In this document: piece after piece, positions 1 through 34,616 of the stretch
Numbering within the stretch: the stretch's first letter is position 1
Layout: every line of letters starts with the position of its first letter
Source: a virus
Reading direction: 5' to 3' (one strand)
DNA: 34,616 nucleotides
Virus record (IMG/VR): IMGVR_UViG_3300042356_000424
Span: 1 to 34,616 of that record
Program-made: the position numbers and the translations under genes
The notes under the pieces: generated by a model
Database searches by the model: none
What the model was told of the DNA's origin: nothing
Seen by the model: the letters and a program-made list of their open reading frames with translations, nothing else

Positions 1-374
1 AGATTTAACTTGCGTTCTAATCCTAATTTAGGGTGTACAGAATAATCTCTATGTATATTAAGTTTGCCGTTTCTACCATGCATATGACAGCCACCACCAT
101 GCAATCCATAATCAGGATACAATTTTTGTATACCAGTCATATCCTGTAGTTTTTTAACAAACTCATCTGAGCAAAACTGAGTAAATGCTTGATATACATG
201 TTTAGGTAAAAATCTCCAATCATTCAACGTTTTTTTATTTTCAATCACATTGTTGTAATAAAACCAACGTTCATCATTATAATCAATAAATTCGTCTGAC
301 AATTTTTCTGCCATTTCTTGTTCAAAGAAATTATCAATTATCAAATGATAAAAGGGTATGTTTGATTCTGTCAT
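1..374 (-). CDS. 2OG-Fe(II) oxygenase, prolyl-4-hydroxylase-like (C-terminus outside window)
   Basis: Translating the minus strand from the ATG at 374 gives an uninterrupted 124-residue frame that runs off the left edge. Near its end it carries GLHGGGCHMHGRNGKLNIHRD followed by HPKLGLERKLN; the IHRD segment is the HxD iron-binding motif typical of phage and marine prolyl-4-hydroxylase-like dioxygenases. The second iron histidine and the 2OG-binding arginine would lie beyond the window. Its ATG overlaps the TGA of the upstream gene (ATGA), so the two are probably translationally coupled. Phage enzymes of this family probably hydroxylate proteins or small molecules; the substrate here is unknown. 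Confidence 0.75.
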   Translation of the reverse strand, partial: MTESNIPFYHLIIDNFFEQEMAEKLSDEFIDYNDERWFYYNNVIENKKTLNDWRFLPKHVYQAFTQFCSDEFVKKLQDMTGIQKLYPDYGLHGGGCHMHGRNGKLNIHRDYSVHPKLGLERKLN

Positions 375-1066
375 GTATTTGTAATCCTAATAACTTCTCT
401 TTCAATGTCACCCTGAAACAATGATACATAATTCCATGGTTGAATGCATCCTATCCAAGCTTCATGGTCATATCTAAAGTAATCAGATATATACATCATT
501 TTACTAATTGTACTAACTTCCCCTATAATAGATTCATTTTTGTGAGGTAGTTTGGGTAATTTTTTAATATGATTAGAGTTAGCCCACCAAAAGTTTCCAC
601 TATAATGAGGCCATTGACTAATCATTCCTTCGCTATACAATATACCAACAGTACAATAACCGGTGTCTAATAGCTCTATACATTTTTTATAGTTTACTAT
701 ATTATAGTACTCTAATAGAAACCGCCAGTCGTGTATTGGTTTAACGTTATTTTTGCTAGCACCTTTAACATGAAAATACAAAATATAAGAATCACTATCA
801 TTATCAATAGTTTCTTTAAGAAATTTTAATGTAGGATATTCATAGTGTTCAATACTATTACTAGTATGTACCATTTCTACATTATGATATTGATTTGCTA
901 GTTCTTGTATTGTATTAAATATAGCCAGCTTACCATTAACACATAGATATATTTTATCTGCTAATTCTAACAAACCAGTTTCTTTAAGCAAAGAAAATTG
1001 ATGATTAAAAATCATCAAACTATCTGGTGTATCAATGATATGACTGAATATTTTTATTTTATGCAT
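371..1066 (-). CDS. Glycosyltransferase-like protein
   Basis: The protein is 231 aa from the ATG at 1066. The frame stays open further upstream only because it reads through tRNA-Asn (giving the familiar spurious peptide SPIAQSVERL), so that extension is rejected. Visible motifs are YFHVKGAS near residue 97 and HYSGNFWWANSNHIKKLP near residue 155. The latter is a hallmark of a family of uncharacterised glycosyltransferase-like proteins found next to polysaccharide and phage glycan genes. No signal peptide or membrane segment is seen. It starts five bases after the CCA of tRNA-Asn, and its best Shine-Dalgarno (GGGGAG) lies inside the tRNA. It is coupled to the downstream oxygenase gene by ATGA. 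The activity is inferred from family resemblance only. Confidence 0.6.
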   Translation of the reverse strand: MHKIKIFSHIIDTPDSLMIFNHQFSLLKETGLLELADKIYLCVNGKLAIFNTIQELANQYHNVEMVHTSNSIEHYEYPTLKFLKETIDNDSDSYILYFHVKGASKNNVKPIHDWRFLLEYYNIVNYKKCIELLDTGYCTVGILYSEGMISQWPHYSGNFWWANSNHIKKLPKLPHKNESIIGEVSTISKMMYISDYFRYDHEAWIGCIQPWNYVSLFQGDIEREVIRITNT

Positions 1067-1071
1067 AAATT

Positions 1072-1147
1072 TGGCTCCCCTACGTGGGCTCGAACCACGG
1101 ACATTTTGATTAACAGTCAAACGCTCTACCGACTGAGCTATAGGAGA
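1072..1147 (-). tRNA. tRNA-Asn(GTT)
   Basis: The minus strand folds as a full cloverleaf. The acceptor stem TCTCCTA/TAGGGGA has one G-T pair. The anticodon loop is CTGTTAA, the T-arm is CGTGG-TTCGAGC-CCACG, the discriminator is G and CCA is encoded. The 3' acceptor strand also provides the likely Shine-Dalgarno of the next gene. Confidence 0.96.
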
Positions 1148-1154
1148 ATAATTT

Positions 1155-1229
1155 TGGTGCCCCCACCATGACTTGAACACGGGACCTTCGCCTTACAAGG
1201 GCGCTGCTCTACCACTGAGCTATAAGGGC
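1155..1229 (-). tRNA. tRNA-Thr(TGT)
   Basis: Acceptor GCCCTTA pairs with TGGGGGC using two G-T pairs. The anticodon loop CTTGTAA gives anticodon TGT, the T-arm is CCGTG-TTCAAGT-CATGG, and the discriminator A is followed by encoded CCA. Seven bases separate it from tRNA-Asn. Confidence 0.93.
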
Positions 1230-1254
1230 GACTTTTATTTAATAGTATTAAACA

Positions 1255-1815
1255 CTAACTTAATAAAATTCTACTATGTTTTGGAACACCTGCTAACAAA
1301 TATTCCATTTGGTCAGCAAGTATTGTTCTATGTTGTAGAATCATATTTTCGTAGTGATTTGGGACATAAGGTGCGTATAGTAATTCCATGCGTACTTCCT
1401 TTAAACTCTTATGTCCTTTTTTACTGTTACAATCTTTACAAGCTGTAACAACGTTCATCCAAGTGTTTTCACCACCTTTGCTACGTGGAACAATGTGGTC
1501 ACGACTTAATAGATGATAGTTTGGAAACTGTTCGCCGCAATAAGCACATACATGACGGTCACGACCAAACAATGTTTTATTAGTTAATGCAACACATGAG
1601 TGTTTGTATGGATTGAATCCATGACCTTTGATGGCAATGATACTAGATGCTTCTAAGTAACTTAATGTACCATCATTTTGTATGCCACCGCGGTATTTAG
1701 CCACAATATTCCCCATTGACCATGCGATGGCATCTTTTGCTTTATAGGTAATTGCGTCATCATTTGATATCCATTGCCGGGGAACGCCCGAGATATCTAG
1801 TGCTAGAACAGCCAT
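1255..1815 (-). CDS. HNH endonuclease, free-standing, inside the tRNA array
   Basis: The protein is 186 aa. The ATG at 1815 is chosen because AAGGAG lies 6 bases upstream; a longer frame begins nine codons earlier without a ribosome site. The C-terminal half has a classic zinc-HNH domain: CAYCG, then LSRDHIVPRSKGGENTWMN (the DH catalytic pair and the asparagine), then ACKDCNSKKG, giving two CxxC zinc knuckles. Genes like this are usually homing endonucleases or packaging-associated nickases. Its place between two tRNA genes and away from terminase genes favours a mobile homing endonuclease. It ends in TAG, showing that TAG is a normal stop here because read-through would enter tRNA-Thr. Confidence 0.88.
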   Translation of the reverse strand: MAVLALDISGVPRQWISNDDAITYKAKDAIAWSMGNIVAKYRGGIQNDGTLSYLEASSIIAIKGHGFNPYKHSCVALTNKTLFGRDRHVCAYCGEQFPNYHLLSRDHIVPRSKGGENTWMNVVTACKDCNSKKGHKSLKEVRMELLYAPYVPNHYENMILQHRTILADQMEYLLAGVPKHSRILLS

Positions 1816-1862
1816 GTAGTACTCCTTTTCTGTTATTATCACTAATTGTATTTAATGCCGAG

Positions 1863-1937
1863 TGGTGGGTCCTGCAGGAATTGAACCCACATCCCGAAGT
1901 TCGAAGCATCGTATTCTATCCATTGAACTAAGGACCC
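1863..1937 (-). tRNA. tRNA-Arg(TCG)
   Basis: Acceptor GGGTCCT/AGGACCC is fully paired. The anticodon loop CTTCGAA gives TCG, the anticodon stem has one T-T mismatch, the T-loop is TTCAATT, and A plus CCA is encoded. It would read CGA codons. Confidence 0.93.
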
Positions 1938-2096
1938 GATAAAAGAGGGAGCCTAACTATCTTAGTGTTAATAAGCCTCGTTAGATTGTCTCGTATAGGC
2001 AAGTTTATACACCTATCAATCATACTATAGTGTCATCACAGTAACCCCACTGTGACTAGATTGACAGGGACTCAAACCTATCGTCTATCCCATAAC
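1938..2096 (-). other. Unassigned spacer inside the tRNA array with hairpins
   Basis: About 160 bases lie between tRNA-Arg(TCG) and tRNA-Gln with no tRNA and no convincing frame. A perfect 7-bp hairpin (TCACAGT/ACTGTGA) occupies 2036-2055. A second 6-bp stem (GATAGG/CCTGTC) with a TTTGAGTC loop, resembling a T-arm, lies at about 2063-2082. It may be a decayed tRNA or a small structured RNA; I cannot decide. Confidence 0.35.
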
Positions 2097-2170
2097 TGGC
2101 AGAGGGTACAAGAATCGAACTTGTGATCTCGGAATCAAAATCCGATGTTATGCCATTTAACTAACCCCCA
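2097..2170 (-). tRNA. tRNA-Gln(TTG)
   Basis: The anticodon stem TCGGA/TCCGA encloses loop TTTTGAT (anticodon TTG). The T-arm is ACAAG-TTCGATT-CTTGT, the discriminator is G and CCA is encoded. The first acceptor pair is T-T, in keeping with the weak first pair known for tRNA-Gln. Confidence 0.93.
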
Positions 2171-2190
2171 ATAATCTTGCTAAATAATTG

Positions 2191-2823
2191 ATGTTTAACA
2201 TTACAAAAACCCCAATCTTAATTATTTCATCTCCTAGAACAGGAAGTTCAGTGTTAGGTTCATATTTACAAACTTTGTATGACGTACCTTACTTTAAAGA
2301 ACCTGATTACACAGGCGGTAAGGAAATGACTGACTTTTACGATTATTTCTCTCAGTCAAAAAACTTTATTCTTAAATTTCATTATATACATTTGAATAGA
2401 TACAGAAGTGATATAACCAATTATCTTATTGAAAATGCATATAAAATAAGAATTAGACGAAAAAATATTGTTGAACAAATTGCAAGTTTTTACATTGCAA
2501 CTGAAAGAGGTTTTAAGTGGCATTTTAGAAACACAAATCAATTAAATTTAGTTGACACTCTTAACATTGATATAGCAAAAATCAAACAAAATATTTTATA
2601 TATTAAATACGCAAATTATAAATTAAACTCAGCACCTATTAATTTTGATTTAGACCTATATTACGAAGACTTACCTGAGATGACTGATGCAGGTTATTAT
2701 ATTGTTCCTAAACCTTCTAACTATAATGAGTTGTTATCTACGATAACAGAATTGGTACCGCCACCTAGATTTGAACCAGGGACCTACGCCTTATCAAGGC
2801 GGTGCTCTACCACTGAGCTATAG
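2191..2823 (+). CDS. Sulfotransferase-like protein, running into an antisense tRNA
   Basis: The frame is about 210 aa from the ATG at 2191. The N-terminus ILIISSPRTGSSVLGSYL matches the 5'-phosphosulfate-binding loop of PAPS-dependent sulfotransferases. A later RIRRKNIVEQIASFYIA resembles the 3'-phosphate-binding segment of that fold. It is the only plus-strand gene in the tRNA array. Its last ~20 codons lie over the antisense of tRNA-Ile and the stop is inside that tRNA, so the true C-terminus may have been lost or replaced when the tRNA moved in. No Shine-Dalgarno is seen; GCTAAATA, a weak late-promoter-like box, ends four bases before the ATG. Confidence 0.6.
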   Translation: MFNITKTPILIISSPRTGSSVLGSYLQTLYDVPYFKEPDYTGGKEMTDFYDYFSQSKNFILKFHYIHLNRYRSDITNYLIENAYKIRIRRKNIVEQIASFYIATERGFKWHFRNTNQLNLVDTLNIDIAKIKQNILYIKYANYKLNSAPINFDLDLYYEDLPEMTDAGYYIVPKPSNYNELLSTITELVPPPRFEPGTYALSRRCSTTEL

Positions 2824-2827
2824 CGGT
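2753..2827 (-). tRNA. tRNA-Ile(GAT)
   Basis: Acceptor ACCGCTA pairs with TGGCGGT. The anticodon loop TTGATAA gives GAT, the T-arm is CCTGG-TTCAAAT-CTAGG, and A plus CCA is encoded. The 3' end of the sulfotransferase-like frame overlaps it on the opposite strand. Confidence 0.95.
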
Positions 2828-2831
2828 GAAT

Positions 2832-2906
2832 TGGTGGATGTAAGTAGATTTGAACTACTGACCTACTCCGTATGAAGGAGTTGCACTACCACTGTGCTAT
2901 ACATCC
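2832..2906 (-). tRNA. tRNA-Met(CAT)
   Basis: Acceptor GGATGTA/TACATCC and T-arm AGTAG/CTACT are fully paired. The anticodon loop TTCATAC gives CAT and CCA is encoded. It lacks clear initiator features. An elongator Met or a lysidine-modified Ile identity cannot be told apart by eye. Confidence 0.93.
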
Positions 2907-2907
2907 A

Positions 2908-2984
2908 TGGGGTGCTTGATGGGATTTGAACCCACGCATATCGGAATCACAATCCGAGGTCTTAACCGCTTGACGACAAGCACC
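2908..2984 (-). tRNA. tRNA-His(GTG)
   Basis: Acceptor GTGCTTG/CAAGCAC carries an extra G at position -1 opposite discriminator C, the known identity element of tRNA-His. The anticodon loop is TTGTGAT and CCA is encoded. One base separates it from tRNA-Met. Confidence 0.96.
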
Positions 2985-2986
2985 AT

Positions 2987-3078
2987 TGGTAGAAACGGTG
3001 AGATTCGAACTCACGGGACCATTGCTGATCCGTCTGATTTCAAGTCAGGTGCATTAAACCGGGCTCTGCCACGTTTCC
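2987..3078 (-). tRNA. tRNA-Ser(TGA)
   Basis: This is a 92-nt class II tRNA with a long variable arm. Acceptor GGAAACG pairs with CGTTTCT. The anticodon loop CTTGAAA gives TGA, the T-arm is GTGAG-TTCGAAT-CTCAC, and A plus CCA is encoded. Confidence 0.95.
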
Positions 3079-3086
3079 ATATTATG

Positions 3087-3162
3087 TGGTAGGACCAGGG
3101 CGGTTCGAACGCCCGACCAACGGATTAAAAGTCCGCTGCTCTACCTACTGAGCTATGGTCCT
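3087..3162 (-). tRNA. tRNA-Lys(TTT)
   Basis: Acceptor AGGACCA/TGGTCCT and anticodon stem CGGA/TCCG are well paired. The loop CTTTTAA gives TTT, the T-arm is GGGCG-TTCGAAC-CGCCC, and A plus CCA is encoded. Confidence 0.96.
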
Positions 3163-3168
3163 ATATAT

Positions 3169-3245
3169 TGGTGCGACCGGAAGGACTTGAACCTCCGACT
3201 CCCTATTTCGTAGACAGGTACTCTAATCCACTGAGTTACGGTCGC
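3169..3245 (-). tRNA. tRNA-Arg(ACG)
   Basis: Acceptor GCGACCG/CGGTCGC is fully paired. The anticodon loop CTACGAA gives ACG, which would normally be edited to ICG. A plus CCA is encoded. Its first two bases are shared with the 21-bp inverted repeat that lies immediately upstream. Confidence 0.95.
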
Positions 3246-3326
3246 ATTCTAAAGCACACATAGTTCACCCTAGTCAACAGGGTTGCCCTCTTGGCCTTAT
3301 TTTCCACTATGTGTGCTTTAGAATGC
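3244..3326. repeat. Perfect 21-bp inverted repeat with a 41-nt loop
   Basis: The arms are 3244-3264 and 3306-3326 and are perfectly complementary over 21 bp (core CTAAAGCACACATAG). The 41-nt loop can form nested short stems (CCCT/AGGG). The left arm ends in the first two bases of tRNA-Arg(ACG), so a minus-strand transcript would place a long double-stranded stem directly at the 5' end of the tRNA array. There is no T-tract, so it is not a simple terminator. Confidence 0.85.
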
Positions 3327-3472
3327 CGTGTATTACTACACGACATGATAGGGTCAATACCCTACCCAGTAGTCTTACTAACATGTTGTCACCATGCTTT
3401 CATGTATACTGTCCGCCCATTCTATACATTTTGCGCTGTATTACGGCTCTCGTTGCCTATTCACGCTATCTA
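3327..3472 (-). other. Non-coding leader with short hairpins
   Basis: No convincing gene is seen. Small perfect stems occur at CGTGT/ACACG (from 3327) and AGGGT/ACCCT (about 3350-3363). The stretch seems less AT-rich than its surroundings and lies between the 55-aa gene and the tRNA array on the same strand. It may be part of the array's transcript. Confidence 0.35.
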
Positions 3473-3640
3473 TCAATCAGTATAAGTTAGTTGGTTAACC
3501 TTCTTAGTAGCCTCATGATAGACTTTAGCACGTTGAAATTTATCCTCTATCAACTGTGCTACTTGTTCCCTAGTCAAAACATGTTTGTTAAACCAATCAT
3601 GCTTTGCTTCAGAAGTGTTGTATTGTATCTCTTTGTCCAT
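3473..3640 (-). CDS. Small hypothetical protein, 55 aa
   Basis: The frame runs from ATG at 3640 to TGA at 3473-3475. It begins MDKEIQYNTSEAKHDWFNKH and continues as a charged, probably helical protein (LTREQVAQLIEDKFQRAKV). GAGAGGAA lies about 12 bases upstream of the ATG. The composition looks like a genuine small phage protein and the frame fills most of the gap between the terminator at 3668-3703 and the structured leader. I do not recognise a family. Confidence 0.6.
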   Translation of the reverse strand: MDKEIQYNTSEAKHDWFNKHVLTREQVAQLIEDKFQRAKVYHEATKKVNQLTYTD

Positions 3641-3667
3641 TTATTGTCAAATTCCTCTCTGTAAAAG

Positions 3668-3703
3668 CAAAAACCCCTGAGACTTCTTAGTTTCCCAGGG
3701 GTT
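3668..3703 (-). terminator. Intrinsic (Rho-independent) terminator
   Basis: On the minus strand AACCCCTG pairs with CAGGGGTT across a 16-nt loop and is followed by a run of T (GGGGTTTTTG). It would end the transcript starting at the sigma70 promoter near 3933-3961. Confidence 0.85.
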
Positions 3704-3932
3704 AGATAAATTCGTTATGATGTTAACTTGTTACCTAGTCCCCGGGCTTCTTTCTTGGTTATCATTTGAGCCACGAATACTTGTTGGATATGCTGGTACA
3801 AAGGATACACTGGCTAATGACTGCCATTGTCCCATGTGCTTTAGCGTTTTACAAGTTTTATTCATCATAGTCTTTTATTTAGTCCTGGTTGTAAATTAGT
3901 GCGATTAAACACCTTTTCTCAATTCATGCTGA
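3704..3932 (-). ncRNA. Short transcription unit: small RNA or 45-codon peptide
   Basis: This stretch is bounded upstream by a near-consensus promoter and downstream by an intrinsic terminator, predicting a transcript of about 250 nt. On the minus strand it contains a 45-codon frame starting with tandem ATGs (MMNKTCKTLKHMGQWQSLAS, with AGGA 14 bases upstream). A 15-codon GTG-started frame precedes it. The composition is not clearly protein-like, so a regulatory RNA is equally plausible. No known RNA family is recognised. Confidence 0.4.
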
Positions 3933-3961
3933 AGTATAGCATAGATAGGAATTGATGTCAA
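3933..3961 (-). promoter_or_regulatory. Near-consensus sigma70 promoter
   Basis: On the minus strand TTGACA (6/6) at 3956-3961 and TATACT (5/6) at 3933-3938 are separated by exactly 17 bases. This is the strongest host-type promoter seen in the window and would suit early or middle transcription. Confidence 0.85.
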
Positions 3962-3974
3962 CTTTTTTATTTTA

Positions 3975-4274
3975 TTATAGGTAAATCAGTAACGCAACTG
4001 CAATTGCGTATTCTTTTTCATGGCTAATGCTAATTTTAATATTAGAGTTGTTTACTACATATGGACTTCCTGTAGTACTGTTTAGTATAGTCATTCTTCG
4101 GTGACCGGTTGCTTTGAATATGGCTTCTTTGGCAGCCCATCTTCCTGCAATATATTGTATTTTGTTTGTTGCTTTGTTGAACTCAACTATTTCAGATTCA
4201 GATAGTATTTTATTGGCTAGTTTAGATAAATTATTTTTGAATCTAGAAACCTTAACGATATCACAACCCAACAT
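3975..4274 (-). CDS. acpS: Holo-[acyl-carrier-protein] synthase
   Basis: This enzyme moves 4'-phosphopantetheine from CoA to the serine of an acyl carrier protein, in the cytoplasm. The three family motifs are present: MLGCDIVKVSRF at the N-terminus (the D binds Mg), GRWAAKEAIFKATGHRR near residue 43 (the WAAKEA signature), and ISISHEKEYAIAVAL at the C-terminus. At 99 aa it is shorter than the usual ~125, but all motifs remain. It is divergent from the operon that encodes an ACP, its likely substrate. A possible promoter lies upstream at 4303-4332. Confidence 0.88.
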   Translation of the reverse strand: MLGCDIVKVSRFKNNLSKLANKILSESEIVEFNKATNKIQYIAGRWAAKEAIFKATGHRRMTILNSTTGSPYVVNNSNIKISISHEKEYAIAVALLIYL

Positions 4275-4302
4275 GATTACTACATAGACCAGTTAATAAC
4301 AA

Positions 4303-4332
4303 AGTATATTTTAAAATATTAGACATTCACAA
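4303..4332 (-). promoter_or_regulatory. Probable promoter of the holo-ACP synthase gene
   Basis: On the minus strand TTGTGA (4327-4332) and TATACT (4303-4308) are 18 bases apart. The transcript would start about 20-25 bases before the acpS ATG. The -35 box is weak. Confidence 0.5.
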
Positions 4333-4406
4333 ATTATACACTATATCAGAATCAAGGTCAATTCTTGTTTGCCCGTAATTCAATTATTATCAGCCTTAAA
4401 AGTAAC

Positions 4407-4414
4407 GATAAATA
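4407..4414 (+). promoter_or_regulatory. T4-type late promoter box, 5 bases before the radical SAM ATG
   Basis: GATAAATA matches the T4 late consensus TATAAATA at 7 of 8 positions. The spacing of five bases to ATG would place transcription start on the A of the start codon, giving a leaderless message. No Shine-Dalgarno is present. Confidence 0.5.
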
Positions 4415-4419
4415 ACTGT

Positions 4420-5313
4420 ATGATAGACACTTATTACGAATTAGAACCCAAAGACAATCACTTCTATAGCATCTTTGTCGACGTCACTCACAAATGTAAT
4501 ATGGAATGTGCCAACTGTTATGCACACATAAGAACGGTCCCGGACTTAGATGTAACTAAGTTATATGAAGTTCTAGCACAACTACCTAACAAGGCTGAGA
4601 TTAGACTAATAGGCGGTGAACCTACAGTAAGATCAGACTTAATTGAAATAGTAGATAACATTAAACGCCTGGGGCATCGCCCTACAATGATGACAAATGG
4701 CCTGATGCTAGCTAGGCCAGGTTATGCTAGAGAATTAGCAGACGCAGGTATGCGTAGTATATATATTAGTATGAATGGTGCAGACGACAACTCTATCTAC
4801 AAAATTATGGATGGTGGTGGGTCATGGGCTGAAAGAAAAGTCACAGCACTTAAGGCATGTCTAGATGTAAAAATGAATGTTAACGTTGGTGTTATCTTAC
4901 AAAAAGGTGTAAACGATAATACACCTAAGAGACTTTACGAACTAGTCAAAGAATCACAAGGTAAAGCAATTCTTCGATTTAGGAATGTAGGACAAGTAGG
5001 ACGCTATAGTTTAGAGAAACACCAAAACTGGACGTGGGATGAAATGGTTACATTAGTGTGTAATCAATTAGGCATAGATAAAGAATGGGCGCTGACACAA
5101 ACTGAAATTAACGGATGCCGAGAAAAAAATGTAATATTTTTTCCTGTTGAAGCTGATAAAAAGTATACTACCAGTTGGATTAAAATTACAGACTGGAGTC
5201 CTGAAGATAGTGACTTTCCGGATCCAGGCAATGATAGACGAGGTAGGCTAACTCAGGATTTTAAACTTGCTCCATTTTTTGAACACGTAAAAAAATACGA
5301 AAATCAATTTTAA
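4420..5313 (+). CDS. Radical SAM enzyme
   Basis: The protein is 297 aa from the ATG at 4420. The frame is open further upstream to a TTG, but family alignment begins near FVDVTHKCNMECANCYAH. That segment carries the CxxxCxxC motif that binds the [4Fe-4S] cluster, followed by IRLIGGEPTVRSDL, the SAM-binding GGE motif. MRSIYISMNGAD and the later GQVGRYSLE fit the rest of the partial barrel. There is no clear cysteine-rich SPASM tail. It resembles MoaA/PqqE-type enzymes broadly; the reaction is not predictable. It is the first gene of an operon with desaturase, ACP and an unrecognised protein, suggesting a role in modifying an acyl or small-molecule product. Confidence 0.85.
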   Translation: MIDTYYELEPKDNHFYSIFVDVTHKCNMECANCYAHIRTVPDLDVTKLYEVLAQLPNKAEIRLIGGEPTVRSDLIEIVDNIKRLGHRPTMMTNGLMLARPGYARELADAGMRSIYISMNGADDNSIYKIMDGGGSWAERKVTALKACLDVKMNVNVGVILQKGVNDNTPKRLYELVKESQGKAILRFRNVGQVGRYSLEKHQNWTWDEMVTLVCNQLGIDKEWALTQTEINGCREKNVIFFPVEADKKYTTSWIKITDWSPEDSDFPDPGNDRRGRLTQDFKLAPFFEHVKKYENQF

Positions 5314-5331
5314 ACAACTGCGGTGAATATA

Positions 5332-6135
5332 ATGAAAATATTAAATTTTTGGAATAGCTTGGGGGCGAATCTCAGACGGGTTACCATACCAGCACACATT
5401 TTGACGTTGGTTGGTATAGCATCTGTGTTCACTGGTGCTACCAATTGGCTCTGGTTAATGATAATATACCCTGCATGGTTTCTATTCGGCCATATAGGAT
5501 ATGGTATCTTTGTTCACAGATACTATTGTCATAAATCTTTTGAGACATATACCTGGATAGCTAGATTGGGCGCATTTTTCGGTTTATTGTCAGGTGCTGG
5601 CAGTGCAATGAACGTGAAAGTTATACACGTAGGATATCATCATCCGCATAGCGATACAGAATTAGATCCGCATTCACCTATAAAAGGTCTTTGGTGGAGC
5701 TATCTATTATGGCAGAACCACAAATTTGACCTGGCCAAAGACAAAATATGGGCTGTTAAAGACATGATGAAAGACCCATATCTTAAAGTTTTTCATAATC
5801 ATAACTATAAAATTTATTGGGCATGCTGGTTGCTGTTAGCGTTAATAGATTGGAGACTTGCAGTGTTCATTGTCAGTGCTGCCACAGTTCTAGAGTTTCA
5901 TTTGCTGTCTATAGCCAATACATTCGGTCACTACAAACACAAATGGAGTTATCAGAACTACCAGGGTAGAGACAATAGTCAAAATATCACCTGGCTTAAC
6001 TGGATTACACTAGGGCACGGCCTTCATAATAATCATCATGCTCAGCCAGGCAATTATAATCATGCTCATAAAAAAGGCGAATTTGATACAGCAAAATGGT
6101 TCATTCCGTTAATAGAAAAGAGTAAAACAAAATGA
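5332..6135 (+). CDS. Membrane fatty acid desaturase (acyl-CoA/acyl-lipid delta-9 type)
   Basis: The protein is 267 aa from ATG 5332, preferred over GTG 5323 because GGTGA lies 6 bases upstream. It has the three histidine boxes of di-iron membrane desaturases: HRYYCH (about residues 62-67), HVGYHH (99-104) and HGLHNNHH near residue 235. Between them are hydrophobic spans (for example HILTLVGIASVFTGA and CWLLLALIDWRLAVFIVSAA). Such enzymes insert a double bond into an acyl chain using O2 and electrons from ferredoxin, cytochrome b5 or rubredoxin-like donors. Its stop overlaps the ACP start (ATGA). The ACP neighbour raises the possibility that acyl-ACP or an ACP-derived lipid is the substrate. 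Confidence 0.88.
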   Translation: MKILNFWNSLGANLRRVTIPAHILTLVGIASVFTGATNWLWLMIIYPAWFLFGHIGYGIFVHRYYCHKSFETYTWIARLGAFFGLLSGAGSAMNVKVIHVGYHHPHSDTELDPHSPIKGLWWSYLLWQNHKFDLAKDKIWAVKDMMKDPYLKVFHNHNYKIYWACWLLLALIDWRLAVFIVSAATVLEFHLLSIANTFGHYKHKWSYQNYQGRDNSQNITWLNWITLGHGLHNNHHAQPGNYNHAHKKGEFDTAKWFIPLIEKSKTK

Positions 6136-6368
6136 AAGATGCAGAAAATAAAGTAAGAGCTATTATAGCTAAACATTACAGAATAAGTGAAGATGAAGTT
6201 AAAAACGATAGTTCGTTTATAAAAGACTTTAAAGGTGACAGTTTAGATATCATTGAACTGGTACTGATTCTAGAAGATAAGTATGGTATAGAAGTCCCAG
6301 AAGAAATCGCCGAAGAACTAGACACTGTGCAAAAATTATATGACTATATCAATTCTTTAAATGTTTGA
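6132..6368 (+). CDS. Acyl carrier protein
   Basis: The protein is 78 aa, the usual ACP length. The acceptor serine lies in FKGDSLDIIELVLILEDKYG, the canonical DSL motif at the start of helix II, and the protein is strongly acidic. The N-terminus (MKDAENKVRAIIAKHYRISE) and the IEVPEEIAEELDTV segment match fatty-acid-type ACPs. Its ATG overlaps the desaturase stop and its stop overlaps the next start, so all are coupled. It would carry an acyl or aminoacyl group after activation by the acpS product encoded on the other strand. Confidence 0.93.
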   Translation: MKDAENKVRAIIAKHYRISEDEVKNDSSFIKDFKGDSLDIIELVLILEDKYGIEVPEEIAEELDTVQKLYDYINSLNV

Positions 6369-6990
6369 TACTATGAACACTACAAGATTTATCACCCCAG
6401 ACGAAATTGATTACTTACGTGTCACGTACGCCGTTGGCCGCAGCGCATTAGGGACAGTAATTACAGAAGATTCGCAGGAAAAGATCATTAGCACTACCAA
6501 ACAGAAAATGATAGAAGGTCTGATGCACGTTGCGGTAGTGTTTGATGACGAAAGTAAACCGATAGCATCCTATCAAGCGTTTGAAGTTCCTCAATTACTT
6601 GCATGGCGTTGGAATGGTCTTAGTAGTGTAGCACAGCACAATCACTACAATAAAACTGCTCCTATTATTGCACCTGCACTAGACATGATAATGAGTCTAA
6701 TGGAGTCTAAAGGATACTATAAATTCTGGTCTTTAAATAAAGAGTCTGCACATAACATACGATATAAAATTATGTGCAAACACAGCACCCTATTGAATAG
6801 GTATAATTGCTACGATGAGTTAATAATTCCTAAAGGAGAAACTTCTGGAATACCATTGTTTGATGCATACAGATCACCTACACAATCCTATGATCTACTA
6901 GTGCGATTGTTTGTCTTAGATCAAAAGTACAGAGTTGAACAACTTAGAAAACTCGGATACGACGATTACAAAGGCACATTGGATATATAA
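6361..6990 (+). CDS. Unrecognised protein, possible acyltransferase of GNAT-like fold
   Basis: The protein is 209 aa from ATG 6361 (which overlaps the ACP stop), or 205 aa from ATG 6373; neither has a clear Shine-Dalgarno, consistent with coupling. I recognise no firm motif. The alternation of strands and helices (MHVAVVFDDESKPIASYQAF, then YKFWSLNKESAHN, then LLVRLFVLDQKYRVEQ) is compatible with an acetyltransferase-like fold. The location directly after an ACP makes an acyl-ACP-dependent acyltransferase, such as the N-acyl amino acid synthases, worth testing. It is the last gene of the plus-strand operon. Function is a guess. Confidence 0.55.
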   Translation: MFDTMNTTRFITPDEIDYLRVTYAVGRSALGTVITEDSQEKIISTTKQKMIEGLMHVAVVFDDESKPIASYQAFEVPQLLAWRWNGLSSVAQHNHYNKTAPIIAPALDMIMSLMESKGYYKFWSLNKESAHNIRYKIMCKHSTLLNRYNCYDELIIPKGETSGIPLFDAYRSPTQSYDLLVRLFVLDQKYRVEQLRKLGYDDYKGTLDI

Positions 6991-6995
6991 TATCG

Positions 6996-7020
6996 TCGGG
7001 TGTTATAGTCTATCACCCGA
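6996..7020. terminator. Stem-loop between convergent genes
   Basis: TCGGGTG (6996-7002) and CACCCGA (7014-7020) form a perfect 7-bp stem with an 11-nt loop just after the plus-strand operon and before the converging minus-strand gene. There is no strong T-tract, so termination is likely but not certain. Confidence 0.55.
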
Positions 7021-7030
7021 GAAGTGATGA

Positions 7031-7333
7031 TTATTCAGCATTCAATGAATCATCAATCAAATATATTTGATTCTCGTCATTATAGACAGCACGTTGTGAT
7101 GCTTTTTCTTGCATATATGGGTCATTTATAAACTCTTCCCGATCTTCTAAAGTTGTGAATATAAACGTTTGCTTTAACGTCAAATCATCAACTCTTGTAG
7201 TTGCACCTGTCAGTTTCCCAGTAGCAACATATTTTTCTCTTATATATTCAATGTGGGATGCGGGCAAAGTATCAATAAACCATGGCACGTCTGCACTAAG
7301 TTTGATAAAAATTTGAGTAATTTCTAGAGCCAT
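7031..7333 (-). CDS. Hypothetical protein, 100 aa
   Basis: The frame begins MALEITQIFIKLSADVPWFI and ends IYLIDDSLNAE. AAGGAAAA lies about 8 bases before the ATG and a late-promoter-like box (CATAAATA, 7355-7362) lies further upstream, so it can be expressed independently of the binding-protein gene. No signal peptide, membrane span or known motif is seen. The mixed composition with several aromatic residues suggests a small folded cytoplasmic protein. Family not recognised. Confidence 0.65.
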   Translation of the reverse strand: MALEITQIFIKLSADVPWFIDTLPASHIEYIREKYVATGKLTGATTRVDDLTLKQTFIFTTLEDREEFINDPYMQEKASQRAVYNDENQIYLIDDSLNAE

Positions 7334-7354
7334 AATATTTTCCTTATTTTATAC

Positions 7355-7362
7355 TATTTATG
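7355..7362 (-). promoter_or_regulatory. T4-type late promoter box
   Basis: CATAAATA on the minus strand matches TATAAATA at 7 of 8 positions. It lies 21 bases before the ATG of the 100-aa gene, leaving room for the AAGGAAAA ribosome site. Confidence 0.5.
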
Positions 7363-7365
7363 CCT

Positions 7366-8262
7366 TTATTCCTTAGGAATTCCTGCAGTTAGTTTTTCCC
7401 AATTAATTTTATTTGTTTGATTCACTGAATCTAATTGTTTGTACGGAGTCTTTACTAATTGACCAAAGTCAATTTCACAGATTGATTTAGGTTTTTCAGT
7501 TAGTGCATCACTTAATATCTTGTGCAGTTCTTGCCTAGTAGCATCGTCAACTGTTTTATTAACAAAGAAATAGTGACCTACAGTGATATTCTCTAATCCT
7601 TTAATTTTTAGTGATTGGAATGTTTGGTGACCGTTGACGTTGCGAGTTCCTGTCACACCTACAACTTTAACATCATTAGTAAATCTTGCAGTGACACTGG
7701 GACCCATCCAATCCACGCTACCATCAATGTGTCCTCCTAGCATATCAGTTGTTGCCTCAGGTGTTCCCTTATAAGGTACTTCGGTTATGCTAAATTCAGG
7801 ATTTTCACGTTTAAGTGATCTTGTTATTAATGAAGTGATAGAACCTGGATTGACACCAATTGTTATATCACGATGTTGAACATCAGATAATTTGTTTATC
7901 TTTTTGGAAAAAATTGCTAGCGGCTGTGCGTTACAAAACGGAGTAACCAATTCAAAATCGTCTGTATGATGACTATCTTTATATAGTAACGGTCTAATAT
8001 AAAAACTACTTGTAGTAGCTAGTACTGATAATTCTTTAGAATCTTTTACGGCAAGTGCGGCAACTGCGCCTCCAGCGCCTGGTCTATTTTGAAACACAAA
8101 TTGATATTTGTTTTGTTGAGCATTTGCACTCTCTATTACCGCACGAACCATATTTGATTGTGAACTGGCTGGAGAGAAAGGCCAGTATATTGGAACAATT
8201 TTTTGTGCGAAGGCTGAAGCTGTAATGCACATCATCAGCAAGATTGTGAATATTTTTTTCAT
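7366..8262 (-). CDS. Bug/TctC-family periplasmic solute-binding protein
   Basis: The 298-aa protein starts with a signal peptide (MKKIFTILLMMCITASAFAQ, cleavage likely after AFA or AQ). Family motifs are FQNRPGAGGAVAAL near residue 60 and VPYKGTPEATTDMLGGHIDG near residue 160, both diagnostic of Bug/TctC receptors. These bind carboxylates in the periplasm and deliver them to tripartite tricarboxylate transporters; in betaproteobacteria they are hugely expanded and often orphan. No transporter membrane gene is nearby, so it would have to use host partners or have another role. Length is close to the usual ~320. The 3' end of the upstream gene contains a TATAAATA box. A host-derived auxiliary gene is likely. 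Confidence 0.85.
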   Translation of the reverse strand: MKKIFTILLMMCITASAFAQKIVPIYWPFSPASSQSNMVRAVIESANAQQNKYQFVFQNRPGAGGAVAALAVKDSKELSVLATTSSFYIRPLLYKDSHHTDDFELVTPFCNAQPLAIFSKKINKLSDVQHRDITIGVNPGSITSLITRSLKRENPEFSITEVPYKGTPEATTDMLGGHIDGSVDWMGPSVTARFTNDVKVVGVTGTRNVNGHQTFQSLKIKGLENITVGHYFFVNKTVDDATRQELHKILSDALTEKPKSICEIDFGQLVKTPYKQLDSVNQTNKINWEKLTAGIPKE

Positions 8263-8282
8263 TTTTTCATTTTTTCTATAAG

Positions 8283-9503
8283 TTAAGTTTTAAACAGTAT
8301 GTCTGTAGAAGCAATATTTATATCTTCAACCGGGTGTGGTTTAAAATTATTTTCATGCCCAATTCTCCAGTAATGATAAAATCTGACAAACCCGTCATTT
8401 TCATCATGTTTATACTTTGAATCTATTTTACTAGTAAACAAATTTAAATCAGACTCTACCTGTTGAACAATTCTTTCTTTCCCATGTAACTTTATAAGCC
8501 AATCATCCATTTGAAAGCCACCCTTGAAACCCATACCTTGTTTAAGGGCTTGCCAGTTTTTATGATAGTCTTTAAAAGCAGGATAGATACACGGGATAAT
8601 AGAACGTTGCCAATTGCTTCCCCTTTCAACGCTAGCATTGAATGCAAGAGGTTTAGACCTGTCCCATAACATGGCTTTTACGTGAGCATTCTCGGGTCTG
8701 TAATTCCAACGGCATACTTCATGCGCTTGCTTAATCATTATCTCAGGTAAATCAGGAGAATAATAAAACATTATAGACTCTACGTTAGTATATTTTTCTT
8801 TAAAATGAGGGCATATAATGTTTACTAAAGGGTCTGCAACAACGGTATATAAGTTTCCCGACTCTCCCCTACATATTATAGGTTTATCAATGCCATATAC
8901 TACTCCTATTTTTTTACCTGCTTCTGCTAAATTTTTGATGTGAGTGAACTTATCTAGTGAATGTCTAGTAGCCCCTGAAAAATGTATCCAGTGTGAGGCT
9001 GACTCATAGATCCATTCATCTGTTTTCATCTCTAAGATATCTTCAAAGTAATCATGTATAGAAAGTTTAATGTTAGGATGAGTTTTAGAAATACTATCTA
9101 AGAAAGGTAACTGTGATACTATAGTTTCAGTAATAGTGTTATTTGCGGATTTGTCATTAAGATTTACTTGCCAATTTTTTAATCCACTAATAGGGGCGGC
9201 CGCAACTATTTCATCTATGCGAATGTTGTTGTTTAAAAAACTTTTTACAACGTTGGTACTGTCAGCACCGCCGCTAGCCATTACAATAACATAATCAAAC
9301 TGTTCTCGGATTTGCCTAGCACGTTCTGCATACAACATCTCTAGTGACACGGGTGGCTCAATTGTCCAATCATACTTGTCAAAAATTTCGTTATTAAAAT
9401 GCCAAGTGATGTCCGCCTTAGTGGGATTAGCATACAATATAGCCTGTAATTTGTTGTAGAATATATGATGTCCTACTTTATAATAACCTAATTTTGTGTT
9501 CAT
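8283..9503 (-). CDS. PP-loop ATP pyrophosphatase family protein (first copy)
   Basis: The protein is 406 aa. The ATP-binding PP-loop is clear: YVIVMASGGADSTNVV, with SGGADS at residues 77-82. This places it in the adenine nucleotide alpha hydrolase superfamily, whose members adenylate a substrate and release pyrophosphate (asparagine synthetase, QueC, ThiI, PAPS reductase). There is no N-terminal glutaminase Cys2, so it is not a complete asparagine synthetase. The N-terminal ~70 residues (MNTKLGYYKVGHHIFYNKLQ) recall the short substrate domain of these enzymes. A second PP-loop gene lies at 10979. The substrate is unknown; an amide-forming or thiolation step is possible. Confidence 0.75.
   Translation of the reverse strand: MNTKLGYYKVGHHIFYNKLQAILYANPTKADITWHFNNEIFDKYDWTIEPPVSLEMLYAERARQIREQFDYVIVMASGGADSTNVVKSFLNNNIRIDEIVAAAPISGLKNWQVNLNDKSANNTITETIVSQLPFLDSISKTHPNIKLSIHDYFEDILEMKTDEWIYESASHWIHFSGATRHSLDKFTHIKNLAEAGKKIGVVYGIDKPIICRGESGNLYTVVADPLVNIICPHFKEKYTNVESIMFYYSPDLPEIMIKQAHEVCRWNYRPENAHVKAMLWDRSKPLAFNASVERGSNWQRSIIPCIYPAFKDYHKNWQALKQGMGFKGGFQMDDWLIKLHGKERIVQQVESDLNLFTSKIDSKYKHDENDGFVRFYHYWRIGHENNFKPHPVEDINIASTDILFKT
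8315..8322 (-). promoter_or_regulatory. T4-type late promoter box upstream of the binding-protein gene
   Basis: A perfect TATAAATA on the minus strand sits inside the last codons of the PP-loop gene, about 52 bases before the ATG of the Bug/TctC gene. It falls over codons for Asp-Ile-Asn-Ile, so it may be chance. Confidence 0.4.
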
Positions 9504-9522
9504 GTGTTGTACAACCTGTAGT

Positions 9523-10176
9523 CTACAAGAACAACATATTGTTGTTCTTAAATATCTCTTTCCAATATCCCTGTTTAGGAACTAGCGCCCATAGTTTAGT
9601 ATTTTCAAAAACTATAAGTGTCTTTGCTTGTCTAGCTTCACTCAGTGCGGTAGCCACGCCGGGGTATTTACTATAAAAATCATCACCAATTAACAATTCA
9701 GAATCGGAACGAAATTTCTCTATGTCATAAATCATATCATCATATGTATGCGATGCGTCTATAAAGGTGAGATTATATGTCTTTGATTTTTCAAAATCTT
9801 TACTGAGCATTGGGTATACATTTAAATTATTATATATTTCATCACCTATACAAAACTTAAAAGCTTCATGCCAGTCACTGGTCTTAGCAATTTCTTTTGC
9901 AGAGTTAAACATATCAATACTACCCGATACAAAGTTCATTTGTTCAATAGAAAGATAAAAAAACTTTTCAGAATTTACCATCTTGAAACTGTCAACTACA
10001 TCAAGACTAACAGACGGTTTTTTACCTTTATAAAGAGCCGCAGTTGAACCACCTAGGAAACAACCCACTTCTAATATAGAACCATTTTCAGGAACAAAGC
10101 CGGCTAATGACGAAAGAATATGTAATTCCATAGGATACATCCAGCTAGGAATAGTAATGTCTAATGTTGTTTTCAT
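9523..10176 (-). CDS. SAM-dependent methyltransferase (class I fold)
   Basis: The protein is 217 aa. Motif I is GSILEVGCFLGGSTAAL (residues 33-49), the glycine-rich SAM-binding loop. VSLDVVDSF supplies the acidic residue of strand 2, and YNLTFIDASHTYDDMIYDIE plus LLIGDDFYSKYPGVA match the DASH/GDD pattern of the Methyltransf_24/CmcI-like family. These enzymes often methylate small molecules, for example O-methylation in sugar and antibiotic pathways. The gene starts three bases after the stop of the 2OG oxygenase gene, within one run of redox and transferase genes. The acceptor is unknown. Confidence 0.78.
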   Translation of the reverse strand: MKTTLDITIPSWMYPMELHILSSLAGFVPENGSILEVGCFLGGSTAALYKGKKPSVSLDVVDSFKMVNSEKFFYLSIEQMNFVSGSIDMFNSAKEIAKTSDWHEAFKFCIGDEIYNNLNVYPMLSKDFEKSKTYNLTFIDASHTYDDMIYDIEKFRSDSELLIGDDFYSKYPGVATALSEARQAKTLIVFENTKLWALVPKQGYWKEIFKNNNMLFL

Positions 10177-10179
10177 TTC

Positions 10180-10902
10180 TTATAATCCGTAATATTCACT
10201 AATGCCCACACGTTTAGCCCATTCAGTATTAAATTTACCATCAATTCGCAGACTCCAAGAAACATAATCACTATGTCCTTTGCTACAATGCCAATTAATT
10301 GTGTTGAACACCATTGCCCTGCCAGAAATTTCATGTACTGTTCCTAGTTCATCTTGAAGTAGAATTTTCTTAGAGAACTTACCAGTCAACCATATAAACA
10401 TATCACGCCTATCTAGATTGATATCACCATAATCTGTATGAGTTGCTGTTATTTGGTTGGGTTCATTAATCCAAAACATTGTTCTACCATATTCATCAAA
10501 ACATTTTTGTTGCTCTATCCAATCAAATAAAAATTTAAAATCTTGATATGGGTATAAATTAACACTATGTTCATTTAGATGTTTATAGGGATAAGTTTTA
10601 GGATACCCTTTATTCCCCCTCAATAACAACTGTGAGCCTAGAGTTATAGTACCTTTAAGTTTAGTATACCAATTTAATTCAGGTATACTAAATTCCGGAT
10701 AATCATTTCTATACTTTTCTCTTTCCTCTAGGAATCCAGGCAAATGGTTCTTCAACAAAGAAAATTGTGGGGTGTACGATGGCTCAATGTATTTTGAATT
10801 TTTTGCTATGTTAAAAGAAATTTGTTCTTCTAATTCATCAAACGAACTCATATCTAGATATTCAGACAGATCAACGTACATTTTTTCATTAATTAATTTC
10901 AT
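10180..10902 (-). CDS. Probable Fe(II)/2-oxoglutarate-type dioxygenase
   Basis: The protein is 240 aa. The C-terminal half has the pattern of a 2OG oxygenase: ITATHTDYGD gives an HxD iron motif (H155, D157), and FNTINWHCSKGHSDYVSWSL gives a distal histidine (H205 or H210) followed by an arginine at residue 219 in SLRIDG, the usual 2OG anchor. WLTGKFSKKILLQDELGTVH would be the intervening strands of the barrel. The N-terminal 100 residues match nothing I know. The start overlaps the GNAT-remnant frame (ATGA). It probably hydroxylates a small molecule or acyl group, as it sits among other tailoring genes. Confidence 0.65.
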   Translation of the reverse strand: MKLINEKMYVDLSEYLDMSSFDELEEQISFNIAKNSKYIEPSYTPQFSLLKNHLPGFLEEREKYRNDYPEFSIPELNWYTKLKGTITLGSQLLLRGNKGYPKTYPYKHLNEHSVNLYPYQDFKFLFDWIEQQKCFDEYGRTMFWINEPNQITATHTDYGDINLDRRDMFIWLTGKFSKKILLQDELGTVHEISGRAMVFNTINWHCSKGHSDYVSWSLRIDGKFNTEWAKRVGISEYYGL

Positions 10903-10982
10903 TTTATTTCTCTTTTTACTAGTTTCATTAGTGTCTCATATCCTATTTTTTTCATAATGTGTTCCTGCATGACTTGATTCAT
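10899..10982 (-). pseudogene. C-terminal fragment of a GNAT acetyltransferase, 27 codons
   Basis: The frame starts MNQVMQEHIMKKIGYETLMK and ends with LVKREIK. It aligns clearly with the C-terminus of the GNAT protein at 12777-13214 (NDLMQQHIAKSIGYKTVMNL followed by VSRPI): identical M-Q-x-H-I, K-x-I-G-Y-x-T-x-M-x-L-V-x-R-x-I pattern. Only the last strand-helix portion of the fold is left, so it cannot be an enzyme. Its ATG overlaps the stop of the PP-loop gene and its stop overlaps the start of the oxygenase gene, both as ATGA, so it may be kept as a coupling cistron. The rest of the gene was presumably lost by recombination. Confidence 0.7.
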
Positions 10983-11896
10983 TGATTGATTGAAAGTCTT
11001 TTTACTGCGTCACTATATGGTTCTAAATATTCCCCATTCCACTTTTTTGTAAATTCTTCAAAAATTTTAATATTAGGGTGTTGCATAATTTCTGAATTAT
11101 ATATCTGTTCGTAGCCTGTTAACTTTATACGGTTTTTAGTCACAAAGTCATATATTGGCATTTTGAAGTTAGAACCGTTGTTAAAGACATACGACTTTGT
11201 AGAGTTGCTACCTGTTTTGCCCGGGAATTGTCCTGTCCCTAATTTAACTATACTTGGATCTAACAAAAATGATAACATCATTTCGGGGGTATAAGATAGT
11301 AAAAAGGGACAACCGTTGACATTATATTTTTTATAATATCTCTGTAGGCCATGAATGTATTCTAGCTCCTCTAATACCCATATTCCGTTGTATCTGTCTT
11401 TCTCATACCGCATATACGGCGGATCATTACCTAATAAAGTAAATCCATCTAATTGACTGGCCACATGCATAGTAGCCGGTAGTGCAAATGAACAACATGA
11501 TACTGACTCGGCTATCTCAACGTTCTTACCAGAATTTACAAACTCATGAAAATTTAACTTAAAAATGACAGGATCTATGTTTTTTGCTTTACAGAATTCA
11601 TATGCATAAACAATGTCATGTTGATTCAATACGTTCCCGTCATTATCGGTGAGTTCAATAATCACCGGATCAAAGTCCATCTTAAGATGCAATAACACTT
11701 CACAAACGTACTGACTATCTAAACCACCACTATACAATACTTGAAACTTACCTGTTTTGTTTGCATAAACGTATTCTACTGCATCTAATGTTTCTTCAAA
11801 ATATGTTTTTACTTTACGTGTAGGAGGGTCTATGTTTACATGCCAGGTATCACCGGTACCGGTACCAAATAGATAATTATTTTTAGTAAGTTCCAT
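10979..11896 (-). CDS. PP-loop ATP pyrophosphatase family protein (second copy)
   Basis: The protein is 305 aa. GKFQVLYSGGLDSQYVCEVL carries the PP-loop, with SGGLDS at residues 56-61. VIIELTDNDGN and the acidic FCKAKNIDPVIF segments fit the alternating fold of asparagine-synthase-like and QueC-like enzymes. A cysteine pair (ESVSCCSFALP, near residue 135) is notable and might bind metal or act in sulfur transfer. There is no glutaminase domain. It overlaps the Rieske gene by 14 bases and is preceded by AAGAGAAA. Together with the paralogue at 8283 it suggests ATP-driven activation of a carboxylate or amide in the same pathway. Confidence 0.75.
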   Translation of the reverse strand: MELTKNNYLFGTGTGDTWHVNIDPPTRKVKTYFEETLDAVEYVYANKTGKFQVLYSGGLDSQYVCEVLLHLKMDFDPVIIELTDNDGNVLNQHDIVYAYEFCKAKNIDPVIFKLNFHEFVNSGKNVEIAESVSCCSFALPATMHVASQLDGFTLLGNDPPYMRYEKDRYNGIWVLEELEYIHGLQRYYKKYNVNGCPFLLSYTPEMMLSFLLDPSIVKLGTGQFPGKTGSNSTKSYVFNNGSNFKMPIYDFVTKNRIKLTGYEQIYNSEIMQHPNIKIFEEFTKKWNGEYLEPYSDAVKRLSINQ

Positions 11897-12689
11897 TTTC
11901 TCTTAAAAAATCTCTATAATGTAATTTTGAAGATTCTAGGTTATGTTCGGGGAATCTAGTAATTAATTCTGCTTGTTTTTTATCTTGTGCCCACGCTGTT
12001 TCCCATACATGTTCATTTAGTTTCCAGGTAGAAGAACTATCTCGGTCCATATACTTATAAACGTGAACGGTTGAATTATCTCCGTCAGGTAATGCTACAG
12101 TTACAAACAATGATCCTTGTTGCCATTCAATCATTGTGTATGGATATACTGCTGACCATACTGCACCTTGAGCAACTGTTTGCACACTACCATTCTTATA
12201 GTATTTCCATTCAACATCAGTATCAGTAATACCGATCATGTCATATATACCTGAATGCACAGTTTGAATATGGTCTACATCTAAAAACAAATCCATGACA
12301 TTTTTGTAATTTGCTTTTACAACATCAATACGATTTTCCATTAGTACCATATTATCAAATTTATGAGTAATATCAAAATCTACTTGAGTAGTAAACAACA
12401 AACTGTTCCACTCATGTACTTTATCTGTTTCTAAAGGTTGTAAATTTTTACAATATTGTTCAGTTCTTCCAGATGTAATAGGGTATCCTTCTAAGGTAAA
12501 AGACCAATTATGATATGGACATACACGATTACCTACACCATGTTTAGTTGAAATTAAACTTTGTTGGTGTGGACAAATATTTGAAACCAAACTAATCTCG
12601 TCAGAATTTATAAGGACTTTTTCTTTGTCAAATTGCTCTAATACTTGATAAGAGTTAGGTAGTATGGATGCTTTATGCGACAGGAACAT
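11883..12689 (-). CDS. Rieske non-heme iron oxygenase, catalytic subunit-like
   Basis: The protein is 268 aa. The N-terminal Rieske [2Fe-2S] site is ICPHQ (C39, H41) and CPYHNWSF (C57, H60). The C-terminal catalytic domain has NYKNVMDLFLDVDHIQTVH, with the bridging D137/D139 and iron ligands H140 and H145. It is short for the family (often 350-450 aa), so the catalytic domain is compact. Such oxygenases hydroxylate, demethylate or desaturate small molecules using O2 and electrons from a ferredoxin/reductase; no reductase is nearby, but a rubredoxin is encoded at 14585. No Shine-Dalgarno is seen, and a TATAAATA box ends four bases before the ATG. Confidence 0.87.
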   Translation of the reverse strand: MFLSHKASILPNSYQVLEQFDKEKVLINSDEISLVSNICPHQQSLISTKHGVGNRVCPYHNWSFTLEGYPITSGRTEQYCKNLQPLETDKVHEWNSLLFTTQVDFDITHKFDNMVLMENRIDVVKANYKNVMDLFLDVDHIQTVHSGIYDMIGITDTDVEWKYYKNGSVQTVAQGAVWSAVYPYTMIEWQQGSLFVTVALPDGDNSTVHVYKYMDRDSSSTWKLNEHVWETAWAQDKKQAELITRFPEHNLESSKLHYRDFLRENGTY

Positions 12690-12693
12690 CTTA

Positions 12694-12701
12694 TATTTAT
12701 A
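12694..12701 (-). promoter_or_regulatory. Perfect T4-type late promoter box, 4 bases before the Rieske ATG
   Basis: TATAAATA on the minus strand matches the T4 late consensus exactly. It is so close to the start codon that the message would be leaderless or nearly so. Confidence 0.65.
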
Positions 12702-12708
12702 CTGATGT

Positions 12709-12755
12709 GTTTTTGTATGTAATTTTTGATTTTTATATATCTGATATACAAAAAC
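12709..12755. repeat. 10-bp inverted repeat upstream of the late promoter
   Basis: GTTTTTGTAT (12709-12718) and ATACAAAAAC (12746-12755) are perfectly complementary with a 27-nt AT-rich spacer, in the gap between the GNAT and Rieske genes. It may be a weak terminator or a protein-binding site. Confidence 0.4.
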
Positions 12756-12776
12756 AACATTTAATTGGAAATTAAG

Positions 12777-13214
12777 TTAAACTTTATTAATAGGACGACT
12801 TACTAAATTCATAACTGTTTTATATCCTATACTTTTTGCAATATGTTGTTGCATTAAATCATTTGCAGAATGTATATATGAATATACAGTATGACGATTT
12901 TCTTGATTACCCACATCATCAATCAATGAATGCATTTTTGTATAGATACCATTTTTTCTATGTTCTTCTTCTACGAAAATAACAAGTATTAAAATAGAAC
13001 TTTTAAATTTATTAAAATTAAAAAATGCTCCTGCAATAACCTCATCATCATTTTCTAACAAGATGCCGGCATCTAATGGCCAGTGGTCATTTGATCCTAC
13101 TGAATGACCGCTATATTTAATTATATTAAACATTCTATTATATTCTGTTTCTAGTTTTTCACAATTATCATAGTATGTATAGTTAAAATTTTTAAATTTA
13201 TCTAATATTTTCAT
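12777..13214 (-). CDS. GNAT-family N-acetyltransferase
   Basis: The protein is 145 aa, the usual length of a minimal GNAT domain. ILVIFVEEEHRKNGIYTKMH (about residues 75-94) is the conserved strand 4 and acetyl-CoA pyrophosphate loop (R-x-x-G-I/x). The C-terminal MQQHIAKSIGYKTVMNLVSR is the usual final helix and strand with the G-Y-x pattern. It presumably transfers an acyl group from acyl-CoA to an amine. A second, truncated copy of its C-terminus lies at 10899-10982. It is transcribed after the desaturase gene and before the Rieske gene on the same strand. Substrate unknown. Confidence 0.75.
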   Translation of the reverse strand: MKILDKFKNFNYTYYDNCEKLETEYNRMFNIIKYSGHSVGSNDHWPLDAGILLENDDEVIAGAFFNFNKFKSSILILVIFVEEEHRKNGIYTKMHSLIDDVGNQENRHTVYSYIHSANDLMQQHIAKSIGYKTVMNLVSRPINKV

Positions 13215-13235
13215 TTAGTTAGTCTTTCACTGATT

Positions 13236-14012
13236 TTAAAATTTAAGAATAGGTATAAAAATTCTACAAGGGTCAAATTCATACCATTTTTTAGAAATAT
13301 TGTTACCAAAATCATAACTAGCTTGATTATAATGATGGTTATTGTGCCAACCATTGCCCCAATTTAACAATCCAAGTAAGAACACATTGCGTGAATTATC
13401 TTTTGTTTCAAAATTTCTGTAGCCGTAATTAGAATGACAGAATAAATTGACCATACCTTCTAAATGTAATGCTAATACGGTTGGTAATATAAACATCCAT
13501 AATAACAAATCAACACTAATTAACCCCACTATGATCCAAGACGTTATAATAATTACTTCATAATACTTACTTGTTTTTACTAGTAAAGGATCACGCAATA
13601 AGTCAACTGCATACTTATAATTAACATTGCTGGGGTCATGTTTTATTTCCCATCCAAAAAACGCATGCCATTTACCGTGAATTGGACTGTGTGAGTCTTT
13701 ATCTGTATCTGAGAATTTATGATGTAGGCCACGATGCACTGATGCCCACCATATAGGATGACCTTGACATGCCATTATACTAAAATACAATACAATATTC
13801 TTTGAATATGTACCTAACTCAATAGACTTATGTCCGGCCCATCTATGTAAACCTACATTGTTTCCTAATCCAGATATCAATATATATCCCATTAGAAAAT
13901 ATAATACATGTAACCATGTAAAACTAGTTATAAAGGGCATAAGTAAAACTCCCACATGAAGTGGAAGAAAAATGAGATAAAGAATACTTAATGGATTTTT
14001 ACTATTAGTCAT
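13236..14012 (-). CDS. Second membrane fatty acid desaturase
   Basis: The protein is 258 aa with the three histidine boxes of the delta-9 desaturase family: LHRWAGHKS (H56, H61), VHRGLHHKFSD (H93, H97, H98) and GNGWHNNHHYNQAS near residue 220. The N-terminal spans (ILYLIFLPLHVGVLLMPFIT, VLYFLMGYILISGLG) and a mid-protein hydrophobic stretch complete the membrane topology. It is clearly a diverged paralogue of the enzyme at 5332, not a recent copy. Its start overlaps the upstream GNAT gene by 8 bases. Two desaturases in one phage region suggest acyl chains with more than one double bond or two different substrates. Confidence 0.88.
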   Translation of the reverse strand: MTNSKNPLSILYLIFLPLHVGVLLMPFITSFTWLHVLYFLMGYILISGLGNNVGLHRWAGHKSIELGTYSKNIVLYFSIMACQGHPIWWASVHRGLHHKFSDTDKDSHSPIHGKWHAFFGWEIKHDPSNVNYKYAVDLLRDPLLVKTSKYYEVIIITSWIIVGLISVDLLLWMFILPTVLALHLEGMVNLFCHSNYGYRNFETKDNSRNVFLLGLLNWGNGWHNNHHYNQASYDFGNNISKKWYEFDPCRIFIPILKF

Positions 14013-14538
14013 TTGGTTGATACTCTGCTACATATTGCTCAGTGTAGTATATATCTTTCTTTCCTATAGGGACAAATTTTCTATATATGTCAGGCCAGTC
14101 ATTGAATAATCCAGTACGTTTACCTTTATTAGCTCTATCAAACCAATGATATATTGCTTTGTTATATTCATTACATGTTATCCAAACATGTTTATATCGT
14201 TTAACTTCTTCTAAAGCCCTAGGTAATATATAGTTACCTGCATGATATTTTGCTCTATGTTCAGGTACTATATACAATCGTGTTAACATTAACGCAATAT
14301 CATTTTCATATTCGTTCCAACCACCACTACATAAGAACTTATCATCCTCTACCAGGATATAATATTTACCAGTTATATATCTACCTTGTTTTAATATATT
14401 AAAAACGTTTCCCGGAACATCTATGTAATCCGGATGATAGTTTTTTAGATAGGTTTCATCTTTTATATTACTTAACCCTTTTTTAAGCAAATCAACAACA
14501 GGAGTATTAGACAAATCATGTATTTCATGTATTATCAT
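14005..14538 (-). CDS. GNAT-like acetyltransferase
   Basis: The protein is 177 aa. MLTRLYIVPEHRAKYHAGNY (about residues 96-115) resembles GNAT motif A (V-P-E-x-R plus a glycine-containing pyrophosphate loop). VWITCNEYNKAIYHWFDRAN matches the N-x-x-A motif and final helix. AAAGGA is well placed before the ATG. It is the first gene of the run that continues into desaturase, GNAT and Rieske genes, all overlapping or closely spaced. Its partner could be an amine-containing intermediate. The assignment rests on motif spacing rather than on a strong consensus. Confidence 0.62.
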   Translation of the reverse strand: MIIHEIHDLSNTPVVDLLKKGLSNIKDETYLKNYHPDYIDVPGNVFNILKQGRYITGKYYILVEDDKFLCSGGWNEYENDIALMLTRLYIVPEHRAKYHAGNYILPRALEEVKRYKHVWITCNEYNKAIYHWFDRANKGKRTGLFNDWPDIYRKFVPIGKKDIYYTEQYVAEYQPND

Positions 14539-14584
14539 TGTATTCCTTTAAGTAACACATTATACTCCTGTTATTATCGTGGTC

Positions 14585-14713
14585 TTACAATGTTTCGTAA
14601 TCAGCTTTGAAGCCGCCGCATTCTGGACAAGGAAAATCTTCTGGTAGATCATCCCATTTACCTTCTGTTTCTTCATCGTGAACATGTCCACAAATTACAC
14701 ATACATGGTCCAT
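14585..14713 (-). CDS. Rubredoxin, 42 aa
   Basis: The frame runs from ATG 14713 to TAA 14585-14587. It has both rubredoxin iron knuckles: VCVICGHVHDEE and FPCPECGGFKADYE, with the conserved W-D-D-L-P-E-D-F between them. A single iron held by four cysteines carries one electron. At 42 aa it is shorter than free rubredoxins (~53) and matches the rubredoxin tail normally fused to rubrerythrin. It overlaps the end of the rubrerythrin gene by 19 bases and has its own strong ribosome site (GGAGG, 7 bases before ATG). It could donate electrons to rubrerythrin or to the desaturases and Rieske enzyme nearby. Confidence 0.9.
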   Translation of the reverse strand: MDHVCVICGHVHDEETEGKWDDLPEDFPCPECGGFKADYETL

Positions 14714-15195
14714 AATTTAGCCTCCACTAAACTTAATTCATTCAATTTTAATTCATCCAATTTAGCTTGATATGCTTCTGCATGACGTTTCTCTACTTTA
14801 GCAAGAGCCGCAAAACGTTTTTCAGCTTTATTTAATATTGCTTGGAATTCACTAGCATGACGCTGTGATTCTTCAATCTGATGTTGTGCTTCTTTGGCCG
14901 CATTTAAATTGCCTTCAAATTCAGCAATTTCACGGAACTCAGGATACATCACTTCAAACTCATAAGTCTCACCTTCAATAGCCATTTCTAAACATTGTTT
15001 AGTATCTGGTTTCTTAATAAGCAATTCTAAATGACCCCATGCATGATGTAGTTCTTGGTCTGCTGTATGCTCAAAGTGTTTTGCAATATCTTCATATCCT
15101 TCAGCACGTGCAATCTTTGCAAAATATCGATATTTGATATGTGCCTGGCTTTCACCGGCTAGTGCCCCTTGTAGGCTAGTTATAGTTTCTGACAT
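14695..15195 (-). CDS. Rubrerythrin, ferritin-like di-iron domain only
   Basis: The protein is 166 aa from the ATG at 15195, which has AAGGAG 5 bases upstream; a TTG eight codons earlier is rejected. Di-iron ligands are visible in LAGESQAHIKYRYFAK (first E), HTADQELHHAWGHLE (E and H) and the two later helices (YEFEVMYPEFREIAEFE and AKVEKRHAEAYQ). Rubrerythrin reduces peroxide and protects against oxidative stress. The usual C-terminal rubredoxin domain is absent from this chain and is encoded as a separate overlapping gene, in the -1 frame. It lies among iron-dependent genes, which fits an iron or redox role. Confidence 0.9.
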   Translation of the reverse strand: MSETITSLQGALAGESQAHIKYRYFAKIARAEGYEDIAKHFEHTADQELHHAWGHLELLIKKPDTKQCLEMAIEGETYEFEVMYPEFREIAEFEGNLNAAKEAQHQIEESQRHASEFQAILNKAEKRFAALAKVEKRHAEAYQAKLDELKLNELSLVEAKLWTMYV

Positions 15196-15215
15196 AGTTT
15201 CTCCTTGTGTGTAAG

Positions 15216-15518
15216 TCAATCTTCTGTGGGTTTTAAACCATTACTGTGTTTATCTGTTATTTTTTCAACATCCTGAAACAATCGTTTCTCTTGTGCAGTT
15301 AAGGTATCTTTATGTGTTTTACGTGGGTTACCACATATATAACATTCTTTGTTACCACAATCCATAACATGATGTTTTGCTAAACGGTGTGGCTCTTTGA
15401 TTGCTTTATCTTTGTGTGTTAATCCATGTGCTTTTGCTATCTTAACTTGTTTCTTAACTGCGGTCTCGTCCCGATATCGGCGTTGCGAGTTTAAAAATTT
15501 TGCTAATTCATTGGCCAT
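15216..15518 (-). CDS. Conserved phage-type protein with a CxxC motif
   Basis: The 100-aa basic protein begins MANELAKFLNSQRRYRDETA. It contains HHVMDCGNKECYICGNPRKT near residue 50, where three cysteines and nearby histidines could bind zinc or iron. I recall similar small proteins with a CxxCGNPR core from phage genomes, without known function. Its ATG overlaps the end of the iscU C-terminal frame by 11 bases, so it is coupled to iscU. An iron-sulfur or nucleic-acid role is possible but not shown. Confidence 0.65.
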   Translation of the reverse strand: MANELAKFLNSQRRYRDETAVKKQVKIAKAHGLTHKDKAIKEPHRLAKHHVMDCGNKECYICGNPRKTHKDTLTAQEKRLFQDVEKITDKHSNGLKPTED

Positions 15519-15777
15519 TATATCTCTTTCTATAATCTTCTACTGCGGCTTTGATGGCGTCTTCGGCGAGGATACTGCAGTGGATTTTGACTGGGGGGAG
15601 GCTGAGTTCGTCGGCAATACTGGAGTTTTTAATGGATGTTGCTTCATCCAATGTTTTACCCTTGACCCAGTCTGTGACAAGACTTGAAGAAGCAATTGCC
15701 GACCCACACCCATATGTTTTAAATTTGGCATCTGTTATAATTCCTGTTTCTTTATCTACTTTTATTTGGAGTTTCAT
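15508..15777 (-). CDS. iscU: IscU, C-terminal part (iron-sulfur scaffold)
   Basis: This 89-aa frame covers nearly all of IscU after residue ~40: MKLQIKVDKETGIITDAKFK, then YGCGSAIASSSLVTDWVKGK and LPPVKIHCSILAEDAIKAAV. Cluster ligands are the cysteines in YGCGSA and KIHCSIL with the adjacent histidine; LPPVK is the HscA-binding motif. The first ligand cysteine and its aspartate partner lie upstream, separated from this frame's ATG by a TAG (15790-15792). The ATG is the natural Met of the conserved D-V-M, and AGGTGA sits 6 bases before it, so independent initiation is possible. Without the N-terminal cysteine the fragment should not hold a normal cluster unless the two parts associate. Confidence 0.9.
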   Translation of the reverse strand: MKLQIKVDKETGIITDAKFKTYGCGSAIASSSLVTDWVKGKTLDEATSIKNSSIADELSLPPVKIHCSILAEDAIKAAVEDYRKRYNGQ

Positions 15778-15789
15778 TACATCACCTAA

Positions 15790-15906
15790 CTAACCACACG
15801 CCGGGGCTCCTACCATACCAGTCCCAACGTGCGTGTCCTCCTTATCAAATGTTCCCGTATTACGGGGGTTATTATAGTGATCCAACACTTTATCTGAATA
15901 TGCCAT
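15790..15906 (-). CDS. iscU: IscU, N-terminal part ending at an in-frame TAG
   Basis: This 38-aa frame starts MAYSDKVLDHYNNPRNTGTF and ends GTGMVGAPACG, matching IscU residues 1-38 throughout, including the first ligand cysteine. The next expected residues D-V-M-K-L-Q occur in the same frame after nine extra bases (TAG TTA GGT). Removing them would give a 129-aa IscU, the normal length. All other codons look intact, so the split is recent or tolerated. Its 5' end overlaps the HNH gene by 17 bases. Confidence 0.88.
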   Translation of the reverse strand: MAYSDKVLDHYNNPRNTGTFDKEDTHVGTGMVGAPACG

Positions 15907-16495
15907 TATAGTTCTCCAATATATTATTAACTATTTCCTCAGATTGAAACGTGTCCCATTTCTTTCTGTTTTCTTCACCTGTTATAAATCTTAAATTACA
16001 TAGATGTCCTATAATCATAGGATCAATTTTAAGTTCATATCCCTGTTTAAAAGGTATGATATGATCTAATTGAATATCTGTTTTTCTTTTGCCAGTTACT
16101 GGCATTAAATTTTGCTTTCTAAGTCTATATAGAGACCGGCGAGTTGCCTTCCTGCATTCTCTCTTGTATTTAACTAATTCATCATTTATCTGTTTTTTAG
16201 GCCTTTTATTGTTTATTTTACCTTCCCAGTTTGGGTTTGATGAGCCGGTCCATTTTTCTTTTTGTGTCGGATTATCTTTCCCCTTGTTCCATCCATGACC
16301 TTTTTTAAGACCTTCTGTGTTTAGTTTAGACTTTTGGTCAAGTGTCATTTTTATACCCTTGTTCCAAGGTATATTACCTACACGATTTATCGGGTTTTTG
16401 CAAGGAGTTGAACAAAACTCTAAAAATCTAGGTTTAGTTACAAACTCAATTCCACAATGCGAGCAACATATTAATAAGCCATATTTATTTTTCAT
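15890..16495 (-). CDS. HNH homing endonuclease overlapping the start of iscU
   Basis: The 201-aa protein has an N-terminal CCSHCG...CSTPC zinc knuckle, then two NUMOD-type DNA-binding segments (IPWNKGIKMTLDQKSK and GHGWNKGKDNP), then a basic linker, then the catalytic HNH domain IQLDHIIPFKQGYE with HLCNLRFITGEENRKKWD. This layout is typical of free-standing phage homing endonucleases. It is preceded by GATAAATA five bases before the ATG and no Shine-Dalgarno. Its last 17 bases overlap the start of iscU, so its insertion probably replaced the original iscU upstream region. It is a candidate cause of the iscU insertion. Confidence 0.87.
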   Translation of the reverse strand: MKNKYGLLICCSHCGIEFVTKPRFLEFCSTPCKNPINRVGNIPWNKGIKMTLDQKSKLNTEGLKKGHGWNKGKDNPTQKEKWTGSSNPNWEGKINNKRPKKQINDELVKYKRECRKATRRSLYRLRKQNLMPVTGKRKTDIQLDHIIPFKQGYELKIDPMIIGHLCNLRFITGEENRKKWDTFQSEEIVNNILENYNGIFR

Positions 16496-16500
16496 ATAAC

Positions 16501-16508
16501 TATTTATC
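16501..16508 (-). promoter_or_regulatory. T4-type late promoter box, 5 bases before the HNH ATG
   Basis: GATAAATA matches 7 of 8 positions of the T4 late consensus. The five-base spacing to ATG is identical to that at the radical SAM gene. Confidence 0.5.
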
Positions 16509-16533
16509 TAGGTGCGCCCGTTTGTGAGGGTTA

Positions 16534-16650
16534 TTAATCCTTTTTAAAGATAGTTAATATTTTTGCTTGTATATTCTTTGCGAACTCAGGTTGAGGGAAA
16601 TTCCAACCAATAAATGCACCTAGTGCTAACCAAAATAACGTTTCTAACAT
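16534..16650 (-). CDS. Small membrane protein, 38 aa
   Basis: The frame starts MLETLFWLALGAFIGWNFPQ and ends in a basic tail (ILTIFKKD). It has a single N-terminal hydrophobic segment of about 14 residues followed by a polar helix, so it is probably a one-pass membrane protein. AAGGAG is 9 bases before the ATG, and a perfect TATAAATA late box lies upstream at 16675-16682. Small late-expressed phage membrane proteins can be holins, spanins or superinfection factors; none can be assigned. The SleB hydrolase gene is about 1 kb upstream on the same strand. Confidence 0.72.
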   Translation of the reverse strand: MLETLFWLALGAFIGWNFPQPEFAKNIQAKILTIFKKD

Positions 16651-16674
16651 AATATATACTCCTTGTATGTAATG

Positions 16675-16682
16675 TATTTATA
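16675..16682 (-). promoter_or_regulatory. Perfect T4-type late promoter box
   Basis: TATAAATA on the minus strand overlaps the stop codon of the 188-aa gene and lies 24 bases before the ATG of the 38-aa membrane protein. Confidence 0.65.
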
Positions 16683-17244
16683 CATCATATTTTTCATCTT
16701 CTACTACAATCCAACCCAACTTTAACAAATCTTCTCTTATCTCATCAGTTACACAACTTTCAGGGACAAACTTCTTACTTTGTATATAGTATTCTTGTTG
16801 TTCTTTGGTTAGTGCTCGGAATTCATCGTCATCTAATATCTTACTATCTCTGATACCACTGCAGTACCAGTCAATGTAGTCGCCCTTCTCTTGCATATCA
16901 GCAATAATACCACCGGCATGTCTCCAACTACAACTCCATTTTTTCTCAGTTAGTATAGGCCATACATCATTCTTAGTAAAATCATTGTTACACATAGAGG
17001 CATACAAATTTTGTGCATATACTTCATCACCTTTAACTTTGTCAATGATCCATTGAGTACTACGCAGGTCATACTCCATATTATCTTTTTGCCAATCAGG
17101 ATTTGCAATATTTTCTTCATCCTGTTGTTTCGCAGACTTATAGATATTTAAATAATCTTCCCTAGGTTCTTCACCTTTTTCTTCACAGCGTTTTACATAC
17201 TGTTCGGCTTGAAAAGTATGACGTTTTGGACTTTTACTTATCAT
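16678..17244 (-). CDS. Conserved phage hypothetical protein, 188 aa
   Basis: The protein is acidic and rich in aromatic residues. Characteristic segments are MEYDLRSTQWIIDKVKGDEV and KKWSCSWRHAGGIIADMQEK, which I recall from uncharacterised proteins of T4-like phages of aquatic bacteria. No catalytic motif, signal peptide or membrane span is seen. Its start overlaps the stop of the DUF2452-like gene by 11 bases, so the two are coupled. Function unknown. Confidence 0.65.
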   Translation of the reverse strand: MISKSPKRHTFQAEQYVKRCEEKGEEPREDYLNIYKSAKQQDEENIANPDWQKDNMEYDLRSTQWIIDKVKGDEVYAQNLYASMCNNDFTKNDVWPILTEKKWSCSWRHAGGIIADMQEKGDYIDWYCSGIRDSKILDDDEFRALTKEQQEYYIQSKKFVPESCVTDEIREDLLKLGWIVVEDEKYDV

Positions 17245-17710
17245 CTTCTACCTCTATCCAAGTGTGGTCACCTAACCATTTTACTTTACACAAATATTCA
17301 TATTCAGTGGGAGCACTGCTTGACCAATCATTAGGTCCATTGATACTCAGTCTAGTAAATTGTTTTCTGTGGTCATATAATAACCAATAGATATTACCAT
17401 TTGCTAACTGAAAGTCATATTTAGCGGCATGAACCATATCGGTCAAGTCTAATCTATGTTTGATTTGTTCTGCTTGCTTCTGTAATACTTCTACAAGTTC
17501 CATAATTCTATCATACTCTTGCTTGGCATGCAATCTTGCAACGTTAAGCATAATATCTTTATGCTTCTCAACTGGAACTAAATCAAATTTAGGTCCACTA
17601 CTTTCTGTAGCATATGGTGTTACATTACGATTAAAGAAATGTATCAGTGATCCGGAACTAGTGGAATCATAGCTACTAACACCATTTGCTGAATTTGGTT
17701 TGTCACTCAT
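17234..17710 (-). CDS. DUF2452-like protein
   Basis: The protein is 158 aa. FDLVPVEKHKDIMLNVARLH, KQEYDRIMELVEVLQKQAEQ and IKHRLDLTDMVHAAKYDFQL match the DUF2452 family, a small helical domain followed by a beta-rich C-terminus (NIYWLLYDHRKQFTRLSI). The first ~35 residues are Ser-rich and probably flexible. Members occur in many bacteria and some phages and have no assigned function. It lies between the SleB gene and the 188-aa gene and is coupled to the latter. Confidence 0.75.
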   Translation of the reverse strand: MSDKPNSANGVSSYDSTSSGSLIHFFNRNVTPYATESSGPKFDLVPVEKHKDIMLNVARLHAKQEYDRIMELVEVLQKQAEQIKHRLDLTDMVHAAKYDFQLANGNIYWLLYDHRKQFTRLSINGPNDWSSSAPTEYEYLCKVKWLGDHTWIEVEDDK

Positions 17711-17716
17711 CAGTTA

Positions 17717-18313
17717 TTATATATTATTTTCTGCAGTAGTAACAGTCTTTTGGGCAGGTTTTTTAGCTCTACTATAAAATATATGATTGCCTATCTTTGC
17801 TACTTGTTTATACGGCCATAACGGATCTACTTGTAAGTTATGAAAGAATAATGCAGATTTGGGTACTACTTCACTATATGCGTCATACGCTAACACATCA
17901 TATGCTATTTGTTCTGCTTGTTTATATCTATTACTGTTTTTATTAGGTTCTGCTTTACCCTCACATACCCAACTAAACTGACATACTTTGACTTTTTGTA
18001 ATTCATCATCTACGAGTTTATCCACATGTATAGCTTGATATATTACAGCGCACGGATTGTTGCCGAATCCAGATGCAATTCTATTCATTACTACACGTGC
18101 TACTGCTGCCTGTCCGTTTATTGATTCATTGCCGGCTTCATAAAATATATTCTTAGCCATACATGCTAATTGTTTAGGATCTACTGTTTTTGCAACTTTA
18201 GGTTCTTCTACAATAGGATCAGGCTCTATCACATCATTCACAGTTCCAAATATAGCTAGTAATGTAATCAATATAAATGTTATTATAATTTTTAAAGGTT
18301 GGCTAAGTTTCAT
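17717..18313 (-). CDS. SleB-type cell wall hydrolase (probable endolysin)
   Basis: The protein is 198 aa. An N-terminal hydrophobic segment (IIITFILITLLAIFGTVN, residues 9-26) could be a signal anchor. The catalytic domain begins LACMAKNIFYEAGNESINGQ, with the glutamate of F-Y-E-A-x-x-E typical of the Hydrolase_2/SleB family, followed by AAVARVVMNRIASGFG, VCQFSWVCEG and ALFFHNLQVDPLW. This family cleaves peptidoglycan as a lytic transglycosylase or amidase-like enzyme. With a signal-anchor start it would reach the periplasm without a canonical holin, like SAR endolysins. AAAGGGTG precedes the ATG. It could instead be a virion-associated lysin, as structural genes lie upstream. Confidence 0.82.
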   Translation of the reverse strand: MKLSQPLKIIITFILITLLAIFGTVNDVIEPDPIVEEPKVAKTVDPKQLACMAKNIFYEAGNESINGQAAVARVVMNRIASGFGNNPCAVIYQAIHVDKLVDDELQKVKVCQFSWVCEGKAEPNKNSNRYKQAEQIAYDVLAYDAYSEVVPKSALFFHNLQVDPLWPYKQVAKIGNHIFYSRAKKPAQKTVTTAENNI

Positions 18314-18346
18314 AATACACCCTTTCTGCTTATTAAGCTATGGAAT

Positions 18347-20008
18347 TTAAATGTTATCCCAGCAATCGCAATTGCAACGAATTACTTCGTCTATTGCTTC
18401 TTGTATAGAATATGTTGAAGGTAATAGTACATCTGAAGCGTATACTGAACTTAGTTCAGGTGGTATTAAACTTCTATATCTAGAACCGGCAAAACTACCC
18501 GGTTCAATTGCCTGGCCAGTATCTATCGCTTCACCATTACCTTCATAATTAGGATTAGTATTATAATAATTATCAGTTGTTGGATCATAATATCCGTACG
18601 GATCAGGAACTCCCAATTCAGTTTGTAATGAAGCTGGTACAGTATCAACAAAAGTTCCGTCACCTGCAGGAACTGAATTAGGTAATATACCATTAGCAAT
18701 TAATTGTGCTTCTTGTGCATTAGTTAATTTATTTTCTATATTGTTATCTAATGGTATACCAGCTTCTTGTAATCTAGCTTGATTACGTGCTTCACGTAAC
18801 ATAGCTACAATACTTCTGCCACCAACCGTATTTAAATTACTGATAGCTTCTAATGTTTGTGAATACATATGTGGCTGTGTAAACTTTGCATATCTGGGGA
18901 TACTATCTACAAAAGAATATTGTGTTGTAGGATATCCAGCTAATGTTGGTTCTCTGTCCTCTACTGGATCAGCTAATGGTACTTGTAGAGACATTCCGGT
19001 AGCAATTGCACGTTGTTCAATTGATAATATTGTGCCAGTCTTTTCCCAATTAGTAATTAATTGTTGCGCTCTTGCTGGTTGACTATTTTTTATATTTACT
19101 ATTTCTGTATTAGCTAAACCTATATAATAGGTTATAGCATTATTCATTCCAGGACTCCACCCTGATGATCCATGTATAGTAGTAGGTTCGGGTATAGTAA
19201 CTGTCGTAGTTGGAGAACTAGTTGTACCAGATGCACTAAATGTACTACCTGTAATTTTACCGTACGTAGATAAATTATTTGGATCTGTGCCTATTGTCAA
19301 TGCACCTGTTGCTCCTGCTATAGTTACTACAGGTGCAATATTTTCTCTTCCATAACCACCGCCACGATTTGTCGGCAATGCTACACTTACGAACGTATAG
19401 TTGCCAAACCCATCATTATTGTAGGTTACTATAAGGTCACCTGCTTGTTCCCATGTAACTGCTAAGTATAAATTTCTATATATATCATATAGTGTGGGTG
19501 TTTCTAACTGTTGTATAAGCTGACGAATATTAATACCAAGATAAGGTAATCCACTCATACATCCTAAGAAATTACTCATAGTATATGTACCATATGGTCC
19601 ATTGCCTAATGCAATTAATGCTAACCCCTGACTTGCTAATGATGTATCAGTTGGAACACTAGAACCGTTAACATTTAATCCTTTAGTTGTTTCTAAACTA
19701 TTAACTACTTGTGCAAACTTTTCAATTGGTATACTTGATATGTTTTTAATCTGTTGCATTGTTACACTAAATGCACCGGCTGCTTTAGCAATGTCAGGTG
19801 GTAATATACCATCTAAATATGCACCAAATCCTTGTGGTATGGGTTGTATTGTTAATGGAGTAGGTGATGCAACTGTTGTATCTTCAGTTGCTACGTTGGC
19901 AGTAGTTTCTGTACTGTTGGTTGCATATGCATTACTTGCAGGTGCACCCATATCATCTAATGTACTACGTTCTGATGCTACTCTAAGGTTTTGAAAAAAG
20001 CCAGCCAT
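18347..20008 (-). CDS. Probable virion structural protein, 553 aa
   Basis: The protein begins MAGFFQNLRVASERSTLDDM and is rich in Ser, Thr, Gly, Asn and Pro, with long low-complexity parts (TGSTFSASGTTSSPTTTVTI). There is no signal peptide. A C-terminal VIRCNCDCWDNI contains three clustered cysteines. Composition, size and position next to a 374-aa protein of similar style and a PAAR protein suggest a baseplate, spike or tail component. Its ATG overlaps the stop of the 374-aa gene (TAATG). No known domain is recognised. Confidence 0.62.
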   Translation of the reverse strand: MAGFFQNLRVASERSTLDDMGAPASNAYATNSTETTANVATEDTTVASPTPLTIQPIPQGFGAYLDGILPPDIAKAAGAFSVTMQQIKNISSIPIEKFAQVVNSLETTKGLNVNGSSVPTDTSLASQGLALIALGNGPYGTYTMSNFLGCMSGLPYLGINIRQLIQQLETPTLYDIYRNLYLAVTWEQAGDLIVTYNNDGFGNYTFVSVALPTNRGGGYGRENIAPVVTIAGATGALTIGTDPNNLSTYGKITGSTFSASGTTSSPTTTVTIPEPTTIHGSSGWSPGMNNAITYYIGLANTEIVNIKNSQPARAQQLITNWEKTGTILSIEQRAIATGMSLQVPLADPVEDREPTLAGYPTTQYSFVDSIPRYAKFTQPHMYSQTLEAISNLNTVGGRSIVAMLREARNQARLQEAGIPLDNNIENKLTNAQEAQLIANGILPNSVPAGDGTFVDTVPASLQTELGVPDPYGYYDPTTDNYYNTNPNYEGNGEAIDTGQAIEPGSFAGSRYRSLIPPELSSVYASDVLLPSTYSIQEAIDEVIRCNCDCWDNI

Positions 20009-21132
20009 TAATTTACTACTCCAGTTTGTTGTACTACTGTAGGTTCTCTTAACTGACTATTCAATCCTTCATTGACATATATAGGATAATATATTTTACT
20101 ATTTGCTGGTCCACCAACTGTATTGTAGACCGGCACAGTTAATGTTTGATAACTATTAGGGAATAACTTTATAGGATTCAATAAATCTGCTAATGATTCT
20201 ATTCCAGCTGTTTTACAATTTAATGATACTAATATATCTTTTAAATCTTGACCCAATATAATACCAAATGCACCGTATATCTTACGTTCTTGTTCTTTAC
20301 TTATAGGTTCGGCTAGGGATATTATATCATTTAATTCTGATACTGTTATACCACTAGCAATTAGTGCAAGACTTACGGATTTAGTTAATGCATTGTTTTT
20401 TTGTAATGTCATTAATAGATTACTAGGTAATCCAAATGTAGCAATAGATTGTAGATTAATTGCTTTACCGCTAGTAATTAAATCTTGACCAAATATAGTA
20501 GTTGCTACACTTACACCGGTAATGTCACCTGTAATTAGATCGTCCATATTGCTATATGTACCATCTAAAAATTCTTGTGAATTGTTTACTGCTAGAATAG
20601 CATCATTGCTATATTCAATAAAACTATAATTTGACATGAATCCAGATAGGAAATCTTTATATTGATTTAATGCATAACCACCATTGTAATTAAATTCATT
20701 GTATGCTTGTAATGCAAACAATCTAGTATAACCCCATTGAGTTACTGGATTAGTATGATTATAATTAGGCAATGGTGTTGGACTAGTTGTATCATAAACC
20801 CAATTAGGATATCCATTCCAATTATAACTTGAAGGTGGAGTATTTCCTAATGCAGGTATACTTGTTGATCCTATGGTAATTAAGCTGTCATATACTGCAT
20901 CAGATACTCTTGTTCCACCATTAGGTACACCTCTAGTATATGCATCTTTAATAGCATATGTTAGGGGAAATAAACTAGTAATAGTAATGATGCTACCAGG
21001 ATCATATTGTGTAACGCTGTTACTGCTACCTACATAATCAATCATAATAGGATTGATATTAAATCCAATATTTTGTAATAATGAACTTAATGCGTTAACA
21101 CCTAACGGGCTTTGTTTTCCTGTATTGCTCAT
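20008..21132 (-). CDS. Probable virion structural protein, 374 aa
   Basis: The protein begins MSNTGKQSPLGVNALSSLLQ and includes GFNINPIMIDYVGSSNSVTQ and WGYTRLFALQAYNEFNYNGG. It is rich in Asn, Ser, Thr, Gly and Tyr, as in tail or baseplate proteins, and lacks signal peptide and membrane spans. It lies between the PAAR gene (ATGA overlap) and the 553-aa gene (TAATG overlap), so the three are expressed together. In related phages such genes sit beside the spike. The exact role is not known. Confidence 0.62.
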   Translation of the reverse strand: MSNTGKQSPLGVNALSSLLQNIGFNINPIMIDYVGSSNSVTQYDPGSIITITSLFPLTYAIKDAYTRGVPNGGTRVSDAVYDSLITIGSTSIPALGNTPPSSYNWNGYPNWVYDTTSPTPLPNYNHTNPVTQWGYTRLFALQAYNEFNYNGGYALNQYKDFLSGFMSNYSFIEYSNDAILAVNNSQEFLDGTYSNMDDLITGDITGVSVATTIFGQDLITSGKAINLQSIATFGLPSNLLMTLQKNNALTKSVSLALIASGITVSELNDIISLAEPISKEQERKIYGAFGIILGQDLKDILVSLNCKTAGIESLADLLNPIKLFPNSYQTLTVPVYNTVGGPANSKIYYPIYVNEGLNSQLREPTVVQQTGVVN

Positions 21133-21413
21133 GGCACAAACACATCAGGACTACCTTGTACGATACTATGACCGCAACTGTTTCCTGACCCTACTCTAAG
21201 TACTGGTACACCTTCACAAAATACAGTTGGACTACCATCCGTAGTTGTTGCCGCTTTGTGAGGCGGATGAGGTCTTCTGGCCCATGGAGCGTGTGGTGTT
21301 ATAGAACTAACATGTAATCCTACTTTAATTCCATTAGCAAATACAGTATCGGCGCCACGAATTATTGTTCCGCCCTCTTGATTTGCATCTCCCACACGAC
21401 TTAATTGTGCCAT
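21129..21413 (-). CDS. PAAR-repeat spike-tip protein
   Basis: The protein is 94 aa, the usual PAAR length. It starts MAQLSRVGDANQEGGTIIRG, with glycine-rich beta turns, then HAPWARRPHPPHKAATTTDG and SPTVFCEGVPVLRVGSGNSC with GHSIVQGSPDVFVP. The G-S-P-x-V-F-x repeats and the His/Cys residues fit the zinc-binding tip of PAAR domains, which sharpen contractile tail spikes. This supports a myovirus-type tail. It is coupled to the 374-aa gene. Confidence 0.9.
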   Translation of the reverse strand: MAQLSRVGDANQEGGTIIRGADTVFANGIKVGLHVSSITPHAPWARRPHPPHKAATTTDGSPTVFCEGVPVLRVGSGNSCGHSIVQGSPDVFVP

Positions 21414-21414
21414 T

Positions 21415-21720
21415 TTATCCCAATACGATTTTCTTATCTGGTACTTTAATACCAGTAGTTGCTTCTAAATACTTCATTTTAATACTATCATCGGTCTCTG
21501 CATATAATGCAATATTATTAGTATTTAGCTTAAATTCACCCTTCGGATTTGCAGTAAAAATGCTAGGAATCATTTGCATACCCTGTTGTGTAGGAGCAAT
21601 AGATACTGGTTCTTCAATAACAATGAATTCTCCACCGGCTTGAATTACTTTTGCAATTAATTCTTCTCCGGAATTTAGCTTAAATGTATATACTGTGTTA
21701 GGTGTGATTGATATTTGCAT
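21415..21720 (-). CDS. Conserved phage protein with an LSm-like N-terminal domain
   Basis: The 101-aa protein starts MQISITPNTVYTFKLNSGEE followed by LIAKVIQAGGEFIVIEEPVS. This strand pattern (L-x-S-G-E-x-x-x-A-x-V, then a hydrophobic strand) resembles the Sm1 motif of LSm/Hfq-like barrels. Such small proteins are common next to structural or nucleotide genes in T4-like phages of aquatic bacteria. The rest (FTANPKGEFKLNTNNIALYA) continues the beta-rich pattern. RNA binding is possible but unproven. It overlaps the glutaredoxin stop (TAATG). Confidence 0.6.
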   Translation of the reverse strand: MQISITPNTVYTFKLNSGEELIAKVIQAGGEFIVIEEPVSIAPTQQGMQMIPSIFTANPKGEFKLNTNNIALYAETDDSIKMKYLEATTGIKVPDKKIVLG

Positions 21721-21950
21721 TAGATACTTTCTGTTAGTTTTGCTTTTAATTCTGTAAAACCACCAATCAATTCATCATCTAAAAAGATTTGTGGTACTGT
21801 TCTGGCAGTTGGTACTGCTTCTAATAATTCTTCTTTAGTATATCCGTCTCCAATTTTCTTTTCTTCAAACGGAATACCCTTTTGATGTAACAAAGCTTTT
21901 GCTTGGTCACAATAAGGGCAGTGATATTTACTCCATATAATTGCTCTCAT
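21720..21950 (-). CDS. Glutaredoxin
   Basis: The protein is 76 aa, as usual for phage glutaredoxins. The redox motif is KYHCPYCDQAKALL (CPYC), and TVPQIFLDDELIGGFTEL carries the cis-proline and the glycine pair that binds glutathione. It reduces ribonucleotide reductase after each turnover. It sits directly downstream of nrdB on the same strand, 11 bases away, which supports that role. Confidence 0.93.
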   Translation of the reverse strand: MRAIIWSKYHCPYCDQAKALLHQKGIPFEEKKIGDGYTKEELLEAVPTARTVPQIFLDDELIGGFTELKAKLTESI

Positions 21951-21961
21951 TCTTGTTCTCC

Positions 21962-23065
21962 TTAAATATTCGGTAAGTCATCATAGTTTAATGATTCACT
22001 CATTATTCCTATAACGTAATTTGTTGATTCAGTTTCCTGCAATGCAGACTGTTTCTTACTAGTGTCACTGTGTTTAGTGAACCATGGGATAGGTGTACTT
22101 TTTGGCGCAGGATTATTATATCTTATCCCGATCTCTTTCAATGCACCAACAGCAGTATAATCAACAAAGTCTTTTAATACTGCGGCATTCAATCCAATAA
22201 CTGGACCCATCTTAAACAAGTAATCAGCCCAATCTTTTTCTTCACGTATAACATCCATGTACAGTTGATAGACTTCGGCTTCACATTCTGATTTTACTTG
22301 TGCAAAACGACTATCTTCTTTAACTACTTGGTTAATAAGGTAAGCAGTCCAGCCTTTATGTAACAATTCATCTTGGAGAATTAAACTGATAATGTTACCA
22401 TTACCAATAAAGATTTTGTTCTCAACCATTGCTAAACTTGTAGCGAATGATACCATAAAGCGGAATGCTTCTAATGCATAACTAGCATGTAACGCCATGT
22501 ATATTGCTTTGATGTGAGATTTTTCTGACTCTAACTCAAAGCCTAATTCTTTCTTACAGTTCATCTTATGTAACTCATCATAGTAAAGACCGACACTGCT
22601 TGCCATGTCTACAATCTCTTTTGTATCATGGATAGTATTGAATACTTCTTTAGGTACGTTATAAATGTTACGAATGATGTGACTATAGCTACGACTATGA
22701 ATGTTAGTCTCAAAGAAACTCCAGTTATAAATCAATGCCTCTAGTTCCGGCAATGATACTACTGGTGTAAACACTTGACTAGGTGCTCGTCCTTGCAAGC
22801 TATCTAATGCGGTTTGTCTTAATAGATTACTAGTAAAGATATGTTTTACTGCATCGCTTGCATCTTTAAAATCATTGGCATCCTTGGTTAGAGAAATTTC
22901 TTCTGGAACCCAGAAGAAACCACGGGCCGTTGTTTCAAAGTCTGCAATCTTTTTGTATTTTACTTCTTCAAATCTTTGAATGGTTACGGGACCTTCCGGG
23001 TCCAAAAACATTTTTCTGTTCAAATAATCTGTTTTAGTGTTTAAGTTATATTGTTGTTTACTCAT
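21962..23065 (-). CDS. nrdB: Ribonucleotide reductase class I, beta subunit
   Basis: The protein is 367 aa. It houses the di-iron-tyrosyl radical cofactor. Ligands and neighbours are LDSLQGRAPS (Asp), WSFFETNIHSRSYSHIIRNI (Glu, His and the radical Tyr), ALEAFRFMVSF (Glu) and LQDELLHKGW (ExxH). The C-terminal tail YVIGIMSESLNYDDLPNI is the segment that docks on the alpha subunit. Compared with E. coli and T4 NrdB, the first ligand helix reads E-T-N-I-H rather than E-T-I-H, one residue longer. It lies in the nrdA-conserved gene-nrdB-grx block. Confidence 0.95.
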   Translation of the reverse strand: MSKQQYNLNTKTDYLNRKMFLDPEGPVTIQRFEEVKYKKIADFETTARGFFWVPEEISLTKDANDFKDASDAVKHIFTSNLLRQTALDSLQGRAPSQVFTPVVSLPELEALIYNWSFFETNIHSRSYSHIIRNIYNVPKEVFNTIHDTKEIVDMASSVGLYYDELHKMNCKKELGFELESEKSHIKAIYMALHASYALEAFRFMVSFATSLAMVENKIFIGNGNIISLILQDELLHKGWTAYLINQVVKEDSRFAQVKSECEAEVYQLYMDVIREEKDWADYLFKMGPVIGLNAAVLKDFVDYTAVGALKEIGIRYNNPAPKSTPIPWFTKHSDTSKKQSALQETESTNYVIGIMSESLNYDDLPNI

Positions 23066-23078
23066 TGTGTCTTTCTTT

Positions 23079-23717
23079 TTATTGTTTTACATCTTCATAC
23101 ATTACTGTATTAGTATTTCCTAAAGCCCATTTAGGATCTGTTTCAACGCTCCATCGATGTGTCGCTACTTTAAAATCTGGCATTTTAAGTTCTTTAGGAT
23201 TACTGCTTGGCTCTAAAATAATTAATCTGTTGTTTGGTTGTGCGGCAAACTGCCCATTATCGCATTTAATAAAGTTATAGCTCTTATGGTCTTCAACATC
23301 TTCGCTGAACCCTGTATCTAATATATTAAAATCTGGATGAGCGGAATCAATAGTAAACATGTATTCACCTGTCATCCATTCACCATCTTTTAATTTAAAC
23401 TTACACTTCATTGATTGTAATTGTGCTTTTTTGATAACTGTAATGTCATATGATAAGCAATCCCACAATTGTAAATAATCTAGTGGTAATGCTTCTCCTT
23501 CAATTGGCTTCCAACAAAACGCATGTAATGGCAATTTGTCATACAGCGCACCGTAATGATTTAGATATGCCTCAATACGAAATGCTTGACCTCGCAAACT
23601 CTTTACGCTAACCCACCAGCATGGTTCAAACTCACCGTGACCTGTTTGAAAATCATAAAGAAATTCACGGCGAACAAAACATTTGACTGGAGGTAGATTA
23701 GCTACTAAAAAACTCAT
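23079..23717 (-). CDS. Conserved phage hypothetical protein between nrdA and nrdB, 212 aa
   Basis: The protein begins MSFLVANLPPVKCFVRREFL and is rich in Trp, Tyr and acidic residues. GHGEFEPCWWVSVKSLRGQA and LPLHAFCWKPIEGEALPLDY are its most distinctive stretches. No known domain, signal peptide or membrane span is seen. Its placement between the two reductase subunit genes, three bases after nrdA and 13 before nrdB, suggests a role linked to nucleotide supply, though insertion of an unrelated small gene is equally possible. Confidence 0.6.
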   Translation of the reverse strand: MSFLVANLPPVKCFVRREFLYDFQTGHGEFEPCWWVSVKSLRGQAFRIEAYLNHYGALYDKLPLHAFCWKPIEGEALPLDYLQLWDCLSYDITVIKKAQLQSMKCKFKLKDGEWMTGEYMFTIDSAHPDFNILDTGFSEDVEDHKSYNFIKCDNGQFAAQPNNRLIILEPSSNPKELKMPDFKVATHRWSVETDPKWALGNTNTVMYEDVKQ

Positions 23718-23720
23718 AGT

Positions 23721-26039
23721 TTACAACTTGCAAGCTTCGCAATCTTCTTCATCCATATCATTAAAGCCACTTGGCAAATCTAATACAGTTTCATCTTGGC
23801 TCTTACTACCTGCTTTGTTAATCAAGCTATAGTAGAATGTCTTTAATCCCCACATATGTGCTTGCATCAAGTTCTTAGCAATCAATGTTGTTGGAACTTT
23901 ACGTTCAGGGAAGTGTGCGGGATTATAGAATGTGTTAGTTGAGATACTCTGATCCACATAGGCTGCAATCACTGCCGCTGTTTTTAAGTAACCATCACAA
24001 TCTTTTTGTTCCCACATCAATTGATATTTGTTTTTCAACTTGTGATACTCGGGAACAACTTGTACAAAACTTCCTGCTTTACTTTCTTTTACTGATATCA
24101 AACTCATTGGCATTTCAATACCATTGGTACTGTTAATAACTACTGAACTAGATTCTACCGGAGCTACAGCCATTTGTGTAGCATTACGGACACCATGATT
24201 ACGCATCATAGCACGTAATCCTTCCCAGTTCAACTCAGGTTCAAAGTTAGTTAATTCGTTAACACCTTTGGCACGTAACTCCCAAGGAAAGATACCTTGT
24301 CCATAACGTGTTTTATCACTATGTTCACAACGACCACGTTCTTGTGCTAGTTCTACAGTTGCTTCAGTTAAGTAGAAGGATAAGTGTTCCATCCACGTCT
24401 TGACTTCAGCCAAGGAGTCTTTTTCTCCGTACTTAAGATTTCGCTTGGCGTGCCAGTAGGCAAGATTAGTGATTCCAATTCCAAGAGGTCTGATTTCATC
24501 GTTTGATAATTTAGATTGAATGGATAGAAAGTCTTGATAGTCAAGAATGTTATTGAGGCTACGATGCAATATGCGACAAGCACGGCGCATATCTTCTGGG
24601 TTACGGAACGCACCCCAATTGATACTACCCAGTGTGCAAAGAGCGATACGACCATCGCTGTCATCCAAACGTTTAAAGGATTTAGTAGGTAAAAGAATTT
24701 CACAGCATAAGTTACTCTGGTAAATTGTATGATATTCAGGATCAAATGGTCCTTGATTCATAACATTGTCAACGAACACTAAGTAGATACGTCCTGTATC
24801 TGTTCGTTCTTTAAGAATGCCACTCTTGAATACTTCTTCAGCACTCATTGTTTTCTTTCTTAAGTCTTTACGTTTTTCATATTTAACGTATAGTTCTTCA
24901 AATAGTTCTGTATTCTTATAGAAGGCTTCATATAAGTCAGGTACTTCATTAGGATCAAAGAATGTTATTTGTTCTTTGTTTTTAAATCTTCTCCAGAAGA
25001 ATGCACTAAGAACAACCCCATAGTCCATGAACCTGACTCTAGTTTCGTCGGTTCCTTGATTGTTTTTAAGTACGATAAGGTCATCAAACTGATGATGCCA
25101 AATGGGATAAAATACTGTAGCACTTGCATTACGAATACCTCCTTGACTGCAACTTCTTAAGTCACCGAACCATTTCTTTAAGAACGGTATCATGCCGGTA
25201 TGCATAATCTCGCCACCACGAATAGGACTACCTAATGGTCGTAATCGTCCTATCTCTAAGCCAATGCCAGCTCGTTTGCTAGCATATTTTGCCATCATTT
25301 CACCAGAAGCGAAAATACTATCCAAGTCATCATCACTGCGAATAAGTACGCACGAACTGAATTGTTTAGTAGGGGTACCGAGACCAGCAAGGACAGGGGT
25401 AGCAAGAGTAAATAATCCATCAGATGCGGCATTGTAGTATTCCTTTATATAACGCATTCTAGCGTTGTTTGGTTCTTCACTATGAAATACTGTTGCGGCA
25501 GCTACCATGTATCTGATTTGAGGTGTTTCATATGTTTGTTTAGTAGAACGATTCTTTACTAAGTATTTTTCAATCAATTGTTCAATGGCGGCATAACTAT
25601 ATTGTTCGTCCTTAGAATGATCCAACATGTCATCCATCTTATTCCAATCTTCTTCACTATACCATTCTAGTAGTTCTGGCGTATATAATCCTGTTGCAAC
25701 ATTAGTTACTACGATATCATACAGACGGGGAGGCTCGTAGTTACCATATACATCCTTCCTAAGCATAGATAATCGTTGTTTACCTGCTACATATTGATAG
25801 TTTGTATGTCCTACATCTGGATTATTTTCTACGTCAATCAAATCTACTACTGCACGTAATGTAATTCCATCAATTTCTTGTGTTGAAATTCCATCATAGA
25901 AGTGTAGTTGTGATTTTATCTCTACCATTGAAGGGCTAACATCAGCTATCCCCACACATATTTTTGCCACTTGTGCTTGCCATTTTTCTAACATTAATGG
26001 CTCTTTTGTCCCATCTCTTTTGGTGACGTATATCTTCAT
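23721..26039 (-). CDS. nrdA: Ribonucleotide reductase class I, alpha (catalytic) subunit
   Basis: The protein is 772 aa, close to the usual ~760. An N-terminal ATP-cone (MKIYVTKRDGTKEPLMLEKW) is followed by the catalytic barrel: TPTKQFSSCVLIRSDDDLDS (first active-site cysteine), ASKRAGIGLEIGRLRPLGSP, SNLCCEILLPT (the radical cysteine and glutamate) and NATQMAVAPVESSSVVINST. The C-terminus ends DEEDCEACKL, supplying the CxxC-like redox pair that is reduced by glutaredoxin. It converts ribonucleoside diphosphates to deoxy forms for phage DNA synthesis. No intein is present. AGGGT precedes the ATG and overlaps the stop of the upstream gene. Confidence 0.96.
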   Translation of the reverse strand: MKIYVTKRDGTKEPLMLEKWQAQVAKICVGIADVSPSMVEIKSQLHFYDGISTQEIDGITLRAVVDLIDVENNPDVGHTNYQYVAGKQRLSMLRKDVYGNYEPPRLYDIVVTNVATGLYTPELLEWYSEEDWNKMDDMLDHSKDEQYSYAAIEQLIEKYLVKNRSTKQTYETPQIRYMVAAATVFHSEEPNNARMRYIKEYYNAASDGLFTLATPVLAGLGTPTKQFSSCVLIRSDDDLDSIFASGEMMAKYASKRAGIGLEIGRLRPLGSPIRGGEIMHTGMIPFLKKWFGDLRSCSQGGIRNASATVFYPIWHHQFDDLIVLKNNQGTDETRVRFMDYGVVLSAFFWRRFKNKEQITFFDPNEVPDLYEAFYKNTELFEELYVKYEKRKDLRKKTMSAEEVFKSGILKERTDTGRIYLVFVDNVMNQGPFDPEYHTIYQSNLCCEILLPTKSFKRLDDSDGRIALCTLGSINWGAFRNPEDMRRACRILHRSLNNILDYQDFLSIQSKLSNDEIRPLGIGITNLAYWHAKRNLKYGEKDSLAEVKTWMEHLSFYLTEATVELAQERGRCEHSDKTRYGQGIFPWELRAKGVNELTNFEPELNWEGLRAMMRNHGVRNATQMAVAPVESSSVVINSTNGIEMPMSLISVKESKAGSFVQVVPEYHKLKNKYQLMWEQKDCDGYLKTAAVIAAYVDQSISTNTFYNPAHFPERKVPTTLIAKNLMQAHMWGLKTFYYSLINKAGSKSQDETVLDLPSGFNDMDEEDCEACKL

Positions 26040-26042
26040 GTT

Positions 26043-26480
26043 TTACCCTATTTTCTTATTAATTATTGTTATATCTAATTGTTGTACTATTTTAAAATCT
26101 TGTAGATTATTACTTATCACGGTGTTTGGCCAGTAATTAAGCAGATATTTTGCGTTGTCTACCAAGACTAATGATGTATCATTTCCTTGACTATCAGTAG
26201 CTAACACAAACTCTATATCAGTAATATTCATTAATAGTAGAGTATAGCACATTCCTAAGCCTCTTGCAAGCGTACAGTAGGTGTTTTCTACCAAAAGCTC
26301 CCAAGGACCGGGCCAAGTGGGTAAATCAATTGGGTGTAGATAGTGGTTGACTAATGGGGCATATTGCCACCATTTGTCAATTTCCACACATTGTTGAGAT
26401 AAATCAAGATCCTTGATTTTATTGCGTAAATTATACCAAGATTGTAATCTATTGTCGTAAGACGATTGGAATGTATTCAT
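26043..26480 (-). CDS. Conserved phage hypothetical protein, 145 aa
   Basis: The protein begins MNTFQSSYDNRLQSWYNLRN and contains IDKWWQYAPLVNHYLHPIDL and WPGPWELLVENTYCTLARGL. Proteins with this W-P-x-P-W-E-L-L motif recur near nrd and nucleotide genes of T4-like phages; I know no function. GLGMCYTLLLMNITDIEFVL could form a buried strand-helix. There is no signal peptide. It is three bases upstream of nrdA and shares its strand, so it is probably co-transcribed with the reductase genes. Confidence 0.65.
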   Translation of the reverse strand: MNTFQSSYDNRLQSWYNLRNKIKDLDLSQQCVEIDKWWQYAPLVNHYLHPIDLPTWPGPWELLVENTYCTLARGLGMCYTLLLMNITDIEFVLATDSQGNDTSLVLVDNAKYLLNYWPNTVISNNLQDFKIVQQLDITIINKKIG

Positions 26481-26513
26481 TAGATAACTACTTATCTAAT
26501 TTACAAAGTTTGG

Positions 26514-27305
26514 TTATAATCCTAGTTTTTTACGAATGTTTGTAGCACTTATAGCATGAGTTTTTTCGTCAAAAGTTTCTTGTTCAATAGTATAACCGAC
26601 GCCTCTGCCATATCCAATATGTACAATATTTGGTACGACTTGAATTTCATATTGACCTTGATATAGCATATCCAAATCACGTTTAATGAATGATTTGACC
26701 TTTTCTATCTCAAATGGGTTACTACCTTGCCAGCCCTGACAGTCACGTATTTGAATAACTACTTGTCCTGTTTTTTGAATAAGTCTTTCAAATAATGCAC
26801 GATGACCTTCGTGCCATGGTTGCCACCTGCCAAGTTGCTGTACCGTTTCTTTCTTCCAATCAAATGTGGGTCTACGTCTATTATCGTATATATGTGCAAA
26901 GATGAACTCACTCCACTTCTCTGAGTTTTGTTCTGTGATACGGAAGTCATATACCTCTGGTGGGACGAATGCTTTATTAGTATCTTCGTATCTACCTTCA
27001 CTGATAGTATCAACCCATACTGTCCAATCGGCTTTGAAGTTATTACGCATTTCAACTAATGGTGCGACAAAATCGCAGATAACGTAGTCTACGTCAGTCA
27101 TGTTATCTGCTAGTTCACGCATACGTAGACTTTGACGAATGCGACCTTCTTTTGAGAAGTCCCAGTCGTTATATTTTTTACGTACATCGTCGGCGTTAAG
27201 CCAAGCTACCCGTTTGTTAGCTGTTTGTAGATGTCCTAGTAGATGTTGTGCCAAATAAGTTTTACCGGCGCCGGGCAAGCCCATAATAAGAATACGTTGT
27301 GTCAT
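26514..27305 (-). CDS. Fusion of APS-kinase-like domain and nucleotidyltransferase
   Basis: The protein is 263 aa. The N-terminal domain has a Walker A loop (ILIMGLPGAGKTYLAQHLLG, about residues 5-24) and WLNADDVRKKYNDWDFSKEG, as in adenylylsulfate kinases. From about residue 145 a second domain starts with QQLGRWQPWHEGHRALFERL, carrying the H-x-G-H motif of cytidylyl/NMN adenylyltransferases. It ends THAISATNIRKKLGL, matching the ISxTxxR motif. NadR has these activities in the opposite order. Likely substrates are APS, NMN or a similar nucleotide. AGGAG and a TATAAATA box lie upstream. Confidence 0.8.
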   Translation of the reverse strand: MTQRILIMGLPGAGKTYLAQHLLGHLQTANKRVAWLNADDVRKKYNDWDFSKEGRIRQSLRMRELADNMTDVDYVICDFVAPLVEMRNNFKADWTVWVDTISEGRYEDTNKAFVPPEVYDFRITEQNSEKWSEFIFAHIYDNRRRPTFDWKKETVQQLGRWQPWHEGHRALFERLIQKTGQVVIQIRDCQGWQGSNPFEIEKVKSFIKRDLDMLYQGQYEIQVVPNIVHIGYGRGVGYTIEQETFDEKTHAISATNIRKKLGL

Positions 27306-27327
27306 GTTTTATCTCCTGATATAAAAA

Positions 27328-27335
27328 TATTTATA
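27328..27335 (-). promoter_or_regulatory. Perfect T4-type late promoter box
   Basis: TATAAATA on the minus strand lies 22 bases before the ATG of the kinase/nucleotidyltransferase gene, with AGGAG between them. Confidence 0.65.
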
Positions 27336-27359
27336 GTAGAGATAGCTTACCCGTATATT

Positions 27360-28313
27360 TTATTGTATACCTGAGGTGCCTGCTAGTGCAAATCTGGCTG
27401 TGCTTAAATTACCACGATTAGATGAAGTTGCAGTATCTGTTGCAAATGTTATACGAGTAATAGATGCAAATGGTCCGGGCATGCCGCCAGCAATCCATCC
27501 ATATGTGTTATCAGAAGATGACCCACCATTGTTATATCTAGCAGAAGCCAATGGACCTCTAGTAGTAGTACTAGTAGTATCATTAGCATATGTTATACGT
27601 TGAACTATTGATGTTATTGGAATGCCACCAGTAGCATAACCATAAGTAGTACTATCAGTAACTGCTCCTGCAAATCTATATGATGCAACTAATAATGGAC
27701 CACGAATACTAGTGGTACTGGTGTCGCTTGCATAATCAATACGATCTATTGTAGATAACGGGCCGGATCCTCCTATATACCATCCATAACTACTTGAGCC
27801 GGTCGCAGTTAAACTATCTCTAGCTGAACTTAATGGACCACGAACACTAGCTGTACTTGTATCGCTTGCATATGTAATACGGTCTACAACCGAAGTAGTA
27901 GGGCTACCGCCGCCAAACCAACCATATGTTAACCAATCTGTTGTTGCACCGAGCCAACCTCTTGTCACACTTAATGGGCCACGAACACTTGCGGCTGTAG
28001 TATCGGCCGTATATGTGATGCGGTCTACTGTTGATGTTGACGGTACTGCACTACCGCCAAAATATCCATAGTTTGTAGTACCGGTTCCTGCTAAAGAATA
28101 TCTAGCTAAACTTAATGGTCCTCTAACAGTTGCTGTTGCTGTATCAGTTGCAAATATAATACGGTCAACAGTAGAGTAAATGACGGCCGGAGACACAAAG
28201 TATCCTCCACCAAACCATCCTGCTGTTGCTTCAAGTATTGCGGGTGGTGGAGCGGTGAATGATACACCTCCACCAGTCATTGTTATTCCACCAGTTGTTA
28301 TTGTTATTGACAT
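27360..28313 (-). CDS. Tail-fibre-like protein with six beta-propeller-type repeats
   Basis: The protein is 317 aa. A short Gly-rich start (MSITITTGGITMTGGGVSFT) is followed by six repeats of about 48 residues. Each has the pattern YGWFGGG ... VDRITYASDTSTASVRGPLS ... ATG. Four-strand repeats of this size with a conserved aromatic-Gly-Gly turn resemble Kelch-like propeller blades, so a six-bladed propeller is likely. It ends TSGIQ. AAAGGA precedes the ATG. Proteins of this type are presumed receptor-binding or fibre proteins; the family is inferred from repeats and position next to three similar genes. Confidence 0.65.
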   Translation of the reverse strand: MSITITTGGITMTGGGVSFTAPPPAILEATAGWFGGGYFVSPAVIYSTVDRIIFATDTATATVRGPLSLARYSLAGTGTTNYGYFGGSAVPSTSTVDRITYTADTTAASVRGPLSVTRGWLGATTDWLTYGWFGGGSPTTSVVDRITYASDTSTASVRGPLSSARDSLTATGSSSYGWYIGGSGPLSTIDRIDYASDTSTTSIRGPLLVASYRFAGAVTDSTTYGYATGGIPITSIVQRITYANDTTSTTTRGPLASARYNNGGSSSDNTYGWIAGGMPGPFASITRITFATDTATSSNRGNLSTARFALAGTSGIQ

Positions 28314-28328
28314 TCTTTATCCTTTATC

Positions 28329-29291
28329 TTATGCTATTCCTGCGACACCTGCATGTATATATACACCTGCACTTAATGGACCTCTAGTACTACCGGTTGC
28401 CGTATCATTAGCATATGTTATTCTACTTACTATAGATTGTTTACCTGGTAGATTGTATCTACCACCTGAATACCAACCATAATCATCATTACCTGATGCC
28501 GCAAAATTTCTTGCTGAATAACTCATTGGTCCTCTAGTAGATGCAGTTGCGGTATCATTTGTATAATCAATACGCACTACATTAGATGATCCTTGAGATG
28601 CACCGCCACCAAACCAACCGTAATTACTATTACCTACACCTACAAATCTATAAGTAGATGCACTTAATGGACCTCTAGCAGTTGCAGTAGCAGTATCTGT
28701 TGCAAATATAATACGATCTATAGTAGAATATGCAGGAACTGCCCTTCCTCCTGCAACCCAAGCATAATCTGCGTTACTAGTTGATGCTAAAAAGTAACGT
28801 GCTATGCTTAATGGGCCTCTAGCACTTGCAGTGGCAGTATCACTTGCATATGTTATTCTATCAACCGTTGAATATACAGTTGGGGAAGGACTGGGATTAA
28901 GTCCACCACTATACCAACCATAGTCTGTGTTACCAGTACCAGTTGCTACATATCTAACTGATGATAATGGTCCTCTAGCACTAGTAGTTGCAGTATCGTT
29001 ACTAAAAGTAATACGACTTACAGATGATGTAACTGATGTTGTATAGCCTAGGCCCATATATCCATAGGTGTCGTTGCAACTAGATGTATGGTCTTGTCTA
29101 ACGATGTCTAATAATCCACGTGGTGTTGCAGTTACTGTATCATTTGCATAAGTAATACGATCAATAGATGACACTTGACCTGCGTCTGTGTTTCCACCTG
29201 CATACCACCCATTTGTTGCATCTGTGGGTGGTGCTACAAGAGTGAAGCCACCGCCTGCCATTGTAAATCCGCCAGTTATTGTTATACTCAT
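28329..29291 (-). CDS. Tail-fibre-like protein with six beta-propeller-type repeats
   Basis: The protein is 320 aa with the same plan as its downstream neighbour. The start is MSITITGGFTMAGGGFTLVA, then six repeats built on YGWYSGG ... VDRITYASDTATASARGPLS. Variation lies mainly in the segment between the Gly-Gly turn and the V-D-R strand (for example LNPSPSPTVYST and YTTSVTSS), which would map to the loops of a propeller. It ends in AGVAGIA. It is 15 bases from the next gene, so these fibre genes are co-transcribed. Confidence 0.65.
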   Translation of the reverse strand: MSITITGGFTMAGGGFTLVAPPTDATNGWYAGGNTDAGQVSSIDRITYANDTVTATPRGLLDIVRQDHTSSCNDTYGYMGLGYTTSVTSSVSRITFSNDTATTSARGPLSSVRYVATGTGNTDYGWYSGGLNPSPSPTVYSTVDRITYASDTATASARGPLSIARYFLASTSNADYAWVAGGRAVPAYSTIDRIIFATDTATATARGPLSASTYRFVGVGNSNYGWFGGGASQGSSNVVRIDYTNDTATASTRGPMSYSARNFAASGNDDYGWYSGGRYNLPGKQSIVSRITYANDTATGSTRGPLSAGVYIHAGVAGIA

Positions 29292-29312
29292 TCTTTTTAA
29301 ACCTTTATGTTA

Positions 29313-30260
29313 TTAACCGTAACTTGCGGCTGCTAAACTATCCCTTGCGGTGCCTACTCCTGTAGTATCTGTTGCTACTACACCTGTGTTACTTACTAGG
29401 TTGGTTATTGATGTCCGCCCTGACGCTTGACCATATCCAAATATTGCTTTATCACTACTATAACCTGCAGCCGCAATTACAAATCTAGCAGTACCAACAC
29501 CTGTAGTATCTGTTGCTACTACACCTGTGTTTGATACTAGGTTGGTTAATGACACGCTGGAAGTACCATATCCATATCCAAATATGGCCTGTCCAGAACT
29601 GCCATAGCCAGCAGCGGCAAGAAAATATCTTGCGGTGCCTACTCCTGTAGTATCTGTTGCTACTACACCTGTGTTACTTACTAGGTTGGTTAATGAGTAC
29701 ACTAGAGGAATGCCCGAATTAAAACCATACCCAAATATTGCTTTATCAGTACCATAACCTGTTGCCGCAAGTGCAAATCTAGCGGCACCAACACCAGTTG
29801 TATCGCTAGCAACAACACCTGTATTACTTACTAGGTTGGTCATTGATACTGAAACTGCGGATGTATTTCTGCCATAACCAAATATAGCTTTATCTGTTCC
29901 ATAACCGGCGGCCGCTAGTGATCGTCTAATTGTGCCTACCCCAGTTGTATCACCAGCAACAACACCTGTATTTGATACTAGATTGGTCATTGATACTACT
30001 GCAGTAGATGAGTTAAGTCCATATCCAAAGATAGCTTTATCTGTACCATACGCGGCGGCCGCAAGCTCCGCTCTATTTGTGCCTACCCCAGTTGTGTCAT
30101 TAGCAACAACACCGGTGATTGATACTAGATTGGTTATTGATACATATCCGGAAGCAGCATCGCCATATCCAAAGATAGCTTTTTTATCCGATGCAGGAGC
30201 GGCAGTAAAACTAAACCCTCCACCTGTAAATGTTATTCCACCACTAAATGTTACTGACAT
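29313..30260 (-). CDS. Tail-fibre-like protein with six AIFGYG repeats
   Basis: The protein is 315 aa. It keeps the family's Gly-rich start (MSVTFSGGITFTGGGFSFTA) but has a different repeat: DKAIFGYG ... SMTNLVSNTGVVATDTTGVG followed by a T-x-R and LAAAGYGT segment. Six copies of the S-x-TGVVAxDTTGVG core are visible, with the middle loop varying in length (NSSTAVV, NTSAVSV, NSGIPLVY). Total length and repeat number match its neighbours, so the same six-bladed design is likely despite low sequence identity. The repeats are also very similar at DNA level, giving scope for recombination. Confidence 0.62.
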   Translation of the reverse strand: MSVTFSGGITFTGGGFSFTAAPASDKKAIFGYGDAASGYVSITNLVSITGVVANDTTGVGTNRAELAAAAYGTDKAIFGYGLNSSTAVVSMTNLVSNTGVVAGDTTGVGTIRRSLAAAGYGTDKAIFGYGRNTSAVSVSMTNLVSNTGVVASDTTGVGAARFALAATGYGTDKAIFGYGFNSGIPLVYSLTNLVSNTGVVATDTTGVGTARYFLAAAGYGSSGQAIFGYGYGTSSVSLTNLVSNTGVVATDTTGVGTARFVIAAAGYSSDKAIFGYGQASGRTSITNLVSNTGVVATDTTGVGTARDSLAAASYG

Positions 30261-30272
30261 ATATTATTCCTT

Positions 30273-31226
30273 TTATTGTACGCCTGAGGTTGCTGCCCAA
30301 TTTTGTCCGCCACCTACAAAATTACCACGATTAGATGCAGTAGCAGTATCAGTTGCGTATGTGATGCGTTGTATAGTAGAAGTAGCAGGTGATCCGCCGC
30401 CTATCCAGCCGTATGTTGTGCTATCGGTTGATGCGGCTAGCTGTTGTACTCCAACAAGCAAAGGTCCACGTACACTCGCTGTCGCGGTGTCGGTTGCATA
30501 TGTAATGCGTTCTACACTAGACAAGACAGAGCCACTGCGGCCGCCGACGTACCAGCCGTCAGTTGTATTTCCTGTTGCACCATTTCTATATCTATTTCCA
30601 GTAAGTGGACCACGAACACTAGCTGTTGCAGTATCTGTTGCATATGTTATTCTATTAACACTTGACAATAATCCCGGACCACTTCGTCCTAGATTAAACC
30701 ACCCATAAGTAGTACCGTCAGTAGATGCGGCACCATTATATCCAACAGCACTCATTGGACCACGCACACTTGCTGTTGCAGTATCTGTAGAAAAGGTAAT
30801 ACGGTCAATTAACGATAGTGTAGCTGAACCACTAAATCCACCAATAAACCATCCATATGTAGTATTATCACTTGTTGCTGTCAATGAATATCTTGCAGAA
30901 CTTAGTGGTCCTCTAGCTGATGCAGTTGCTGTATCTGTTGCAAATGTTATTCTATCTACAGAAGATATTGCACTAGGGTTTGCACCGGCGGCAACCCAAC
31001 CATCAGTGAGCGTACCGGTAGCGGCTTCATATTGTTTAGTTATACTTAATGGACCCCTAACACTTGCAGTTGCAGTATCTGTTGCAAATGTAACACGGTT
31101 AACAGTAGAAACTCTTCCTGTATTAAGAAACCCACCCGCATACCAGCCCGCAGTAGGTCCAGAAGGTGGTTCAAGTATAGATATCCCGCCACCTATTGTC
31201 CAACCTGGTCCTATCTCAATTGCCAT
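30273..31226 (-). CDS. Tail-fibre-like protein with six beta-propeller-type repeats
   Basis: The protein is 317 aa. The start is MAIEIGPGWTIGGGISILEP, then six repeats of YGWFIGG ... IDRITFSTDTATASVRGPMS with STDSTTYGW linkers; it ends TSGVQ. The repeat set is closest to the gene at 27360 and to the incomplete gene at the right edge. AAAGG precedes the ATG, and two late-promoter-type boxes lie upstream (31248-31267), making this the probable first gene of the four-gene fibre operon. Confidence 0.65.
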   Translation of the reverse strand: MAIEIGPGWTIGGGISILEPPSGPTAGWYAGGFLNTGRVSTVNRVTFATDTATASVRGPLSITKQYEAATGTLTDGWVAAGANPSAISSVDRITFATDTATASARGPLSSARYSLTATSDNTTYGWFIGGFSGSATLSLIDRITFSTDTATASVRGPMSAVGYNGAASTDGTTYGWFNLGRSGPGLLSSVNRITYATDTATASVRGPLTGNRYRNGATGNTTDGWYVGGRSGSVLSSVERITYATDTATASVRGPLLVGVQQLAASTDSTTYGWIGGGSPATSTIQRITYATDTATASNRGNFVGGGQNWAATSGVQ

Positions 31227-31247
31227 ATATTTACCTTTATCATAGTG

Positions 31248-31267
31248 TATTTATCACACTATTTATA
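31248..31267 (-). promoter_or_regulatory. Pair of T4-type late promoter boxes
   Basis: On the minus strand TATAAATA (31260-31267) and GATAAATA (31248-31255) occur in tandem 12 bases apart, upstream of the tail-fibre operon. Confidence 0.65.
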
Positions 31268-31288
31268 ACTTCTAATATGGCTTAAGTA

Positions 31289-31702
31289 TCAACTACCTAG
31301 ATTTTCTGGGGATGGTGCTAACTGTGCAAAACTAGCTAACATTGACTCAACACTACTATTGTCAAAAGCCATAGCTGATACTTCAGCTTCGGTCTTGCCC
31401 AATCGTGTTAACATATCACTATTATTAGCTACACTTGCTCTCTGTGCTTCATATTGTGCTTGTATTTCACTAGCCCATACATTGTATGCGCCTTCGCCCA
31501 AGCCATTTTGTGCTACAATCTCAGTCTCATCTGGTACTACACTCATGCAATAGTCAATACCATTACTATCTACAAACCAAAACTTAACGTCTAGTCCGTC
31601 AATTCTTGGATGTGTCTTACCATTTGGTCCCATGTTCTTATCAACAAAGAACTCTACTAAATTATCACCATCAACGTAATAATGCTTTATGTACTTAGCC
31701 AT
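31289..31702 (-). CDS. Hypothetical protein, 137 aa (possible fibre-associated)
   Basis: The protein begins MAKYIKHYYVDGDNLVEFFV. The N-terminal half looks like a small beta domain (GLDVKFWFVDSNGIDYCMSV). The C-terminal half is helical and Ala-rich (ASEIQAQYEAQRASVANNSD), a layout seen in tail-fibre chaperones and small virion proteins. AAAAAGGAA precedes the ATG. It overlaps the 2OG oxygenase gene by 16 bases. I recognise no family. Confidence 0.6.
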   Translation of the reverse strand: MAKYIKHYYVDGDNLVEFFVDKNMGPNGKTHPRIDGLDVKFWFVDSNGIDYCMSVVPDETEIVAQNGLGEGAYNVWASEIQAQYEAQRASVANNSDMLTRLGKTEAEVSAMAFDNSSVESMLASFAQLAPSPENLGS

Positions 31703-32394
31703 GTTTTTTCCTTTTTATTAGATATAGGCTTATCAATACCTATATTGTATTTATGATTAATCATATTAGTTTCGTCTTCCATACTTGGAAATCCCTTAAC
31801 TGTCATCCAATTTACTATACTATATCTAGTTCCTTTAGTAACTGGCTCAACACCATGCAAATACTCATGCGTAGACGGGAAACAAACTAACATTCCTGGC
31901 TCTGGACGAACTCTTACTCTTAACTCAGGGAATACAAAATCACCACCTTCAAATTCATCATTCAAAAACAATACGGTACTTAAATCTCTATCAGTACTCT
32001 TACGCCAAATCAATGGCTCATTGCCAGGTGGCTTCCATAATGATTCACCATCACAATGTGGCATATAATGCCCATCTACACCATAATGTAATAATTGTGG
32101 CAACTCGGAATCTTTAACCTCAAATTCATAAAATGGATTGATAACATTGGTTACAACATTACGGAACAAATCAATAATCTCACCAGCAATATCTTCTAGG
32201 TCAAGCATCTGTGTATCTCTAACCTTCTTGTCTACACTAAACTTAGTATTTTTTGTTTGGTTACTTTGTTCTGGATCAAATACAGATAAATCAACTTTTT
32301 TCTGTCTCTTGGCATGCTCCATAATAAAAGCTACACCCTCTTTTGATATTACGTTAGGTGCAATTAATATGTTAGTTAACAAATTGTTTTTCAT
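31687..32394 (-). CDS. 2OG-Fe(II) oxygenase, prolyl-4-hydroxylase type
   Basis: The protein is 235 aa. The catalytic core is complete: YGVDGHYMPHCDGESLW gives HxD, VLFLNDEFEGGDFVFPEL is the conserved strand pair with the EGGDFxFPE motif, and FPSTHEYLHGVEPVTKGTRY gives the distal histidine, then the lysine/arginine that binds 2-oxoglutarate. Such phage hydroxylases are usually placed beside tail genes and may hydroxylate proline in fibre or host proteins. It is coupled to the glycosyltransferase fusion (ATGA). Hydroxylated residues could serve as glycosylation sites. Confidence 0.88.
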   Translation of the reverse strand: MKNNLLTNILIAPNVISKEGVAFIMEHAKRQKKVDLSVFDPEQSNQTKNTKFSVDKKVRDTQMLDLEDIAGEIIDLFRNVVTNVINPFYEFEVKDSELPQLLHYGVDGHYMPHCDGESLWKPPGNEPLIWRKSTDRDLSTVLFLNDEFEGGDFVFPELRVRVRPEPGMLVCFPSTHEYLHGVEPVTKGTRYSIVNWMTVKGFPSMEDETNMINHKYNIGIDKPISNKKEKTWLST

Positions 32395-34208
32395 TTACTA
32401 TTCCATTTGTCATTAAACAAACTCTTTGGTGATACTTCTTGTTTAACATGTGCTGGCTTCTCATGCATTCTATCTAATCTTTCAGTAACACCAATACGTT
32501 CAGTAATCTTTTCATTAGCTAATGCTAGTATATCACTGCTGGTTACTTCTTCAATACCAGCAACAACTTTCTTCTGTAACTCTAATAAGAACTCTACACT
32601 ATGTTCACCACCACTCAATGCTTTGCCTAAATCAGGGAAATCATTCTTAACACGATTTACATCACCAGAAATCAATGTAGGTGCACTGGCTCTACGCATA
32701 CTGTGAATGTTACCAACACCAATACCAGTGTTACGACTAATCATCTCATCCATAGCTTGGTTAGCTAATCTACGCTCCCAATATACATGATCCTCATTCT
32801 CAAACTGTTCACGTGTGATTGGACCACCATTCTGTTCTACTAATCTATCTAGTATCTTATCAAACGTAGCAATCTGTTGTACCCGATCACGTATCTCTAA
32901 CTCACTACTCTTTAAGAAGTTTTGTAGATTTAAATAATCCAAATCATACCAGCACAACTTAGTGCCACCATCTTTAGTTGGCCATTGAATTGGTTCATCT
33001 TTGTTTTTCTTATTCCACTTATAATCAAACTCACGTTGATGTTCTTTCATCTCGGTAATCTTACTGAATAGTCCTTCTGCCATAATTCTACGATTTTTCA
33101 ACATAGCATTGAACGCACTTGGAATTGTATAGTTATCTAGTGTGATGAACTTCTCAATTTGAAAGTTACTACGTCCTTGAGCATGTTCTTTATCTGCTTC
33201 TTCCCAGCGGAAGATTTCGTCAAATACTTGTGATAGTACTTTTTCATCATGTACAATCTTATCACCTGTATGTGATGTTAGGTTAGAGATTTCCATTTTC
33301 TTTTTCATTGTTGATCCTTTTGTTGATAGTTTGTTTAGTAGAGTATGCCATTCAATAGCAATGGTGTTCCAGTTATAGTATTCACAAGCCCAATCAGCCT
33401 GCTCTTTAGTATGAGTATATTTAGTTTCTGTTAATGCTTGGCAAATATTATCTGCAAAATCATCTAAAAACTGTACACTTGGTATCCATCCACTTGGATG
33501 ATATGTTGCATCTAATGGTACAATAGTTCCATAACCATTACTTGTTTCGGGTAATGCACCTATATCACTTAATATTGGGTAACATCCTGAACGCATTGCT
33601 TCTATTAATGTAACACAGCTTGTTTCTTCCCAAATATTTGGATAGACTAGTAATGATGCTTCTCTGAATTCATTAGCTAATTCTTGATGACTTATTGGTT
33701 CACTATAGATAGTATTTGGTGTGTTTTTTAGTTCATTGTATATTTGTTTGAACTCTTGTGTATCACTATCTCCGTATAATTTCATACCCGAGAATACTTT
33801 AAGAATAGCATCTGGATGACATTTTAGTACTTGTTTAAAGATATAGGGTAGATATTTTAGTCCACGGAATGGTGTACTAGCGTATATAAGAGTTTTGTTT
33901 GTTTTTTGTTTATATGTAAAATAGTCTGCACCACCGTTACGTATTACACTTATTTTATGTTTTGGTATCTTAAGATATTTAATGAATTGTTGTTTTTGCC
34001 AATCACTTACACATACTATATGTGTTATTTTGTCCCAGTTTACGTTTAAGAAAATTGGTTGATCGTGGGCGTAGTGTGCCCACAGTATCTTTACTTGTTT
34101 GTTACTATTGATTAGTTTATGTGGGTCAAATTCTACTGAAGTATCCGTTGGGAAGTTGATATGTTCTTGTAGAAAGTGAAACCCAGATTGGGTAGCGCCG
34201 GAAATCAT
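32391..34208 (-). CDS. GT4 glycosyltransferase fused in frame to a phage hypothetical protein
   Basis: The protein is 605 aa. Residues 1-300 form a GT-B glycosyltransferase: ILWAHYAHDQPIFLN, THIVCVSDWQKQQFIKYL, ISVIRNGGADYF, then a C-terminal lobe with SLLVYPNIWEETSCVTLIEA and GCYPILSDIGALPET (the E-x7-E motif of GT4). Residues 301-605 start at an internal Met and form a helical, charged domain (IFRWEEADKEHAQGRSNFQI, QIATFDKILDRLVEQNGG) of unknown function. AAAGGA lies 6 bases before that internal ATG (33308), so it can also be made alone as a 305-aa protein. The fusion may have arisen by loss of a stop codon. A role in glycosylating virion proteins is inferred from the neighbours. Confidence 0.75.
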   Translation of the reverse strand: MISGATQSGFHFLQEHINFPTDTSVEFDPHKLINSNKQVKILWAHYAHDQPIFLNVNWDKITHIVCVSDWQKQQFIKYLKIPKHKISVIRNGGADYFTYKQKTNKTLIYASTPFRGLKYLPYIFKQVLKCHPDAILKVFSGMKLYGDSDTQEFKQIYNELKNTPNTIYSEPISHQELANEFREASLLVYPNIWEETSCVTLIEAMRSGCYPILSDIGALPETSNGYGTIVPLDATYHPSGWIPSVQFLDDFADNICQALTETKYTHTKEQADWACEYYNWNTIAIEWHTLLNKLSTKGSTMKKKMEISNLTSHTGDKIVHDEKVLSQVFDEIFRWEEADKEHAQGRSNFQIEKFITLDNYTIPSAFNAMLKNRRIMAEGLFSKITEMKEHQREFDYKWNKKNKDEPIQWPTKDGGTKLCWYDLDYLNLQNFLKSSELEIRDRVQQIATFDKILDRLVEQNGGPITREQFENEDHVYWERRLANQAMDEMISRNTGIGVGNIHSMRRASAPTLISGDVNRVKNDFPDLGKALSGGEHSVEFLLELQKKVVAGIEEVTSSDILALANEKITERIGVTERLDRMHEKPAHVKQEVSPKSLFNDKWNSK

Positions 34209-34212
34209 TGGT

Positions 34213-34616
34213 TTATTGTGCGCCTGAACAAGTTGCCATTGAATATGCGGCTGATGCTAGTGGACCTCTACTAGAAGCGGTTGCAGTATCTGTTGCATAT
34301 GTAATACGATTTACAATAGTAGATCCAGATGTCCCTGCTACCCATCCATAATTAGAATCGCCGGCGGCTGATATAGCATACGTAGCAATAGTTAATGGGC
34401 CGCGAATACTTGCCGTTGCAGTATCTGTAGCAAATGTTATTCTGTCAACTCTTGAGAGTACGTCGGTTGGTGCAATATTAGTATATCCTGCCATATACCA
34501 ACCATATGTAGTTGAATCAGTTGATGCTGCCAATTTATATCTAGCAGAAGATAACGGACCACGTACAGAAGTAGTTGGGGTGTCGTTAGCGTAATCAACT
34601 CTATTAACTGTACTTA
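34213..34616 (-). CDS. Tail-fibre-like repeat protein (N-terminus outside window)
   Basis: The frame is open from the right edge to its stop at 34213. It contains parts of three repeats of the same type as at 30273, for example VDRITFATDTATASIRGPLT and VNRITYATDTATASSRGPLA, and ends CSGAQ. The first residues visible are TVNRVDYAND. It is the fifth member of the fibre family, separated from the other four by the 2OG oxygenase, glycosyltransferase and 137-aa genes. Confidence 0.7.
   Translation of the reverse strand, partial: STVNRVDYANDTPTTSVRGPLSSARYKLAASTDSTTYGWYMAGYTNIAPTDVLSRVDRITFATDTATASIRGPLTIATYAISAAGDSNYGWVAGTSGSTIVNRITYATDTATASSRGPLASAAYSMATCSGAQ

Follow-up and report, generated by a model that had tools for sequence, protein, structure and literature searches.

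The closest described systems that link an acyl carrier protein (ACP) to enzymes of the types considered here are acyl-transfer and desaturation pathways. FeeM/Nas N-acyl amino acid synthases are GNAT enzymes using acyl-ACP donors (PMC11631085, PMC8762209), and the membrane desaturase JamB acts on a chain bound to the ACP JamC (PMC4356899). Phage lipid genes have so far been interpreted as individual adjustments of host membranes, and roseobacter prophages carry acpP-fabF-fabG clusters (PMC8224337). We describe here a viral locus in which genes for a radical SAM enzyme (rSAM), a membrane desaturase, an ACP and a protein with a predicted GNAT fold lie together, beside a gene for an AcpS-type 4'-phosphopantetheinyl transferase (PPTase). 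The probable product of this module, which is present in a T4-like aquatic phage and its relatives, is an unsaturated fatty amide or lipid made in the host cell during infection.

Results

Gene content of the locus

The whole stretch of DNA analysed (34,616 bases, virus record IMGVR_UViG_3300042356_000424; hereafter referred to as the window) contains 10 tRNA genes, a class Ia ribonucleotide reductase, a PAAR protein and many auxiliary genes. Its NrdA is nearest to those of large phages of Xanthomonas (58.7%) and Stenotrophomonas (53%). Profile searches confirmed all four families named in the initial annotation of the locus: AcpS, radical SAM, desaturase and ACP. The rSAM gene (4420..5313, plus strand; 297 aa) encodes a product with the CX3CX2C motif and the PF04055 match (E 8.7e-21) of the radical SAM superfamily. 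Its most likely start is ATG 4420, which matches the starts of homologues, TTG 4369 being unlikely. The only invariant set of cysteines is CNMECANC, which gives no indication of an auxiliary FeS cluster.

The membrane di-iron fatty acyl desaturase (5332..6135, plus strand, with an ORF from 5323; 267 aa) matches PF00487 (E 1.3e-14) and has the three His boxes of membrane fatty acid desaturases (HRYYCH, HHPHSD and HNNHH), the His positions of which are invariant among viral relatives. Its profile matches the acyl-CoA desaturase 4ymk (SCD1; E 1.9e-13). Identities among the viral desaturases are 42-98%; the closest cellular desaturases found share just 28-33%, and no bacterial donor can therefore be named. 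The 78-aa ACP (6132..6368, plus strand) has both the profile and the DSL motif of a type II acyl carrier protein (PF00550, E 1.6e-12; TIGR00517, 82 bits vs a cut-off of 70.45; bacterial ACPs in the PDB, profile E 1e-16). The DSL serine, which had been described as intact, is indeed present, as Ser37 within a GDSLD motif. In a phage genome collection, the desaturase retrieved one distant match (pelagiphage Mosig) and neither the ACP nor the GNAT-fold protein retrieved any relative; the AcpS matches there fall in unannotated records, which may be host DNA and of which several are short.

The ACP had been proposed to be translationally coupled to both of its neighbours. The desaturase and ACP genes do overlap by 4 nt (ATGA). 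For the downstream ORF (6361..6990, plus strand), the arrangement depends on the start codon: it overlaps the ACP gene by 8 nt if ATG 6361 is used, and begins after a gap of 4 nt following the ACP stop if the start is ATG 6373, the position at which most homologues begin.

An auxiliary block on the minus strand (7366..12689) lies beside the module and accompanies it in several relatives. It encodes a TctC-like binding protein, two PP-loop-like proteins (8283-9503 and 10979-11896), a methyltransferase-like protein (9523-10176), a 2OG-oxygenase-like protein (10180-10902; unassigned by profiles, the likeness being seen by eye) and a Rieske oxygenase (11883-12689). Further along the same strand are a second desaturase gene (13236-14012; PF00487, E 6.1e-12) and a small overlapping ORF to which no family was given (14005-14538). 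In both L003 and L041, the second desaturase gene is paired with one for a distant GNAT-family protein. Promoter-like sites were as numerous in the window as in shuffled sequence; one such site, matching at 11/12 positions, lies upstream of the AcpS gene (4361-4333).

The putative carrier activator

The AcpS gene (3975..4274, minus strand; 99 aa) encodes a protein that scores above the cut-offs for PF01648 (E 1.4e-14; 54.5 bits vs 25) and TIGR00556 (73.5 bits vs 45.35), and below that for the acpS equivalog TIGR00516 (53.1 bits vs 59.8). We therefore refer to it as an AcpS-like PPTase and not as a proven AcpS equivalog. It aligns with the solved AcpS structures 3hyk/1f80, and the motifs G3xD5...R11F, W46AxKE50AxxKA and SxSH85 are invariant in the family alignment, including D5 and E50, the predicted Mg2+ ligands. 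AcpS and the ACP had been reported to be encoded back to back, but this is not the case in the window: AcpS is transcribed divergently and lies 1.9 kb from the ACP gene (4274 to 6132), with the rSAM and desaturase genes between them.

Among the relatives of the window clade, AcpS adjoins the rSAM gene in L002, L003 and L006, but the 25-kb record of L004 has none, and the L005 contig begins inside the rSAM gene. No AcpS was found in G008, G009 (115 kb), G011, G021-G023 or G024 (193 kb); some of these contigs are fragments, and this negative result is therefore not conclusive. The AcpS gene of G010 is a separate one, about 120 kb from the module and near clpX-, infC- and clpS-like genes. L083 and L084 have a 99-aa AcpS-like ORF between the desaturase and ACP genes, immediately upstream of the latter (35% identity to the window AcpS; Pfam E 0.07 and 0.006, below the cut-off). 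As this ORF lies inside the operon, the linkage of carrier and activator recurs in more than one arrangement. An AcpS gene (53% identity) converges on that of a different ACP in L015, and a third pairing of AcpS with an ACP occurs in L016, where about 1.3 kb separates the two genes. The association of carrier and activator is, thus, recurrent yet optional, and AcpS lies outside the core of the module.

A predicted GNAT fold for the 6361-6990 product

The product of the 6361..6990 ORF (209 aa, or 205 aa from 6373) was left unrecognised in the initial annotation, and gave nothing above threshold in Pfam, PHROGs or NCBIfam. Structure prediction was more informative. The AlphaFold2 model (pLDDT 85.2, pTM 0.83), based on an alignment that included distant relatives (17-41% identity), has the strand and helix order of the GNAT superfamily fold; near-identical sequences alone gave a pLDDT of 44, and no inference was drawn from that model. 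Foldseek comparison with the PDB yielded 327 matches at E <= 0.001, the best being the GNAT SpeG (E 6.7e-8, 12% identity), and the uncharacterised viral protein A0A6J5T9V4 is a structural twin (TM 0.90). The protein is therefore predicted to have a GNAT (acyltransferase) fold. Inspection of the aligned family by eye did not reveal the Q/RxxGxG/A loop for the CoA pyrophosphate between beta4 and alpha3; this loop is typical of GNATs, but not universal. As one pattern-limited scan of 84,980 genomes revealed no cellular relatives, the family looks like a virus-specific branch of the GNATs.

Recurrence of the gene set in other viruses

Relatives were collected by scanning IMG/VR with each protein and annotating the fetched loci with profiles. 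About ten viral lineages were found to have the gene set, in rearranged and inverted forms. All four of the rSAM, desaturase, ACP and GNAT genes are present in the window clade, L026, L028, L029, L042, L083, L084, L039/L040 and L041, and an Asp/Arg-hydroxylase-like 2OG oxygenase is added in most relatives. In the window clade (L002-L006), the order is rSAM-desaturase-ACP-GNAT wherever the contig covers the locus. In L026, L028 and L029, the rSAM and 2OG genes converge on ACP, desaturase and GNAT genes on the opposite strand, an arrangement shared by L027 except that a flavin/NAD reductase replaces the GNAT. In L042 and L084, a GNAT gene, two tandem desaturase genes and an ACP gene converge on the 2OG and rSAM genes; L083 is similar but has a single desaturase. 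L039/L040 and L041 have no 2OG gene, and their ACP is encoded on the strand opposite the desaturase and GNAT. Finally, L030-L032 have rSAM genes with desaturase and/or 2OG genes and no ACP. The module withstands the refutation check set in the initial annotation, which was a lack of the gene order in related phages: gene content and neighbourhood are conserved, although exact order and strand vary.

The DSL motif is retained in all 12 of the viral ACPs compared, with identities to the window ACP down to 25%. Pairwise identities of the four module proteins are correlated (Spearman 0.67-0.82), a correlation to which phage relatedness alone contributes. The dN/dS ratios ranged from 0.02 to 0.49 in all comparisons with unsaturated dS, and purifying selection acts on every module gene tested. 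The viral nature of the module is secure in G009 and G010, because these module-bearing contigs also encode the T4 capsid protein gp23; G026 has gp23 and no ACP. Their joint occurrence in about ten lineages makes the module genes more than a chance association. These observations support the initial view that the genes form a compact and conserved acyl-carrier operon of several enzymes, and are not isolated auxiliary genes.

Source of the acyl chain

An acyl-ACP synthetase or AMP-binding ligase (PF00501) was absent from every ACP-bearing record tested, the only such ligase being found in the G012/L030 record, itself devoid of an ACP. None of the nine records tested for a FabD-like acyltransferase (malonyl-CoA:ACP transacylase) has one. 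A ketoacyl synthase turned up in G024 alone, at a site distant from the module and beside heme-oxygenase-like and bilin-reductase-like genes. With neither an acyl-ACP synthetase nor FabD found, the acyl chains must derive from host synthesis and, as AcpS is lacking in many relatives, carrier activation in those viruses must be performed by the host. The self-contained route initially envisaged is thus contradicted on two counts: no acyl-ACP synthetase accompanies the ACP in any record tested, and AcpS is missing from several ACP-bearing contigs, among them the 115-kb and 193-kb ones.

Two other candidates were rejected. Full type II fatty-acid synthesis was discarded on the basis of the single ketoacyl synthase at a distant locus in G024 and the lack of FabD, and membership of a polyyne/alkyne (JamABC) cassette on the basis of the missing acyl-ACP synthetase.

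Discussion

The family assignments and key residues, the GNAT fold, the recurrence and correlated divergence of the gene set, the purifying selection and the AcpS-like ORF within the operon in L083 and L084 lead us tentatively to favour, while stopping short of calling it probable, an acyl-tailoring module that would desaturate an ACP-bound chain and transfer it to an amine. AcpS, the phage's own or else that of the host, would add 4'-phosphopantetheine to Ser37 of the ACP, and host fatty-acid synthesis would load a fatty acyl chain onto this carrier. The membrane desaturase would introduce a double (or triple) bond, most likely on the ACP-bound chain, and the GNAT-fold enzyme would pass the ACP-borne chain on to an amine (an amino acid, a polyamine or an aminosugar) as acceptor. 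The rSAM, together with the 2OG oxygenase in relatives, may modify the acceptor or the chain. Two of these links have precedents, because FeeM/Nas enzymes use acyl-ACP and JamB acts on a JamC-bound chain. Several features count against this scheme. No loading enzyme is encoded, and the strand of the ACP gene in L039-L041 is not that of its presumed partners. The desaturase profile is closest to those of acyl-CoA/acyl-lipid desaturases, so that its substrates may be host lipids or CoA esters. The best structural matches of the GNAT model are CoA-using acetyltransferases, and neither FeeM nor LuxI is among the 50 structural matches listed.

The main rival is membrane-lipid remodelling, in which the desaturase would act on host phospholipid or acyl-CoA to raise fluidity and the ACP would raise or divert fatty-acid flux, the GNAT and rSAM being unrelated. 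Phage desaturases are usually interpreted in this way (PMC7300359, PMC7678222), and the hypothesis fits the freshwater pelagimyophages with fabF and a stearoyl-CoA desaturase (PMC7029224), the SCD1-like profile of the window desaturase and the ketoacyl synthase elsewhere on the G024 contig. We nonetheless consider it unlikely, as it leaves unexplained the tight packing of the ACP, desaturase and GNAT genes and their correlated divergence in many lineages, together with the near-constant rSAM and 2OG neighbours.

Distinctly unlikely, in our view, is a larger pathway in which PP-loop ligase-like, Rieske and methyltransferase proteins and several desaturases would build a complex acylated small molecule or modify a surface glycan or lipid, with the ACP module providing one acyl unit. 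The auxiliary block does co-occur with the module in L003 and L005, where PP-loop A/B, Rieske and extra desaturase genes recur, and subsets are found in L042, L084, L030 and L050, the L030 contig adding AMP-ligase and SDR-like genes; but no such extended block was observed around the module of L026-L029 or L039-L041, and in L050 it occurs without an ACP. Loose accumulation of separately captured genes, kept adjacent in a hypervariable region and sharing no common pathway, would suit the mosaic region, the variable gene order and the dS values in L003 (0.79 for the rSAM vs 0.10-0.22 for the desaturase, GNAT and AcpS), but is very improbable: about ten lineages have kept or re-assembled this set, its genes overlapping and its proteins diverging in step.

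For the acyl-tailoring module, the recurrent ACP-desaturase-GNAT-rSAM set, accompanied in some phages by its own carrier activator, points to the channelling of acyl chains by phages into a particular product, from which the phages would presumably benefit. A stronger version, which we regard as somewhat unlikely, is that T4-like phages run their own carrier-based synthesis of an unsaturated N-acyl metabolite, signalling or membrane-active, with a dedicated ACP, a virus-only GNAT family and, in some lineages, an activator. As the genes span only about 3 kb and number five with AcpS included, the idea of an acyl product is directly testable by expression.

Comparison with known systems

As in FeeM/FeeL, the phage GNAT-fold protein, a putative acyltransferase, shares an operon with an ACP; however, no sequence match to that system was found, and the phage set has a membrane desaturase and an rSAM in addition. 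The direct coupling of the desaturase gene to that of a dedicated ACP resembles the JamABC and polyyne systems, as does the tandem pair of desaturase genes preceding that of the ACP in L042 and L084, but the ACP-bearing phage records have no JamA-like acyl-ACP synthetase, and a GNAT and an rSAM take the place of PKS/NRPS or a thioesterase. The AcpS of the window belongs to the profile family of AcpS-group PPTases and conserves their metal- and CoA-site residues, but has merely 99 aa and falls below the TIGR00516 equivalog cut-off. The roseobacter prophage clusters also place a phage-associated ACP among fatty-acid genes; they are, however, host-like fab operon fragments, with no GNAT, AcpS or linked desaturase reported. 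Finally, the lipid desaturases of cyanophages, pelagiphages and polar and Lake Baikal phages are, like that of the window, phage-borne membrane enzymes with three His boxes, but were reported as lipid auxiliary genes, with no ACP-GNAT-rSAM module, in the open literature searched. We found no clear description of the ACP-desaturase-GNAT-rSAM module in the open-licence literature searched, and an earlier description elsewhere is possible. Phage-carried lipid genes are thus known, and the new element is the ACP-desaturase-GNAT-rSAM module, as a variant of these.

Divergence and genomic context of the acyl-carrier module

Between the window and L003, a relative from the same clade, the radical SAM (rSAM) genes (window 4420-5310, L003 1632-2522) have a dS of 0.79, far above the values of 0.10-0.22 obtained for the desaturase, GNAT and AcpS genes beside them, a difference in synonymous divergence that suggests recombination within this gene cluster. 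In L003 (9636-11739) and in the viral locus L041 (3132-4617), second desaturases likewise adjoin distant members of the GNAT family (hmmsearch E-values of 2e-8 and 1e-6, respectively), and the desaturase-GNAT pairing therefore occurs twice per contig in both.

The phage-encoded TctC-like (Bug-type periplasmic binding) protein at window 7366-8262 has an apparent signal peptide, and relatives in L003, L005, L050 and L030. In the last of these loci (412-9537, viral contig G012), genes for TctC-like, PP-loop-like, BKACE-like, SDR-like, AMP-binding ligase, Rieske, rSAM and 2OG oxygenase proteins are consecutive, the BKACE-like and SDR-like genes having been identified by eye. The arrangement resembles that of a more extensive biosynthetic cluster and includes no ACP gene.

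At least four paralogous repeat proteins, each of about 317 aa, are encoded in tandem at window 27360-31226 and 34213-34614. Their motifs include DRITYA.DTATAS.RGPLS and a GYG variant, and they are possibly beta-propellers of tail fibres or adhesins.

L016, an unrelated viral contig, carries in series (8001-9826) genes for AcpS, an adenylosuccinate-synthetase-like protein (PurA/PurZ-like, called by eye) and an ACP. On the 193-kb phage contig G024, which also bears the ACP module, a ketoacyl synthase gene (PF00109) immediately adjoins one gene resembling heme oxygenase and two that were judged by eye from the sequence to be bilin-reductase-like (L053 4753-7848, corresponding to approximately 176.8-179.8 kb of G024).
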